DNA of 58,495 nt from an uncultured Opitutia bacterium. Its GTDB lineage: Bacteria; Verrucomicrobiota; Verrucomicrobiia; Opitutales; Opitutaceae. The stretch lies in assembly GCA_903827245.1 (NCBI GenBank), contig CAIKHO010000069.1, forward strand, positions 1 through 58,495, given 5' to 3'. Both the position numbers and the translations under genes were made by a program. The notes under the pieces were generated by a model. That model searched no databases. It had not been told where the DNA came from and was given only the letters and a program-made list of their open reading frames with translations. Positions 1 to 58,495 of this stretch are shown one piece after another (the first letter of the stretch is position 1; every line of letters begins with the position of its first letter).

Positions 1-162
1 AATACCCCGTGGGGGCACCATCCTTCGCTCGGTGAGTTATGGATGGCACGGCTGGGTTTCACGCTGGTTTTTAGCCGTTCTGGAGAAAGCGACGGGGAAC
101 GTTTGCCGGGGAGCTGCGTCATGCCTCCCGCGGTTGAATCCCATAACCCCGGGCGCCCCATC

Positions 163-2349
163 ATGAAAACGTTCACGTTACCCTGCTTCACCATCTTGCT
201 GGCCTCGTTCATCCTGCCCGCAATCAGTAGCGCCCAGGAAAAACCTTTCCCCGATCCAGTGTTTCCGTTCGGAGCCGTCTATTTCCGCAAATCCAATCCG
301 CCGGAGCAGGATTGGGCCAGTGACCACAAGACCGCCGCCGATCTCGGTGTGAACACCTTTCGCCATTGGTTCCTGTGGGCCTCGATCGAAAACACCCCGG
401 GCCACTATGACTGGCGCGACTACGACCGGATGGTCGAGCTCGAGGCGCAGAATCATATCAAGGTGGTCATTGCGGAAAATGTCGTCGGGGCGCCCGAATG
501 GATGTGGGACAAGTATCCGCGGGCCCGCCATGTCGCCAGCGATGGTGCCGAAAGTTTTCCCACCGTGGCCACCGGCAGCGCGACCGGCAACGCCCCCATG
601 TGCCTCGATGATGACGATGTCCGCGAGCAGGCCGGAAAATTCCTCACGGCGCTGGTTCAGCGCTATCGCGACAACCCGGCCACCCTCGGCTACGACCTGT
701 GGAACGAGGGCGATCCACAGGAGTGCTTCTGTCCGGCCACCCAGGCGAAGTTTCGTGAATGGCTGAAGGCGAAATACGGCACGCTCGAGGCCCTCGGGCG
801 CGCGTGGCACCGCTACAGCCTGGCTGACTGGGAGTACGTTCATCCGCCCCATGGCAATACCGGCTACGCCGATTCCCTCGACTGGCTGGCCTTCCGTCGG
901 GACGACGCCATCCGTCTCTTGCGCTGGCGCATCGACCTCATCCGCGGTCTCGATAAGAAAAACAAGATCACCGCCCATGGCACCGGACAGCTCACCGAGA
1001 TCGAGTGGCGCACGACTGCCGACGTCGATACCTACGGTTATACTTGGGTTGCCTCCCGTCATACCAATGAACCTTGGATGCAGTTTCAGGCCGTGGACAT
1101 TGTCCGTGGCGCTTCACGCGGGAAACCTTTCTGGCACGCCGAAGCGACGGGCGGCCCCCTGTGGCTCCAGCCGCAGGTGCTCAACCGTCCGCTGGAGGAT
1201 GGGCGCAGTTCCGACGACAAGGACGTCCGTGTTTGGAGCCTGATCGACATGAGCGCCGGGGCCACCGGCATCCTCTTCACCCGCTGGCGTCCGTTGCTCG
1301 ATGGTCCGCTCTTCGGGGCGTTCGGGCCAATGGGAATGGACGGTTCCGTCACCCCGCGGGCAGAGATGGCGGGCAAACTGGCCCGCTGGACCAACGCGCA
1401 TGCGGACCTTTGGAAATCACGGCCCGTCAAGGGCGATGTCGGAATCGTCTTTGTCCAGGAGTCCTTGGATTTCGCCTCGATTCAAGGGAGCGGAGGAGGA
1501 GGAGGAGGCGGGGGGCGCGGAGCCGCCGCGGCCGGTGAAGGAGGTGGAGGCGGAGGAAATAATTACATTCAATCCGCCCAGGGCGCCTATCAGGCTTTCT
1601 TCGATTCAAATATCCAGGCCGATTTCGTGGGTATCGACGACATCGGGGAATATCCGGTGGTTTACCTCCCCTACCCGGAGATGCTCCGGCAATCCACCGC
1701 CGACAAGCTGCGCGCCTATGTCGCAAAGGGCGGCAAGCTGATCAGCGAGGGCTGCCCGGGATACTTTGGGGACGGCGGCACGGTCGGCACCATTCAGCCC
1801 AACCTCGGGCTCGATCAGCTGTTTGGTGCCCGGGAGACTTATGTCCAATTTACGCCCGACCTGCTGGGCAAACTCACGCTCAACGTGCACGAAAAGCAGA
1901 TCGGCGGGCAGTACTTCCTGCAGGAGTATAAACTGGCGGGAGGCCAGTTGGCCGGACAGTACGCCAACGGCCACATCGCAGCCGTCGAGCACACGTCGGG
2001 CAGCGGCAAGACGTTGCTGATCGGCACATTTCCAGGCGGAAGCTATTTCCGGAGCCATGCGCCGGCCACTCGCGAGTTTTTCGCCGGCCTTCTCCCATGG
2101 GCTGGTGTCCAGCCGCAGGTTCAGACCAATGACCCGGAAATCAAGGCCCGCCTTCATCGCGGCCCCGGCGGCACTTACCTTTGGGTAGTGAACCCCACCC
2201 GCACTTCCCGGACGGTTAAAATCTCCCTGCCCTCACCCTTTCAGCGGGCGGTTGAGTTGTGGCAGGACTCGGGCAATCCAACCGTCGCCGGCAATTCGTT
2301 AACGACCATGATCGGGGACCGGGACGCCGCCGTGATCCGGTTGGAATAA
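163..2349 (+). CDS. Secreted beta-galactosidase-like glycoside hydrolase (GH42-like)
   Basis: Probably cleaves beta-galactosides or related beta-glycosides outside the cytoplasm. The 728-residue protein starts with a clear signal peptide (MKTFTLPCFTILLASFILP, cleavage near SSAQ), which is why ATG 163 is preferred over the in-frame ATG at 43. A TIM barrel follows. WNEGD at about residues 179-183 places the acid/base Glu at 182, and WHAEATGG places the likely nucleophile at Glu327. A flavodoxin-like domain (VYLPYPEML, GGKLISEG) follows, as the trimerisation domain does in GH42, then a C-terminal beta domain. Residues about 443-466 are an almost pure Gly/Ala tract, unusual for an enzyme and probably a flexible linker. 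No Shine-Dalgarno motif is evident. It stands alone and ends just before a strong terminator. The family call is good; the substrate is not known. Confidence 0.85.
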   Translation: MKTFTLPCFTILLASFILPAISSAQEKPFPDPVFPFGAVYFRKSNPPEQDWASDHKTAADLGVNTFRHWFLWASIENTPGHYDWRDYDRMVELEAQNHIKVVIAENVVGAPEWMWDKYPRARHVASDGAESFPTVATGSATGNAPMCLDDDDVREQAGKFLTALVQRYRDNPATLGYDLWNEGDPQECFCPATQAKFREWLKAKYGTLEALGRAWHRYSLADWEYVHPPHGNTGYADSLDWLAFRRDDAIRLLRWRIDLIRGLDKKNKITAHGTGQLTEIEWRTTADVDTYGYTWVASRHTNEPWMQFQAVDIVRGASRGKPFWHAEATGGPLWLQPQVLNRPLEDGRSSDDKDVRVWSLIDMSAGATGILFTRWRPLLDGPLFGAFGPMGMDGSVTPRAEMAGKLARWTNAHADLWKSRPVKGDVGIVFVQESLDFASIQGSGGGGGGGGRGAAAAGEGGGGGGNNYIQSAQGAYQAFFDSNIQADFVGIDDIGEYPVVYLPYPEMLRQSTADKLRAYVAKGGKLISEGCPGYFGDGGTVGTIQPNLGLDQLFGARETYVQFTPDLLGKLTLNVHEKQIGGQYFLQEYKLAGGQLAGQYANGHIAAVEHTSGSGKTLLIGTFPGGSYFRSHAPATREFFAGLLPWAGVQPQVQTNDPEIKARLHRGPGGTYLWVVNPTRTSRTVKISLPSPFQRAVELWQDSGNPTVAGNSLTTMIGDRDAAVIRLE

Positions 2350-2409
2350 AATCGCACGCTACAATTCGGCGTCTCGCCTGCCGCTGTTCCAATCTGCACC
2401 AAAGAAAAA

Positions 2410-2445
2410 CCCACCCCCCTTTCGGGGGGTGGGGTCATTTTCTTA
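2410..2445. terminator. Bidirectional Rho-independent terminator
   Basis: A 10-bp stem (C/A-rich arm 2410-2419, G/T-rich arm 2424-2433) with a TTTC loop. T-rich DNA follows on the plus side (CATTTTCTTATT), and on the minus strand the hairpin is followed by TTTTTCTTT. It sits between two convergent genes, the glycosidase and the small minus-strand ORF, and can serve both. Confidence 0.85.
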
Positions 2446-2553
2446 TTAGTTCAGTTTCCGCGACTTCGTCCTGTAGTCCCGGGCCGCTATGAATAGCGCA
2501 CCGAGTATGCTCCAGATCGAGACCGCATAACTGAGGGCTGTCGTCATTTGCAT
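2446..2553 (-). CDS. Small single-pass membrane protein, 35 residues
   Basis: Function unknown. The minus strand encodes 35 residues beginning MQMTTALSYAVSIWSILGAL. There is one hydrophobic segment (about residues 6-24) and then a strongly basic tail (RDYRTKSRK), so it is probably a single-span inner-membrane peptide with a cytoplasmic C terminus. Support for translation is good for such a short ORF: AAAGGA lies 7 nt before ATG 2553, and the bidirectional terminator begins right after its stop. The AT-rich stretch upstream could hold its promoter; a TTGACA hexamer occurs on the minus strand at 2671-2666, though without a convincing -10. It could be a regulatory or complex-stabilising micropeptide. 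No family is recognised. Confidence 0.55.
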   Translation of the reverse strand: MQMTTALSYAVSIWSILGALFIAARDYRTKSRKLN

Positions 2554-2924
2554 GGCGTAGTCCTTTCTATCCTTTGGGTCTTACTCCCTAGGGGAGCTCG
2601 ACATTTCAATGAACTAGGAGGGTTTGAGTCCTAGAACAAAATGAAGATGAGGCCCGTTGGGCCCCTGTCAAATGCCATGATCGAAATGTGACGTATCATT
2701 TTAAAAATGAATTAGTAACACAAAATTGATTCTGGCCGCAAATGCACAATAACCATCTCAAATCATAATTCGTTATTAATGCTCCACTTGTGCGCGCCAA
2801 TATCCTGCAATAAGGACTGAAGGCGATTCCCCCAAGGCTCCGGAGAAGCCGCGTATTATTGTAACCTATTATCAGGCTATTACTAACGCAGACACAAAAA
2901 CGTCTGCCAGCTGCGTCTCACCGA
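2554..2924. other. AT-rich intergenic region without a recognised gene
   Basis: About 370 bases, noticeably AT-richer than the surroundings. It holds a short inverted repeat (CTAGGA/TCCTAG arms around 2614-2634), a GGCCCGTTGGGCC palindrome near 2651 and the likely 3' hairpin of ndk. No tRNA or convincing ORF is visible. It is the probable promoter region of the 35-residue peptide gene. Confidence 0.4.
2888..2907 (-). terminator. Possible terminator hairpin downstream of ndk
   Basis: GCAGAC (2888-2893) pairs with GTCTGC (2902-2907) around an 8-nt loop, 17 bases past the ndk stop codon. The following T-tract is weak, so this may be only a 3' stabilising hairpin. Confidence 0.35.
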
Positions 2925-3353
2925 TCACACCGAATGGAGCGAATAGAGCTCGTCGAGCTTAAAGAAACGGGAGAGTTCAATCTTGGCGTTTTCATCACTG
3001 TCCGAGGCGTGCACCACATTTTTCATCATGTCGGTGCCGAAGTCACCCCGAATGGTTCCCTTCGCCGCCTTCTTTGAATCCGTGGGTCCAAGCAGGTCGC
3101 GCACCTTGCTCACGATGTTCTCGCCTTGCAGGGCGACGACGATCACCGGGCTCGAACTCATGAATTGCTCGATCTCCGGGTAAAACGGCTTGGCGGCCAC
3201 ATGCGCATAATGCTCCCGCAGCACCCGGAGTGAGAGCTGGATCATCTTGGCTCCGACGATGGAGAACCCGGCGTTTTCGAAGCGGCTAAGCACTACGCCT
3301 GCATGCTTTTGCAGCATGCAATCAGGCTTCAGGATAATCAGTGTACGTTGCAT
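2925..3353 (-). CDS. ndk: Nucleoside diphosphate kinase
   Basis: Transfers the gamma-phosphate of ATP to nucleoside diphosphates through a phosphohistidine intermediate; cytoplasmic nucleotide homeostasis. The 142 residues are the normal family length. The N-terminal MQRTLIILKPD strand and Lys9 fit the family. The active-site block NVVHASDSDENA puts the catalytic His at 115, although most bacteria have HGSDS rather than HASDS. ATG 3353 is chosen because upstream codons to 3404 encode a Cys/Pro-rich stretch unlike any Ndk N terminus. It is followed on the same strand by the intergenic region of the small peptide gene and preceded by the photolyase gene with about 90 bases between. Confidence 0.95.
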   Translation of the reverse strand: MQRTLIILKPDCMLQKHAGVVLSRFENAGFSIVGAKMIQLSLRVLREHYAHVAAKPFYPEIEQFMSSSPVIVVALQGENIVSKVRDLLGPTDSKKAAKGTIRGDFGTDMMKNVVHASDSDENAKIELSRFFKLDELYSLHSV

Positions 3354-3440
3354 AAAGACCCAACATACTCCCGTCCGCGGGCAAGGAAAGCATGATTTTG
3401 ACAACCCGGATGGACACGGCGGCGAAGCCGATCAGCAGGA

Positions 3441-4898
3441 TTAATCGCTTTTCCGCATCACCTGCCAGGCCTCAAGCGCAGCCGCCCGGGCTGCACCGTG
3501 CTCTACCATCGGGCGTGGATAGTTCGCACCCAGCTGCACTCCAGCGGCGTCCAATTCCGCTGATGATGCTTCCCACGGGCAATGAATGAACTTGGCCGGC
3601 AGTTTCCCCAGCTCCGGAACCCACCGACGGACATAGTCACCGTTGGGATCAAACTTCATCCCCTGCAGCACGGGGGCGAACACGCGGAAATAAGGCGCGG
3701 CATCCGCCCCGCAGCCGGCCGTCCACTGCCAGCCGAGGGTGTTGCTAGCGAGGTCGGCATCCACCAGCGTGTCCCAAAACCACGCCGCGCCCTGGGTCCA
3801 CGGCAGACGGAGATGTTTCACTAGGAAGGATGCCGCGATCATCCTCACCCGGTTGTGCATCCAGCCCGTTCCCCATAGCTGCCGCATGCCGGCATCGACA
3901 ATCGGGTAGCCCGTGAGTCCGCGCTGCCAGGCTTTCAGCTTCACTGCCCCCGGATCCTCCGCCCAGGGGAAACGCGCGAATTCCTCGCGCAGAGGCGCAC
4001 CGACCGTATGCGGAAAATGGTAAAGCAGGTGGTGCGCAAATTCGCGCCAGCCGATTTCCGCCAGAAAGACCCGCGCCCCGTTGCTCGGGGGAAACACCCC
4101 GCTTTCCTTCGAGCGTGCCGCTACCGCCGCCCACACCTGCCGCGGTCCGACCTCGCCGAAATGCAGGTGGGGTGAAAGCCGCGAAGAACCGTCGAGATCG
4201 GGCCGGTTCCGCTCATCGGAATAATCATCCAGCGCCTGTGCCGCGAAGGCTTTCAGTCGTAGTCGCGCCGCGGCCTCGCCCGGCTGCCAGGCCTGCTTCA
4301 GGCCGGCATCCCAGCGGATCGCAGGCTCCAATCCGAGTTCGCCCAGCATCAGCGCGGCCGGCCAGCGGACGGGCCCGGGAACTACCTTTGCCTTCAACCT
4401 GACAGGCTCAGCCACGGGCAGGGCGAGGCAGTGGCGCCAGAAGGGAGTGAAAACCTGGAACGGACCGCCCTGCTTGTTGGCAATCGTCTGGGGCTCGAAG
4501 AGCAGTGCGCTGTTGAAACTTTTAACCTCGAGCCCGCGTGCCGCCAGCCCGGCCTTGATGCCCTTGTCCCTCGCAATCACCTCTGGTTCATAGCGACGGT
4601 TCCAATAAACGGCTCCTGCACCCGTGGCCTGCACCAACTCCGCAAGGACGAGCGCGGAGTCGCCCCGGCTGAAAATCAATCTCGACCCGCGTTCCCGCAG
4701 CGCACCTTCCAGCGCAGCGAGCGAATGATGCAGCCACCACCTCGCCGCCCCGCCGGTCGCCCACCGACCTTCCCCGGCGTCATCCTGAATATAGACTGGA
4801 ATAATCGGACCGCCTCGCGTGAGCGCGGCTTCGAGCGCCGGGTTATCTGCCAGGCGAAGGTCCTGGCGAAACCACAGCAGCGTCGGTGAGACGGACAC
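3441..4898 (-). CDS. phrB: Deoxyribodipyrimidine photolyase (class I CPD)
   Basis: Light-driven repair of UV-induced cyclobutane pyrimidine dimers with FADH- and an antenna chromophore. The 485 residues match the class I length. The N-terminal Rossmann-like antenna domain starts SPTLLWFRQDLRLADNPAL. The FAD-binding helical domain carries the typical blocks SSRLSPHLHFGEV, WREFAHHLLYHFP, GYPIVDAGMRQLWGTGWMHN and LGWQWTAGCGADAAPYFRVF, including the Trp residues of the electron-transfer chain. It lies between glgA and ndk on the same strand, 31 bases after the glgA stop; a functional link to glycogen synthesis is not apparent. A 6-4 photolyase or cryptochrome is less likely given the C-terminal motifs. 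Confidence 0.93.
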   Translation of the reverse strand: MSVSPTLLWFRQDLRLADNPALEAALTRGGPIIPVYIQDDAGEGRWATGGAARWWLHHSLAALEGALRERGSRLIFSRGDSALVLAELVQATGAGAVYWNRRYEPEVIARDKGIKAGLAARGLEVKSFNSALLFEPQTIANKQGGPFQVFTPFWRHCLALPVAEPVRLKAKVVPGPVRWPAALMLGELGLEPAIRWDAGLKQAWQPGEAAARLRLKAFAAQALDDYSDERNRPDLDGSSRLSPHLHFGEVGPRQVWAAVAARSKESGVFPPSNGARVFLAEIGWREFAHHLLYHFPHTVGAPLREEFARFPWAEDPGAVKLKAWQRGLTGYPIVDAGMRQLWGTGWMHNRVRMIAASFLVKHLRLPWTQGAAWFWDTLVDADLASNTLGWQWTAGCGADAAPYFRVFAPVLQGMKFDPNGDYVRRWVPELGKLPAKFIHCPWEASSAELDAAGVQLGANYPRPMVEHGAARAAALEAWQVMRKSD

Positions 4899-4929
4899 GG
4901 TCGTTGGGAATGCCGGCCCGCTCGACCGC

Positions 4930-6372
4930 TCAGAGCGAATCGCGGAAGAGTTGCTCGTAGGCCAGCCCGGCTTTCGCCCAGCTGAAATCCTTTTTCATGC
5001 CGCGCTGCTGCACCGCCGCGAACCGCGGCTTGTCCGCGAAAAGCTTCAGCGCTCGCTCCAAGCCGTCGAGCAGCCCCTCCGCCGTGGGCGGAAACGACAG
5101 GCCCGTCCCGGCTTCGGGCTGCTCGTCGGCATCCGTCACGGTATCGACGAGCCCGCCCACCCGGCTCACCAATGGTATCGTGCCGTAGGCCTGCGAGTAC
5201 ATCTGGTTGAGTCCGCAGGGCTCGAACAAGGATGGCATGAGAAAAAAATCGCTGCCCGCCTCGATCAGATGGCTCATCGGCTCGTCCAGCCGCATGCTGA
5301 TGCTCACCCGGTCCGGGGCCGCCGCTGCGAGGTCATTCAACGCCTCCTCGTAGCGCCGCTCGCCTGAGCCCAGCACGATCAGGCGGCAATTTTCCGCGAG
5401 GAAGAAATTTTTGTTGGCGAGGACGAAGTCGAGGCCCTTCTGCTCGGCGAACCGGCAGACCATGCCGAAGACCGCGCCCTTGAAGCGGGGATCGAGGGAA
5501 TGCTGCTTCAGCAGCTCGGTGCGACAGGCCAGCTTTCCCGCCGGATTTGCCGCCGAGTACTTCGCCGGCAGCAGGGCATCCGTCGCCGGATTCCAGACCG
5601 CGGTATCAATACCATTCAGCAGGCCGACGAGATCCTCGGCCCGCGTGGCGACCACACCTTCCAGGCCGCAGCCGAATTCCGCTGTCTGGATTTCCTTGGC
5701 ATAGCGCGGACTCACGGTCGTCACGCGGTCCGAAAAAAGAATCCCGCCTTTCAGCATGTTGATCTGGCCGTAGTATTCGAACCCGTCGATCCCCAGCAGA
5801 TCGTCGGGCAGGTTCGTCCGGTAAAACGACCGCATGGGAAAAATCCCCTGGAACGCGATGTTGTGAATCGTGAAGACCGTCTTCAGTGCGAGGGTCAGGC
5901 CGTGACGCCGCTCGGCATAACGCAGGAGCACCGGCAGGAGCGCCGTCTGCCAGTCGTGACAGTGCACCACGTCGGCCTGCGAATCGAGGAGGCGCAGGGT
6001 CTCGACGACCGCCTTGGAGAAAAAAATGAAGCGGTGGTGGTTGTCCTCGAAGTCCCGCTCGCCGTTGCCGTAAAGCCCCCGGCGGTCGAAGAATTCCTCG
6101 CGGCAGATCAAATAGACCGTGAGATTTTTTCCCGGGGAAAACACCCGCACATCCCCGGTCAGGAACACGTCGCCCATCTCGATCTTCAACCGCAGGCGGC
6201 GCGCGGCACCCGCGGCATCCCGGTGCTCGAGGACCGCCCGGTAACCCGGCAGGAAAACCGAGACTTCATGCCCCTGATCGGCCAGCGTGCGCGCCAGGGA
6301 ACCGACGGCATCCGCGAGGCCGCCGGTCTTCACAAAGGGAAACAATTCGGACGCGGCTTGGACGATTTTCAT
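4930..6372 (-). CDS. glgA: Glycogen synthase (ADP-glucose type, GT5)
   Basis: Transfers glucose from ADP-glucose to the non-reducing end of alpha-1,4-glucan in bacterial glycogen synthesis. At 480 residues it has the normal length. The N-terminal nucleotide-sugar motif KTGGL (residues 15-19) is intact in MKIVQAASELFPFVKTGGLA. VHCHDWQTAL, GLDFVL and the C-terminal block LFEPCGLNQMYSQAYGTIPL with GGLVDTV are all characteristic of GT5. It is divergent from rnr, with about 77 bases between the chosen starts. No other glg genes are in the window. Confidence 0.93.
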   Translation of the reverse strand: MKIVQAASELFPFVKTGGLADAVGSLARTLADQGHEVSVFLPGYRAVLEHRDAAGAARRLRLKIEMGDVFLTGDVRVFSPGKNLTVYLICREEFFDRRGLYGNGERDFEDNHHRFIFFSKAVVETLRLLDSQADVVHCHDWQTALLPVLLRYAERRHGLTLALKTVFTIHNIAFQGIFPMRSFYRTNLPDDLLGIDGFEYYGQINMLKGGILFSDRVTTVSPRYAKEIQTAEFGCGLEGVVATRAEDLVGLLNGIDTAVWNPATDALLPAKYSAANPAGKLACRTELLKQHSLDPRFKGAVFGMVCRFAEQKGLDFVLANKNFFLAENCRLIVLGSGERRYEEALNDLAAAAPDRVSISMRLDEPMSHLIEAGSDFFLMPSLFEPCGLNQMYSQAYGTIPLVSRVGGLVDTVTDADEQPEAGTGLSFPPTAEGLLDGLERALKLFADKPRFAAVQQRGMKKDFSWAKAGLAYEQLFRDSL

Positions 6373-6449
6373 CGCGCCAAGTTATGACGGCCGGTTTGTT
6401 CAATCCAATCCCAAAGCTCGGCCCGCGCGCCGGCAGATGGAATCCTTAC

Positions 6450-8828
6450 ATGAATCTTCGCGAACGCTTGCTCGCCCTGCTGTCGGAACCCGGCTACCGC
6501 CCCGCCAACGAAACCGAGCTCTCCCGCCGTCTCGGCCTGAACAAGAAACAACGCGGCCCCCTCGCCCATGAACTCGGACGCCTGCTCGGCGACGGCAAGA
6601 TTGTGCGGGTGCCCGGCAATCGCGTGAAATTGCGCGTCTACGCGAGCGATGTGCCAAAGCCCTCCCCGGCCCGCCCGATTTTCGTCCCGGCTTCCCGCCA
6701 GGCCGCCTCCGTCGCGAACGCACCGGGCGAACCCAACCGGAGGCGCGGCCATGAGCACGAGCCCGTGGCTGCCGCTCAGCCAGGCGAACTGCTCGGTCGC
6801 ATCCAGTTTCGTGCCGGGGGCTCGGCCTTCGTCATTCCCGAGGGTGCGCGCGATCCCGCGCAGACCTCAGTGCAAATTTTTCCGGAGGACACCGGGGTCG
6901 CACTGCCCGGTGATCGCGTGTCCGTGTTGGTGCACAAAGGCCGCAAGGGCCGCCGCTCCGGCGAGACGGTTGGCCGCGTGCTGCGGGTCGTCGAGCGCGG
7001 GCGGGAAACCATTGTCGGCGAACTGCGCCGCGGCGGCCGCAATTTTTATGTCGCCCCGGACGACCCCCGTTTCGTCTACCAGATCCTCGTGCCCGATCCG
7101 GCCAAGTCGGGCGTGAAGCCCGTGCCCACGCCCGGGGACAAGGTCGTCGTCCGCCTAGCCCCCTGGGAGCGCAAAAACGATCCGCTCACGGGCGAACTCA
7201 CCGCGCGTCTCGGCCGCACCTTCGAACCCCGCGCGGAACTGCTGGGCGTGTTCACGAAGTTCGATCTCGATCCCACCTTCCCCGATGAAGTCGAGCGCGA
7301 GGTCGCCGGCCTGCCCGATACCGTGCAACCGCGCGAACTCGCCAACCGCCTCGATTACCGGCAGGTGCCGGTCTTCACCATCGATCCCGACGACGCGAAG
7401 GACTTCGATGATGCCCTGTCGATCGAGGCCTTGGACGGCGGCGACACCCGCGTGGGCATCCATATCGCGGACGTCTCCGCGTACGTTAAGACAGGCACCG
7501 CGCTCGACCGCGAGGCGCAGAAGCGCGGCAACTCCACCTACCTGGTCGGCACCGTGATCCCGATGCTGCCCGAGAAGCTCTCGAACGGCCTCTGCTCCCT
7601 CGTCGAGGCCCAGGACCGGCTGTGCAAGGCCACCTTCCTGATTTTCGCCCAGAACGGACGCCTGAAGGACACCACCTTCGCCAACACGGTCATCCGCAGC
7701 CGCAAACGGCTCACGTACAAACAGGCCTACGCGCTGCTCTTCGAAAACGACCTCGAGCGCATCCGCGCCCTGCCGCTGCCGCCCAAGCACCAGACCGGCT
7801 CGACCGGCCGGGCGCTCAGTTCGCTCAGCGACCTCGAGCTGGTGGATTTGCAAAGCTGGGTCCGCAAGCTCTGGACCATCGCCCGCCGGTTGCGAGCCGA
7901 GCGCATGGCCCACGGCAGCCTCGACCTCGACATGCCCGAGACCAAGGTGTTCGTCGATGCCGAGGGCTACGCCGACAGCCTCGAGAAGATCGAGCACGAC
8001 GAGAGCCACCAGCTGATCGAGGAATTCATGCTCGCGGCCAACGAGGCCGTGGCCCGCCTGACCCGCACGCACAAGCTGCCCTCGCTCTATCGCGTGCATG
8101 ACGATCCCGATGACGAAAAACTCGCCGAGTACCGGCAACTCCTCGGCACCTTCCACATCCACGTCGGCGACCTGACCCACCGGGCCGAGGTCGTGAAACT
8201 GCTCGAGACCCTGCGTACCCATCCGCAGGGCTACACCCTGCGCACCCAGCTCCTGCGCAGCCTCAAGAAGGCCTGCTACCGCGCCACCCCGGACGGGCAC
8301 TATGGCCTGCACAAAAAGGACTACACCCACTTTACCTCGCCCATCCGCCGGTACGCGGACTTGGTCGTGCACCGCGTTTTTGACTTCTATCTCGTCAAGC
8401 ACGCCGGTCACCCCGCGCCCATCGGGCAGTCACCGGGCTATAACCTCGCCCGCATGGAGGCCCTGGCCGAGCACCTCAGCCTCACGGAGGTCAACAGCGC
8501 CGAGGCCGAGCGTGAGAGCGTCAAGATCAAGCTGCTCGAGTTCTTCGAGCGCGAGGCCGAGAAAAAGAAGAAGACGGTCTTCACCGCGGTCATCACCGAT
8601 GTCCGCGCCAACGGTTTTTTCATCGAGCTGCTCGAGTCCATGACCTTCGGCCTCGTGCCCGCCTCCACTCTGGGCGACGACAACTATCTCCTCAACACCG
8701 CGGGCACCGCGCTCGTCGGCCGCCGCCACAAGCGCCGGTTCGAGCTCAACGGCCGGCTCGAGGTCAACGTGGACAAGGTCGACCGCTTCAAGCGCACGAT
8801 CGATTTCCGCCCCGCACCCACCGTTTAG
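6450..8828 (+). CDS. rnr: Ribonuclease R (RNB-family 3'-5' exoribonuclease)
   Basis: Processive 3'-5' degradation of structured RNA. The 792-residue protein has an N-terminal helix-turn-helix-like region (NETELSRRLGLNKKQRGPLA), a cold-shock-type OB domain (GELLGRIQFRAGGSAFVIPE), the RNB catalytic domain with the metal-binding aspartates in TIDPDDAKDFDDALS and the HIADVS block, then a C-terminal S1 domain (FTAVITDVRANGFFIELLE). The start at 6450 gives MNLRERLLALLSEPGY, a sensible N terminus; the in-frame ATG at 6384 would add 22 residues without family support and no ribosome-binding site. The DUF5069 gene follows after 58 bases on the same strand. Confidence 0.92.
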   Translation: MNLRERLLALLSEPGYRPANETELSRRLGLNKKQRGPLAHELGRLLGDGKIVRVPGNRVKLRVYASDVPKPSPARPIFVPASRQAASVANAPGEPNRRRGHEHEPVAAAQPGELLGRIQFRAGGSAFVIPEGARDPAQTSVQIFPEDTGVALPGDRVSVLVHKGRKGRRSGETVGRVLRVVERGRETIVGELRRGGRNFYVAPDDPRFVYQILVPDPAKSGVKPVPTPGDKVVVRLAPWERKNDPLTGELTARLGRTFEPRAELLGVFTKFDLDPTFPDEVEREVAGLPDTVQPRELANRLDYRQVPVFTIDPDDAKDFDDALSIEALDGGDTRVGIHIADVSAYVKTGTALDREAQKRGNSTYLVGTVIPMLPEKLSNGLCSLVEAQDRLCKATFLIFAQNGRLKDTTFANTVIRSRKRLTYKQAYALLFENDLERIRALPLPPKHQTGSTGRALSSLSDLELVDLQSWVRKLWTIARRLRAERMAHGSLDLDMPETKVFVDAEGYADSLEKIEHDESHQLIEEFMLAANEAVARLTRTHKLPSLYRVHDDPDDEKLAEYRQLLGTFHIHVGDLTHRAEVVKLLETLRTHPQGYTLRTQLLRSLKKACYRATPDGHYGLHKKDYTHFTSPIRRYADLVVHRVFDFYLVKHAGHPAPIGQSPGYNLARMEALAEHLSLTEVNSAEAERESVKIKLLEFFEREAEKKKKTVFTAVITDVRANGFFIELLESMTFGLVPASTLGDDNYLLNTAGTALVGRRHKRRFELNGRLEVNVDKVDRFKRTIDFRPAPTV

Positions 8829-8886
8829 GGTCCGCGTTTGAAAAAACGCCTTTGCTGGTGTTGGTTGCCGCTCTTCTCCGTTTCCC

Positions 8887-9417
8887 ATGCATCACTACGA
8901 CTTCGTCCAGAAATTCCACGCGCTCTACGACGAGGCCGCGGGCCTTTACGCCAAGGGCCAGCGCGACGCCCACACGTTCTTCAGCGCCGACGAGCAAACC
9001 TGGCTGGCGGCCAACGGCCTGACCGCCCAGCACATCTACGATTATGCGGAGGACCAGACCAACTCCGGCGAACCCGGCTACGACAACGCCCTCGCGATCG
9101 AGTCCCTCCGCCGGGACTACTTTCTTAACGTCCAGGGCGCAAAGCCCTCCGGCACCGTCCTCGACGAGTCGCGCATGCCCACCAAGTCCGACACCATCAA
9201 GGGCATCGAGTGGTTGCCTCGCATCATCCCGAAGACCAAGGCGAAACTGCGCGGCGAATTGCCGGCGTCGCTGATGTATTGCTGCGGTGGCGATCGCAAA
9301 TTCTTCAAGGCCCATGACATCCAGCCCGCCGAGTTCCTGAGCCTCGTCTGGCGGAACCAGGACAACGACGACGCCATCGTCGACTGGGTCGCCCACCGAA
9401 CAGCCGGAATACGGTAA
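8887..9417 (+). CDS. DUF5069-family protein
   Basis: A 176-residue soluble protein of unknown function. The central segment [20 protein letters not shown], followed by [17 protein letters not shown] and the end NDDAIVDWV, resembles DUF5069, whose members share a 'LPR..DKARA' motif and a similar acidic tail and occur often in Verrucomicrobiota. There is no signal peptide or membrane segment. It lies 58 bases after rnr in the same direction and is followed by a probable terminator, so the two may form a transcription unit. The assignment rests on recalled motif similarity. Confidence 0.65.
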
Positions 9418-9431
9418 CAAGAAATTAACCC

Positions 9432-9468
9432 AAGCCACGGATCATCGATTGACCGCGGTTTTCTTTTT
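9432..9468 (+). terminator. Probable Rho-independent terminator after the DUF5069 gene
   Basis: AAGCCACGG (9432-9440) can pair with CCGCGGTTTT (from 9453) with one mismatch and one wobble, followed by TTCTTTTT. It is placed between the DUF5069 gene and iorA. Confidence 0.55.
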
Positions 9469-9517
9469 GTTACATTTTGCAGGTCCCCTTACCCCCAACA
9501 GCCACCGTCCTTCGCTC

Positions 9518-10045
9518 ATGAGCAAATATACGCTGCAAATCAACGGGCAGTCCCACTCCGTGGACGTGACCCCCGACACCCCGCTTCTCTGGGTGTTGCG
9601 CGATCATCTCGGCCTTGTCGGCACCAAGTTTGGCTGTGGCATCGGCCAATGCGGCGCCTGCACCGTCCACCTTAACGGTGTTCCGACCCGCGGCTGCATG
9701 ACCCCGGTCTCCACGGTCGGCCGCAAGCAGGTCACCACGATCGAGGGCCTTTCCACCGACGGTTCCCACCCGCTACAAAAGGCCTGGTGCGAACTCGACG
9801 TTGCCCAATGCGGTTATTGCCAGGCCGGCCAGATCATGACCGCCGCCGCGCTGCTCAAGGAAAATCCCAAGCCCACGGACCAGGACATCGACGACGCGAT
9901 GAACGGCAACCTCTGCCGTTGCGCGACCTACCTACGCATCCGCGCCGGAATCAAGTACGCCGCCGGCGTCACGAGCAGCGACAACAACTCCCATATCACC
10001 GGTGGCGGCGCGACCGTTGCCTCAATCCAGGAGGCCATCAAATGA
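9518..10045 (+). CDS. iorA: Isoquinoline 1-oxidoreductase-type small subunit, two [2Fe-2S] clusters
   Basis: Electron-transfer subunit of a molybdenum hydroxylase. The 175 residues hold a plant-type ferredoxin domain with Cys40, Cys45, Cys48 and Cys60 ([14 protein letters not shown] then GCM) and a helical second domain with Cys98, Cys101, Cys133 and Cys135 ([15 protein letters not shown]). These are exactly the eight cluster ligands of the IorA/xanthine-dehydrogenase small-subunit family. The start [10 protein letters not shown] is preferred over ATG 9449. Its stop overlaps the iorB start (ATGA at 10042), so the two are translationally coupled. No FAD subunit is encoded nearby, as expected for the two-subunit Ior type. 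It carries no signal and may be exported together with the Tat-targeted partner. Confidence 0.9.
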
Positions 10046-12267
10046 GCACGCCCACGCTTTCCCGCCCGATTGATCGCCGCGATTTCCTCAAGCTGTCGGG
10101 GCTTGCCGGCGGCGGCCTCGTGCTTGGCTTCTATCTCAAGTCGGCCGGCGCCTCGTCGGCCGCGGACATCGTCAAGCCGGCTGCCGGATCGGAATTCCGG
10201 CCCAACGCCTTCATCCGGATTGCGCCCAATGGCGTGGTCACCCTCGTCTCGAAGCAGCCTGAGATCGGCCAGGGCATCAAGACGTCCCTGCCCATGATCA
10301 TTGCCGAGGAGCTGGAAGTCAGCTGGAAGGACGTCGTTGTTGTCCAAGGCGATCTTGATCCCGCTTACGGCAGCCAGAGCGCCGGCGGCAGCCGCTCGAC
10401 TCCCACCAATTACAACGATTTCCACAAGCTCGGCGCGACCGCGCGGACAATGCTCATCGACGCCGCCGCGCAGACTTGGGGCGTGCCCGCCGCCGAGTGC
10501 ACGGCCGCCGCCACCGCGGTTCACCATGCCGCCAGCAACCGCACCCTTTCGTACGGCGAACTGGTCGCCAAGGCTTCCACCCTTCCCGTACCGGCCACCG
10601 TGAAGCTCAAGGAGCCGAAGGACTATAAGCTCCTAGGAACCCGCATCACCGGCGTGGACAACCCGAAGATCGTGACGGGCCAGCCGCTCTTCGGCATCGA
10701 CACGCGTCTGCCCGGCATGCTGTACGCGGTGTATGAGAAATGCCCGGTGTTCGGCGGCAAGGTGGTCAGCGCCAATCTGGACACGATCAAGGCTCTCCCC
10801 GGCGTTAAGGACGCCTTTATAATCGAGGGCACCTCGAATCTCACCGGCTTGCTGCCCGGCGTGGCCATTGTCGCCGACTCGACCTGGGCGGCCTATAGCG
10901 CGCGGAAGCAGCTCAAGGTCACGTGGGACGAGGGCAAATTCGCCAACGACAGCTGGGACACCTTCAGCACCAAGGCGGCGGAGATGGGCAAGAATGCCGG
11001 CGCCACGGTGATCTACAAGGAGGGCGACGTGGATGCCGCCCTCGCCGGCGCCGCCAAGACGATTGAGGCCGCCTACAGCTATCCTTTCATCTCGCATGCC
11101 AGCATCGAGCCGCAGAACTGCACCGCCCTCTTCAAGGATGGCGCCTTCGAGCTCTGGGCGCCGTCCCAGAACCCGGGTGGCGGCCAGGGAGCAGTCGTCA
11201 GCCAGTTCGGCGTGCCAAAGGAGAAGGTCACGGTCCATCTCACCCGCAGCGGCGGCGGCTTCGGCCGGCGCCTGAGCAACGACTACATTCTCGAGGCCGC
11301 GGCCATTGCCCAAAAGGTCAACGGCACTCCGGTGAAACTCACGTGGAGCCGCGAGGATGACCTTCACCACGATCACTTCCGCCCGGGTGGCTTTCACTTC
11401 CTGAAGGGCGGCCTCGATGCCGCGGGCAAGGTGGTCGGCTGGAAAAACCACTTTGTCACGTTCGCCACGAAAGCCGCGGGGCGCGGTGATGACACCGCGG
11501 TGACGCTGCGCCCGGTGAGCGGCCTCGATGTCGAGCAGTTCCCGGCCAAGTTCCTCGCCAACTACCGCGGGGAACAGTCGTTGATCGAGTGCAACGTGCC
11601 GACTGGTCCGTGGCGCGCGCCCAACAACAACGTGTTCTCGTTCGTCATGCAGAGTTTCATCGACGAACTCGCCCACGCGGCGGGCCGTGACCCAGTCGAG
11701 TTCCGGCTGGAACTTCTCTCCCAGAAGCTGGGCGGCGCTTATGACGCCAAGCGCATGACTGGAGTCGTGAAGCTCGTGGCCGAAAAGGCCGGCTGGAATC
11801 CCAAGAAGTTCCCACGCGGCCAAGGCCAGGGCATATCGTTCCACTTCAGCCACAGCGGCTACATCGCGCAGGTGGCGGAAGTCACCATCTCGCAGGACGG
11901 CCAGCTCAAGGTCGACCGCTTCGTTTGTGCCTGCGACATCGGGGCGCAGATCGTCAACCTGAGTGGCGCCGAGAACCAGGTCCAGGGCAGCATCGTCGAT
12001 GGCATCGGCGCGGCGGTCTTCCAGGAACTCACCATTGAGCGCGGCCGGATGACGCAGAACAACTTCAACGACTACCCGATGATCCGCATGCCGGATGCGC
12101 CGGCCAAGATCGAGGTTCACTTCCTCACCACGAACAACCCGACGACGGGCCTGGGCGAGCCCTGCATCCCGCCGGTCGCCCCGGCGCTGGGCAACGCGAT
12201 CTTTGCCGCCTGCGGCAAACGGGTCCGGCAGTTCCCGCTCTCACGCGCGGATCTGCGCTGGACCTGA
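10042..12267 (+). CDS. iorB: Isoquinoline 1-oxidoreductase-type molybdopterin-binding large subunit
   Basis: Catalytic subunit hydroxylating an aldehyde or N-heterocycle at a molybdenum-cytosine-dinucleotide cofactor. The N terminus [20 protein letters not shown] (residues 10-29) is a twin-arginine signal with RR at 12-13, so the folded complex is probably exported to the periplasm. Two tandem Ald_Xan_dh_C2-like halves follow. [23 protein letters not shown] and the C-terminal [18 protein letters not shown], which carries the expected catalytic Glu, mark the cofactor-binding family. The length of 741 is normal. It starts within the iorA stop and is followed by a strong terminator. A cytochrome c gene lies 0.8 kb downstream and is a plausible electron acceptor. 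The substrate cannot be read from sequence. Confidence 0.88.
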
Positions 12268-12291
12268 GCGATCCACCGGGCGAACCCCTCG

Positions 12292-12330
12292 CGCCGCGCC
12301 ACCGTTGACCGGGGCGCGGCGTTTTTATTC
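12292..12330 (+). terminator. Rho-independent terminator of iorAB
   Basis: CGCCGCGCC (12292-12300) pairs perfectly with GGCGCGGCG (12313-12321) around a 12-nt loop and is followed at once by TTTTTATT. The next start codon, at 12334, lies only a few bases beyond the T-tract. Confidence 0.85.
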
Positions 12331-12333
12331 CCC

Positions 12334-12825
12334 ATGCTGCGCTCTCGACGCGACTACCTCCTGCGCATCATCGACGAGGTGGGCGAGTTCCTCGCCCGCG
12401 CGGTATTCAAGCGCAAGGCCGGCCGTGAACAGGAGTCATTTCAGTCCATCGTGCAGGCGTGCGAGCGCCTGTTCGGCCTCGAGGCCGACGCGCTCTTCCA
12501 GTTCGATCCCGACCAGCATTTTGCCATGCTGACGAAGGGGTCAGAGCCCGACCAGGCGTGTGCCCAGGTCCTGCTCTATGCTGCACTGAACTTGGAAGCC
12601 GGCCGCAACTATGCCGCGCTGAAAAGGCCCGAGCTCGCCCGGGTTTCATTCCTTAACGCTCTCCGATTCACTCTGCGCGCCCGCGTTGCCTTTCCCACCG
12701 GGACACCGTCCGCCTATGCCCCGGACGTACCGACACTCCTCGCCTTGCTCACCGACCAGCCACTGGATGATGAAACGGCCGAGCTACTGCGTCAGACCGC
12801 GGCTATGGGGCCATCCGCCGGCTAA
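12334..12825 (+). CDS. Hypothetical cytoplasmic protein, 163 residues
   Basis: Not confidently recognised. It is a mostly helical, soluble 163-residue protein (MLRSRRDYLLRIIDEVGEFL at the start, then CERLFGLEADALFQFD and ALRFTLRARVAFP). Helical content and length are loosely reminiscent of the DUF6483 family, but that is only an impression. There is no signal peptide, membrane segment or catalytic motif. It begins immediately after the iorAB terminator, so its expression must come from read-through or from a promoter inside the hairpin region. Codon use is like its neighbours. Confidence 0.6.
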   Translation: MLRSRRDYLLRIIDEVGEFLARAVFKRKAGREQESFQSIVQACERLFGLEADALFQFDPDQHFAMLTKGSEPDQACAQVLLYAALNLEAGRNYAALKRPELARVSFLNALRFTLRARVAFPTGTPSAYAPDVPTLLALLTDQPLDDETAELLRQTAAMGPSAG

Positions 12826-12926
12826 GGCCGTTGGAATAAGGAGGACCGCGGCCGTCCGGGCGCGGTACGGCCTGCGCGTGGTTCAATCCGCGGCACGGCA
12901 AAACAGACCTTCAATGGGCGGCGGGT

Positions 12927-12959
12927 CCGGGCTTAGCCCGGGCAGGTTACGTGACCTGC
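12927..12959. repeat. Two adjacent short palindromes
   Basis: CCGGGCTTAGCCCGG (12927-12941) is followed directly by GCAGGTTACGTGACCTGC (12942-12959, one mismatch). They lie in the 225-base gap between the hypothetical gene and the cytochrome c gene. They could form stacked hairpins, and the second could be a dyad operator. Nothing else is seen in this gap. Confidence 0.45.
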
Positions 12960-13050
12960 AATACGCTCCTTCATCCCCACGGACGGAAGCCGGCCGCCGG
13001 ACCATCAGCAGGATTGCAAATTCGCTCCCAGCAATGGCATTAATTCAAAA

Positions 13051-13452
13051 ATGAAACCCTTCCTGCTCCTTGTTCTCCTCGCCGCGCCCGCCGCGGCTGC
13101 GCCGCGCTCGGTGTGGGAAGGGGTTTATTCGAGCGAGCAGGCCGGTCGCGGCCAGAAGGCCTATGCGACCGAATGCGCCCGCTGCCATGGCGAAGATCTT
13201 CTCGGGGACCCGGATTCCCCGCCGCTGATCAAGGAGGACTTTCTCAAGAAGTGGAACGGGAAGTCGGTCGGCAAGCTTGTCGAGCAGACCAGAAAAACGA
13301 TGCCATCGGACACCCCCGGCCGGTTGAACCGCCAGCTCTCGACCGACATCGTTACCTATCTCCTCAGCGTGAATGGCTTTCCCGCGGGACAGGGCGAGCT
13401 CGTTTACGACCTCAGCCTGCTAAATCAAATCGGCATCGAGTCGAAAAAGTGA
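13051..13452 (+). CDS. Secreted class I cytochrome c
   Basis: Periplasmic single-haem electron carrier. The 133-residue precursor has a signal peptide (MKPFLLLVLLAAPAAAAP), one haem-attachment motif CARCH at residues 42-46 within YATECARCHGEDLLG, and a likely axial Met84 in RKTMPSDTPG. Terminal helix NRQLSTDIVTYLLSVNGFP is typical of the cbb3/quinohaemoprotein-type c domains. It lies downstream of iorAB in the same direction but is separated from it by a terminator and another gene. Acceptance of electrons from the Ior complex is therefore possible but inferred. Confidence 0.88.
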   Translation: MKPFLLLVLLAAPAAAAPRSVWEGVYSSEQAGRGQKAYATECARCHGEDLLGDPDSPPLIKEDFLKKWNGKSVGKLVEQTRKTMPSDTPGRLNRQLSTDIVTYLLSVNGFPAGQGELVYDLSLLNQIGIESKK

Positions 13453-13587
13453 CGGTGCGGGCCTCGGGCTTCGCTGGTTCGGCCGGGCGCCCGACCCGCG
13501 GTCACTGCTACTTTCGCCAAGATCGTGCCGCGTAGGCCGCAAACACCGTTTTGCGCAGACAGGACGAAACCGGGTTGGCTGCGTTTG

Positions 13588-13641
13588 TAATCCCGGCTTC
13601 AGCCGGAAGGTTTTTCAGATTTCGGCTGAAGCCGGGACTAC
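13588..13641. repeat. REP-like palindrome (CCCGGCTTCAGCCG family)
   Basis: Arms of about 18 nt (13588-13605 and 13623-13640), identical except for one position, framed by GTARTCCCGGC, with a 17-nt loop. It lies between the convergent cytochrome c and polymerase genes. It may act as a bidirectional terminator. The 239-base gap holds nothing else. Confidence 0.6.
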
Positions 13642-13691
13642 GAACAATCGTCATTTCCCAGGCGTGCGCGTCCAACGGGCATGATCCTGTG

Positions 13692-15887
13692 CTACAGTAA
13701 TTCCCCTTGTCCGTCCCCTGGCGGCTTCACGCCGAGAAACGTGCCGTACCGTTGCAGCCAGTCGTCGAGCTTGTCGGTGTAATAGACCGGATCATAAGGC
13801 GCAGCGCCCGGATCGTAGAGCACGACCGGACGCGCGCGCTGCCAGTCACTCGTCTTTCCCTTCGCCTTGGCCGTGATGTAGTAGCTGACCCGGTCACCCA
13901 TCCGCGGGCGCGGCGTGAGCAGCAAGGCAACTTCGGCCGCCGCACGGCGCGGCTTGCCGCCCTCGGCCATGTTTCGTTCATAGGCGTCGGGATTCTGGCT
14001 GAGGGTCTCGCTCTTCGCCAGTTCGTTCACCGGCACTTCCCGCGTCGCGAGACGTTTCCGGTAGTCTTCAATCAACGGCACGGGCGATGCCTCGATCGCG
14101 CCGAGGAGGAACCGGATGAGCTGGTCACTCAGCCTCTTCAGGTAGGGCTCGATGCCGCGCGAGCGGAGCGCACTGCCGCGCAGCGTGATTTTTTTCCCGT
14201 CGTACAGCGCATAATTCTTCGCCTTGTAACAGAACATCGCCGCGTAGCGTCCGTCGTACTCGAGCTCGATGCCGGGCGGCAGAATCGTCGCAACCAGCGC
14301 GAGCAGCGCATCGGGCTCGTTGAAATATTTCTCCGACGAGAGGTAGATCCCGTCCGTGTCGGCCTCCAGGATGGTGCAGCCGTGCCGCGCAAACTCGTCG
14401 ATCAGGGTCTGCAGCAACTCCCGCCCGCGGCGCGTCACCTCGGCCGCGAGTTCGCCGTCGCCGAAGCGGGCACCGGAAAAGCCCAGATAGCCGTAGAACG
14501 AGTTGATCAGGATCTTGAAGCTCGCCTGCCGCGCCTGCGCCTCGGCCCGTTCGTCCTCCGTCGCACCCGACCGGGCGAGCTGCTTGAACTTGAGCCGGTA
14601 CTCGCGAAGCGACTTGAGCAGCGGGATGAAGACACCGAGCGGGTCATTCCGCGGGTTGCGCCCAATGGCCAGCAGCAGGCTCGGGTAGAGCGACGCGACG
14701 TCGAAATGCAGCACATGGCGGAAGACCCCTTCCTGAAAGCTGCGCGTATATCCGCCCTCAAACGGCTTGATCTCGGGCGGCACCGGGCACGCGTGGCGCG
14801 CGTGGTAATATTCCTCGAGGAACAGCAGGTCGATCTTGCTCGTGGTGCCGCGCAGGGTCGCCTCCTGCAACATGGTCGGGAAGGTGCGGGTCTGCTCGAA
14901 ATAGGTCGGCAGCAGCAGGTCCGCGATGCCCTGTGTCTCCCGCAAGTCATCCGCGAGGTAGGCGAGGAATTTGCCCCGCTCATGCTGGTAGGCATCAAAG
15001 ATCTTATTGCCCGCAAGGTAGGTCCGCTCGTCGCTCTCCTCCTCCGTAATGCCGAAGTAAACCGCCACATCCTTCAGGCCGTAGGCGGTCAGCTCGCGTG
15101 TCGTGATATCGTAGAGCTGCACCAGGAGATAGGTGTCAATGACGGCGCGGCCCGGCAGGTCGCAGCGCGGAAAATCGATCCACCGCTCGGCCACTTTCAG
15201 GCGGCTGTTGCGAAACGTGGCTTTCTGGCCGAAACGCCCCCAGGCGCACGGCACCTTGTGCAGCCGGCAGCGCTGGCGCAGGTAATCGAGGTCGAACTTG
15301 AAGAGATTGTGCCCCTCGATCACGTCGGGATCCTCGGCGTGCAGCGCCGTGTTCAACGACTCCAGCAGTTGCTTCTCCGCCGCGTCGGTCAGTTCCTCCA
15401 GCACGAGCAGCTGGTTGCGGCCGTTGAAGCGCAGGCCGATCGCCAGCACGCGGTCGCCCGGCCGCGTGGCGTCGCTGAAGCTGCCGTCCACCGAGCCGGT
15501 CTCGATGTCGAGCTGGCACCGGCGAAGCTGCGTGAAACCCAGCCCGCGGTAAAGCCGCTCCCGCCGCTGCAGGAGGTACTGGCTTTCCAGGGGCCGGATG
15601 CCGTCGACGCCACCGCCCTCCCGGCCGAGTTTGAGCAGCGCCTCGTAGGCCGTAAAATCCTGCGCGTGTGCGAGCCGCCGGAACGCTCCCTCCCCTTTCA
15701 AATCCTCGATGGTCAACCCCGTCAGCTGCTCGACAACCGGCACGTCACCAAGCCACGCGAAGGGGCGCAGCATGTCCGTGCGCTCCTCACGGCCACCGCC
15801 CGCCGTGACCACGGAAAGATGAACGCCCCCGTCGTCATCCACCCAAAGGCCGCAGAGCGCACCGGAGCTGAGGTTGGGGGCGGACAT
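13692..15887 (-). CDS. DNA polymerase, family B (short PolB)
   Basis: Template-directed DNA synthesis with 3'-5' proofreading, probably in repair or translesion replication as for bacterial Pol II. The 731 residues carry the exonuclease motifs QLDIETG (Asp127, Glu129) and GHNLFKFDLDYLRQRC. The polymerase motifs are HFDVASLYPSLLL (region II), KILINSFYGYLGF (region III) and EADTDGIYLS (region I, Asp510 and Asp512). All catalytic acids are present. It is somewhat shorter than E. coli Pol II (783), with a distinctive N-terminal region of about 110 residues. The gene is single, convergent with the cytochrome c gene and followed by a palindrome. Confidence 0.88.
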   Translation of the reverse strand: MSAPNLSSGALCGLWVDDDGGVHLSVVTAGGGREERTDMLRPFAWLGDVPVVEQLTGLTIEDLKGEGAFRRLAHAQDFTAYEALLKLGREGGGVDGIRPLESQYLLQRRERLYRGLGFTQLRRCQLDIETGSVDGSFSDATRPGDRVLAIGLRFNGRNQLLVLEELTDAAEKQLLESLNTALHAEDPDVIEGHNLFKFDLDYLRQRCRLHKVPCAWGRFGQKATFRNSRLKVAERWIDFPRCDLPGRAVIDTYLLVQLYDITTRELTAYGLKDVAVYFGITEEESDERTYLAGNKIFDAYQHERGKFLAYLADDLRETQGIADLLLPTYFEQTRTFPTMLQEATLRGTTSKIDLLFLEEYYHARHACPVPPEIKPFEGGYTRSFQEGVFRHVLHFDVASLYPSLLLAIGRNPRNDPLGVFIPLLKSLREYRLKFKQLARSGATEDERAEAQARQASFKILINSFYGYLGFSGARFGDGELAAEVTRRGRELLQTLIDEFARHGCTILEADTDGIYLSSEKYFNEPDALLALVATILPPGIELEYDGRYAAMFCYKAKNYALYDGKKITLRGSALRSRGIEPYLKRLSDQLIRFLLGAIEASPVPLIEDYRKRLATREVPVNELAKSETLSQNPDAYERNMAEGGKPRRAAAEVALLLTPRPRMGDRVSYYITAKAKGKTSDWQRARPVVLYDPGAAPYDPVYYTDKLDDWLQRYGTFLGVKPPGDGQGELL

Positions 15888-15968
15888 TCGGGGCTGGGAT
15901 ACATCCGGCCGGTTTGCGGGCTGAACCGGATACCGGTCTTTCGCTGCACAGGACCCGGCCCGCGCCCC

Positions 15969-16316
15969 TTAGAAGGGCTTAACGTAAACCATCGCCAGCG
16001 CCGTCGCCGTCAGCGCGAGGCTGAGGATGATCCAGAGGCGGGCCTTTTCGCGCTGCCGGTAGGCGACACCGCCAAAGGCCGACAGGCCCAGCCAGCAGAC
16101 GATCTTCACGTAAGCCCAGCCACCGGTGAAATGAAACACGCCCTGCCACAGGCGGATGCCAGTCAGGACAACGAGGAGACTCGCAATGCCGCTCCACATG
16201 AGGGCACTCTTGCGCGTCTCGGGCGCCCCGGCACAGGCATAGAAGACCGTTCCCACCAGCGCGATGGCGGAGAAAACATGGATGATATGAAGCGAATTTA
16301 GTTCCTGGGGATTCAT
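15969..16316 (-). CDS. Small integral membrane protein, four predicted helices
   Basis: Unknown function. The 115-residue protein MNPQELNSLHIIHVFSAIAL has four hydrophobic segments (about residues 8-28, 36-58, 65-85 and 92-112) joined by short charged loops, and conserved-looking His10 and His13 near the N terminus. The layout recalls small SirB2-like or cytochrome-b-like membrane proteins, but no family is claimed. The start at 16316 is chosen over 16367 because the extra 17 residues are basic and uninformative. It is on the same strand as the polymerase gene, about 80 bases upstream of it. Confidence 0.6.
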   Translation of the reverse strand: MNPQELNSLHIIHVFSAIALVGTVFYACAGAPETRKSALMWSGIASLLVVLTGIRLWQGVFHFTGGWAYVKIVCWLGLSAFGGVAYRQREKARLWIILSLALTATALAMVYVKPF

Positions 16317-16367
16317 GAAAATGACGGATGTCCGCGTACCTTTTCCTTCTCGCCCGATTTTTGCCAT

Positions 16368-16832
16368 CCGTGGCGCACCACCCCGCGGATAATCAGGAGA
16401 AAAAGAACGGAAAAAATCAAAGTAACACCCCGCCTGTGCCGTGCGCTAAAAAGGCTCAAGACCTTTTTATGTTAAGGTGGGCGCCTCCTCCGTAGCGTCT
16501 GCTTTCCGATTTACGGCCTAGCATCTTCCGCGGCGGGTTCAGCTCCCGTAATAATTTCAAGGCAAAGAGCAGTTATTAAAGCACCTCGAACACTGCAGGG
16601 TGTCGGGTCAGACGGTAAGTCGCGCCCCGCCCCCGTCAAACGCGAATCCATGAAACCATGGGCCGGGATTATCCTTGATTCTGTCCCGCCGTGAAGCCGC
16701 TCATCGCGTCCCCGGCTGGGCCCATTGTCCGCTACCGCTGGGGCGGCGACCGCCCGGTCGCTGGCGCTACGCGACCGGGAGGTCGCGTCTCCATCAGATA
16801 AATTTGTCCGGCAGGCCTGGCCACGCCCGTCC
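16368..16832. other. Intergenic region between divergent or uncoupled units
   Basis: About 465 bases with no convincing gene. A weak hairpin AAAAAGG/CCTTTTT lies at 16448-16468, and a 16-nt-arm palindrome at 16746-16786 (listed separately). The AT-rich part around 16380-16450 probably holds the promoter of the small membrane protein gene. Confidence 0.4.
16746..16786. repeat. Palindrome with 16-nt arms (GGTCGC family)
   Basis: Arms 16746-16761 and 16771-16786 are complementary with one mismatch, with a 9-nt loop. Each arm is itself partly palindromic (GCGACC...GGTCGC). It lies downstream of the DUF2017-like gene and may serve as its terminator. Confidence 0.55.
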
Positions 16833-17297
16833 TCACGAATCGATGATCGACGAATCCAGGTGCTGGATGATGACTTCCTGGATCGTCGCCAGAAACACGT
16901 AGCTCATGAAGGCCTTCCGCACGGTTTCCTCCAGCGCCGTGAGTTCCACCTCGCCGCTTTCCAGCGCCTCGTCGGTCAGGCCGGGCAGAAATCTCCCCCG
17001 CAGCCGCAGTCGCAGCGCCGAGCACGCGCGCACGATGGCTTCCGCGTTTTTCTCGGTGAAGCTGATCCAGCCGGTCGCGAAAAAATTACTGTCGAACAGC
17101 GCGAGCAGGGCGCCGACATCCTTGTTCTGCCCCGCCAGCAGCTCCCCGCTCCACGCATCGCGGAATTCGCCCTCGATCTCCTTCATCGCGAGCGGCGCGG
17201 CCAGGCCGTCCTGCAGCGAATCGGCCGCCGCCTTGATGACATCCAGCAACGGGGCGACGCTCGGCAGCTCCAGTTTTACTTCAACGCGCTTCTCCAT
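16833..17297 (-). CDS. DUF2017-like protein coupled to clpS
   Basis: A 154-residue soluble helical protein starting MEKRVEVKLELPSVAPLLDV. FTEKNAEAIVRACSALRLRL and FMSYVFLATIQEVIIQHL are reminiscent of DUF2017, a family often encoded next to clpS in Actinobacteria. The start codon lies inside the 3' end of clpS (about 17 bases of overlap), which indicates translational coupling in the order proS-clpS-this gene. The role is unknown; context suggests a partner of ClpS or of Clp-dependent turnover. The family assignment is tentative. Confidence 0.6.
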   Translation of the reverse strand: MEKRVEVKLELPSVAPLLDVIKAAADSLQDGLAAPLAMKEIEGEFRDAWSGELLAGQNKDVGALLALFDSNFFATGWISFTEKNAEAIVRACSALRLRLRGRFLPGLTDEALESGEVELTALEETVRKAFMSYVFLATIQEVIIQHLDSSIIDS

Positions 17298-17589
17298 CGG
17301 ATTCGAGCACGGCCGTGAGATGCCACTGTTGCAGGGTGAACGCGTAGGCCTCGGCCTTTTCCCGCAGGCCCGTCCAGACCACGGAACGGCCCTGCTCATG
17401 CACCTCGAGCATGTGCCGCCGGGCCTTGGTCTCATCGAAACCGAGGACCTTTTTGAAAACCATGACCACGTAGGACATCAGGTTCACGGGATCGTTCAGC
17501 ACCACCACGTGCCACACGCCCTCAAGGGCCAACTCGGTTGCACCCTGGGGCGATGGAGCGGACTGGGGATTGGATTGCGCCACGATCAT
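17281..17589 (-). CDS. clpS: ATP-dependent Clp protease adaptor ClpS
   Basis: Adaptor delivering N-degron substrates to ClpA/ClpC-ClpP. The 102 residues include a flexible Ser/Pro/Gln-rich N-terminal extension and then the ClpS core: WHVVVLNDPVNLMSYVVMVF, RRHMLEVHEQGRSVVWTG and REKAEAYAFTLQQWHLTAVL. The family substrate-pocket residues (NDPVN, MLEVH) are recognisable. The start ATG overlaps the proS stop (ATGA at 17586-17589). Pairing of clpS with proS is unusual; the downstream DUF2017-like partner is not. Confidence 0.9.
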   Translation of the reverse strand: MIVAQSNPQSAPSPQGATELALEGVWHVVVLNDPVNLMSYVVMVFKKVLGFDETKARRHMLEVHEQGRSVVWTGLREKAEAYAFTLQQWHLTAVLESDGEAR

Positions 17590-19352
17590 GCCTGGGCCGA
17601 AGCCTGCACCACCGCCTCGGCCAGCTGCTTTTCCACCTCGGCGATCGGAATCTTCACGACCTCCTTCTTAGTGCGCCACTTCAATTCGACAATACCTTCC
17701 TTCAGGCCCTTGCCGCCGATCGTGACGCGTAAAGGGATGCCGATCAGGTCGGCATCCTTGAACTTCACCCCGGGTCGCTCGGCGCGGTCGTCGATCAGGA
17801 CGTCCGCGCCGGCTTGCTCCGCGGCCACCCCGATCTTCTTCGCGAGTTCCATCGCCTCGGGCAATTGGGGATCCAGCACGCAAACCAGCACTTGGAACGG
17901 CGCGGCCAGCCAGGGCCAGACAATGCCGTCCGCGTCGTGGCTCTGCTCGATGACCGCCTGCAGTGTGCGGCTGATGCCGATGCCATAGCAGCCCATGATC
18001 ATCAGGTGCGACTGCTTCTGGTCATCGGTGTAAACCGCGTTGTATTTCTCCGAATACTTGGTCCCGAGCTTGAAGATGTGGCCGACTTCGATGCCCCGAC
18101 GGACCTTGAGCGGCTGGCCCGACTTCGGATCGGGTTCGCCCGGGCGCACGCGGCGGAAGTCGCCGAACTGGGTGATCGCCAAGTCGCGCACGACATTGAC
18201 GTGCCGCAGGTGAAATCCGTCCTTGTTCGCCCCTGTGGTGCCATTGCCGACCAGGCGAATGGCGTGGTCGGCAAAGATACCGGCCAAGGCGGCGGGATTT
18301 TTAATCGAGCCCTTCACGGCGCCGAGGCTGCCGGGCTTCGCGCCCAGGACCGGCTCGATTTCCTCCGCGGTCGCGGGCCGGCGCAGGGTGAAGCCGAGCG
18401 CGCCGAGCTTGGCCTCCTCCAGTTCGTCGCAGCCGCGCAAGATGACCAGGAAGGGTTTGCCGTCGCCCATGTAGACGAGGGTCTTGAACTGCTGGTCGGC
18501 CGGAACGGAATAAGGCACTGCCTCGAGCGCCGCGATGGTCACGATCCCGGGCGTGGCGAATTCCTCGATGGCACCGGACGGCGGTGCATCCTTGAGGTCG
18601 GGCGGCACCAGGGCGCTCGTCGCCTTTTCGCGATTCGCCGCGTAGTCGCTCTCCTCGTTGTAGATCACATCGTCGTCGCCCACCTCGGCGGGCACCATGA
18701 ACTCGTGCGAAAAGCTGCCGCCCATCACGCCGGTGTCGGCCTCGACGGCAATCGCCTGCGCGCCGATGCGGCGGAAGAAATTTTCATAAGCCGCCTTCAT
18801 CGCCAGGTAGCTCTTGGTCGCGCCCGCATCGTCGGCGTCGAACGAATAGGCATCCATCATCACGAACTCCTTCGCCCGCATCAGGCCGTAGCGCGGGCGG
18901 ATCTCGTTCCGGAACTTGGTGGCGATCTGGAAAAAGTTCTTCGGCAGGTCGCGGTAGCTGGTGATCTCGGCCTTGATGAGGGGCGTGATAACCTCCTCGT
19001 GCGTCGGCCCAAGCACGTACTCGGGCTCCTTCGCGCGGCCCTTGCCGCTGCCGGCACTGTCCACCCGGAACATGATCTCGCGGGCCGCCGCCCAGCGCGG
19101 GCCCTGCTCCCACTGCTCGGCGGGATGCACGTGGGGCATCCAGAGCTCGATGGCACCGCCCCGCTCCATTTCCTCCCGGCAGATTTGCGTGAGCTTCTGC
19201 ATCACCCGCAGGCCGAGCGGCAGGTAGGTATAAAGGCCACCGCCGAGCTTGCGCACAAGGCCCGCGCGCACGAGCAGCTTGTGCGAGGCGATTTCGGCGT
19301 CAGCCGGGCTTTCCTTGAGCGTGGGGATAAAATACTGCGACCAGAACTTCAT
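17586..19352 (-). CDS. proS: Prolyl-tRNA synthetase
   Basis: Charges tRNA-Pro with proline; class II synthetase. The 588 residues are the bacterial-type length with an editing insertion. KLGGGLYTYLPLGLRVMQKL and MPHVHPAEQWEQGPRW are in the N-terminal catalytic part (motifs 1-2 region). An INS editing domain covers roughly residues 230-400. MGCYGIGISRTLQAVIEQ is motif 3, and a C-terminal anticodon-binding domain (LVCVLDPQLPEAMELAKKIG) follows. ATG 19352 (MKFWSQYFIPTLKESP) fits the family start; longer in-frame starts add 59 unsupported residues through a palindromic region. It is the first gene of proS-clpS-DUF2017-like. Confidence 0.95.
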   Translation of the reverse strand: MKFWSQYFIPTLKESPADAEIASHKLLVRAGLVRKLGGGLYTYLPLGLRVMQKLTQICREEMERGGAIELWMPHVHPAEQWEQGPRWAAAREIMFRVDSAGSGKGRAKEPEYVLGPTHEEVITPLIKAEITSYRDLPKNFFQIATKFRNEIRPRYGLMRAKEFVMMDAYSFDADDAGATKSYLAMKAAYENFFRRIGAQAIAVEADTGVMGGSFSHEFMVPAEVGDDDVIYNEESDYAANREKATSALVPPDLKDAPPSGAIEEFATPGIVTIAALEAVPYSVPADQQFKTLVYMGDGKPFLVILRGCDELEEAKLGALGFTLRRPATAEEIEPVLGAKPGSLGAVKGSIKNPAALAGIFADHAIRLVGNGTTGANKDGFHLRHVNVVRDLAITQFGDFRRVRPGEPDPKSGQPLKVRRGIEVGHIFKLGTKYSEKYNAVYTDDQKQSHLMIMGCYGIGISRTLQAVIEQSHDADGIVWPWLAAPFQVLVCVLDPQLPEAMELAKKIGVAAEQAGADVLIDDRAERPGVKFKDADLIGIPLRVTIGGKGLKEGIVELKWRTKKEVVKIPIAEVEKQLAEAVVQASAQA

Positions 19353-19446
19353 GAAGCCGGTCAACGAAACAGCCCGCGCGCACCGGGGCAAATTTATTTG
19401 CTGCAGCCTTGGCGCCGAAAGCCACGCGACCGTTCCTCCCTTTCGC

Positions 19447-19508
19447 AATTCGTTCTCTTTCTCGCGTTCGATCCGCTGAGATCGAGAATGATCAAGAGTA
19501 AGAGGTAA
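19447..19508. repeat. Degenerate CT-rich inverted repeat
   Basis: A CT-rich arm (TTCGTTCTCTTTCTCGCG) and, after GATCCGCTGAGATC, a partly complementary GA-rich arm. It resembles a decayed copy of the palindrome at 53282-53376. It lies upstream of proS in the divergent promoter region. Confidence 0.35.
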
Positions 19509-19582
19509 GATTATCCGGTCCGCTCGCATGGGCGCTTCGCGGTTGCACCACGGTCCCCTGTGCCTTTCCTTCGTCGCCCCGC

Positions 19583-20194
19583 ATGCCCTCCGCGAGCCAG
19601 CAAAAACCTTGGCCCATGAAATGGGTGCTCCTTGCGATCATCGTCGTGATCGTGCCCTACACCTATCTCACGCTGCATTACCGCAAGCCCGGGCCCGCCT
19701 TCCGCCCGTACGAGGATACCAAGAATCGCGCGATCACCATCCGGCTGCTTTCGACGGGGTACCAGCGCATCGCCCTCGACGCCACCCGTCCGGCCGACCC
19801 GCTGCATGTCGCTGCGTCCGCCAGTTCGTCCGCCGTGGCCGGGGGCCTGCCCTCGGCCCTCACCGGCGCCCTGATTGACCAGCCGTTGCTGCCGATCTCC
19901 ATCGACAGCGTCACGGCGCCCGGCAGCGCGGCGGCGGCCCAGCCCTATTTCATCCAGTTCACCTGCTCGCTCGCCGACAACAAGGCCCAGCTCGCCGGCG
20001 GGCATCTTTACCGCCGGGACGGCGAGATCGTCGTGGTGCCCTCGTTCGAAACCCTGGCCGGCGGCCTGCTCGCCCGCACGCGGGACAGCATGGTTTTGCT
20101 CACCGTGCCCGCGGGCGCGTTGAAGCCCGGGCAGTATCTCGTGACGCTTGCCGGCAGCCGTGCGTCGCGCCAGTGGACGTTGCAAGTGCATTGA
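19583..20194 (+). CDS. Membrane-anchored hypothetical protein, 203 residues
   Basis: Unknown function. One N-terminal membrane segment (about residues 12-31, MKWVLLAIIVVIVPYTYLTL) is followed by an extracytoplasmic domain of about 170 residues with beta-rich segments (YFIQFTCSLADNKAQLAGG, GQYLVTLAGSRASRQWTL) and an Ala/Ser-rich loop near residues 75-95. The C-terminal part looks like an Ig-like or jelly-roll beta domain, but no family is recognised. A start at the second Met (residue 12) is equally possible. argA follows after 43 bases on the same strand, so co-transcription is likely. Confidence 0.65.
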   Translation: MPSASQQKPWPMKWVLLAIIVVIVPYTYLTLHYRKPGPAFRPYEDTKNRAITIRLLSTGYQRIALDATRPADPLHVAASASSSAVAGGLPSALTGALIDQPLLPISIDSVTAPGSAAAAQPYFIQFTCSLADNKAQLAGGHLYRRDGEIVVVPSFETLAGGLLARTRDSMVLLTVPAGALKPGQYLVTLAGSRASRQWTLQVH

Positions 20195-20237
20195 CGAGCC
20201 GCGCCGCATCGTCGAGAACGAGCGCGCCCAACCACTG

Positions 20238-21581
20238 ATGAGCAACGGCAATGGCAACTCCTCCCCGCCGCCCGCGTCCCCCGCGCAGGCGACGGTCATC
20301 AAACCCACGGACCTCCGCGGCATCCTGAAATATGTCCCGCGGTTCCAGGGCCAGATCTTCATCATCGCGATCGACGGCTCGATCATCGCCGACGAAAATT
20401 TCAGCAACCTGCTCGTTGACATCGCCGTGCTGCGCAGCCTGGGCATCAAGATCCTGCTGGTGCACGGCATCGGCCAGCAGATCCAGGAACTCTCCACGGC
20501 CCGCAATATCCCGATCACCAATGCCGACGGCACCGGTGTCACCGATGCACCCACGCTCGACCTCGCCATCCGGGCTTCGTCCCGGGTCGCGCACGCGCTC
20601 GTCGAGGGCCTGACCCAGAACAACCTGAAATGCGCCACGACCAACGCGGTGCGCGCCCTCCCCATTGGCATCATCAAGGGCGTGGACCAGCAGTTCACGG
20701 GCAAGGCCGAGCGCATCGACAAGGATTTCATCGGCGAGCTCATCGACCGCCAGGTCGTGCCCGTCGTATCGCCCATCGCGTTCGGACCCGATGGCAAGTC
20801 CCTCCGGGTGAACTCCGACCTGCTCGCGGCCGAGCTGGCGGAGGCGCTGCACGCGACCAAGATCATCTATCTTACCCCGCAGCCCGGCCTCGAGATCAAC
20901 GGCGAGGTGCGCCGGGACATTTCCGTCGACGCCCTCCGCGTCCTGCTGCGGGACCATCCCGAACATCTGGGCGAGACCAGCCTGAGCAAGGCCGTGCACG
21001 CCGTGAAGGCCATCGAGACCGGCACGCCGCGCGTGCATGTCGTCGACGGCCGGGTGTTTGACAGCCTGCTCAACGAGATCTTCTCCAGCGAGGGCGTCGG
21101 CTCGCTCATCTACGGCAACGACTACCAACAGATCCGCAAGGCCCAGCGCCGCGACGTGCGGCTGATCTACAACCTCACGCGCAACGCGGTGAAGCGCGAG
21201 GAACTCATCTACCGGACGCAGAAGGCGATCGAGGAAAACATCGACCAGTTCTTCGTGTTCGAGATCGACGAGAACATCATCGCGTGCGTCACGCTCTATT
21301 TCTATCCGGGCAAGGCCCAGCTGGCCGAGATCGGCTCGCTCTACGTCCTGCCGTTCTACCACAACCGCGGCATCGGCAAGAAGATGGTCGAATACGCCTG
21401 CATGATGGCCAAGGAGCGCGGCGCCAACACGGCGATCGCGCTTTCGACGCAGAGTTTCGGCTTCTTCAGCAGCGTCTGCGGCTTCGAGGAAACCACCAAG
21501 GACATCCTGCCCGACGCCCGGCTGAAGCTCTACGAGGACAGCGGCCGCAATGCCAAGGTGCTGGTGAAACAACTCGCCTGA
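20238..21581 (+). CDS. argA: N-acetylglutamate synthase (amino-acid kinase-like plus GNAT)
   Basis: First step of arginine synthesis: acetyl-CoA plus L-glutamate to N-acetylglutamate. The 447 residues have an N-terminal amino-acid-kinase fold (YVPRFQGQIFIIAIDGSIIA, LVHGIGQQIQEL, PVVSPIAFGPDGKSLRVNSD; arginine-sensing in the family). The C-terminal acetyltransferase domain carries the acetyl-CoA loop LPFYHNRGIGKKMVEYACMM. This two-domain architecture equals E. coli ArgA. ATG 20238 is used; the 90 bases before it overlap the preceding gene and have no family match. Feedback inhibition by arginine is expected from the family, not seen. Confidence 0.9.
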   Translation: MSNGNGNSSPPPASPAQATVIKPTDLRGILKYVPRFQGQIFIIAIDGSIIADENFSNLLVDIAVLRSLGIKILLVHGIGQQIQELSTARNIPITNADGTGVTDAPTLDLAIRASSRVAHALVEGLTQNNLKCATTNAVRALPIGIIKGVDQQFTGKAERIDKDFIGELIDRQVVPVVSPIAFGPDGKSLRVNSDLLAAELAEALHATKIIYLTPQPGLEINGEVRRDISVDALRVLLRDHPEHLGETSLSKAVHAVKAIETGTPRVHVVDGRVFDSLLNEIFSSEGVGSLIYGNDYQQIRKAQRRDVRLIYNLTRNAVKREELIYRTQKAIEENIDQFFVFEIDENIIACVTLYFYPGKAQLAEIGSLYVLPFYHNRGIGKKMVEYACMMAKERGANTAIALSTQSFGFFSSVCGFEETTKDILPDARLKLYEDSGRNAKVLVKQLA

Positions 21582-21604
21582 CGCCGCGGGAATCGCGCGC
21601 CCGG

Positions 21605-22423
21605 CTATTTCGAGTTTCCTTGGGGCGTCCCTGTCTTATCCAGTTTGATCCAGGCCTGCGCAAATCGGCGTCCAAGTTCGCGCTGGGACGCCGTGTCGAA
21701 ATGCAGGTGGTCCCCTTTGTCGACGAGCGCCACCGAGGCCACGAAGGCGCACCGCGGCACCTGCGCGGGCAATGTCGCCAACACCTGGTTGATTCCGGCA
21801 TTTGCGGGCCGGAAACGCCCGGGTTCGCCCACAATGACCGGGACATCGCCCGCATCCAGATCGGCGCGCAACTGCGCGATCATGGCAGTGAATCGCCTGG
21901 CATAACTCGCGGTTTGTTCGGGCGCGATGTCCGACTCGCCCTGATGCCAGAGGATGCCGGCCAGCCGTCCCCGCTTCATCGCCTCGCGTGCGCGTGCCAC
22001 CGCATTATTGTAGAGTTCTCCGCCCGGTTTCCACTGGTCGAGCGACGTGCTGCCGACGGCGGCGGGGATCAGTCCGACGGCAATCTTCGGATCGGCATCG
22101 GCCACCACCCGCCCGAAGTTCAGTCCCGGCCCGACGCCGGCAATATCGGGTTTGTCATAATGCAGCGGATCGACGGCCGGACGCCATTTGAGGTCCTTCG
22201 TGAGCATGAAGATCCGTGGATGCGGCACCCGGTCCTGCGGCTCGACGATGCCGCGCCCGGCCATGTTGGACTGCCCGATCAGGAGAAAAAGCCTCAGTTC
22301 GGAGGGCACGGCGGTATCCGCCGGGGCGGCCGCGCCGAGCAACGCCGGCCACGCCGCCAGCAGTGCGGGCAGTGCGCGGAAAAGCACCCCGAGCGGGACC
22401 TGCACCGGGCCGGGGTTGATCAT
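21605..22423 (-). CDS. Secreted carbohydrate esterase (CE6-like, SGNH fold)
   Basis: Likely removes acetyl groups from plant-type polysaccharide such as xylan, or from sialate-like sugars, outside the cytoplasm. The 272-residue precursor has a signal peptide (hydrophobic residues about 8-33). The SGNH blocks are LLIGQSNMAGRG with nucleophile Ser52, IPAAVGSTSLDQW, LWHQGESD, and a C-terminal DKGDHLHFD providing the Asp/His of the triad. The family is CE6/DUF303. Its start overlaps the RidA gene stop (ATGA), so the two are coupled, and it converges on argA with 23 bases between. The substrate is inferred only from the family. Confidence 0.82.
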   Translation of the reverse strand: MINPGPVQVPLGVLFRALPALLAAWPALLGAAAPADTAVPSELRLFLLIGQSNMAGRGIVEPQDRVPHPRIFMLTKDLKWRPAVDPLHYDKPDIAGVGPGLNFGRVVADADPKIAVGLIPAAVGSTSLDQWKPGGELYNNAVARAREAMKRGRLAGILWHQGESDIAPEQTASYARRFTAMIAQLRADLDAGDVPVIVGEPGRFRPANAGINQVLATLPAQVPRCAFVASVALVDKGDHLHFDTASQRELGRRFAQAWIKLDKTGTPQGNSK

Positions 22424-22881
22424 GATTTCAATTCTACCACGACCTGTACTTCCGTCGTCGAACCTCGCGGGAGGCCATTGACGGCAACAGCGGCCCGGGC
22501 GTGCTTCCCGGCGTCACCGAAGATTTTCACGAAAAGATCGCTGGCGCCGTTGATCACCGCGGGACTGTCCGCGAAGCCATTCACCGCATTGACGAAACCG
22601 CTGACAAAAACGATCCGCGCCACCTTGTCCAGCGAGCCGGCCGCCGCCTTGATGTTGGCGAGCGTGTTGAGTGCGCAGATCTCAGCCGATTTATTTCCCG
22701 TCTCGATGGTCTGCTCCCGTCCGACCTGCCCGGTATGGGTCATCTGGCCGTTGAGCAGGCAGATGGTGCCGGCGCAGTAGAGTAGATTCCCGGTGCGCAC
22801 TGTGGGCACATAGCTGCCCGCGGCGGCGGGCGGATTCGGGAGGGAAAGGCCGAGTTCGGCCAGGCGGGCTTCGGGGTTCAT
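22420..22881 (-). CDS. RidA/YjgF-family protein
   Basis: RidA proteins hydrolyse reactive enamine/imine intermediates, and other subgroups act in diverse deaminations. The 153 residues (MNPEARLAELGLSLPNPPAA) belong to the longer YjgF subgroup. Supporting blocks are GNLLYCAGTICLLNGQ, ALNTLANIKAAAGSL, and ARAAVAVNGLPRGSTTEVQV with the arginine that typically binds the substrate carboxylate. It is encoded upstream of, and overlapping with, the CE6-like esterase gene. It may be unrelated to the esterase in function. Confidence 0.85.
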   Translation of the reverse strand: MNPEARLAELGLSLPNPPAAAGSYVPTVRTGNLLYCAGTICLLNGQMTHTGQVGREQTIETGNKSAEICALNTLANIKAAAGSLDKVARIVFVSGFVNAVNGFADSPAVINGASDLFVKIFGDAGKHARAAVAVNGLPRGSTTEVQVVVELKS

Positions 22882-22949
22882 GAGGCCGCGAGCTTCAACG
22901 AAAGGGTGGAAGACGCCAAGAATTTTGGCGCGGAGCTTATTTCCGAAAA

Positions 22950-23021
22950 TGTAGGAGCGGCTTTACGCCGCGATTTTGGCGTCGGCTAAACAACTCATCG
23001 CGGCGTAAAGCCGCTCTTACA
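22950..23021. repeat. REP-like palindrome, GTAGGAGC family, copy 1
   Basis: Two 25-nt arms (22950-22974 and 22997-23021) are complementary with one mismatch. The loop contains TTTGGCG and CTCATCGCG, which recur in the copy at 55411-55480. The right arm contains the TAA stop of the adjacent amidohydrolase gene (23017-23019). Confidence 0.8.
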
Positions 23022-23994
23022 GCCGGAGGACACGTTTCGCGTTTTCATAAAACACCGCGGCAAGGCTGTCCGCGGAAATTCCCGACAACTGCGCCTCACG
23101 CACCAGACGGGCTATTTCGGGTTCGGATTCCAGCCGCGGGTAGAGATTAAGGGGGAAATCCGAGCCGAACAGGACATGATCCGGACCGGCCTCCCGGATA
23201 AAATTCCGCCAAATCTCCGGTCCGTAAAGCAACGGTGAGGCGGCGGTGTCGTAATAAATATTTGCCGGCAGCTTCGTCGACCCGCGATCCATCGGGAGCA
23301 GGCCGCCCCAATGGGCCAAGATGAACGTCGCGTGCGGAAATTGGTTCGCGAGCCCGATAAAGTCCGTCAGCGGGGTCATCACCCGGCCCGGATAATCCCA
23401 ACCTTCGGGATCGGTCACATGCAGGTTCACCGGCAGCTTCAGTTCCGCCGCGAGCGCCAGTACCTCGCGGAAAACAGGATCGTCGACCGCATAACCCTGG
23501 GAATGCGGCGAGAGTTCGCCCAGCCCGGCCAAGCCTTCGTCCCGGGCCCGGCGCAGTTCCGCCAAGGCCGGCTCGCGGCCCGCCGCCGGCTGCAGCGCAG
23601 CAAACGCCGACAACCGGTCAGGGTGAAGCCGGACACACTCTGCGTAAAAACGATTTTGCTCGGCACACGATTCCGCCCGCTGCCAGTACCAGCCAAGGAG
23701 CACAGCGCGCACGATGCCAGCCTCGTCCATCGCGCGCAGCAGGCCGGATACCTCTGGAAATGCCTGGACCGGCCTGCCGTTCTTGCGCTGGCGCAGGCTC
23801 AGCAGGGCCCAATGCGTTTCGCCGCGGACGGCGGCCCAGCCCGAGGGATCGCGGTTGAGCCCGGAGGGATAAAGATGGACGTGGCTGTCGATCACCGGCA
23901 CGCGCCGAAATTCATGTGTCCTGCGATTCCGTGCAATCCGCAACTCGAAGCCGGCGGCACGAAGCGTGCTTTGGCCTTTGGTCTTGTCTGTCAT
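23017..23994 (-). CDS. Amidohydrolase-2 family metal-dependent hydrolase
   Basis: Probable TIM-barrel hydrolase or decarboxylase of the ACMSD/amidohydrolase-2 family. VIDSHVHLYP supplies the HxH metal motif. FILAHWGG, a second-sphere His in LPVNLHVTDPEGW, and DHVLFGSDFPLNLYP with the conserved late Asp complete the site. The length is 325 residues from ATG 23994. A GTG start at 23901, directly before PVIDSHVHL, would give 294. The peptide between the two is suspicious: it matches translated intergenic-repeat-like DNA, and ATG 23994 overlaps the start codon of the divergent nucleoside permease gene. The stop codon lies in a palindrome arm. The substrate is unknown; purine-region context does not define it. 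Confidence 0.75.
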   Translation of the reverse strand: MTDKTKGQSTLRAAGFELRIARNRRTHEFRRVPVIDSHVHLYPSGLNRDPSGWAAVRGETHWALLSLRQRKNGRPVQAFPEVSGLLRAMDEAGIVRAVLLGWYWQRAESCAEQNRFYAECVRLHPDRLSAFAALQPAAGREPALAELRRARDEGLAGLGELSPHSQGYAVDDPVFREVLALAAELKLPVNLHVTDPEGWDYPGRVMTPLTDFIGLANQFPHATFILAHWGGLLPMDRGSTKLPANIYYDTAASPLLYGPEIWRNFIREAGPDHVLFGSDFPLNLYPRLESEPEIARLVREAQLSGISADSLAAVFYENAKRVLRL

Positions 23995-25063
23995 GACCCT
24001 CCGTCCGCTGCTCATTTGCACCCTGTTGGGCTGTCTCTTTTCAATCGGGAGAGCCGCCGATGGCCTCATCCGGCCCAAAGTGGTTGTCGTCACGATGTTC
24101 GAGGCCGGGGCCGATACGGGCGATACGCCCGGCGAATTTCAGTTCTGGGTGGAACGCGAACATCTCGACCGTGTAATTCCGCTTCCTGCCGCCTACCATG
24201 ATGTCAGGGCCAATGCCGACGGCTCGGTCATCGGCATCGTGACCGGCGAGGGCAACACCAATGCCGCCGCCACGATCATGGCCCTGGGCTCCGATCCGCG
24301 CTTTGATTTTCGCCAGAGCTACTGGCTGGTGGCGGGTATCGCCGGCGTCGACCCGGCGGACGCCTCGATCGGATCGGCCGTCTGGGCGGATTATGTCGTC
24401 GACGGTGACCTGGCCCACGAAATCGATGCGCGGGAAATCCCTGCTGACTGGCCCGTCGGCTATGTGCCGCTTGGAAAAAGCCGCCCTTACCAGCAGCCAC
24501 GGAGCAAGGACGAGTATGCGTCGGGCCAGATCTACCAACTTGATCCCGGTCTCGTCCAATGGGCTTTTGCGCTCACCCGCGACACTCCCTTGGTCGACAA
24601 TGACAAAATGGCCGCGCGGCGCGCCACCTATACCGGGTCGCCCAACGCCCAGCGTCCGCCCTTCGTGCTGATCGGCGCCAATCTCGCCGCCAGTACCTAC
24701 TGGCACGGCAAATTGCTCAATCAATGGGCCAACGCCTGGGTCAGTTATTACTCCGACAGCCAGGCCAACTATGTGACCACGGCGATGGAGGACAGCGGCA
24801 CGCTCCGTTCGCTGACGAATCTCGGCCGCGCCGGCAGGGTCGACCCCAGGCGCGCACTGGTGCTGCGCACCGCGAGCAATTACGATATGCAATGGCCCGG
24901 CGCGACCGCGGCCGAGAGCATGAGCGGCGAGCAACTCGGTGTTTACAGTGCTTATATTCCTTCTCTTGAGGCGGCCTATCGCGTGGGTAGCCCGGTGGTC
25001 CACGCGCTCGTCAAGGACTGGGATCGCTACGCCGATCATCTGCCCGGGACTGCTTCCAAATGA
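23993..25063 (+). CDS. Secreted purine nucleoside permease-like protein (NUP family)
   Basis: The NUP family (PF06516) was first described as a fungal purine nucleoside permease but has a nucleoside-phosphorylase-like fold. The 356-residue precursor has a signal peptide (MTLRPLLICTLLGCLFSIG). Recognisable blocks are PKVVVVTMFEAGADTGDTPG, IGIVTGEGNTNAAATIMALG, SYWLVAGIAGVDPADASIGS, NYVTTAMEDSGTL and LRTASNYDMQWPG. It is probably periplasmic and binds or cleaves purine nucleosides. It begins an operon: its stop overlaps the next start (ATGA at 25060). The start codon overlaps that of the divergent amidohydrolase. Confidence 0.85.
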   Translation: MTLRPLLICTLLGCLFSIGRAADGLIRPKVVVVTMFEAGADTGDTPGEFQFWVEREHLDRVIPLPAAYHDVRANADGSVIGIVTGEGNTNAAATIMALGSDPRFDFRQSYWLVAGIAGVDPADASIGSAVWADYVVDGDLAHEIDAREIPADWPVGYVPLGKSRPYQQPRSKDEYASGQIYQLDPGLVQWAFALTRDTPLVDNDKMAARRATYTGSPNAQRPPFVLIGANLAASTYWHGKLLNQWANAWVSYYSDSQANYVTTAMEDSGTLRSLTNLGRAGRVDPRRALVLRTASNYDMQWPGATAAESMSGEQLGVYSAYIPSLEAAYRVGSPVVHALVKDWDRYADHLPGTASK

Positions 25064-25821
25064 AATGGCCGCTCTTTCCTCTTTTCGTGCTGGCCATTGC
25101 CGCCGGTACCCTGGTCCGGGCCCAGCCGGTGGATTTGCTGATCGAGGCGGCGGATGATGCGGCACTGAAGCCGCTCCTCCAGAAACTTGAACAGGCTCAA
25201 GTCGAGACCCGGGCCGCCTGGACCTTCTGGCATGGCACACTCGCCGGCAAAACGGTCGTGCTCGCCCGCAACGAGGGTGATCCGCTCAACGCCGTCGCTG
25301 CCACTGCCCTGGCCGTGCGGCTTCACCCGCCGCGCCTGATCATCACCTACGGCTCGGCCCGGGCGCACGATCCTGCGCTGCACGCCGGCGACATCGTCGT
25401 CAGTGCGAGCTTCGCCGCCTTCGACGGGATGTTTTCCCCGCACCTCGGCCCCGGCGAAGGCAGCCGCCCGGCGCAATGGGAAAAACTGCCGCACCTCCTG
25501 ATGTCGCCCGGCGAAAAGGAAACGCCAGCCGAGTCCTTTCCGGCCGATGCAGCCGCACTTTCCTTGGCCATGACACTCAGTCCCGCTCACGGCCACGTGG
25601 TCCGCGGGGTCCTCGGCTCCGCCAACCAGGTCAATCGCGAGGCGGATCGGGTCGCGTGGATCCACACCCTGTGGCACACCAGCACCGAGGACGGGGAATC
25701 AGCCCATATCGCCGGTTGCGCCGCGCTGCTGGGCGTGCCCGTCATTGGCCTGCGCGTGGTAGACGCACCGGCGACCGACGCGGCGGATTTCGCCCTTCGG
25801 CTGGTGGAGGCGTGGCGATGA
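25060..25821 (+). CDS. Secreted nucleoside phosphorylase/hydrolase-superfamily protein A
   Basis: A 253-residue member of the PNP/UDP-phosphorylase or MTA/SAH-nucleosidase superfamily. The signal peptide (MKWPLFPLFVLAIAAGTLVR) would place it in the periplasm, unlike ordinary cytosolic MTAN. Seen are RLIITYGSARAHDPALHAGD (superfamily oligomer/ribose-site region), VVRGVLGSANQVNREADRVA and a late EDGESAHIAGCAALLGVPV corresponding to the substrate-binding Glu/Met loop. It is coupled to both neighbours by ATGA overlaps (25060 and 25818). Hydrolysis or phosphorolysis of nucleosides is inferred. The second paralogue follows. Confidence 0.75.
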   Translation: MKWPLFPLFVLAIAAGTLVRAQPVDLLIEAADDAALKPLLQKLEQAQVETRAAWTFWHGTLAGKTVVLARNEGDPLNAVAATALAVRLHPPRLIITYGSARAHDPALHAGDIVVSASFAAFDGMFSPHLGPGEGSRPAQWEKLPHLLMSPGEKETPAESFPADAAALSLAMTLSPAHGHVVRGVLGSANQVNREADRVAWIHTLWHTSTEDGESAHIAGCAALLGVPVIGLRVVDAPATDAADFALRLVEAWR

Positions 25822-26648
25822 AACGCGCAATCTTTCTCCTCCTTGTACTGACTGCGTCGCTTCGCGCGGCGGAGCCGGTCGATATCCTTGTCCAGGGGGC
25901 GGAGAAACTGGAAATTCGCGAGCTCATCGCGGGTCTCGGGGCCGGCGCGCAGAAAGTCACCATCGGGCCGTTCAGCTTCTGGCTCGGGCGCGTCGGCCCC
26001 CACCGCGTGGCGGTGTCTCTGACCGGCCAGGCCCTGATCAACTGCACCACGGCCACGATCATCGGCATCGAGGAATTCCATCCCGCGCTCATCGTCAACC
26101 AGGGCACCAGCGGCGCGCAGGCGCCCTACCTCACGCTCAACGACATCATTGTCGGACGCCGCGCGCTGGATTATGATAATTTTATCACGCCCGTCACGGC
26201 GGTGGGCCAGGGCAGCTCGCCGTTGGCCTGGACTCCCGTGCCGCAACGTCTGCGCGATCCGGCGACCGGCCAGCTGGTCCCCTATCCGGAGGGTTTTGCG
26301 GGCGATCCCGCCGCGCTTGCGGCCGCTCTGCGCACCCGCAACCCGATGGGCCGGGTGTTCGCCGGTGTGATCGGGTCGGCGCACGAGGTTAATCTCGAAC
26401 TCGACCGCGTGCGTTGGTCCCAGCGCACGTTCGGCATGGATGTCGAGGAGATGGAATCCGGCCATGTCGCGGCGATCGCCCATGCCTACGGCATCCGCTA
26501 CATCGCGTTCCGCGTCGTGAGCGACGCGCCGTACGAGGGTGTGCCGTTCAACCCGAACGCCGCGCGGGCCACCGGCTTGTTTACCTTGAATTTCCTCGAA
26601 AACCTGCCTCCGCTCGCCGCGCCGCCCCTCCCGCACCCCACCCCCTGA
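25818..26648 (+). CDS. Secreted nucleoside phosphorylase/hydrolase-superfamily protein B
   Basis: A 276-residue paralogue of the preceding protein with its own signal peptide (MKRAIFLLLVLTASLRAAEP). FHPALIVNQGTSGAQAPYL, NDIIVGRRALDYDNF and the late MDVEEMESGHVAAIAHAYGI correspond to the MTAN/PNP blocks. The EEMESG motif contains the Glu-Met-Glu that contacts ribose in this superfamily, so it looks catalytically competent. ATG 25818 overlaps the previous stop. An AzgA-type purine permease gene starts 17 bases downstream, which supports purine nucleosides as substrates: base released outside, then imported. Confidence 0.8.
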   Translation: MKRAIFLLLVLTASLRAAEPVDILVQGAEKLEIRELIAGLGAGAQKVTIGPFSFWLGRVGPHRVAVSLTGQALINCTTATIIGIEEFHPALIVNQGTSGAQAPYLTLNDIIVGRRALDYDNFITPVTAVGQGSSPLAWTPVPQRLRDPATGQLVPYPEGFAGDPAALAAALRTRNPMGRVFAGVIGSAHEVNLELDRVRWSQRTFGMDVEEMESGHVAAIAHAYGIRYIAFRVVSDAPYEGVPFNPNAARATGLFTLNFLENLPPLAAPPLPHPTP

Positions 26649-26665
26649 ACCGCGCCTTTCGCCCC

Positions 26666-28003
26666 ATGCTCAAACGTTTCTTCAAACTCGACCAGGCCGG
26701 CAGCACCGTCGGCCGCGAAATGCAGGCCGGCCTGACCACCTTCGCGGCCATGGCCTACATCCTCGTGGTGAATCCCGACATCCTCGCCAACACCGGCATG
26801 GACAAGGGCGCGCTCGTGACGGTCACAGCCCTGACTGCCGCCGTCGCGACAACCATCATGGCATTGATGACCAATTACCCCCTCGCACTCGCGCCGGGCA
26901 TGGGCATCAACGCGTTTTTCACCTTCACGATCTGCCTCACCAACAAGGTTCCGTGGCAGGAAGCGCTCGGCATGGTCTTCGTGAACGGCGTGATTTTCCT
27001 GCTCCTCTCCGTAACTGGCGTGCGCGAGAAGATCGTCCGCGCGATTCCCTACGCCCTCAAGATCGCGATCACCTGCGGCATCGGGCTTTTCATCGCGTTC
27101 ATCGGGCTCAAAAACGGCGGCGTGATCGTGGCCGACCAGGCCACCTACGTTTCCCACGGCGATTTCACCTCGCCTCCCGTCGCCCTCTGCCTCGCCGGTA
27201 TCGTTCTTACCACCGTCCTCGTCGCGCGCCGGGTCCCGGGCGCGATCGTCCTGAGCATCGCCCTGGTCACGCTGGCGGGATTCATCATTCCGGCCGGTGG
27301 CGGCAAGACCGTAACGCCGGTGCCCACCGCCATCTTTTCCCTGCCTTCGAGCATGGCGCCTGTCTTTCTCAAGCTGAGCTTCGGCTTCCTGAAAAGCTGG
27401 GCATCGCTCCAGGCCGCTCTGCCGCTCATCCTCACGCTCCTGCTCGTCGACATGTTCGACAACATCGGGACGCTCATCGGCGTGACCAAACGCGCCGGCT
27501 ACCTCGACAAGGACGGCCACCTGCCCGGCGCCGGTCGCGCCTTGGTGGCCGATTCCTGCGCCACGCTCCTGAGCGCCTTGTTCGGCACCTCCACGGTCAC
27601 CAGCTACATCGAGTCCGCCTCCGGCGTGGAGGCGGGCGGACGCACGGGACTCACCACCCTCACGACCGCGGCCCTCATGCTCCTCGCACTGTTTCTTACG
27701 CCGCTGATCCTGATCGTGCCGGCTGCAGCGACCGCCCCGGCGCTCGTCGTCGTGGGCATCTTCATGATGCAGTCGGTCGTGGAAATTAACATGGCCGACT
27801 TCCAGATCGCCGCGCCGGCGGTCATCACGATCCTCGCGATTCCCCTTACCTTCAGCATCGCGCAAGGCATCGGCCTCGGGTTGATCTCCGCCGCACTGCT
27901 GGCACTCCTGACCGGCAAGCCGCGGGGCTTCACACCCGTCGGCTACGCCATCGCCGTCGTCTTCTTCCTCGATTTCTTTCACCTCTTCCCGTTCAGCGGC
28001 TGA
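26666..28003 (+). CDS. NCS2 purine permease, AzgA type (adenine/guanine/hypoxanthine)
   Basis: Inner-membrane proton symporter for purine bases. The 445 residues have about 12-14 hydrophobic segments. Diagnostic AzgA-cluster motifs are GREMQAGLTTFAAMAYILVV, NPDILANTGM, NYPLALAPGMGINAFF, LLVDMFDNIGTLIGVTKRAG and ALFGTSTVTSYIESASGVEA. The AzgA/GhxP subgroup differs from the uracil/xanthine subgroup encoded next. Its start at 26666 lies 17 bases after the third secreted phosphorylase-like gene, so the four genes form one transcription unit. Confidence 0.92.
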   Translation: MLKRFFKLDQAGSTVGREMQAGLTTFAAMAYILVVNPDILANTGMDKGALVTVTALTAAVATTIMALMTNYPLALAPGMGINAFFTFTICLTNKVPWQEALGMVFVNGVIFLLLSVTGVREKIVRAIPYALKIAITCGIGLFIAFIGLKNGGVIVADQATYVSHGDFTSPPVALCLAGIVLTTVLVARRVPGAIVLSIALVTLAGFIIPAGGGKTVTPVPTAIFSLPSSMAPVFLKLSFGFLKSWASLQAALPLILTLLLVDMFDNIGTLIGVTKRAGYLDKDGHLPGAGRALVADSCATLLSALFGTSTVTSYIESASGVEAGGRTGLTTLTTAALMLLALFLTPLILIVPAAATAPALVVVGIFMMQSVVEINMADFQIAAPAVITILAIPLTFSIAQGIGLGLISAALLALLTGKPRGFTPVGYAIAVVFFLDFFHLFPFSG

Positions 28004-28218
28004 ATAAGCCTCGATGTCCGGGCCTCCGCTCCATCTGCGGCCATCCGGGCAATCCGTGGCCAAAAATCCGGGATCCGAACTTGGTTTCACGCCATGACGC
28101 CACGCCACGCTTCAATCCCACTGGCCCGGGAATTCTGCTCGGATACGTCGCATTCGTGGCGTCGTCGTGCGAAGCCGGAAGCTGAGGTTTTTTACCGGAA
28201 TGGTTCGCTGCCTGCTTA
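28004..28218. other. Intergenic region with repeat remnants
   Basis: Contains GGCAATCCGTGGCCAAAAAT near 28048, which resembles half of the repeat at 31222-31352, and a GACGCCACG/CGTGGCGTC inverted pair (28096-28104 and 28155-28163). No gene is visible; it probably includes the promoter of the next permease gene. Confidence 0.35.
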
Positions 28219-29556
28219 ATGGGGCTGATGGAACACGAATCTCCGGGTGGCGCGATGGTCTACGGACTGGAGGACAAGCTGCCGCTTGGCACCGCCCTAC
28301 TGGTCAGCCTGCAGCAGGTCTCGGCCATGGTGGTGGGTGTGATCACCCCGGCGTTGCTGTTGGCCAACATCCTCAAGTTTCCCGCGCCGGACACCGCCTA
28401 TCTCGTCAGCATGGCGCTCTTCGCCGCCGCCATCGGAACCTTCTTCCAGACTTCCCGCTTTGGGATCCTCGGCTCGGGCCTGCTCAGCGTGACGGGGACA
28501 AGTTTTGCCTTCATCCAGCCGCTGATCCAGGCCGGGCAAACGGGCGGGCTCGCCCTCATGTTCGGCATGTCGCTGGTCGCCGCGCCCGTGCCGCTGCTGC
28601 TCGCCCCGTTTCTGCCGCGCCTGCGCCACTTGTTTTCACCGCTCGTGTCGGGCATCGTCGTGCTGCTGATCGGACTCTCGATCATCCCCGAGGCGATGCG
28701 CGGCATTGTGGCCTTGCCCGCGCCCGGCGCCCCCGCTTGGGCGGGCGCGCTGATCGCAGCGGTCGTGATCGCCGCAGTCCTGCTCGCCCAGGCCATCGGC
28801 CGCCCTTGGACGCGCCTCGCCGGCATTTTGTTCGGCGTCGCTGCCGGCTACCTCGCGTGCGGGCTCGCCGGCTGGCTGCAGGCCCCGCCACCGAGCGAGC
28901 AGGGCTGGATCACGCTACCCCGACTGCTGCCGCACGGGCTCGCCTTTCGCTGGGAATACGCCCTGCCCTTCGGATTTATCTACCTCGTGTCGCTGCTCGA
29001 GGCGATGGGCGACATGACCGCGACGGCCCAGCTTTCCGGGTTGAAGACCCGAGGCCCGGAGCATGGCGCGCGGATGCGCGGCGGGATTTTCGTGGATAGC
29101 CTCACCAGCATTGTGGCGGCCCTGATCGGCTCGTTTCCGAGCACAACCTATGCCCAGAACAACGGCGTGATCCAGATCACCGGCGTCGCCAGCCGTCATA
29201 TCGGCAAATGGATGGCCGCGATCCTGGCCTTGCTGGCTCTCTTCCCGGTCGTCGGGCGCTGGGTCACGGCCATGCCCCCCGCCGTGCTGGGCGGGATGGC
29301 GCTCCTGCTGTTCGGCCTGGTCTCCGTCGCGGGCCTGCGCCTGATCTTCAGCGCCGGCCTGCCCCACCGCAACGCGCTCATCGTGGCACTGGCGCTCGGC
29401 ATCGGGCTGGGCGCACCCTCCCAGCCGCAGTGGCTCGAAACCCTGCCGGCCGTGCTGCGCACGCTGCTCGCCTCGGGCATTTCCGCCGGCGGAGTCACCG
29501 CCTTGCTGCTGAACCTTCTCCTGCCGGGCGGACGGACAAACGAGTCCGTCGAGTAA
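28219..29556 (+). CDS. NCS2 uric acid/xanthine permease (UacT/XanQ type)
   Basis: Proton-coupled uptake of xanthine or urate across the inner membrane. The 445 residues have about 12-14 hydrophobic segments. KLPLGTALLVSLQQVSAMVV is the N-terminal family motif, TGTSFAFIQPL lies in TM3-4, SLLEAMGDMTATAQLSG has the essential Glu region, and STTYAQNNGVIQITGVASR is the NCS2 signature. ATG 28219 is used; a second ATG at 28228 is equally possible. With the 8-oxoguanine deaminase encoded convergently downstream and the AzgA-type permease upstream, it completes a purine uptake region. Confidence 0.9.
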   Translation: MGLMEHESPGGAMVYGLEDKLPLGTALLVSLQQVSAMVVGVITPALLLANILKFPAPDTAYLVSMALFAAAIGTFFQTSRFGILGSGLLSVTGTSFAFIQPLIQAGQTGGLALMFGMSLVAAPVPLLLAPFLPRLRHLFSPLVSGIVVLLIGLSIIPEAMRGIVALPAPGAPAWAGALIAAVVIAAVLLAQAIGRPWTRLAGILFGVAAGYLACGLAGWLQAPPPSEQGWITLPRLLPHGLAFRWEYALPFGFIYLVSLLEAMGDMTATAQLSGLKTRGPEHGARMRGGIFVDSLTSIVAALIGSFPSTTYAQNNGVIQITGVASRHIGKWMAAILALLALFPVVGRWVTAMPPAVLGGMALLLFGLVSVAGLRLIFSAGLPHRNALIVALALGIGLGAPSQPQWLETLPAVLRTLLASGISAGGVTALLLNLLLPGGRTNESVE

Positions 29557-29652
29557 TCATCACACCTGCATCCCGATTGAGACCCTGCGCCATACTCATA
29601 CAATGATGGTCATAGCAGCAAACGTAAGGAAGCTGTCTCCCTTGGCCTCCCC

Positions 29653-29706
29653 TCGGATTGCCTCCTGTAATACGTCCGATCCGTAGCACAGGAGGCGATC
29701 CAAGGC
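29653..29706. repeat. Palindrome of the TCCGATCC-loop family, copy 1
   Basis: The arms TTGCCTCCTGT (to 29668) and ACAGGAGGCGATCCAAGG (29688-29705) are complementary with few mismatches. The loop includes TCCGATCC. A second copy with different outer arms but the same CTCCTGT/ACAGGAG core and TCCGATCC loop lies at 58244-58314. It occupies the gap between the convergent permease and deaminase genes. Confidence 0.65.
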
Positions 29707-29789
29707 CGTACCAAGCGGTCAGACTGTGACGCCCCTGTCTCGCCTTCAACTGGATGATTCTAGCTGAAGCAACGAGACTGAGACTCCCT

Positions 29790-31148
29790 TTACGCGCCCG
29801 CCAAAAGTTCATACGCCAGTCGGTTGTGGCGCTCCACGATCATGGGAAGGTCAAGGGTAGTGACGTGGCCGTCCCGGACGACAATCCGGCCGTTGATCGC
29901 GCTGTACGCCACGGTAGCTGGGGCGCAGAAGACGAGCGCGGCCACGGGGTCGTGCCCGGTGCCGGCAAATCCGACCCCGCCGAGGTCGAAGGCTGCAAAG
30001 TCCACCGCCATTCCCGGCGCGAGCGCGCCGATGTCGTCGCGGTTCAGCACCTGCGCCCCGCCTAGGGTCGCCAGTTCCAGCGCGGTGCGGGCACTCATCG
30101 CGCCGGGGCCGTGGCCCACGCGCTGCAGCAGCATCGCCTGACGCGCCTCGGCGAGCAGGTGGCTGCTGTCATTCGATGCAGATCCATCGACGCCCAGTCC
30201 GACCGTGACGCCTTTCGCGTGCATCTTGCAGACCGGGGCGATGCCGGAAGCCAGACGCATGTTGGAGCATGGACAGTGCGCCACTCCCGTGCCCGTCCGG
30301 GCAAAGCGATCGATGCCGGCATCATCCAGCTGCACACAGTGCGCATGCCACACGTCGCGGCCCAGCCAGCCGGTGTCCTCGGCATACTCCGCCGGGGTCA
30401 TGCCGAATTTTTCCCGGCTGTAGTCCACGTCGTTGGTGTTCTCCGCCAGGTGCGTGTGCAGCGAGACCCCGAACGCCCGCGCGAGCGCCGCCGACTCGCG
30501 CATCAGGTCGCGGCTCACCGAGAACGGCGAGCACGGGGCCACCGCGATGCGCTGCATCGCGAAACGCCTGGCATCATGGTACGCTTCGATCACGCGCTGC
30601 GTATCCTTGATGATATCCGCTTCGCGTTCGACCAGGCTGTCCGGCGGCAATCCGCCCTTGCTGCGCCCGACGCTCATGCTCCCGCGGGTGGCATGAAAGC
30701 GGAGACCGATGCGCTCGGCCGACTCGATCGTGTCATCGAGCCGGCCGCCGTTGGGAAAGAGGTATAGATGGTCGCTCGACGTGGTGCAGCCGGAGAGCAT
30801 GAGCTCCGCCATGGCCACCAGCGCCGAGACCCGGAGCATCTCCGGCGTCAACCTGCTCCAGATAGGATAAAGTTTTTCCAGCCAGCCAAAGAGTTCCACA
30901 TCCTGCGCCGCGGGCACGACCCGCGTCAGGCTCTGAAACATATGGTGGTGGGTGTTGACCAGGCCGGGAATGACGATGTGCCCGGAGAGATCAAGCACCT
31001 CATCGGCCGTTGACGGCAGTTCCGCCGTGGGGCCGACCACCACAATGCGGGGGCCCTCCGCAAACAGTCCGCCGCCTCGAATCTCACGGCGGCGGCCGTC
31101 CATCGTGACGAGAACCGTGGCGTTCTTGACGAGCAGTGTGCCGGGCAT
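29790..31148 (-). CDS. 8-oxoguanine deaminase (amidohydrolase, TrzN/AtzA-like)
   Basis: Deaminates 8-oxoguanine to urate in oxidised purine catabolism. The 452 residues show the metal ligands NTHHHM (His67, His69), HTHLAEN, HAHCVQ and a late Asp in GLGVDGSASNDSSH. Segments specific to the 8-oxoguanine deaminase group are VVPAAQDVELFGWLEKLYPI, LMLSGCTTSSDHLYLFPNGG and TRGSMSVGRSKGGLPPDSL. It has no signal peptide and is cytoplasmic. It is convergent with the xanthine/urate permease gene; urate is the deamination product and a typical UacT substrate, which links the two. The triazine hydrolase alternative is less likely given these segments. Confidence 0.88.
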   Translation of the reverse strand: MPGTLLVKNATVLVTMDGRRREIRGGGLFAEGPRIVVVGPTAELPSTADEVLDLSGHIVIPGLVNTHHHMFQSLTRVVPAAQDVELFGWLEKLYPIWSRLTPEMLRVSALVAMAELMLSGCTTSSDHLYLFPNGGRLDDTIESAERIGLRFHATRGSMSVGRSKGGLPPDSLVEREADIIKDTQRVIEAYHDARRFAMQRIAVAPCSPFSVSRDLMRESAALARAFGVSLHTHLAENTNDVDYSREKFGMTPAEYAEDTGWLGRDVWHAHCVQLDDAGIDRFARTGTGVAHCPCSNMRLASGIAPVCKMHAKGVTVGLGVDGSASNDSSHLLAEARQAMLLQRVGHGPGAMSARTALELATLGGAQVLNRDDIGALAPGMAVDFAAFDLGGVGFAGTGHDPVAALVFCAPATVAYSAINGRIVVRDGHVTTLDLPMIVERHNRLAYELLAGA

Positions 31149-31221
31149 GGCGGAAATGCTTCACCAAGTCGGTCGCGGCACAACCCGTCTTTTGGTTAGC
31201 GGCATCATTTCACGTCGAGTC

Positions 31222-31352
31222 GCGGATTTTTTTGCCACGAAAAAGCACGATATGACACAAAAATGAGCCCGCCGACGTGGTCCGAAGCTACAATCGCTTC
31301 CGAACGGTTCCTATCGTGTCATTTCGTGCCTTTTCGTGGCAAAAATCCGTGG
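31222..31352. repeat. Large inverted repeat with GGATTTTTGCCACGAAAA-type arms
   Basis: The left arm, about 31222-31260, and the right arm, about 31312-31352, are complementary over roughly 36 positions with a few mismatches and a 2-nt length difference in the T-run. The arms include TGCCACGAAAA and GCACGAWATGACAC. It lies upstream of the deaminase start and downstream of the TonB remnant. Half copies appear near 28048. Confidence 0.7.
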
Positions 31353-31408
31353 TTGGTCGAGAACTGCACTCTCGCCTGCTTTTGGTCCAGTCAGCCCCGC
31401 AAACGACA

Positions 31409-31436
31409 GCGGCGGCGAGAACAGCCTCGCCGCCGC
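31409..31436 (-). terminator. GC-rich hairpin after the TonB-receptor remnant
   Basis: GCGGCGGCGAG (31409-31419) pairs perfectly with CTCGCCGCCGC (31426-31436) around a 6-nt loop, 29 bases past the receptor stop codon on the minus strand. The T-tract is poor. It is probably the original terminator of the now truncated receptor gene. Confidence 0.6.
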
Positions 31437-31465
31437 GCCGGACCTGGCACAAACGGAACCGCCGG

Positions 31466-31740
31466 TCAGAACTTGTACTTGACCGTGGCAAATCCCTCGA
31501 TGCCGGGATCGGGCACAATGGCCTCCAGCCCGTAAGTCGGATAGGCCGGGGTCCAGTTATGTTCATTCGTGAAGTTGGTCACGCTAAGGCGAAAATCCCA
31601 GCTCTTCGATTTATAAAACACACTCGCGTCGATGGTCTTCTGCCAGGGAATAACGAGGTAACCCTGGTAGTCGTTGTTGATCGGACTGGTGATCACCGCA
31701 TTGAGCGAGACGCCATAGCCGCTGTCCCAAGCGTATCGGC
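31466..31740 (-). pseudogene. C-terminal remnant of a TonB-dependent receptor
   Basis: The last 80-90 codons of an outer-membrane TonB-dependent receptor survive: SGYGVSLNAVITSPINNDYQ, then KTIDASVFYKSKSWDFRLSV, TNFTNEHNWTPAY and the terminal beta strand GIEGFATVKYKF ending in Phe, as needed for BAM recognition. Upstream of about 31740 the reading frame becomes meaningless and overlaps, in another frame, the front of a different gene. The N-terminal plug and most of the barrel (typically 600-900 residues) are missing. It is a deletion remnant and not expressible as a receptor. Confidence 0.8.
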
Positions 31741-32295
31741 GTCGTTTCGCAGGATCGCCCACTCCGCCATCGCGCTGGTACGAAATCCGCGGTCGAGCGC
31801 CATCGACCAGGGCACGATGATGCCGCCCTCGACCGAACCGTTGCCGACCCCGCCCGAATTGGTCGGCAACTTCACAAAGGGCATCACGGCCGCAAGTGCC
31901 TGCAGCCCCGGATCGCTCCAGAAGGTCCATTTCGGCCGGATGTAGAGGTCGCCGACGCCCGAACTTGAACTCGTGCCGCCGGTGGTCTTGAGCCGGGAGT
32001 GGAGAAAGAGCTCGAGCCCCACTTGCAGGTCAAGGTGCTCCGTGAGGCCGGTCGTGATGAAGGTCTCGCCGGCGCCCACGGCGGAATACCGGGTGTTGTC
32101 CGGAGTCGACGACTGATTCTGGAACTTCAGGGAAAGCACGTCCATTTTGACGAGGAAGTGCCCCGGGGCGACGGTCATGGGATTTTCCGTCACCTGGGCT
32201 GGCAGCCGACAGGTCACGACCAGGGCAATCAGGCCGAGCCCCAGCCGCCAAAACCCCCGCCCATTCCGCGAATCCGCGCCATTTGCAGGTTCCAT
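31693..32295 (-). pseudogene. Truncated outer-membrane transporter (phenol MetA-pathway-like)
   Basis: The N-terminal part of a beta-barrel 'putative MetA-pathway of phenol degradation' family protein. From ATG 32295 there is a signal segment (FWRLGLGLIALVVTCRLPAQ). Family-like strands follow: TVAPGHFLVKMDVLSLKFQN, TTGLTEHLDLQVGLELF, GVGDLYIRPKWTFWSDPG, LAAVMPFVKLPTNSGGVGNG and SVEGGIIVPWSMALDRG. The family pattern runs to AEWAILRNDADT and then breaks. The remaining 15 codons are out-of-frame receptor DNA ending at the stop at 31693. About the last third of the barrel is lost, so it is probably non-functional. An in-frame start at 32391 would add 32 residues. Confidence 0.75.
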
Positions 32296-32406
32296 CTCCC
32301 CGCATAGGCGAGCTTGGGATTCCGGTGTGCCTCCTGCCCCATCATGCCCCCGGGTCGCGGGCAACGATTTCCTGTGCGTTCTTTTGGCCAAGCAGGTTCG
32401 GGTCCT

Positions 32407-33396
32407 TCAACTGGCGGGTTGCTCGTAAAGCTTGGCCAGGCCCATCAACAAAAGTTCAAGCCGGCGGTAGTATTCATCTTCGGACAGCTTGGGCTTGAGT
32501 TCGCGCAGCTTCGCCAGCGCTAGCTCCAGTTCGTCACGCTGCGCGCGCACCGCGGGCGGCAGTTTTTGTTCGGCCGGGCTGTGGATCAAAACGAACTGCT
32601 GGGCAAGCGGGCCATCGGGCGTCGCACCGTCCTTGGCCTTCTTGACCGCGCGGACACCACGGAACCAGTCAGGCGGAGTGCCGAGGCCGTCGCCGTTGTC
32701 GTCGATCAGGGGATGCTCGGTCGCGAGGCGACCCTCCGTCTTGTAGAACTCGGCGAGCCGGGCGGAGGCGCTGAGGTAGGCCTCGAGCAGCGAGGTCTCC
32801 CCGTCCTTGTCGAGGTCGGCCTGAGGGTCGCCGATGGCCTCGGCGAGGAACTGGCCGAAGCGCGCGTAGTTCTGCTCAAAGCCGCTGCGGGTCGCCGTGA
32901 TGACCACGCGCTGGGGACCCGAGAGTTTGTTCAGGAAGGGCGCACTTGCCGAGGACGTGTCGATGACCGCCAGCGGGCGGTGAACCGGCTGGAGCCACTG
33001 CGCGAGATCCGAGGCCGGAAGGTCCGGGCCGCGCAAATTGAACTTCGCGTCCCTGCCGTCAAACGTGCCATGGCCGATGAACACCAGCCAGAGCTCGCCG
33101 GTTCCTTCTTTCGGCTCGGCCTCGATGGCCTGGCGAAGCAGGTCAAAATCGCTGGACTTGCCGGCATCCGCGCGGCCGATCGTGACGTGTTTCGCACCGG
33201 CTCGTTCGCAGGCCTTTTCCCAAAGGTCCGCCGCCGCGGCAAACGCAGTGCCGAATTCCGCCTCACCGGCGGCGCCTACCACGACGATGACCGTCGTGTT
33301 TTCCATCGCCGGGGCGAGGACGACCGGTCCATTGGGCGGCGGAGCCGCCAGCCCGGGAACTGCCAGCAAAAGAAGTCCGGCCAGCCAGTACCTCAC
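32407..33396 (-). CDS. Secreted caspase-like (peptidase C13-type) protein lacking the usual Cys
   Basis: A 329-residue exported caspase-hemoglobinase-fold protein. The GTG start at 33396 overlaps the upstream stop (GTGA) and opens a signal peptide VRYWLAGLLLLAVPGLAAPP. The fold is seen in TTVIVVVGAAGEAEFG, LWLVFIGHGTFDGRDAKFNL (His109 of the dyad), LAVIDTSSASAPFLNKLSG and VVITATRSGFEQNYARFGQF. Where C13 peptidases have the nucleophile Cys, this protein has Ser/Ala (DTSSASA, residues 146-152), so it may be a binding-only pseudoprotease. Two Ca-loop-like segments follow (DLDKDGETSL, DDNGDGLG). It is the last gene of the MoxR operon. GTG is preferred over ATG 33492 because of the coupling and signal peptide. 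Confidence 0.75.
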   Translation of the reverse strand: MRYWLAGLLLLAVPGLAAPPPNGPVVLAPAMENTTVIVVVGAAGEAEFGTAFAAAADLWEKACERAGAKHVTIGRADAGKSSDFDLLRQAIEAEPKEGTGELWLVFIGHGTFDGRDAKFNLRGPDLPASDLAQWLQPVHRPLAVIDTSSASAPFLNKLSGPQRVVITATRSGFEQNYARFGQFLAEAIGDPQADLDKDGETSLLEAYLSASARLAEFYKTEGRLATEHPLIDDNGDGLGTPPDWFRGVRAVKKAKDGATPDGPLAQQFVLIHSPAEQKLPPAVRAQRDELELALAKLRELKPKLSEDEYYRRLELLLMGLAKLYEQPAS

Positions 33397-35765
33397 GGCA
33401 GGCCTTTCCAGCGCCGCAGGCCCCATTCCGCCAGCAGGCACGCCAACGCAAATGCAAACATCACGGGCGTGTGCCAGAGGGGATACGACCACGTTTCCAT
33501 AACGGGAGCCTTGAAACCGGGCAGCTTGCGGGCGAATGAATTCAGGTCGGCTGCGGCGATCACCTGTCCGCCGGTCTTGCGTGCAATCGCCTCCATCAAC
33601 GCGACGTTCGGTGTCAGCGAGCGGAATTCGTCCGCCGCCAGGTCAACACTCCAGCCCGCCTCGGAGCGCCCCACTTCCGCACCTGCCGGGTTGGTCACCA
33701 CAGCCGTGGCCTTGTACCCGCCGGTCAAACGAGGGATGTAGGTGGCCTCATAGAGTCCGGCCTCGCTCAGCGCCGGCTCGGCTTGCAGGCGGATCGGGCT
33801 GCCGAGCGCGCCGGCCGTGCCGTCAAACAGGATCGGCTGGACTTCGATATTCACCGCGGCGTCGTCCAGCGGCTGGTACTTTTCGTCGCGCACGCGCACC
33901 TGCAGCTGGACCGCGTTGCCGGCCTCGCCGGTTTGGGGCTCGACCGTCAGGTCCACGCGGTTGGGCACGTCCGACACCAGCCAGCGCACCAGCTGCCGCC
34001 ATGTCCTGTCCATGTCATTATGCGCCTCGGGATTGAGCATGCCCCACTTCCAGACATCGCCCACCATCAGGGCAGTGCTACGGCCGCGGCCGAAGCGCTG
34101 CGCCACCAGCGCAGGGAGTTCGGCGCCGCTGGCGTCGTGGAGCGTGGCGATGACGCTGGCGCCAGGCTTGATCCCGCGCACGTGGTTCACCACCTCGAAC
34201 GGCGGCATGGCCTCGCGCCGGGCCTTCTCGTCGGTCTCGTTGTCGCGCAGGCGCGCCCAAGGCTGGAGCCAGCCTTCCCGTGCGAGCTGGAGCCGGAAGC
34301 CGCCGGCGGGCACCGACGCCTCCCGCGGCTGGTCCAGATAAACCGGCAGCATGTCACCGATCGGCGTCCGCTGGTATTTTCCCTCCTGGAACATCTCCAT
34401 GCCCCCGAGCATGAGAAAGCCGCCGCCGCGCTCGGACACGAATTTCTGGAGGAGCAAAGCCTGGTCCGGGGTGAAGAACTCCGCCTCGACGTCGTCGACG
34501 ATCACGCCTTGGTAGCCGTAGAGGTCCTCGGGGACGCGGGGAAAGCCGTTCCGCAGTTCGACCTCGTCCTTGGTGTTGAGCCGGATCAGCACGGGCTGGT
34601 CGTACTGCTGGACCTCCTCGGCCGACTGGTTGCCAAAACCGCGGTACAGCGGGTTGCTCGTCTCCCCCACCCGGCCCCGGTAATCAAACTTGGGCTCGCG
34701 CTTGGCCACGCGGATGAGGCCGACCAGATCGATCTCCTTGTCCTCCTGCACCGCGCGGTTGAGAAACTTGAACTCCCAGTTGGGCCGTCCCGCGACGTAG
34801 AGGATGCGGTAGGGACCGGCCCCGCGGTTGACGACGAGGACCCGCGCGTTGTTGGCCAGCGTGGCCTCGCCGGTATCCGTGGCCGTGACCCCGACAGGCG
34901 CGGCCCGTCCCACCTGCACCTGGTAAAACGACAGGCCCTTTTGCTCGGGCTTCAATTGAAAGCGGAAGGCCAGGTTTTCCCCGTTGTCGCGCGCCTCGTG
35001 CGTTTGGGCCTGGACGGTTCGCCCGGTCCGGTCCACCAGGCGGGCGGTGATCGGCTCGCCGCGAAAGCCGGAAGCGCTGACATCAGCCTGGATCGAGACC
35101 GGTGCATCCTCGAAGGCGGTCTGGCTCACGGTCACCTGCTGGACGGAGATATCCTTCACCGGATCGGAGCGGCCTATGACCACGGGGTAGATCGGCGGAA
35201 GCTTGGAAAGGTCGGGCAGCGGATCGTGCAGGTCCGTCGCATTGCCATCGGTCAGCAGCAAAATCCCCGCGAGCGGCCGACCCTGGAAGCGCTCCGCCAG
35301 CGTGCGCAGCGCGCCCCCCATCGCGGTGGAGCGACCGTCAAAGACCAGCTCGTGAAAATCCGTCGTGGGCTGCAGCCGCGCGTCGAAGACGTAACGGCGC
35401 AGATCGAACGTGTCGCCGAGGGTCGCGAGCCATTCCGCCTGGGCCGGATCGACGAGCTTCTGGAGCGATTCGCCGCGGCTGTGCATGTCGCCCTGGTCCT
35501 TGATCTGCATGCCCTGGCTGTTGTCCGCGACCACGGCAAACAGATTGGCCCCCGGCCGCGCGCGCTGCCCGAACCACAGCGGCTCGAGCAGGCAGAGCGC
35601 CAGGGCGGCGAGCCCCGCGATCTTCAGGCCGAGGCAGACCCAGCGCATGCGGCCGCCGGGGGATGCCCGGTAGCTCCAGAACAGGACGGCCGCCCCGGCC
35701 GCCACGACGGCGGTCGCGGGCCAGAGCCAGTTGGCCCCGGAAAAAGTGAGCGCGGCAAATGACAT
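33393..35765 (-). CDS. Membrane protein with VWA-like and glutamine-amidotransferase-like domains
   Basis: About 790 residues. Two N-terminal membrane spans (about residues 11-29 and 40-62) precede a VWA-like domain beginning ANLFAVVADNSQGMQIKD, where the metal site is degenerate (D-N-S-Q-G rather than DxSxS). A GATase1-like segment follows in the middle (DQALLLQKFVSERGGGFLML). An Ig-like beta region (NAVQLQVRVRDEKYQPLDD) precedes a C-terminal span (LWHTPVMFAFALACLLAEWG). This is the family annotated as glutamine-amidotransferase/VWA membrane proteins in MoxR operons. Its stop overlaps the GTG of the caspase-like gene. The role in the assembly is unknown; most of the protein should face the periplasm. 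Confidence 0.75.
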   Translation of the reverse strand: MSFAALTFSGANWLWPATAVVAAGAAVLFWSYRASPGGRMRWVCLGLKIAGLAALALCLLEPLWFGQRARPGANLFAVVADNSQGMQIKDQGDMHSRGESLQKLVDPAQAEWLATLGDTFDLRRYVFDARLQPTTDFHELVFDGRSTAMGGALRTLAERFQGRPLAGILLLTDGNATDLHDPLPDLSKLPPIYPVVIGRSDPVKDISVQQVTVSQTAFEDAPVSIQADVSASGFRGEPITARLVDRTGRTVQAQTHEARDNGENLAFRFQLKPEQKGLSFYQVQVGRAAPVGVTATDTGEATLANNARVLVVNRGAGPYRILYVAGRPNWEFKFLNRAVQEDKEIDLVGLIRVAKREPKFDYRGRVGETSNPLYRGFGNQSAEEVQQYDQPVLIRLNTKDEVELRNGFPRVPEDLYGYQGVIVDDVEAEFFTPDQALLLQKFVSERGGGFLMLGGMEMFQEGKYQRTPIGDMLPVYLDQPREASVPAGGFRLQLAREGWLQPWARLRDNETDEKARREAMPPFEVVNHVRGIKPGASVIATLHDASGAELPALVAQRFGRGRSTALMVGDVWKWGMLNPEAHNDMDRTWRQLVRWLVSDVPNRVDLTVEPQTGEAGNAVQLQVRVRDEKYQPLDDAAVNIEVQPILFDGTAGALGSPIRLQAEPALSEAGLYEATYIPRLTGGYKATAVVTNPAGAEVGRSEAGWSVDLAADEFRSLTPNVALMEAIARKTGGQVIAAADLNSFARKLPGFKAPVMETWSYPLWHTPVMFAFALACLLAEWGLRRWKGLP

Positions 35766-35778
35766 CACAAGGGGTCGC

Positions 35779-38700
35779 TCACTTGTCCTTGCCCAGCTCC
35801 TCGTAGTATTTCCGCACCGACTCGGCGTAGCGGTTCGGCACCGGATCGCGGTCGATCGGCACCAGCGAGTCCTTCGAACCGCGCCGGGCCAGCTCGTCGC
35901 TGATCTGGCTGCGGATCTCCACCAGCGGCTTCACGACCTCCAGTTTCACCACGGCCCAGTCCGGACGTTTCTCGTCGCGCTTGAAATCCACCCGGAGCTG
36001 GCGCACCCGCTCGCGGGCCGCCGCCACGGCATTTCTCATCGCGGGCGAATCGACCATCTCCTCGATGTTGCGCAGGCGGTCGGCCCAAGCGGCGTAGCCA
36101 TCACCGAGGATCGGGCCGCCGGCGGCATTCGCCGGTGCCAGTGCGCCGCCATTGACGATGTTGTCGAGCCCGAGCTGGTCGCCGCCCGCACGATTCGCGC
36201 CGCCGCCGGCTAGGCCCTGGCGGCCGGCGGCCAGCTGGCGGCCGGCGTTGTCGAAGCCCCCGCCGCCGCGCTGCGCCCCGCCCCGGCCAGCACCACCCTG
36301 ACGACCACGGCCACCGGGTTGGCCGGGTTGCCCGCCCGCCGCGTCCTGGTTATTTGCGTCGGCCACCTGCTGGCCACCTTGACCCTCACCCGGAGCGGAG
36401 GCCTGGCCTTCGCCCGGCCGCTGGCCACCTTGGCCTTGTTGGCCGGCTTGTCCCGCTTGCCCTGGAGTCTGGCCGCGGCCCTGCCGGCCGGCACCCGCCA
36501 GCCTTTGAGCCTGTCCGGCGGGCGTTCCGGCCGGGTCTTCGCCATTCGCGGCCTGTCCGCCCGGAGCCTGATTTTCTCCCGGCTGGCCGGCATTGGCCTG
36601 CTGCTGGCCCGGTCCGCCGGCCGCTCCGGCCGCGGCCCCCTTCTGCTGGGAGGGATCACCCGGGGCGCCGCGCCCCTGCCCTTGCGCCTGGGCAGCCTCG
36701 CGCATGAGTTCGTCCGTCGCGGCGTCCAGCTCCGACTGGGCCAGTTGCAGTGCCGCAGTGTCGTCTCCGAGCACACTTTCCGCCGCCCGCTCCATGCTGT
36801 TCTTCAATTCAGTGATCCCGTTGCGCGCGCGCTGCTCGGCCTGCGTGGCCTGCGGCATATAACCCTGCCGCAGCATTTCCGCGGTGAGATCGAGTGACTT
36901 CGCGCCCTCCTGCCCGGTCTTGCCGTCCAGCCGGTCGTTCAGGCTGCGGGTCAGCAGGCCGTTGCGCAGGAGATCCTGCTGGAACTCCTTCGCGGTGGCG
37001 TCGTCGGTCTGGTTGAGCGCGCGCAGGCTGTCGTAAAGTTTCTCGGCGAGGAGCGGCTCGGTGTTTTCCGCCTGCTCCGAGACCTGCTTCGCCCGGTCGA
37101 CCAACGTCTTCATGCGCGCCTTCTGCTGGTCGAGCTGGTCGAGCACGCCTTGGCGGTCCGGTGTGTCGCTGAGGCTCTTGCGCTGCTTGCCGTCATCGAG
37201 CCCGGCGAGTTTCTGCGCGATCGCCTCCTGCTGGTTGGCCATTTCCCGGGCCTCGGTGCGCATGTCGCGCAGGTCGTCGGCAAACTGGCTCGAGCTCTGT
37301 TTGCGCAGTTCGTCGCGCATGTCCTGCAGCTGCCGCTGCGCCCGCGTGCCCGCGGCCAGCGCCTGCGCCACGGAACCCTCGCCCGCGGCGTCGGCCGCGC
37401 GCTGGAGATCGCTGCGCGTCTGGTCCATCTGCTTCCGCTGGTCGTTCATCTGCGACTGGTTTTCCGGCCGGTTCATGCGCTGCTGGACTTCGTCGGCGTC
37501 CGCCAACATCTGCTGCTGCTCCTCCTGCAGGCGTTTCAACTGCCGCTTGATGTCCTCGCGCTGCTGCTCGGTGCGCGCCTCCTGCAGCGAAGTCTGCAGC
37601 TCTTTCAGGCGGTCATTCACGTCCTGCTGGCGGCGGGCGAGTTCCTGCAGCCGGTTCATCACCTGCATCTGCTCGCGGCGCTCCGGGCTTTGCGGCGAGG
37701 CCGCCTGCTTCTGCGTTTCATAGCGATTCTGCTCCTGCGTGAGGTCGAGTTGGTCAAGCTGGCGCTGGTTGGCCTGCTGGCCGCCACCACCACCGCCCCC
37801 GCCGCGGCGGGAACGGGCCACCTGCGTCTCCCGCGCCTGCAATTTCAACAGGGCCTGATAAGCCGCCTGCTCCGATGTGAGCGCCTGCGCCAGCGGTCCC
37901 GGGGTCTTCGCCGCGGCCTTGAGATGCGATTCCGCCTGCTCCATCTGCTGCGTCACGGCGGTCCACAGCGCCTTCGTGCGGGGATCCTCCGCTTTTCCCT
38001 GTGACGCGCCGGCCTGCTTCAAGGCATCCGCCTGCGAATCGTGAACCACGGTGGCGTCGTCGGGATACTTCGCGCCGGAGGGATCGCGCTGGAGTTTCCA
38101 GGTGGCGTTGATGATCTGCTTCTGCAGCTCAGTCAGTTTACGGTTCTGGTTGCCCTGGCCTTGCTGCTGCTGGTCGGATTGCTGCTGCTGGCTTTCTCGA
38201 AAAATCTCATCGAACGGCCGGATCTCCGCGAAGAATAGGTCCCCGTTCGTCCGCCGGACCTTGCCGTCGGGACCGACGTCGTCGGCCCAGACATACCATG
38301 AAACCAGCTGGTCCGGCTGCACCCCGAGGTCCTCAAGGTGCAGGGTATAATTAAACGGACGCTTTTCCTTGGCCGGCACCGCGCGGCCCAGCTCGATGGT
38401 CTTGGTTTCCCCGCCGGCCAGACTATAGGAAATGCCATACTCCGGCGACCCGAAGTCATCCCAGACCGTGCCGTCGAAGACCACTTCCTCGAGGGCCGAC
38501 GGCCGCAGGTCGCCGCGCGGGGAATTCACGTGCAGCTCCGGCGGACGGTTGGGTTGCACATCGATCACAAAGGGCGTGGCCGTCTTGTTGGCCCGGCCGT
38601 CGGCATCGACCAGCTGCAGGTCATAGGTCTGGCTCGCGGCGAGGGCGAATTTCGGCAGCGACGCGACCGCCTTGCCCGCCATCACCTGCAGCGGGATCGC

Positions 38701-39678
38701 GGTCTTCTTCGCGTCATGAGCCACCAGCTTGGCCGAGGCCACCGGCTTGTTCAGCTGGAGCGAGAGATCCAGGCGCGTGCCTTCAACGGCGCTGATCCGG
38801 CGCGTGTTCTCGATTCGTTTCGGCTCCTGTCCGGTGTACGCCGGAAAGGTGAGCTCGGCATCCGCCCGCTCCAGCCGCGGATTCTCGAACACCTTGACCT
38901 TGTAGTCCCGGGTGCTGCTCCCGCGGTATTCCAGGTGGTAGGTGAAATCACTCTTCACCTCCGGCACGCTGCCGCCGAAGACCGGGTCGGCGAGGCTTTT
39001 GACGAGGGAAACCTTGTGCGGGGCCTCGCCCGAGGTCCGGATGATCATGTCGACGGTGGCCGGCACCCCGCCGCCAAAACGGGCCAGCACCACGAGGCTC
39101 TCGCCCCGCTCGATCGTGGCATCACCCGGCGTGACCGCGACGCCGGAAAACGGCACCCGCGGCAGGACGCCATCGTCGGCGTGTCTTACGCGCAGGCCCG
39201 AAAGCGCGAGGGCAAAAAGCCCGAGGGCCAGCAGATTCACGCCGACGCCCAGCGCTAGTCGCGACCGGGGAACAATGTCGCGCCAGTCGCTCTCCCGGCT
39301 GCGCTCCATGGCCTCCTGCAGCACGCGGTACTGCAAATAACCCGGCCTGCTGCCATCGGGTGTGGTCTGTTGCACGGCCGTCAGCAGCAGGCCCTTCAGC
39401 CCGGGCTGCACCTGTTCGATCCGCTGCGCAATCAAGCGGTAATCGGGCGGTCTTTCATACTGGCGCACAATGACGAGGACCGACGCGGCGGCGGCGAGCG
39501 CGGCGAGGACGGGCATGGTCAGGGACGAAGCCCAGCCCAGCTCGCCCTCCAGGAAGATGAAGACGAGCGCGACGAACGCCGCCACGGCCCAGGTGAGGGC
39601 CAGCTTCCAGCTGAGCGCGTGCCACTGCTGGCGGCGGATTACGGGTTGCAGCCGGGATTGCAGGAATTTTTCCATCAT
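35779..39678 (-). CDS. Giant coiled-coil membrane protein (DUF4175-like)
   Basis: 1299 residues. Two N-terminal spans (about 27-46 and 52-72) are followed by a third near residue 145, then a periplasmic beta-rich region to about residue 480. A long Gln/Arg/Glu-rich coiled coil follows at about 490-1000 (many QQQ, RREQMQVMNRLQELARRQQD). Next is a low-complexity Gly/Gln/Ala/Pro linker at about 1010-1190, and finally a C-terminal charged domain (RLRNIEEMVDSPAMRNAVAA, VVKLEVVKPLVEIRSQISDE). It resembles DUF4175. The start overlaps the BatA-VWA stop (ATGA at 39675). A rod-like scaffold for the operon's VWA proteins is an inference. Confidence 0.75.
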   Translation of the reverse strand: MMEKFLQSRLQPVIRRQQWHALSWKLALTWAVAAFVALVFIFLEGELGWASSLTMPVLAALAAAASVLVIVRQYERPPDYRLIAQRIEQVQPGLKGLLLTAVQQTTPDGSRPGYLQYRVLQEAMERSRESDWRDIVPRSRLALGVGVNLLALGLFALALSGLRVRHADDGVLPRVPFSGVAVTPGDATIERGESLVVLARFGGGVPATVDMIIRTSGEAPHKVSLVKSLADPVFGGSVPEVKSDFTYHLEYRGSSTRDYKVKVFENPRLERADAELTFPAYTGQEPKRIENTRRISAVEGTRLDLSLQLNKPVASAKLVAHDAKKTAIPLQVMAGKAVASLPKFALAASQTYDLQLVDADGRANKTATPFVIDVQPNRPPELHVNSPRGDLRPSALEEVVFDGTVWDDFGSPEYGISYSLAGGETKTIELGRAVPAKEKRPFNYTLHLEDLGVQPDQLVSWYVWADDVGPDGKVRRTNGDLFFAEIRPFDEIFRESQQQQSDQQQQGQGNQNRKLTELQKQIINATWKLQRDPSGAKYPDDATVVHDSQADALKQAGASQGKAEDPRTKALWTAVTQQMEQAESHLKAAAKTPGPLAQALTSEQAAYQALLKLQARETQVARSRRGGGGGGGGQQANQRQLDQLDLTQEQNRYETQKQAASPQSPERREQMQVMNRLQELARRQQDVNDRLKELQTSLQEARTEQQREDIKRQLKRLQEEQQQMLADADEVQQRMNRPENQSQMNDQRKQMDQTRSDLQRAADAAGEGSVAQALAAGTRAQRQLQDMRDELRKQSSSQFADDLRDMRTEAREMANQQEAIAQKLAGLDDGKQRKSLSDTPDRQGVLDQLDQQKARMKTLVDRAKQVSEQAENTEPLLAEKLYDSLRALNQTDDATAKEFQQDLLRNGLLTRSLNDRLDGKTGQEGAKSLDLTAEMLRQGYMPQATQAEQRARNGITELKNSMERAAESVLGDDTAALQLAQSELDAATDELMREAAQAQGQGRGAPGDPSQQKGAAAGAAGGPGQQQANAGQPGENQAPGGQAANGEDPAGTPAGQAQRLAGAGRQGRGQTPGQAGQAGQQGQGGQRPGEGQASAPGEGQGGQQVADANNQDAAGGQPGQPGGRGRQGGAGRGGAQRGGGGFDNAGRQLAAGRQGLAGGGANRAGGDQLGLDNIVNGGALAPANAAGGPILGDGYAAWADRLRNIEEMVDSPAMRNAVAAARERVRQLRVDFKRDEKRPDWAVVKLEVVKPLVEIRSQISDELARRGSKDSLVPIDRDPVPNRYAESVRKYYEELGKDK

Positions 39679-41798
39679 GATGTAAGCCCTCCTGTGTTCA
39701 CTGTACGTGCCTGGCGGCGGGCCGTCCAGCCCGCCAGGGCCGATTCAATTAATAGCACCGCCAAGGTCGCGCCCAAAAACCACCGCCAGAGTTTCTGCCG
39801 GCTTTCGGCTTCAGCTCCCTGCAGCAGTGCCTCCCGCCGGGCCGCTTGCACCGGCTCGGGCACCGCCTGCGGCCCCGGCGCGCCGTAGCGCTCCAGCTGG
39901 TCCTCCGGGAGCGGCGCGGTGCGGCTTTCCGCGGGATCGAGGTTGACCGCCAGACGCGTGGTCCGCTGCCCCGTGGTGAACTCGTAGATGCCCGGTTGCA
40001 GTGTCTGGGTAAAACTGGCCGTGCCGGCCGGAAGCGTCACGGCTGCGCCCCCCGGCGGACGGACCACCGTGGGCTCGGTAGTGGGGCCCGTGGCGCTGAG
40101 CGGCACCGGATCGCCGACCATGATCTGTGTGCCCTGTTCGATCAGGCCGCCGCCCAGCTCGAGCATGGAATATAACAGCGGGACAAACTTGGAGGAAACC
40201 GCGAGCTGGCTGTCGTCCGGGTTCCAGCCGGTCATCAGGGCCAGCAGGCGTCCCTTGCCGGCCGGGATTTCAAGCAGGGCGGGATCGCCGCTGTCGAACT
40301 TCGACAGGACTCGCGCGCCGGGAATCGCCGCGGCGCTCACGCGGCGGTATTTCCAGACATGAATCTTCGTGAAGTCGCTGAAACGCGGATCGGCGAACGG
40401 CGCGAACAGCGGATGCTGGAAATCAATCTCGGCCAGCATCGCGTAGTTCGACGGCTGCACGTTCTCCAGTCCGAGGCCGGAAATGCCCAGTAGCTGCCCC
40501 AGCGCCGTGGCCGCCTCGGCCGTCTTCGGGGCAAACACCACGGTCTTGCCGGCCAGCATCTGCTCGCGCAACAGGGCGGCGGTCGCCGGCGGCAGTGCCT
40601 CCGTGACGAAAAATAGTTTCGGGTCCTGCACCTCCGCGGGCGAAAGCTCCGCGGCCGGACTGTGCGGAACGACGCGTACCGTGAGGTGCGGGTTGTCCGG
40701 CAGCGCGCGCTGGAGAAAGTAAAGCGGCTGGTGGATGTCGTCGGCCGCGTCCGCCCCAAGGTAAAGCACGCTCAGCTTCTGTTTTTCCGGCGGCATGACA
40801 TACACGCTGTTGTCGAAATCCTCGTCATCCCCGCGCAGCATGATTTTCTGCAGGCCCGGGATGCCTGCCGGCACCGGGACCGCCACCACCCGGCCCTGGC
40901 CCGGCGGCACATAGACGTCGATCACCGCGCCCGCAAAATCGGTGCCATCCGGGCGGGCCCAGCCGACGCGGAACTGCTCCCGGGTGGAATCACCGGCATT
41001 GCTGACACGCACGCGCACGGCCGGAGTCGCCTGCCGGTCGGCGTCCGGCGACTCCGCGACCAGCTGCAGCCCCGCGTTGGTGGTGTTGCGGGCCGGCAAC
41101 GCCTGCACCTCAAGCTCGATGCCCTTCGGCCAGTCATAGGCCTGCAACGAGTCGAGCGCACTGCCCGCCTGCAGGTCGCTCACCAGCACGATCTGGCGCG
41201 GGCCGGTGATCCCTTTCTTCTCGCCATCCGCATCCGCCAGCGCCTCGGCTGCACTGATCAGGGCGTTGCCCAAGTGGGTGCCCGTCCAGCCCGGTGTGGT
41301 GGCCGCGAGCCGGCTCAACACGAGTCCCGTTCGCTCGCCGGCCAGCGCAGCCTTCCACTCTTCAAAGCTCACGAGCGGACTCACCTGCCGGCCATAGGTG
41401 AAGACCGCCACCTGGTCGCCCGGGGTCGCCTTGCGCAGCACGGCCTCCACCCGGTTGCGTGCCTCGGCCCACAACCCCGCGCGCCGCATGCTGGCACTGA
41501 CATCGACCAGCACCACGATCCGCCGGGCCTCGCCCGACACCGCGTCCGTCGGCGCGGTCTTGCGCAAAAATGGCCGGGCAAAGCCCAGCGCGAGCAGCGC
41601 GAGCGCAAGGCAGCGGAGCAGCAGCAGCAGGATGTGCTCGAGCCGGCTCCGGTGCGTCAGCCGCGGCGGGGTCGGACGCAGAAACATCAGCGAACTGAAC
41701 ACAGTCCGCTCGCGCGTGGTGCGGCGGATCAGGTGAAAGATCAACGGTCCCGCCACCGCAAGCGCCCCCAGCATGAAAAGTGGTGCGAGGAAACTCAT
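39675..41798 (-). CDS. BatA/VWA-domain membrane protein
   Basis: A 707-residue protein with an N-terminal BatA (aerotolerance) membrane domain starting MSFLAPLFMLGALAVAGPLI, two spans with the conserved FHLIRRTTRERTVFSSLMFL linker. A VWA domain with an intact MIDAS motif DVSAS follows (Asp99, Ser101, Ser103). The large extracytoplasmic region ends in a C-terminal span (WRWFLGATLAVLLIESALAG). It is translationally coupled on both sides (ATGA at 41795 and 39675). In MoxR systems such proteins are metal-dependent adhesion partners of the ATPase. Confidence 0.88.
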   Translation of the reverse strand: MSFLAPLFMLGALAVAGPLIFHLIRRTTRERTVFSSLMFLRPTPPRLTHRSRLEHILLLLLRCLALALLALGFARPFLRKTAPTDAVSGEARRIVVLVDVSASMRRAGLWAEARNRVEAVLRKATPGDQVAVFTYGRQVSPLVSFEEWKAALAGERTGLVLSRLAATTPGWTGTHLGNALISAAEALADADGEKKGITGPRQIVLVSDLQAGSALDSLQAYDWPKGIELEVQALPARNTTNAGLQLVAESPDADRQATPAVRVRVSNAGDSTREQFRVGWARPDGTDFAGAVIDVYVPPGQGRVVAVPVPAGIPGLQKIMLRGDDEDFDNSVYVMPPEKQKLSVLYLGADAADDIHQPLYFLQRALPDNPHLTVRVVPHSPAAELSPAEVQDPKLFFVTEALPPATAALLREQMLAGKTVVFAPKTAEAATALGQLLGISGLGLENVQPSNYAMLAEIDFQHPLFAPFADPRFSDFTKIHVWKYRRVSAAAIPGARVLSKFDSGDPALLEIPAGKGRLLALMTGWNPDDSQLAVSSKFVPLLYSMLELGGGLIEQGTQIMVGDPVPLSATGPTTEPTVVRPPGGAAVTLPAGTASFTQTLQPGIYEFTTGQRTTRLAVNLDPAESRTAPLPEDQLERYGAPGPQAVPEPVQAARREALLQGAEAESRQKLWRWFLGATLAVLLIESALAGWTARRQARTVNTGGLTS

Positions 41799-42741
41799 GA
41801 CCGGCTCGGGGCGGACGGACGGCTCAGCCGGCCGCGCCGCATGCGTCCCTGGACAAATTCAAACAGCGCCAGCTCGAGCGGCTGTTCCGTGCTGAGCCGG
41901 TGATAGCCGATGCCCAGTTTCTGGCAGGTGGCCCGCACGGCCGCGCAATGGGCCTCGATCCGCGGCAGGTATTCCGCCCGCGCCGCCGCCGGGTCGATGT
42001 ACACCGTCTGCTCCGACTCGATGTCCTCGAACACCGCCGCCTGCTCGAAATTCAGGGTCAGCTCCGCCGGATCCAGCACTTGGAACACGGTCACCTCATG
42101 CCCGCAGGCCGTGAGCGCCAGCAGGCTCGGCTCGAGTCGTTCAAGCGGGGCGAGAAAATCGGACACATACGCGACGAGGCCGCGCTTCCGGACCAGCCCG
42201 GTGATGCGCTCGACCGGCGTGGTCAGGTTGGTCGCCTTGCCACTGGCCGGTTTTTCCAGGGCGAACATCAACTGGCGCAGATGGCCCGACCGGTGGCGGG
42301 CCGGGAGGTACTCGCGCACTTTTTCGTCAAAGGTGAGCAATCCGATGGCATCCCCCTGCAGATGGAGAAAGTAAGCCAGCGTCGCGGCCAGCGTCGCGGC
42401 GTACTGCGCCTTGGTGTAGCCGTTCGAGCCGTAACTCATCGAACGGCTCTGGTCCACCAGCAGGTGGCAGCGAAGATTGGTCTCGTCCTCGAATTTCTTG
42501 ATGAAATAGCGGTCGCTCCGCGCATAGACGCGCCAGTCGAGGTAACGCGGATCGTCACCGGGCGTGTACTGCCGGTACTCGGTGAACTCGACCGAGAACC
42601 CGTGATAGGGGCTCCGGTGCAGGCCCTTCCAGAAGCCCTCGACGACCACGCGCGCCCGCAACTCGAGGTTGCGGATGCTCATCAGCGCCCGCGGGTCGAT
42701 CAGCGCCGCGGAGGACAGGCCGGGACTGTTGGCGCTGGCAA

Positions 42742-42745
<4 letters not shown>
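41795..42745 (-). CDS. DUF58-domain VWA-like protein
   Basis: A 316-residue cytoplasmic partner of the MoxR ATPase. The DUF58 hallmark EYRQYTPGDDPRYLDWRVYA is at residues 56-75. The VWA-like metal motif DQSRS (98-102) is in HLLVDQSRSMSYGS, and LVAYVSDFLAPLERL follows. There is no signal peptide. ATG 42745 overlaps the MoxR stop (ATGA); earlier in-frame codons overlap the MoxR coding region and look random. The MoxR-DUF58 pair is a classic combination in which DUF58 adapts the AAA ATPase to client proteins. Confidence 0.92.
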
Positions 42746-43794
<1,049 letters not shown>

Positions 43795-43797
43795 TTT

Positions 43798-44667
43798 TTA
43801 GTGGGTCATCTGATAGAAGATGATGTTGATGCCTAAAGGATATGAAATCTTCTCGGAAAAATTGCGGAAATATTCGCTGTTCTCGCCCTCGCGCTCCCAG
43901 CCGTCGCCGTTGTCGGTGTTGTGCGTGGCGATCACCATGATGTGGCCCCGGTCGTCGAAGATCGCGCGATGATGCACGATGCGGGCGTCAGGGCGCTCCG
44001 CCGTGTCCCCGCCGCTTCGCTCCCAGTAGCTGATTCCCGGCACCTGCGCCTTGGCGTTGATCTGGAACACACAGTGGTAAAGCGGATGTTCCAGGGGCAG
44101 CTCGGTGAACCCGCGGTCCGGCAGGACCTGCTTCAGGACGCGCTCGGCATTGGCCCACTCCGCCTCGCCCCAGAAGTCGTCGAGCATGAGGGAACCGCCG
44201 TTGCGGAGATAATTTCGCAGCGCCACGATCTCCTCTTCATTCAAGTAAAGGCTCCCGGGCTCCACCATGTAGATGAAGGGATAATCGGCGAGGTGTTCGT
44301 CGGTGAGGCGGAGGAAGCGGCCGTCCGGATTCACCTTCATCGAGGTCATCTGCTGCAGGCGGAAGGAAAGGTTGAGGTCGCTGTCCGGCGTATCGGTCTG
44401 CCAGCTCGCGCCGCTGCTGTTGGGGTTCCGCTCGCGCCGGACCCGCACAAACGTGAACACGTCCTTGTCGAACCCCGCCGGATTGCTCCACTCCGGCGTG
44501 CCGGTGCTGTGGGACGGGACTTCCCGGGCCGTCTGCGCGCTCTCCGGGATATATCCGCCCTCCCCGCCATAGCCCCCGAAGCCGCCCCGCCGCCCGCCAA
44601 AGCGCTGGGCCATCAACAGCCCGGTCAGCAGGAGGAACAGGATGCCGGAAAAAAAGGTTTTCCTCAT
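43798..44667 (-). CDS. Secreted DUF4159-domain protein
   Basis: A 289-residue precursor. The signal peptide (MRKTFFSGILFLLLTGLLMA) is followed by a Gly/Arg/Tyr-rich spacer (RFGGRRGGFGGYGGEGGY) and a DUF4159 domain: FTFVRVRRE, YPFIYMVEPGSLYLNEEEIV, LRNYLRNGGSLMLDDFWGE and HRAIFDDRGHIMVIATHNTD. DUF4159 has a flavodoxin/GATase-like fold and is regularly encoded with MoxR-VWA genes. The start overlaps the upstream TPR gene stop (ATGA at 44664). The molecular role is unknown; it is probably periplasmic. Confidence 0.82.
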   Translation of the reverse strand: MRKTFFSGILFLLLTGLLMAQRFGGRRGGFGGYGGEGGYIPESAQTAREVPSHSTGTPEWSNPAGFDKDVFTFVRVRRERNPNSSGASWQTDTPDSDLNLSFRLQQMTSMKVNPDGRFLRLTDEHLADYPFIYMVEPGSLYLNEEEIVALRNYLRNGGSLMLDDFWGEAEWANAERVLKQVLPDRGFTELPLEHPLYHCVFQINAKAQVPGISYWERSGGDTAERPDARIVHHRAIFDDRGHIMVIATHNTDNGDGWEREGENSEYFRNFSEKISYPLGINIIFYQMTH

Positions 44668-47273
44668 GGCTTTTTCTCCTCCGCCGGTCCGGCCGGCACT
44701 GCGCTCTCCGCTGGCGGATGGTTGATCTCCAGCAGCAGCGCCAGGGCCTCGCGGTAGCGCGGGGCCTCTTCGAGCGCCTCCAGCACCTGCCGCCGGGCTC
44801 CCGGGTCGCCGGTGCGATGGAGCAATTGCGCCAGTTGGAAATGCGTGTCCGCCGGATTCGGCGGATCGAGTTTCAATAATGTACGATCGGCCTCGATCGC
44901 GGCGGCAGTGTCCCCGGTCTCCATGCTGGCCCGGGCAAGGTAACGGTATGGAGGAACCACCAGCGGATTGACCGCAAGAAAACGCCCCGCCGCTTGCGTG
45001 ACAGCCGGCCAGTCCTTCGCCTCCTGGGCAAGTTCCATCAGCCGCAGGCAGGCATCCGTGGCGTCATCGTCCTGCGCGACCATGCGCGTCAGGACCGAAC
45101 GTTCTTCCACCGTCTCCCCCAGCGCTCGATGCACCGCCGCCAGTTGTCGGTAGGCGCTTTCCGCCCCGGTCTGCCGCGGGAACAGGCTGATGAAATGCAG
45201 CAGCAGCTCCTTCGCCTCGGACCACTTCTTCGCCTCCATGAGTTCCCGCGCGTGGAGGTTCAGGGCCCAGTAATTATCCGGATGCTTGCGGGTCCATTCC
45301 GCGAGGTCGTTTTCCGCTCCGGGTTCCAGCAGCGCGGCCTTGGGCCGGTCCCACTCCAGCCCGGGGGCAAGCTGTTCCGCTAGATTTTTCGCGTAAACGG
45401 AAAACTCCTTTTCGATGTCGGACAACGGCGCCGTGTGCGCGGCGATCGCGCGGTTGATTTCCTCGCCGGCTCCGAGGTCCACCAGGATCGCCCGGAGGTG
45501 GTCCGCGCCGTAATGCTCGACGATGAACTGCACCACCAGCGACGACTCGAAATAGGCGAACTGCAGGTGTTCCGGTGTCGGCGGCGCCAGGAACGCCCCG
45601 CTCAGGTTCGCCACGGGCGTCAGCTCGCCCTTCATGATGATCTCCCGGTAGCGCGGGTTCATGTGCATGCCCCACGAGGGATCGGCCTGGCTTTCCTCGT
45701 AGACTGAAATCCCCTCGCTCAGCCAGCGCGGCATCTTGTTCTTCGTGAGCTGGAGGGTGACGGAATGGCAAAACTCATGCCACAGCACAGTCTCCCAGTT
45801 CGCCGGCTGGGCGGCATTGGCGGCCGGGCCGTTGGCCGTGACCACGCGGCCGAAGCAGACCCCGAGGAACCCCGGGATGTCCGGCATCCCGAAGGTCCGC
45901 ACGGCAAAATCCTTCTGGTCGCCGAATATCTCGACGTAGGTCGGGCGCGCCAGCTCCACCCCGTATTTTTGCGTCAGCCGGGCGTGCGCCCGCCCGAGCA
46001 GTTCGAGGACCTTCGGGCCATAGACGTCCGCTTCGTGCGCCGTCATGCGCACGATAAAATCGTCGGTCGTGAGCGTCGCGTACTTCGCCATCGTGTCGTG
46101 CAGGGTCGTGAGGTTGTACGCCTCGACGTCGTAGTCATCCTTCGCATGGACTTCCTGCGCCAGCTGCCAGCCTTCGCCCTCCTGCCCGAGCCGGAGCAGG
46201 TCGCTCGCGAGCTCCGCCTTGGCCGGCAGGTACGCGGGGTCGAATTGCAGGGCCTGACGCTGGTAGGCCTCCGCCTCGGCAAAGCGGTATTTTTCGGCCA
46301 GCTTCTTGCCAATCAGCCAGTCGACAAGGGGATTCGCCGGCCACGAATGCAGGGCATTCTGCCGGTAGATCTTTTCCGTCTCGGGCTGGTTGCGGAGGTG
46401 CGCGATGACGGCGCGATAAGCCCATGCCTCGGGCCGCCATGGGTTCACGGCCTTGATCTCCTCCAGCAATTTTTCCGCGCCGTCGTAATCCTCCGACGCG
46501 ATGTGATGGTCCGAGAGGAGCAGCAGGCTGGGCACGTGACGCGGATTTATTTTCAGCGCGGCTTCGAGCTCCGCCAGCATCGCGGTGCGGTCGCCCTCCG
46601 CATAGGACCGGGCCAGGCCGAAATGAAAATCCGGGTCATCGGAGAACTGCTTCAGGCCTTCCTGGTAGGCCTGCGCGGCAAGCGCAAAATCGTGCTTCTC
46701 CATCGCGAGTTCGCCCTTGGCGAGGTACGTGTCAGGCAGCGCCGGGTCGCCCTTCTGCGCCGTGGCCAGGACCTTGTCCAGGACGTCCTTGGGATCCGCA
46801 CCCAGCAGGAGCGCCACCCGGGCGAAAATCACGAGGTTGACCGGGTCGCGATAGGCCCATGCCCGGCTGCTCACCAGCTGCCGGATCTCATCGCTCATCC
46901 GCGCGGCCGTTTCCGGCTGGCCGTTGGCCAAGGCCACCTCGCGCCCGATCCAGCGCAGGCGGATGCTCTGCGGCAACTGGACGAGGCCTGCGGCCAGGGT
47001 CGCCTTCGCCTCGGCATAACGCCCGACCTCGAGGAACGCCCGCACCTGCAAGACCTGAAGATCCTCGCTGTCCGGTGCCGCCCGCACTGCCTCCTCCACC
47101 TGCCGGACCGCGGCGGCATACTCGCCCTTCTGCAGCTGGTGACGGATATCCTCCACCGGCGTCGCCATGACCGCCGTTCCGGGCAGCAAGCCCAGGCCCG
47201 GAAGAAACAGCGCGAGCCGGACCGCCCACCCATCGAGTCCGATCCCGGCGAGGATTCTCCTGCTGGCAGTCAT
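44664..47273 (-). CDS. Exported TPR protein with an embedded gluzincin-type peptidase domain
   Basis: 869 residues, the first gene of the MoxR operon. A hydrophobic N-terminal segment (about 15-35) looks like a signal or anchor. Tetratricopeptide repeats cover about 40-400 and again 640-860 (for example EDIRHQLQKGEYAAAVRQVE, DFALAAQAYQEGLKQF). Between them is a metallopeptidase-like domain with HEFCH at 499-503 and a downstream Glu in PRWLSEGISVYEESQADPSW, the zinc-ligand order of gluzincins (peptidase MA-like). The catalytic residues appear intact. It could process or sense envelope proteins, with TPRs for partner binding; that is inferred. Confidence 0.82.
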   Translation of the reverse strand: MTASRRILAGIGLDGWAVRLALFLPGLGLLPGTAVMATPVEDIRHQLQKGEYAAAVRQVEEAVRAAPDSEDLQVLQVRAFLEVGRYAEAKATLAAGLVQLPQSIRLRWIGREVALANGQPETAARMSDEIRQLVSSRAWAYRDPVNLVIFARVALLLGADPKDVLDKVLATAQKGDPALPDTYLAKGELAMEKHDFALAAQAYQEGLKQFSDDPDFHFGLARSYAEGDRTAMLAELEAALKINPRHVPSLLLLSDHHIASEDYDGAEKLLEEIKAVNPWRPEAWAYRAVIAHLRNQPETEKIYRQNALHSWPANPLVDWLIGKKLAEKYRFAEAEAYQRQALQFDPAYLPAKAELASDLLRLGQEGEGWQLAQEVHAKDDYDVEAYNLTTLHDTMAKYATLTTDDFIVRMTAHEADVYGPKVLELLGRAHARLTQKYGVELARPTYVEIFGDQKDFAVRTFGMPDIPGFLGVCFGRVVTANGPAANAAQPANWETVLWHEFCHSVTLQLTKNKMPRWLSEGISVYEESQADPSWGMHMNPRYREIIMKGELTPVANLSGAFLAPPTPEHLQFAYFESSLVVQFIVEHYGADHLRAILVDLGAGEEINRAIAAHTAPLSDIEKEFSVYAKNLAEQLAPGLEWDRPKAALLEPGAENDLAEWTRKHPDNYWALNLHARELMEAKKWSEAKELLLHFISLFPRQTGAESAYRQLAAVHRALGETVEERSVLTRMVAQDDDATDACLRLMELAQEAKDWPAVTQAAGRFLAVNPLVVPPYRYLARASMETGDTAAAIEADRTLLKLDPPNPADTHFQLAQLLHRTGDPGARRQVLEALEEAPRYREALALLLEINHPPAESAVPAGPAEEKKP

Positions 47274-47279
47274 GAACTA

Positions 47280-47308
47280 GGAATAGGTCCGGATGTAAGG
47301 CATTGCAA
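47280..47308 (-). promoter_or_regulatory. Candidate sigma-70 promoter of the MoxR operon
   Basis: On the minus strand TTGCAA (47308-47303) and TATTCC (47285-47280) are separated by exactly 17 bases, just upstream of ATG 47273. If used, the transcript would be almost leaderless, so the true start codon may be further downstream. The -10 match is poor. Confidence 0.3.
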
Positions 47309-47473
47309 GGGGGCCGGGGTCTTGGGGCATGACGCGCGGCCCCCGCTTATGTTACCCGGCACCTTCCCCTCGTTTTGGGCAAGTCTCTTTCGCTGCCATC
47401 TCATTACCGATTTGTTAAGCGCCCCGCCCCGATTCACCGACACAGACCAGAAATTCCCCACCCCACAGGCCCA

Positions 47474-47528
47474 GGCAAAGTGTCAACCGATAGTTGACGC
47501 TTTGCCGGGAAGCCGGTGCGAAACCGGC
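47474..47528 (-). terminator. Double hairpin downstream of the universal stress protein gene
   Basis: Arms 47474-47487 and 47493-47506 (GGCAAAGTGTCAAC and its complement, one mismatch, 5-nt loop) are preceded on the minus strand by GCCGG/CCGGC (47512-47528). It lies right after the stop at 47533. It lacks a T-tract but is a strong candidate transcript end. The rest of the 259-base gap shows no gene. Confidence 0.5.
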
Positions 47529-47532
47529 ACCG

Positions 47533-47979
47533 TCAGGCCGTCGTGCGCACGGAGTCGCTGGCGGCGCGCACGACCAGGATCGGGATCGTCGTGTTGTGGC
47601 GGACCTTGTCGATTGTGCTGCCGAGGAAGATGTCGCCGAGCAGCTTGTGGCCGTGGGAAGTCATCGCGATGAGGTCGCACCGGCGGGCCTGGGCCGTCTT
47701 GAGGATTTCCGTCGGGGGATTTCCGAGGGCGAGCTCGGTCACGACCGTGAGCCCGGCGGTCCGCAGCCTGGCGGCTACGCCCTCAAGGTAGGCCTGGTCG
47801 GCCTTCATTTCGTCGGACTCGGCCAGCTTCAAATGATCGAAGTTGCGCGCGGCCCAGCCGTCCGCCACGTGCAGGAGCAGCAGTTCCGACCCGAGGCGGC
47901 GCGCGAGGTCCGTGATGTGCGGCACGAGCGTTTCATCGGCCGGGCCGTTCTCGAGGGCGACGAGGATTTTTTGGTACAT
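47533..47979 (-). CDS. Universal stress protein (UspA family)
   Basis: A 148-residue cytoplasmic protein with the Rossmann-like Usp fold: MYQKILVALENGPADE at the start, a central helix-rich part, and the nucleotide-binding block MTSHGHKLLGDIFLGSTIDK followed by TTIPILVV. It matches the ATP-binding G-x2-G-x9-G-(S/T) pattern in spacing, although the first Gly position is shifted. It follows mntH by 4 bases on the same strand, so the two are co-transcribed; a link between metal uptake and stress tolerance is inferred. Confidence 0.88.
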   Translation of the reverse strand: MYQKILVALENGPADETLVPHITDLARRLGSELLLLHVADGWAARNFDHLKLAESDEMKADQAYLEGVAARLRTAGLTVVTELALGNPPTEILKTAQARRCDLIAMTSHGHKLLGDIFLGSTIDKVRHNTTIPILVVRAASDSVRTTA

Positions 47980-47983
47980 GACG

Positions 47984-49351
47984 CTAGGGTTTCACGCCGC
48001 CGGTCAGCCCGGCGATGTCGAGCAGCAGTTTCGCGTTAAAGCCGATGATCAACAACGTGGTGCCCCATCCGAGGACCTTGATCCACCATGAATTCGCAAA
48101 TTCGCCCATCTTGGCCTTCTCACTGGTGAAGCGCATGAGCGGCCAGCAGGCAAAGCCCAGCTGCATGCTCAGGCAGACCTGGCTGGCCACGATCAGCTGC
48201 GTGCTCCGGCCTTCGCCAAACAAGCCGATGATCACGACCGCGGGTACCACAGCCATGGCCCGGGTGAGCAAGCGCCGCACCCAGGGCCGCAGCCGGACAT
48301 TGATGAAGCCCTCCATCACGATCTGGCCCGCCAGCGTGCCGGTCAGGGTGGAGTTTTGACCCGAGGCGAGGAGCGCGCCCGCAAAAAGAATGCTGGCGAA
48401 CGTCACGCCCATCAGGCCGTCGAGCAGATGATAGGCATCCTGGATCGCCGCCACGTCCTGGTGCCCGCTGCCGTGAAAAGCCGCGGCGGCCAGCACGAGG
48501 ATCGCGCCGTTGATGAAGAGCGCGAAGACCAGCGCGAGGGTCGAGTCGAGGGTCGCGAACCGGATCGCCTCGCGCTTGCCGCCCGCCGTCTGCTCGTATT
48601 TGCGCGTCTGCACGATGGACGAATGCAGGTAGAGATTATGCGGCATCACCGTCGCCCCGAGGATGCCGATGGCGACATAGAGCATGCCCGGATTGCGCAG
48701 GATCTCCGCCCGAGGCATGAATCCGGCCAGCACGCCGTGCAGATCCGGCTTCGCGAGGAAAAGTTCAACCGCGAAACAGGTCCCGATCGTGAGGATCAGC
48801 GTGACCACTACGGCCTCCAGGTAACGGAATCCCCGGTGCTGGAGGAGCAGGACGACCATGACATCCGCGGCGGTGATCACGCAGCCCCAGACGAGCGGCA
48901 GGCCGAAGAGCAACTGCAGCGCGATGGCCGAGCCGATGACCTCGGCCAGGTCGCAGGCAGAGATCGCCAGCTCGCAGAGAACCCACAGGAACCACACCGT
49001 GCGCCTCGAATAGTGATCGCGGCAGGCCTGGGCCAGGTCCCGCCCCGTCGCTATCCCCAGCTTCACGCTCAGATGCTGCAGCAGGATCGCCATCAGGTTG
49101 GAGATCATGATGACCGAGAGAAGCGTGTAGCCGAATCGCGCCCCGCCCTCCAGGTCGGTGGCCCAGTTTCCCGGGTCCATGTAGCCGACCGCGACCAGGA
49201 AACCGGGTCCGGCAAAGGCGAGGCACTTCCTCCAGAACGACGCGCCGGCCGGCACAGCGATCGACCGGTGCGATTCCGGCAGGCTCGGCGCGCCGGCGCT
49301 TTTGCGCCAGCCGGCATCCGGCGTGGGGGCGGAATCAGCAGGATCGTTCAC
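47984..49351 (-). CDS. mntH: Nramp-family Mn(II)/divalent metal transporter
   Basis: Proton-coupled uptake of Mn2+ or Fe2+ across the inner membrane. The protein has 455 residues and about 11 hydrophobic segments. The metal-binding TM1 motif DPGN is at 59-62 (VGYMDPGNWATDLEGGARF) and the TM6 motif is in ATVMPHNLYLHSSIVQ; both Nramp hallmarks are intact, including the Met-Pro-His. GTG 49351 is preferred over ATG 49417 because GGAG sits 9 nt upstream of it and the extra 22 residues are Cys/His-rich and atypical. usp follows after 4 bases. A DtxR/MntR-like dyad lies 73 bases upstream. Confidence 0.92.
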   Translation of the reverse strand: MNDPADSAPTPDAGWRKSAGAPSLPESHRSIAVPAGASFWRKCLAFAGPGFLVAVGYMDPGNWATDLEGGARFGYTLLSVIMISNLMAILLQHLSVKLGIATGRDLAQACRDHYSRRTVWFLWVLCELAISACDLAEVIGSAIALQLLFGLPLVWGCVITAADVMVVLLLQHRGFRYLEAVVVTLILTIGTCFAVELFLAKPDLHGVLAGFMPRAEILRNPGMLYVAIGILGATVMPHNLYLHSSIVQTRKYEQTAGGKREAIRFATLDSTLALVFALFINGAILVLAAAAFHGSGHQDVAAIQDAYHLLDGLMGVTFASILFAGALLASGQNSTLTGTLAGQIVMEGFINVRLRPWVRRLLTRAMAVVPAVVIIGLFGEGRSTQLIVASQVCLSMQLGFACWPLMRFTSEKAKMGEFANSWWIKVLGWGTTLLIIGFNAKLLLDIAGLTGGVKP

Positions 49352-49423
49352 GGGAATGGACTCCGGCGCTTTGCAGCATGGCGCAGCGTGGCGGCGGCAC
49401 CAAGTTCCGTGCAACAAAATAAC

Positions 49424-49437
49424 TTAGGCGAGGCTAA
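49424..49437 (-). promoter_or_regulatory. Possible MntR/DtxR-type operator upstream of mntH
   Basis: TTAGGCGAGGCTAA is an imperfect dyad (TTAG...CTAA) matching 12 of 19 positions of the DtxR-type consensus TTAGGTTAGGCTAACCTAA when aligned from its first base. It sits 73 bases upstream of the GTG of mntH, a typical place for metal-dependent repression. The link is by analogy only. Confidence 0.4.
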
Positions 49438-49518
49438 TTCTGGACGCTTAACGCGGTTTCAGACTAGGAGCTTGTGTCGCCCTACCCGCCCCTCTGGAGT
49501 CGGAAACGGTCGACCCCC

Positions 49519-50637
49519 ATGCCATCACCCCTTCGCTCTGCGCTACGTTTCCAGGAAAGCGGCTTGGTGCTCGTGATCCTGGCGCTGGGCGTGTTGCTCA
49601 CCGTGTTCAGCGGGAGCGTGCACACCCCGGTGTTTGCCGTGGGACCAGAGGGAGGCCGGCAGCGTGTGTTCACCACCAATGCCGCCGGTGAGCAGGTTCC
49701 CGCGACGGTTGAGCGCAACAAGTTCCTGAACGCCCAGAATCTCGCGCAGCTCGCCAAGGACACCAGTTTCATCGCGATCATGGCCGTGGGCATGTCGCTC
49801 GTCATCATTTCGGGGGGCATCGACCTTTCGGTCGGCGCGATCTACGCGCTGGCCTCCGTCCTTGGCGCGATCGTCCTCAATCATTTCGGCCCCGATGGAA
49901 CAGCCGCGTCCGTCCCTCCATGGCTCGGAGTCACGCTCGGGGCCGGCACCTGCGTCGGGGTCGCCGCACTCTGCGGTCTCATCAACGGCGGCCTGATCGT
50001 TGCGCTGCGCGTCCATCCGTTTATCATCACCCTCGGGGCGATGGCCATCCTGCGCGGCCTCGCGTTTGTCGTGACCAAGGGCCAGTCCATCGGCGGGTTT
50101 CCACCGGCCTTTCGCGAGATCGTCCGCTATGAGGTCGGAAACGGCCTCAGCCTCGTGCCGCTCGGTGTGATGCTGGTCGTCACCTTCGTCGGCGCGATTT
50201 ATCTCTCCCGCCTCGCCGCCGGCCGGCGCGTCTACGCGATCGGTGGCAACGAGCTGGCCGCGCGCTTCAGCGGGATCCGCGTGGAGCGGGTGAAACTCGG
50301 CGTGTATCTCCTCTCCGGCCTCGCCGCGGGGATCGCGGCGCTGCTTTCGCTGGGCTACTACGGCGCGGCCACGTCGGGCGACGGCCAGGGTTACGAACTC
50401 AACGTCATCGCCGCGGCCGTGGTCGGCGGCGCCAGCCTCACGGGCGGCCGCGGCACCGCCCCAGGCGCCGTGCTGGGTGCGCTGGTCATCCAGCTGATCG
50501 GCAGCGGCATTGTCATCCTCGGCATCGACCAGAATTACAGCCAGATCATCATCGGCAGCGTTGTCATCGCCGCCGTCGTGCTCGACAATTTCAACACGTG
50601 GCTCGCCCGCCGCCGCCTTGCCCGGCAAGCGGGCTGA
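49519..50637 (+). CDS. Sugar ABC transporter permease (RbsC family)
   Basis: Inner-membrane channel for a monosaccharide-type ABC importer. The protein has 372 residues. SFIAIMAVGMSLVIISGGID is the family signature with LSVGAIYALASVLGA. Further blocks are HPFIITLGAMAILRGLAFVV, RVYAIGGNELAARFSGI and NVIAAAVVGGASLTGGRGTA. A periplasmic insertion at about residues 30-75, after TM1, is longer than in E. coli RbsC. ATG 49519 is chosen. The order permease, binding protein, ATPase differs from rbsACB of E. coli. The substrate is unknown. Confidence 0.88.
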   Translation: MPSPLRSALRFQESGLVLVILALGVLLTVFSGSVHTPVFAVGPEGGRQRVFTTNAAGEQVPATVERNKFLNAQNLAQLAKDTSFIAIMAVGMSLVIISGGIDLSVGAIYALASVLGAIVLNHFGPDGTAASVPPWLGVTLGAGTCVGVAALCGLINGGLIVALRVHPFIITLGAMAILRGLAFVVTKGQSIGGFPPAFREIVRYEVGNGLSLVPLGVMLVVTFVGAIYLSRLAAGRRVYAIGGNELAARFSGIRVERVKLGVYLLSGLAAGIAALLSLGYYGAATSGDGQGYELNVIAAAVVGGASLTGGRGTAPGAVLGALVIQLIGSGIVILGIDQNYSQIIIGSVVIAAVVLDNFNTWLARRRLARQAG

Positions 50638-50663
50638 GCGCTTTTACTTCCCACCCCAACCCC

Positions 50664-51623
50664 ATGATCAAACGTCTGCTCCTTGTTCTCCTTGCCTCCG
50701 TGATGCTCGCGCTCCCCGCCCGGGCGCAGGCGCCCCGCGTCCTCACCATCGGCCTCGTCGCCAAGTCCCAGGGCAATCCCGTCTTCCAGGCCGCCCGCGT
50801 CGGCGCCGAGGACGCCGCCAAGGAGCTCGGCGCGAAGTACAACCTCAAGATCAAGATCGACTGGCGCACGCCCAACGAGGAGGACGCCCAGAAGCAGGCC
50901 GAGGCCATCGAGCAGCTCGTGCTCGCTGGCGCCGACGGTATTTCCGTGAGCTGCTCCGACGCCAACAAGCTCACCGATGCGATCAACCGGGCCGTCGACA
51001 ACGGCGTGCCGGTCGCGACGTTCGATTCCGACGCCCCCTCCAGCAAGCGTTTCGTTACCTACGGCGTCGACGACCTCAAGTGTGGCGAGCAGACAATGGA
51101 CGAACTCGCCCGGATTATGGGTGGCAAAGGCGTTGTGGCGATCCTCGCCGGCAACCAGAATGCCCCCAACCTGCAGAAGCGCGTGCAAGGCGTGAAGAAC
51201 GCCGCGAAGAAATATCCCGGCATCACGATCCGCGACACCTACTACCACAAGGAAACCCCGCAGGACGCCGCGGCCAAGGTCGAGCAGGTGATGCAGGCCA
51301 ATCCCGACATAGCCGGCTGGGCGATGATCGGCGGATGGCCGCTCTTCACCGAGAACGCCCTCAAGTGGCAGCCCGGCACCGTCAAGTGCGTCGCGGTCGA
51401 CGCCCTGCCCGCCCAACTCGCCTACATCCGCAGCGGCCACGTGCCGGTGCTCCTCGCCCAGCAGTGCTACGAGTGGGGCCACCGCACGGTCGAGCTGCTC
51501 GTCGAAAAGATCGTCTTCAAGAAGGACCCGCCCGCCGTGAAGGAGATCAGCGCGCTGATCCCGGTCACCAAGGACAACGTCGACGCCTTCGGTAAAAACT
51601 GGGCGAAGTGGTTGCCGAAGTGA
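50664..51623 (+). CDS. Periplasmic sugar-binding protein (RbsB family)
   Basis: The 319-residue precursor has a signal peptide (MIKRLLLVLLASVMLALPAR, cleaved near AQAPR). Two Rossmann-like lobes follow: VLTIGLVAKSQGNPVFQAAR, EAIEQLVLAGADGISVSCSD, VAILAGNQNAPNLQKRVQGV and AWAMIGGWPLF-type segments near the hinge. It is a peripla_BP_4/RbsB-like solute-binding protein for a pentose, inositol or similar compound. It starts 26 bases after the permease gene and is followed by an intergenic palindrome before the ATPase gene. Confidence 0.87.
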   Translation: MIKRLLLVLLASVMLALPARAQAPRVLTIGLVAKSQGNPVFQAARVGAEDAAKELGAKYNLKIKIDWRTPNEEDAQKQAEAIEQLVLAGADGISVSCSDANKLTDAINRAVDNGVPVATFDSDAPSSKRFVTYGVDDLKCGEQTMDELARIMGGKGVVAILAGNQNAPNLQKRVQGVKNAAKKYPGITIRDTYYHKETPQDAAAKVEQVMQANPDIAGWAMIGGWPLFTENALKWQPGTVKCVAVDALPAQLAYIRSGHVPVLLAQQCYEWGHRTVELLVEKIVFKKDPPAVKEISALIPVTKDNVDAFGKNWAKWLPK

Positions 51624-51625
51624 TT

Positions 51626-51719
51626 TTTCACGCAGAGGCGCAGGGCCGCAGAGACAGCATATTTTCAAAGTTTAAACCTGTCCTTTTCCTGCTCTGCGCC
51701 TTTGCGACTCTGCGTGAAA
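51626..51719. repeat. TTTCACGCAGAG-family inverted repeat, copy 1
   Basis: Arms 51626-51653 and 51692-51719 (TTTCACGCAGAG...CGCAGAG and complement) match at about 24 of 28 positions. It sits between the binding-protein and ATPase genes of the sugar transporter and could limit read-through or set their expression ratio. Related copies lie at 55236-55321 and, as a half-site, near 53446. Confidence 0.75.
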
Positions 51720-51722
51720 CGA

Positions 51723-53216
51723 ATGCCTTTCCTCGAATTCCATCACCTCACCAAGCGCTTTCCCGGCGCGCTCGCGCTGAATGACGTGAGCTTTGGGATC
51801 GAGCGCGGCACCTGCCACGCGTTGATCGGGGAGAACGGCGCCGGCAAGAGCACGCTCGGCAAGATTCTCGCGGGCGTGCATACGGCCGACCGCGGCGAAA
51901 TCCGTCTCGACGGACGCACGGTGCATCCGGCCAATCCGCTCGTCGCGCGGCAACTCGGCATCGCCATGGTGCACCAGGAACTCGCTTTCTGCCCCAACCT
52001 TTCCGTGGCGGAAAACCTCTGCCTCGGAGATCTGCCGCGCGGGGCGTTCGGCTGGGTGGATCGCGCAGGGCTCCATGACCGGGCCTGCGCGATGCTCGCC
52101 GCGATCGGCTCCACCATCGACCCGGCCACCCTCGTGGGCACCCTCTCCACCGGGCAGGAACAGCTCGTGCAGATCGCCGCGGCGGTCGGCACCGGCGCCC
52201 GGGTGATCGTCATGGATGAGCCCACGAGTTCCCTGTCCGGCGGCGAAACGCGCGAGCTCTTCCGCCTCGTGCGCGAGCTCAAGGGCCGCGGCATCACGCT
52301 CATCTATGTCTCGCATCGCATGGAGGAAATTTTCGCGCTCTGCGATGCCGTCACGGTCCTGCGTGACGGCTGCCATGTCGCCACCGAATCGGTCGCGGGC
52401 ACCAGTCCGCAGCGCGTGGTCCAGCAAATGATCGGGCGGGACCTACTGGTGCAGAACCCCCGGCATCTCGCCCGTTCCCCGGACACCGAACTGCTCCGGG
52501 TGGAGCAACTCGCCTCGCCCGGACGATTCTCCGACATCAGCTTCCGCGTGCATGCCGGCGAAATTGTCGGCCTGGCCGGCCTGGTCGGCGCCGGTCGCAG
52601 CGAGGTCGCGCAGGCGGTTTTCGGGCTCGATCCGCAGGCCACCGGCCGGGTCATGGCCAAGGGACGCGAACTCCTTCCCGGCTCCATCCATGCGGCCCTC
52701 GCGGCCGGGCTTGGCCTCGTGCCCGAGGACCGCAAGCGCCAGGGCCTGGTCCTGCCCCTCAACTGCCGCGAAAACACCTCGCTGGCCGCCCTGCCCCTGC
52801 TCTCGCGGGCCGGCTGGGTGCGCCGCGCCGCCGAGCGCGACCTCGTGCAGCGCTATGCCGGCCGTTTGCGCGTCAAGACCCCGTCCCTCGAGACCATCAT
52901 CGCCAGCCTGAGCGGCGGCAACCAGCAGAAGCTCGCCCTCGCCAAGTGGCTCGCGCGCGATTGCGACATCCTGATCGTCGACGAGCCCACCCGCGGCATC
53001 GACGTCGGCGCCAAGGCCGAGATCTACCAGCTCCTCGACGAGCTAGCGTGCGAGGGCAAGGCCCTGCTGGTCATTTCCTCCGAGCTGCCCGAACTGATCG
53101 GCCTCTGCGGCCGGATCCTCGTGATGCGCGACGGACGGCTGGCCGGCGAAGTTCCCCGGGCCGATTTCAGCGAGGCCGCACTGATGCGCCTCATGGCCGG
53201 CCTCGCCGCCGCGTAA
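51723..53216 (+). CDS. Sugar ABC transporter ATP-binding protein (RbsA/MglA type)
   Basis: A 497-residue tandem ATPase energising the RbsC-type permease. The first half has Walker A GENGAGKST (about 36-44), a signature-like LSTGQEQLVQIAAAVG and Walker B VIVMDEPTSSLS. The second half has the degenerate Walker region LAGLVGAGRSEVAQAVFG, signature LSGGNQQKLALAKWL and ILIVDEPTRGIDVGAKAEIY. This asymmetry is the family norm. ATG 51723 starts immediately after the palindrome; an earlier ATG at 51702 lies inside the repeat arm and is less likely. Confidence 0.9.
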   Translation: MPFLEFHHLTKRFPGALALNDVSFGIERGTCHALIGENGAGKSTLGKILAGVHTADRGEIRLDGRTVHPANPLVARQLGIAMVHQELAFCPNLSVAENLCLGDLPRGAFGWVDRAGLHDRACAMLAAIGSTIDPATLVGTLSTGQEQLVQIAAAVGTGARVIVMDEPTSSLSGGETRELFRLVRELKGRGITLIYVSHRMEEIFALCDAVTVLRDGCHVATESVAGTSPQRVVQQMIGRDLLVQNPRHLARSPDTELLRVEQLASPGRFSDISFRVHAGEIVGLAGLVGAGRSEVAQAVFGLDPQATGRVMAKGRELLPGSIHAALAAGLGLVPEDRKRQGLVLPLNCRENTSLAALPLLSRAGWVRRAAERDLVQRYAGRLRVKTPSLETIIASLSGGNQQKLALAKWLARDCDILIVDEPTRGIDVGAKAEIYQLLDELACEGKALLVISSELPELIGLCGRILVMRDGRLAGEVPRADFSEAALMRLMAGLAAA

Positions 53217-53281
53217 GCCCCCGAAAACGCCGCCCAGCAGCGTGGGAACGCGGTGTAAGTGACGAGAACGGCTCCCTCCTA

Positions 53282-53376
53282 AATCTTTCTCTTTCCTCGT
53301 TATCTTTCTCTTTCTCGGGTGGCTGCCAAATCGGCATCCGGACGAAAGAGAACGATAACGAGGAAAGAGAAAGATT
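53282..53376. repeat. Long CT/GA-rich palindrome with about 33-nt arms
   Basis: The pyrimidine-rich left arm (53282-53314, CTTTCTCTTTCCTCGTTATC core) and the purine-rich right arm (53344-53376) are complementary with one or two mismatches around a 29-nt loop. It lies in the 308-base gap between the sugar ATPase gene and the iron-type permease gene. Beyond it, near 53446-53462, is a half-copy of the TTTCACGCAGAG family (GCGCCTCTGCGAGAAACC). Confidence 0.8.
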
Positions 53377-53524
53377 CTTCCAAGGATCTCGCGGATTGAA
53401 TCATCACACGGCCATCCAATCGTCCCGTCTTTTGCTTCGCGTCCCGGCGCCTCTGCGAGAAACCGGATTGATTCTCATTTTCCGCCTTGCCGCCGCGTCG
53501 CGCCCGCCAACATCCTGCCGGCCG

Positions 53525-55219
53525 ATGTCGCAGTCGTTCGCGCGAATTGTCTTTGGCCTCACCGCCGCGTTTTTCACCGCGTTTTTTCTCTGGCCGATCT
53601 GCCAGATCCTGAAGGGCGGCTTCATCGACGCCGACGGCCACCTCACGTTCGCGTACCTCACCGCGCTGCTGGCCGATCCCACGTATCTCACCGGTCTGCG
53701 CAATTCCTTCCTGCTCGCCTGCGCCACCACCTCGCTCGCGCTGCTCATCGCGCTGCCGCTCGCGTTCATCAGCGACCGGTTTCTCTATCCCGGCAAGGGG
53801 CTCCTCGGTTCGATCGTCCTGATACCGATGATTCTGCCGCCGTTCGTGGGCGCCATCGGCATCAAGCAGATCTTCGGGCAGTACGGCGCGCTCAACGCCC
53901 TCATCGTCCATCTCGGGATGCGACCGCACGGCTGGACGTTCGACTGGTTCGCGGCGAACCAGTTCTGGGGTGTCGCGCTGGTCGAGGCGCTCTCGCTCTA
54001 CCCCATCATCTATCTCAACGCGGTGGCCGCGCTGGCCAACATCGATCCCGCCATGGAGGAGGCTGCGCAGAATCTCGGTTGCACCGGATTCCACCGTTTC
54101 TGGCGCATCACCCTGCCGCTCATCAATCCGGGCCTGTTCGCGGGCGGCACCATCGTCTTCATCTGGTCTTTCACCGAGCTCGGCACCCCGCTCATCTTCG
54201 ACTACGCGCAGGTCACGAGCGTGCAGATTTACTACGGGCTGAAGGACATCGGCGGCAACCCGTTCCCCTACGCGCTCGTGGCCGTGATGCTGGTCAGCTC
54301 CGTCGCGCTCTACGGGCTCGGCAAGGGTCTCTTCGGCCGCGCCAGCCACGCGATGATGGCCAAGGCCACCAGCTCCGGCGGCGCCAAGCCGCTGCCCGCC
54401 GCGCAGGCGTGGCTTTGCACCGCGATGTTCGCCGGCGTGACGTTTGTCGCCGTGCTGCCCCACCTCGGCGTCATCCTCGTGGCGTTTTCCCGGGACTGGT
54501 ACGCCACCGTCGTGCCGCACACCTACACGCTCGACAATTTCCGCTACGCCCTCGGCAACGACCTCACCGTCCCGGCAATCGCGAACAGCCTGAAGTTCGC
54601 CAGCATCTCGACCGTCGTGGACATCTTCCTCGGCATCGCCATCGCCTACGTCGTCGTCCGCACAAAGATCGCCGGGCGCCAGGTGCTGGACTTCCTCGCC
54701 ATGCTCCCGCTCGCCGTGCCCGGCATCGTGCTGGCATTCGGCTACCTCGCGATGTCGCAGGAGGGGAAATTCTTCGCGTTCATCAACCCGATCCAGAACC
54801 CGACCGTCCTGCTCATCATCGCCTACTCCGTGCGCCGCCTGCCCTATGTCGTGCGCTCGGCCTCGGCCGGATTCCAGCAGACCAGCGAGACGCTCGAGGA
54901 GGCCGCGCAGAACCTCGGCTGCCCGCCGCTCAAGTCCGTGATCAAGATCACGCTCCCGCTCATCGCCGCGAACCTCATCGCGGGGGGACTCCTCGCGTTC
55001 GCCTTCGCCATGCTCGAGGTCAGCGACTCGCTCATCCTCGCGCAGAAGCAGGCGTACTATCCGATCACCAAGGCGATCATGGAGCTCTTCCAGCTGCTCG
55101 GCGACGGCAAGTTCATCGCCAGCGCCCTCGGCGTCTGGGCCATGGTCTTCCTCGGCGTCACCATCGTCGGAATGAGCCTGATGCTGGGCAAGAAGCTCGG
55201 GGCGATCTTCCGCGTGTGA
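53525..55219 (+). CDS. Fe(III)-type ABC transporter permease, two fused permease domains
   Basis: A 564-residue inner-membrane protein of the FbpB/AfuB/ThiP family. It has about 12 spans and two EAA loops: EEAAQNLGCTGFHRFWRITL (about residues 178-197) and EEAAQNLGCPPLKSVIKITL (near 458-477). It is therefore a full-length bidomain permease for ferric iron, phosphonate or a similar substrate. No cognate binding protein or ATPase gene is adjacent: the preceding gene is a sugar-type RbsA and the following gene is convergent. Partners must be elsewhere. Confidence 0.87.
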   Translation: MSQSFARIVFGLTAAFFTAFFLWPICQILKGGFIDADGHLTFAYLTALLADPTYLTGLRNSFLLACATTSLALLIALPLAFISDRFLYPGKGLLGSIVLIPMILPPFVGAIGIKQIFGQYGALNALIVHLGMRPHGWTFDWFAANQFWGVALVEALSLYPIIYLNAVAALANIDPAMEEAAQNLGCTGFHRFWRITLPLINPGLFAGGTIVFIWSFTELGTPLIFDYAQVTSVQIYYGLKDIGGNPFPYALVAVMLVSSVALYGLGKGLFGRASHAMMAKATSSGGAKPLPAAQAWLCTAMFAGVTFVAVLPHLGVILVAFSRDWYATVVPHTYTLDNFRYALGNDLTVPAIANSLKFASISTVVDIFLGIAIAYVVVRTKIAGRQVLDFLAMLPLAVPGIVLAFGYLAMSQEGKFFAFINPIQNPTVLLIIAYSVRRLPYVVRSASAGFQQTSETLEEAAQNLGCPPLKSVIKITLPLIAANLIAGGLLAFAFAMLEVSDSLILAQKQAYYPITKAIMELFQLLGDGKFIASALGVWAMVFLGVTIVGMSLMLGKKLGAIFRV

Positions 55220-55235
55220 GGCCGGCCCCGGAGGG

Positions 55236-55321
55236 TTTCACGCCGAGGCGCCGTGGACGCAGAGAACACCATCCTGAATCCTCTGATTTTCACCCTGCGC
55301 TTTCTGCGCCTCTGCGTGAAA
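55236..55321. repeat. TTTCACGCAGAG-family inverted repeat, copy 2
   Basis: The left arm begins TTTCACGCCGAGGCGC at 55236; the right arm ends CGCCTCTGCGTGAAA at 55321. They are complementary with a few mismatches. It follows the iron-type permease stop and shares its outer sequence with the copy at 51626-51719. Confidence 0.72.
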
Positions 55322-55410
55322 CCGGTTCTTGTTTTCCGATGCCTTGGTCGGAGTCATGCCGTTGAATTCCGTTTTGGCAGGGAAAGGAGGGAAACCGTTT
55401 GGTGGCTTGA

Positions 55411-55480
55411 GGTAGGAGCCTGCTTGCAGGCGAGTTTGGCGCCGTCCACCTCGCTCATCGCGTGCAAGCAGGCTCCTACC
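55411..55480. repeat. REP-like palindrome, GTAGGAGC family, copy 2
   Basis: Perfect 18-nt arms (55411-55428 and 55463-55480) are framed by GGTAGGAGCC/GGCTCCTACC. The loop shares TTTGGCG and CTCATCGCG with the copy at 22950-23021. With the element at 55236-55321 it fills the 348-base gap between convergent genes; nothing else is visible there. Confidence 0.8.
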
Positions 55481-55567
55481 TTCCAAGCAAGCCGGAGCAA
55501 GCTCCGAGGTATCGGACCCATCGCGAATGAAGCCAGGTCAGGTTTCGCCCGACGACGCGTGAACTGT

Positions 55568-56467
55568 TCAGTTCCCTGAATCGACCGGAGGCAGCGCCGC
55601 ATCGGTGCGGTTCTGGTTGGCGGCCTGCTGGATGTCGTTCGCCTGCTGGAGGGCCTGAATCTGCGCCGGCGAAAGGAAGGCCTTGGCGTCGGAAATCACC
55701 CGGGGCGAGATCCGCCCGTTCCCGTCGGTTCGTGACAGCAGGCTCTTCAGCTGGGTGGACTGATCATCGGTCAGTAAATCCGGAGTGTTGGCCAGCACGC
55801 GTTGTACCCGGACCATCGAGTTGGAGGTCACGATGTCCTGCGTGAAGGCCAGGTACTGCGCGTAACCGCCCTCGCCGAGGAGGGATCGCATCTGGTCCTC
55901 GATCCCCGCTTTCGCCGTCACCAACAAGGTTTGAAAAGCGGCGGGATCCGCCCGGACATCGACGCCGTTTTGCAGGGCGGCCACCGCCACGTCGGAAATC
56001 ACCAGCTGTTTGTCGGCCAGCAGCTTCGTCAGGGTCTCCGTCTGGTCGGCCGTGAGGCCGAGTTTGGCGAAAAGTCCGGCGTAACGCTGTTGCATGAGCA
56101 GGCGGGCCTGGACGTTCATGCGCTGCATGACCGCGGGGTCATTGGCCTCGGCGAGCCATTGTTTGACTTGGTCCGCCGTGACCTGGGCCGTGGCCTGTCC
56201 CTTCGCCGGCTTCTTGGCGGTGGTCGGGGCCGGTTTCGAGCGGGCGTCCGCCAGTTCGTTCTGCAGCATGCCGGCTTTCGCCTCCGCCTGCTGGACGCGT
56301 TTTTCCAAATCGGTCCGTTCACCCGCCTGCCGGGTCAACTCGGTTTCCCCGGCGATAGCCCGAAGCTTCCATGCGGCCGCCTCCTGACTCTTCCGCCAAA
56401 CCAGCCCGCCCACGGCCAGCAGCGCAACGGAAAGGAAGACGATGATGTAATTCCCCGGCTGCTTCAT
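55568..56467 (-). CDS. Membrane-anchored coiled-coil protein, 299 residues
   Basis: Not recognised. One N-terminal span (about residues 7-25, YIIVFLSVALLAVGGLVWRK) is followed by a coiled coil (about 30-75, ERTDLEKRVQQAEAKAGMLQ), a Lys/Ala/Pro/Thr-rich linker (ARSKPAPTTAKKPAKGQATA), and a helical C-terminal domain of about 190 residues. The latter has repeats of a 'LTADQTETLTKLLADKQ' / 'LTDDQSTQLKSLLSR' / 'LSPAQIQALQQAND' type resembling the LTxxQ pattern of Spy/CpxP-like periplasmic chaperones. That similarity is an inference. It is convergent with the iron-type permease gene and divergent from the EamA gene. Confidence 0.65.
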   Translation of the reverse strand: MKQPGNYIIVFLSVALLAVGGLVWRKSQEAAAWKLRAIAGETELTRQAGERTDLEKRVQQAEAKAGMLQNELADARSKPAPTTAKKPAKGQATAQVTADQVKQWLAEANDPAVMQRMNVQARLLMQQRYAGLFAKLGLTADQTETLTKLLADKQLVISDVAVAALQNGVDVRADPAAFQTLLVTAKAGIEDQMRSLLGEGGYAQYLAFTQDIVTSNSMVRVQRVLANTPDLLTDDQSTQLKSLLSRTDGNGRISPRVISDAKAFLSPAQIQALQQANDIQQAANQNRTDAALPPVDSGN

Positions 56468-56634
56468 GAACGCACGGGAGTGAAAGCGATGGGCCCGGCC
56501 CAGTCCAATTTAATTTGCCTGTAAGCAGCGGCCGAATTTTTTCCATCCGGACCCGCGGAAAAAGCGATGCACTATTTTCCCCTCCGTATTCATTCGTGGT
56601 TTCCAACCGTATCCTTCCCGTCAAACCTGCTCCT

Positions 56635-57516
56635 ATGCCTCTGCTGCTCCTCGTTTCCCTTCTCTGGTCCTTTTCCCCCGGCCTGATCAAGGGCCGGCTG
56701 GTCGGAATCGACAGCGGGTTCCTCTCTGCCGCACGGGTCGGGCTGGCCTTCGCCGTGTTTGTCCCGTTCCTGCGCTTTCGCGGACTGGCGCTGCGTACCG
56801 GCCTCGCGCTTGCCGGTATCGGCGCCGTCCAGTTCGGGCTGATGTACCTCGCCTACAATGAGAGTTTCCGCCACCTGCAGTCCTATGAGGTCGCCCTCTT
56901 CACCCTCACCACGCCGATCTTTGTCACCCTGCTGGCCGACGCGCTCGATGGCACCTTGCGCCTCCGGGCGCTGCTCGCGGCCCTCGTGGCGGTGGCCGGC
57001 GCGGCGGTCGTGAGCCTTAAGGGCATCGCGATCGAAAGCACGCTGATCGGCCTCGCCTTGGTCCAGTTATCCAACGCGGCCTTTGCCATCGGCCAGGTCT
57101 TCTACCGCCGACTCCGGAGGCAGAATCCGGGCTTGGTCGACCTGCATGTCTTTGCCCTCCTCTATGCCGGCGCCTTCGCCGTCACACTCCCAATCGCGCT
57201 CGCACACACCGACTTCGCCACCTTCGGGCTCAATCCGACGCAGACCCTGACCCTGTTGTATCTCGGCGTGCTGGCCTCCGGCCTCGGTTTCTTTCTCTGG
57301 AACCTTGGCGCCATCCGTGTGCCCTCCGGCACCCTGGCCGTGATGAACAACGCGAAAATTCCCCTGATGGTGGCGTGCTCCCTCCTGGTTTTCGGCGAGA
57401 GCGCCAACCTGCCCCGGTTGTTCGTCGGCGGCGGATTAATGGCCCTGGCCGTCTGGCTCGCCGGAGATGGAGACAGTCGAGAGCCCAGGTCCGAGTCGAA
57501 GGGGTCGGGCCGATGA
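56635..57516 (+). CDS. EamA/DMT-superfamily transporter
   Basis: A 293-residue inner-membrane exporter of the drug/metabolite superfamily with ten hydrophobic segments in two EamA repeats. FRHLQSYEVALFTLTTPIFV and GAIRVPSGTLAVMNNAKIPL fall in the conserved end-of-repeat positions. The group is close to the CarB/YedA-like amino-acid or amine exporters. ATG 56635 (MPLLLLVSLLWSFSPGLIKG) begins TM1; upstream in-frame codons are not membrane-like. The last six codons and the stop (SKGSGR, TGA at 57514-57516) are within the left arm of a large palindrome, which suggests the natural C terminus was replaced. Confidence 0.88.
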   Translation: MPLLLLVSLLWSFSPGLIKGRLVGIDSGFLSAARVGLAFAVFVPFLRFRGLALRTGLALAGIGAVQFGLMYLAYNESFRHLQSYEVALFTLTTPIFVTLLADALDGTLRLRALLAALVAVAGAAVVSLKGIAIESTLIGLALVQLSNAAFAIGQVFYRRLRRQNPGLVDLHVFALLYAGAFAVTLPIALAHTDFATFGLNPTQTLTLLYLGVLASGLGFFLWNLGAIRVPSGTLAVMNNAKIPLMVACSLLVFGESANLPRLFVGGGLMALAVWLAGDGDSREPRSESKGSGR

Positions 57517-57582
57517 TTGTTGAAAATCCGAACCATCGTGCCGTCCCGCCGAAATTATCAACAATCAGCGGCCCGACCCCTT
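57499..57582. repeat. Large palindrome with 25-nt arms overlapping the EamA stop
   Basis: Arms 57499-57523 and 57558-57582 (start AAGGGGTCGGGCCG) are complementary at 24 of 25 positions. The loop has GAAAATCCGAACC, similar to GAAAATTCCGATCC in the palindrome at 58244-58314. It contains the stop codon of the EamA gene. Confidence 0.85.
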
Positions 57583-57667
57583 TGCCCTCCGCGCCCTCGG
57601 TTTTCCTCTATAGCTAATCCGCCCCTTTGGCCTCGTGGCCGATCTCAAACTTTAGGCAAAAGAAAAA

Positions 57668-58207
57668 ATGGCTGCCGACTTCAGCGTTACTACGAAAAGT
57701 CGAAGTCGCACTGGCGCATTCCCCTCGTGTGCAGCGCACTGCTACTTGCGATCAGTGTGTCGGCTTTTGCTTCGGCCATCGTATTTCATCTCGACACTCC
57801 ATTGTTCGGTACGGCCTTATTTAGTATCGTAGTCATTTTGGGCATCGTATTTTTCACAAAGGAAGCGGCAAATTTCCTGAAGAAGAAAGAATGGGAGCTT
57901 CGAGTCGATGCGACGGCACTTCGCTGGTTCAAGCGCGATGAGCGAAGTGAGCATATCGAAGGAAAAGTGCTCCTGCGCGACATCCAAGCTCTTATCTGCC
58001 AAGAATCCGATGGCCAGCCACCCGTGTATTTTGAAATCGAGTTTCGCGACTCTAGTTTTGGTCGAATGCCTTCGGTCTACTTCGACACTCAAAAGAAGGT
58101 TGATGCCTTCGTCGAACATTGGCTGCAGGCCCATCCCAATAAGCCTATTCGAAACCTCGAAAAATGTCCGACTAGACGCTATCAACGGTGTTCACGAACA
58201 AGGTTAA
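57668..58207 (+). pseudogene. Low-GC membrane protein gene with two apparent frameshifts
   Basis: The body of the gene (about 57690-58160) encodes a coherent protein: two hydrophobic segments (RIPLVCSALLLAISVSAFAS and GTALFSIVVILGIVFFTKEA), a basic turn (KKKEW) and a soluble domain of about 90 residues (LRWFKRDERSEH, PPVYFEIEFRDSSFG, KKVDAFVEHWLQAHPNKPIR). In that frame there is no plausible start. ATG 57668 (MAADF) lies in the next frame and would join if one T were restored near 57681. At the 3' end, removing one A from the run at about 58164-58168 leads to NVRLDAINGVHEQG and TAA 58207. Codon use and base composition are AT-richer than the neighbours, which suggests transfer. Sequencing error is a live alternative. 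Function unknown. Confidence 0.5.
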
Positions 58208-58243
58208 AGCGAGGCTCGCCCAACCCATTTGTCCTCTCCATCA

Positions 58244-58314
58244 CCTCGGTTTTCCTCGTATTGTCTCCTGTGAAAATTCCGATCCCAATCCGTTGCACAG
58301 GAGACGAACCGAGG
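58244..58314. repeat. Palindrome of the TCCGATCC-loop family, copy 2
   Basis: The left arm (58244-58271, CCTCGGTT...GTCTCCTGT) and right arm (58297-58314, ACAGGAGACGAACCGAGG) are complementary, with a 10-nt insertion in the left arm. The loop contains TCCGATCC and CCGTTGC, as in the copy at 29653-29706. It closes the low-GC gene region. Confidence 0.68.
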
Positions 58315-58495
58315 CCGATCCGAGCGCAACTCCATTTCGTCGGCCCAAAAAAAGGGTTATTCGCGGATTTTCGTGGGTCTCAGAGGGAAGGCGCCTGGGG
58401 CGCGGTTCGCCTCCGGACTCACCGCGTCGGAGGGCTGAGTGGAAGGAGGGGAAGGATTGCTTGGGAAGGAAGAGTGCCGGGTTGAGCCTGCCCGC
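58315..58495. other. Window end, no gene recognised
   Basis: After the palindrome no convincing coding signal remains to the window edge. The open frame running to 58485 continues through repeat DNA and has no start of its own. A GCGGATTTTCGTGGG motif near 58360 resembles part of the repeat at 31222-31352. Confidence 0.4.

Follow-up and report, generated by a model that had tools for sequence, protein, structure and literature searches.

Sequence analysis of a predicted purine-nucleoside utilisation locus of Opitutaceae, with proposed periplasmic cleavage feeding base import and catabolism

Why would three exported-looking proteins of the phosphorylase superfamily be encoded beside permeases for purine bases? 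The question is raised by a 58,495-nucleotide contig (the window, meaning the whole stretch of DNA that was analysed) of an uncultured Opitutia bacterium, and by related loci of other Opitutaceae, whose members are soil and water bacteria. We give a probability of roughly 0.65 to the reading that these genes form a purine-nucleoside utilisation locus, in which periplasmic cleavage feeds base import and catabolism. A sequence-only reading of the same DNA had described six genes, and their coordinates and order hold; we add that the deaminase gene lies on the opposite strand, and so cannot share an operon with the other five. These genes and their neighbours are as follows.

22420 to 22881, minus strand: RidA-family protein, a recurrent neighbour (PF14588, 83.8 bits)
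23017 to 23901, minus strand: Amidohydrolase_2 gene, the divergent neighbour of NUP (PF04909, 118.2 bits)
23993 to 25063, plus strand: NUP, a member of what is named the purine nucleoside permease family, with an export-type N-terminus (PF06516)
25060 to 25821, plus strand: P2, an MTAN-like protein that looks exported and whose catalytic residues are eroded (PF01048)
25818 to 26648, plus strand: P3, an MTAN-like nucleosidase that looks exported and keeps its catalytic residues (PF01048)
26666 to 28003, plus strand: AzgA-type purine base permease, NCS2 (PF00860)
28219 to 29556, plus strand: UacT/PbuX-type xanthine/urate permease, NCS2 (PF00860)
29790 to 31148, minus strand: 8-oxoguanine deaminase family amidohydrolase (NF006055)
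31466 to 31780, minus strand: C-terminal remnant of a TonB-dependent receptor (tblastn against the sister-genome receptor)
31693 to 32295, minus strand: PF13557 (Phenol_MetA_deg) gene, truncated at the receptor deletion (36.5 bits)

The ATGA overlaps said to chain NUP, P2 and P3 are both present in the sequence, and the AzgA gene begins 17 nt past the P3 stop with no overlap. For the Amidohydrolase_2 gene a GTG start at 23901 is preferred from a comparison of orthologue N-termini; of the 11 P3 loci outside the window, 5 carry this gene and 5 the RidA-family gene. Promoter-like sites (3 against 1.5 expected) and terminator-like sites (3 against 6.7 expected) gave no usable regulatory signal, and positions 20000-34000 of the window have zero matches in Rfam.

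Pfam profiles bear out the assignment of all three proteins to the purine nucleosidase and phosphorylase kind. NUP scores 387.7 bits against PF06516, above the Pfam gathering cut-off of 27, and the match spans the whole domain (profile positions 2-312 of 313); P2 and P3 score 84.7 and 83.4 bits against PF01048 (cut-off 25.1). Export was judged by a heuristic of hydropathy and cleavage-site pattern rather than by a trained predictor. On this measure the signal peptides that had been proposed find support: export-type N-termini are clear in all three window proteins and across the sets of 8 NUP, 10 P2 and 12 P3 proteins, the P2 set leaving out the G269 protein, whose start was placed late by the gene finder. 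The window proteins score 2.7-3.0 and two other PF01048 proteins of the same genome 1.93 and 1.14, although the measure is not clean, in that the protein scoring 1.93 is taken as cytosolic.

The catalytic residues of P3 are intact. Its E32, E213 and D236, which we take to be the positions of E12, E174 and D197 of E. coli MTAN, are invariant in an alignment of all 12 orthologues. P3 is predicted to work like an MTAN, yet it is not filed as an NCBI MTAN equivalog: it scores 60.8 bits against NF004079, for which the cut-off is 169 (P2 scores 52.5), and 30.6 bits against TIGR01704 (cut-off 73.8).

P2 does not carry the Glu12/Glu174/Asp197 triad expected of an MTAN. Among 11 orthologues, a 106-aa fragment from G295 being left out of the alignment and the counts, the Glu12 position holds E in five and A, L or T in six, the window included. 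An acid is kept at the Glu174 position in 10 of 11, and the loop at Asp197 is one residue short in 10 and carries an insertion instead in one; the shortened loop is still acidic in 10 (D in eight, E in two). The segment EGDPLNAVAA is invariant in 11 of 11. Ratios of dN/dS against the sister species are 0.10 for NUP, 0.17 for P2 and 0.09 for P3, which indicates purifying selection on all three. A structure model of P2 (pLDDT 83.9) has as its best match the periplasmic MTAN 5b7q (TM 0.82, Z 32.0, rmsd 2.3 over 230 residues), and on this model P2 has the MTAN fold. These sequence patterns suggest that P2 and P3 are probably an active and degenerate pair, with P3 catalytic and P2 degenerate yet under purifying selection.

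The nearest solved relative of both proteins is 5b7g/5b7p/5b7q, at 181 and 165 bits, the former being a full-length profile match of P3 to 5b7g. In a phylogenetic tree the P2 proteins are monophyletic (11 of 11, support 1.0), as are the P3 proteins (12 of 12, support 0.63), and P2, P3 and 5b7g form one clade (support 0.999). Within it 5b7g is placed on the side of P2, at a node for which no support value is given. A recent tandem duplication as the origin of P2 and P3 was considered, and the tree does not support it. Either the pair would be older, or P2 may have changed fast.

The structures 5b7g, 5b7n, 5b7p and 5b7q come from Aeromonas hydrophila and show its periplasmic MTA/SAH nucleosidase (Xu et al. 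2017, as cited in an excerpt of PMC6302742). This PF01048-type protein is the closest solved one to P2 and P3 by sequence and to P2 by fold, and differs from P3 in that its deposited chain has Asn rather than Asp at the Asp197 position. Borrelia burgdorferi also exports two MTANs, Bgp and MtnN, proposed in an excerpt of PMC7557402 to supply transportable adenine. These resemble the predicted exported P2 and P3, but that excerpt mentions neither a TonB-dependent receptor nor a degenerate partner in tandem, nor an operon with base permeases. Export of MTAN-type nucleosidases is in itself therefore already known. Secretion had been presented as a departure from a cytosolic norm; the proteins do look exported, but the Aeromonas and Borrelia enzymes are precedents.

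Less can be said of NUP, which has no matches at E <= 1 among PDB sequences and whose structure model, built from four sequences, is too poor for fold assignment (pLDDT 38.5, pTM 0.42). The predicted nucleosidase role is therefore based on family placement and a weak match to a futalosine-hydrolase profile (24.7 bits, cut-off 124.7). An excerpt of PMC9815663 counts the NUP profile among annotations of the purine and uridine phosphorylase superfamily. M265, E266 and D267, together with S295 and N296, are invariant across eight aligned NUPs.

Solved relatives back the labels given earlier to both permeases. The AzgA-type protein scores 159.3 bits against PF00860, and its nearest solved relatives are the adenine/guanine permeases AZG1 (230 bits) and AZG2 (169 bits), with no other solved family at E <= 0.001. 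The UacT-type protein scores 243.9 bits against PF00860 and passes the cut-off of the NCS2 superfamily model TIGR00801 (307.9 against 291.8), lies under that of the pbuX model TIGR03173 (354.4 against 414.15), and is nearer to a uric acid-xanthine permease (144-149 bits) than to a uracil permease (67-70 bits) among solved proteins.

The amidohydrolase groups with known 8-oxoguanine deaminases (NF006055; 3hpa; Hall et al. 2010, as cited in an excerpt of PMC6186785), scoring 738.7 bits against an equivalog cut-off of 532, and 766 and 706 bits against the solved structures 3hpa and 7ww2. According to the same excerpt close relatives also deaminate guanine and isocytosine. 8-oxoguanine is a putative substrate of the window enzyme. 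This makes oxidised-guanine recycling the weakest part of the sequence-only reading: the family assignment stands, but the gene lies inside the P3 locus in only 3 of 12 cases and its relatives accept guanine and isocytosine. Any physiological role for 8-oxoguanine here is putative.

P3 orthologues (68-86% identity) occur in 12 of 252 family genomes. In all 12 loci, the window included, a P2 sequence lies directly upstream (intact in 11), and gene-finder coordinates give a 4-nt P2/P3 overlap in 10. AzgA is directly downstream of P3 in 8 loci, UacT is present in 7 and NUP is directly upstream in 5. The sequence-only reading had stated that it would fall if the genes were not co-conserved with the permeases; co-conservation is found for most loci, but 4 of the 12 (L100, L101, L102 and L053) have P2-P3 with none of the set's NUP, permeases or receptor nearby. 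Farther afield, a search of 387 genomes of the phylum gave five P3 matches at E <= 1e-10, four from the same family and one weak, and distant relatives (23-35%) occur on nine plasmid-collection records (Pantoea, Metabacillus, Acinetobacter, Photobacterium and Phocaeicola).

An intact TonB-dependent receptor is encoded in 7 of the 12 P3 loci. All five receptors scanned with profiles have a PF07715 plug and a PF00593 beta-barrel, and the two outside the scan align to the L098 receptor at 64 and 69% identity. The window retains a C-terminal stub that lacks the plug and barrel; it corresponds to residues 701-822 of the sister's 822-aa receptor (43% by tblastn, 53% over the last 89 residues). The adjoining PF13557 gene matches the 246-aa sister protein at 75% over residues 2-164 of the latter, and the match ends at 31735. 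Alignment ends against the sister genome place a deletion of about 2.6 kb that removed all but the end of the receptor and trimmed the PF13557 gene. With the receptor lost, entry in the window genome would be via a porin or another receptor. The sequence-only reading makes no mention of the outer-membrane receptor found in relatives.

Across the 252 genomes, 87 have both NUP and the receptor, 20 NUP only, 8 the receptor only and 137 neither (Fisher p 6e-38, kinship ignored), so that 87 of 107 NUP genomes have the receptor and 87 of 95 receptor genomes have NUP. Receptor presence was called at E <= 1e-100 from at most four scored candidates per genome, and of 134 genomes with a match the 39 whose match lay between 1e-60 and 1e-100 were counted as absent, including the window genome (1e-74). 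At least 22 genomes have NUP no more than 12 kb from the receptor on the same contig, as judged by eye among the matches listed. Genomes with the deaminase (E <= 1e-100) have NUP in 42 of 43 cases and the receptor in 36 of 43. NUP is found in 11 of the 12 P3 genomes (Fisher p 5e-4, kinship ignored), and G114 has P2-P3 and lacks NUP.

Twenty extra regions were also inspected, 14 of them picked for NUP close to the receptor and two (L181, L182) for the receptor or deaminase; receptor counts there are therefore not a rate, and the unselected figures are those of the 252 genomes. The remaining four of the twenty (L165, L178, L179 and L180) can be set with three NUP loci of the family taken earlier (L054, L055 and L056). 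In these seven, AzgA, UacT or adenosine deaminase stands beside NUP in three (L055, L165, L178) and the receptor of this group in none, four of the seven having been chosen in the knowledge that no receptor was listed near NUP. Purine genes of the set are absent near NUP in L054, L056, L179 and L180. Proteins of the adenosine deaminase and SAM hydrolase families whose N-termini are of export type by the heuristic are encoded in several neighbourhoods, as are adenine deaminase and urate-pathway genes.

In the proposed pathway, the TonB-dependent receptor of relatives would carry the substrate over the outer membrane, and in the window genome a porin or another receptor would take its place. Cutting of the N-glycosidic bond in the periplasm would fall to NUP and to P2/P3, with P3 as the catalytic MTAN-type subunit and P2 as its partly degenerate partner. 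Of the freed bases, AzgA would take adenine, guanine and hypoxanthine across the inner membrane, and UacT would take xanthine and urate. In the cytosol the amidohydrolase would convert guanine and/or 8-oxoguanine to xanthine and/or urate, and a degradation pathway of the same genome may break these down for nitrogen and carbon. That pathway is encoded from xanthine to ureidoglycolate (xanthine dehydrogenase, PuuD-type urate oxidase, HIUase, OHCU decarboxylase, allantoinase, allantoate amidohydrolase and ureidoglycine aminohydrolase). Cleavage on the outside followed by base import, as suggested before, is consistent with exported-looking nucleosidases, adjoining permeases and co-conservation, but salvage appears to be half of the matter, given the degradation genes. 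The gene families, catalytic residues, co-conservation and catabolic genes are read directly from the DNA; we infer export, the substrates, the P2-P3 pairing and the receptor ligand.

What P2 does within this locus allows several answers. A tentative and rather doubtful extension of the proposed pathway makes the exported nucleosidase of a TonB-dependent purine-nucleoside system an obligate unequal pair: P3 would perform the chemistry, P2, a paralogue that lost its general base in many species and gained an invariant pocket motif, would complete the active site or tune specificity, for example towards 6-oxo or damaged purines, and NUP would serve a second nucleoside class. It is possible, though we would bet against it, that P2 is instead a second fully active nucleosidase with another substrate. 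The acid at the Glu174 position, the acidic 197 loop, the invariant EGDPLNAVAA and the dN/dS of 0.17 suit such an enzyme, but 6 of 11 proteins, the window's among them, have A, L or T at the general-base position, and in the search of the family genomes every non-P3 match better than 1e-20 adjoins a P3, so that P2 was not seen alone there. We regard as unlikely a reading in which P3, together with P2, clears sulfur nucleosides or signals as an MTA/SAH nucleosidase of the periplasm, the permeases only take up released adenine and NUP is separate. The Aeromonas enzyme as closest solved relative, the acid that P3 keeps at the Asp197 position as MTANs do, SAM hydrolase family genes (within loci L099 and L105, and next to NUP in L169-L171 and L175-L177) and the four loci with P2-P3 and no NUP or permeases nearby all point that way; against it, both proteins fall far under the NCBI MTAN cut-offs and a purine base permease lies directly 3' of P3 in 8 of 12 loci.

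For NUP, a non-enzymatic role as a periplasmic binding or delivery protein for purine nucleosides that partners the receptor would suit the Pfam family name and the tight co-occurrence with the receptor. We consider it quite unlikely: the conserved M-E-D and S-N appear to resemble catalytic motifs of the phosphorylase superfamily, and the neighbours, where purine genes are present, are base permeases and deaminases. That these genes are loose neighbours which share no function is very improbable. Gene content does vary between loci, and the window UacT and deaminase are closer to those of G307, another genus (73 and 76%), than to those of the sister genome (63 and 64%); however, the two functions stayed the same when the genes were replaced, which favours a joint role, the P2/P3 overlap is kept in 10 of 12 loci, and co-occurrence over the 252 genomes is strong, kinship being uncorrected.

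The preferred reading of a purine-nucleoside utilisation locus also has parallels in known systems. Sus-type TonB-linked polysaccharide utilisation loci unite an outer-membrane TonB receptor, exported hydrolases and an inner-membrane importer, as the purine locus of relatives would, but with glycosidases and sugar importers in place of nucleosidases and base permeases. Classical purine catabolism and its permeases (AzgA, UacT, PuuD, HIUase, OHCU decarboxylase) correspond to the downstream half of the proposed route, the cleavage step in Opitutaceae apparently being shifted to the periplasm. In the open-access PMC literature, outside of which most subscription papers fall, we found no paper on NUP together with TonB and a nucleoside. 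By title, searches there gave no exported NUP among the matches listed, nothing relevant on TonB with purine permease and nucleosidase, no bacterial exported nucleosidases under phrases of that kind, and, among the matches listed for TonB, uric acid and Verrucomicrobia, none on nucleosides. Going by that literature, two things seem new: the gene set, which in relatives often includes an outer-membrane receptor of its own, and the proposed pairing of P3 with a partly degenerate P2.

If the preferred reading is true, nucleosides would have a dedicated outer-membrane-to-cytosol uptake locus of the kind known for polysaccharides, and P2/P3 would show that an exported nucleosidase with a degenerate partner occurs in nature. 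NUP, a family that has until now carried the name of a permease, would gain a function open to testing, as would a receptor group present in 95 of 252 family genomes (E <= 1e-100). The reading would also tie Opitutaceae to the turnover of nucleic-acid nitrogen.

All six genes that the sequence-only reading had assigned to a purine salvage locus are present in the window, whose parent assembly comprises 3.55 Mb in 91 contigs and is 97% complete. They are listed here with the receptor remnant discussed below.

23993-25063, + strand: NUP, a PF06516 protein (named purine nucleoside permease)
25060-25821, + strand: P2, a PF01048 MTAN-like protein
25818-26648, + strand: P3, a PF01048 MTAN-like protein
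26666-28003, + strand: AzgA, an NCS2 purine base permease
28219-29556, + strand: UacT, an NCS2 purine base permease
29790-31148, - strand: deaminase of the 8-oxoguanine deaminase family
31466-31780, - strand: C-terminal stub of a TonB-dependent outer-membrane receptor

The reported chaining by ATGA overlaps holds for NUP/P2 and P2/P3, while AzgA follows P3 after 17 nt and UacT starts 215 nt after AzgA. The deaminase, which had been counted in the same set, does adjoin the permeases, but it lies on the opposite strand in convergent orientation. At 23901-23995, the called ATGs of NUP and a divergent amidohydrolase overlap on CATG; orthologues of the amidohydrolase favour a GTG start at 23901, which leaves a gap of about 90 nt to NUP. 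An inverted REP-like repeat with 23-nt arms (1 mismatch) occupies 22951-23020, where the sister genome (G145) has an amidase gene, and its core recurs twice within one stretch of the window genome's contig C74.

Of 252 family genomes, 12 (counting the window's own) have a P3 orthologue, at 68-86% identity; directly upstream of each lies P2, as a fragment in G295. A P3 profile found five matches at E <= 1e-10 among 387 phylum genomes, four of them in its own family. Conservation of gene order with the permeases is partial: AzgA directly follows P3 at 8 of the 12 loci and UacT is present at 7, but 4 loci hold P2 and P3 alone. NUP is directly upstream at 5 of the 12, an intact TonB-dependent receptor is present at 7, and the deaminase at 3. 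In three of the four genomes with isolated P2-P3 pairs (G276, G268 and G269), other contigs hold both NUP and the deaminase.

Several variants were observed in related genomes. The window UacT and deaminase genes (28219-31148) are 73% and 76% identical to those of G307 (genus g100), with which they share the convergent order, versus 63% and 64% to those of the sister genome, and replacement of both as a cassette is probable. A P3-like stretch with 42% identity and four stops is a decayed copy (L108, G172:C3:271096-271482). A second cluster in G259 (L114, around 2.28 Mb) combines a protein distantly similar to P3 (24%) with a relative of the deaminase (40%) and a protein similar to adenosine deaminase (29%). 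Distant MTAN-like matches lie directly beside NUP at G211:C45:31348-31683 (29%), where the match sits between NUP and the receptor, and at G337:C33:64199-64540 (27%); NUP may have other MTAN-like partners. Adjacent paired NUP matches in one open frame of about 670-720 residues (G310, G313, G315, G316, G318, G320 and G321) are fused tandem NUP genes of genera g101 and g102.

Receptors near the P3 cluster are 775-822 residues long, with plug and barrel domains in all five scanned, and six others are 64-80% identical to the receptor of locus L098. Counted regardless of kinship, NUP is found in 107 of the 252 genomes, the receptor (E <= 1e-100) in 95, both in 87 and neither in 137. On the same basis, NUP and the receptor accompany the deaminase (E <= 1e-100) in 42 and 36 of 43 genomes, occur in 29 and 26 of the 30 genomes over the deaminase cut-off, and are present in 11 and 10 of the 12 P3 genomes. 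The two genes are no more than 12 kb apart in at least 22 genomes, as judged by eye among the matches listed. No report of a TonB-linked nucleoside locus, or of NUP in such a context, was found among the papers listed in searches of the open-access literature.

Compared with the sister genome, the window (31466-32295) retains only receptor residues 701-822, abutting a PF13557 neighbour gene that lacks its last 82 residues. A single deletion of about 2.6 kb accounts for both the receptor loss and this truncation, unless the assembly is in error. In the window genome, no receptor match was better than 1e-74 among the 4 of 10 candidates that were scored.

The N-termini of NUP, P2 and P3 are hydrophobic (mean hydropathy of 2.7-3.0 over a 10-residue stretch) and carry a cleavage pattern of small residues, as do all orthologues tested by this measure of hydropathy and pattern (8 NUP, 10 P2 and 12 P3). 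By a like measure with a threshold of 1.8, 45 of 58 NUP loci have an export-type N-terminus. The family search contributed 28 of its 29 loci to this total and the order search 17 of its 29; the 12 misses in the latter all belong to other families, 10 of them to f20 and f22. Two other PF01048 proteins of the window genome, used as controls, scored 1.14 (contig C1) and 1.93 (contig C51). Because the second exceeds the threshold, either the measure gives false positives or the C51 protein is exported as well. The sequence-only reading described such nucleosidases as normally cytosolic; exported MTANs are known in Aeromonas (PMC6302742) and Borrelia (PMC7557402), so export itself is no surprise.

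For both P3 and P2, the best solved relative is an Aeromonas hydrophila protein, the periplasmic MTA/SAH nucleosidase 5b7g, which matches most of their length at 181 and 165 bits, versus 66.5 and 70 bits for the next MTAN. The P2 model (pLDDT 83.9) has this protein as its top structural match, with TM 0.82, Z 32.0 and a deviation of 2.3 A across 230 residues, ahead of the next protein at Z 29.3. Neither P2 nor P3 passes the NCBI MTAN cut-offs. The positions corresponding to E. coli MTAN Glu12, Glu174 and Asp197 are E, E and D in all 12 P3 orthologues. Among 11 P2 proteins, the first is E in five and A, T or L in six (A in the window) and the second is E in 10; in 10 the third-position loop is shorter by one residue and has D (8) or E (2) next to the gap, and in the remaining one an insertion alters it. 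An EGDPLNAVAA segment is invariant in all 11. The dN/dS values against the sister genome (counting method, dS near 1) are 0.17 for P2, 0.09 for P3 and 0.10 for NUP, which implies that P2 is kept by selection though its chemistry looks eroded. We infer that P2 pairs with P3, and this probable unequal nucleosidase pair is the most unusual feature of the locus.

Several neighbourhoods also encode two further proteins whose N-termini are of export type, an adenosine deaminase and a member of the SAM hydrolase family, as well as an adenine deaminase, an amidase and an NMT1-type ABC importer. Urate-pathway genes are present in the neighbourhoods of G259 and G258, and the window genome carries the following.

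Contig C86: xanthine dehydrogenase (TIGR02965, 970 bits versus 849.5)
Contig C86, same stretch: ureidoglycine aminohydrolase, allantoinase, allantoate amidohydrolase, HIUase, OHCU decarboxylase and a malate synthase homologue
Contig C74: PuuD-type urate oxidase

This route, traced as far as ureidoglycolate, provides an outlet whether 8-oxoguanine yields urate or guanine yields xanthine. Oxidised-guanine recycling, as proposed in the sequence-only reading, is a possible role but not a specific one, since close relatives of the deaminase also deaminate guanine and isocytosine; related hydrolases act on dimethylguanine (PMC13054789). The underlying observation was right, and its interpretation partly so.

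Beside the receptor, L099 (6183-7073) and L105 (14965-15867) encode a member of the SAM hydroxide adenosyltransferase family whose N-terminus is of export type and which might set adenosine free on the outer side of the inner membrane. Window positions 9518-13452 encode a [2Fe-2S] subunit, a cytochrome c and a molybdopterin hydroxylase subunit that matches a twin-arginine signal; this looks like a periplasmic molybdenum hydroxylase, and its scores fall short of the cut-offs for those xanthine dehydrogenase models that it matched. A sugar-type ABC importer at 49567-53216 (BPD_transp_2 permease, Peripla_BP_4 binding protein and an ATPase with two ABC stretches) could import the ribose that periplasmic cleavage would release, but it lies about 20 kb away.

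In purine nucleoside phosphorylases, Asp suits 6-aminopurines and Asn suits 6-oxopurines; by analogy, our guess is that P3, with Asp, would serve the former and NUP, with Asn, the latter. From the observed families, residues and linkage we infer the receptor's ligand and the roles in cleavage, import and degradation: the receptor would import a purine nucleoside, its base would be released in the periplasm by NUP and by P3 (with P2) and carried inward by AzgA and UacT, and the deaminase and urate route would break it down. The locus is probably a nutrient-uptake locus for purines, whose receptor seems to have been lost in the window genome.
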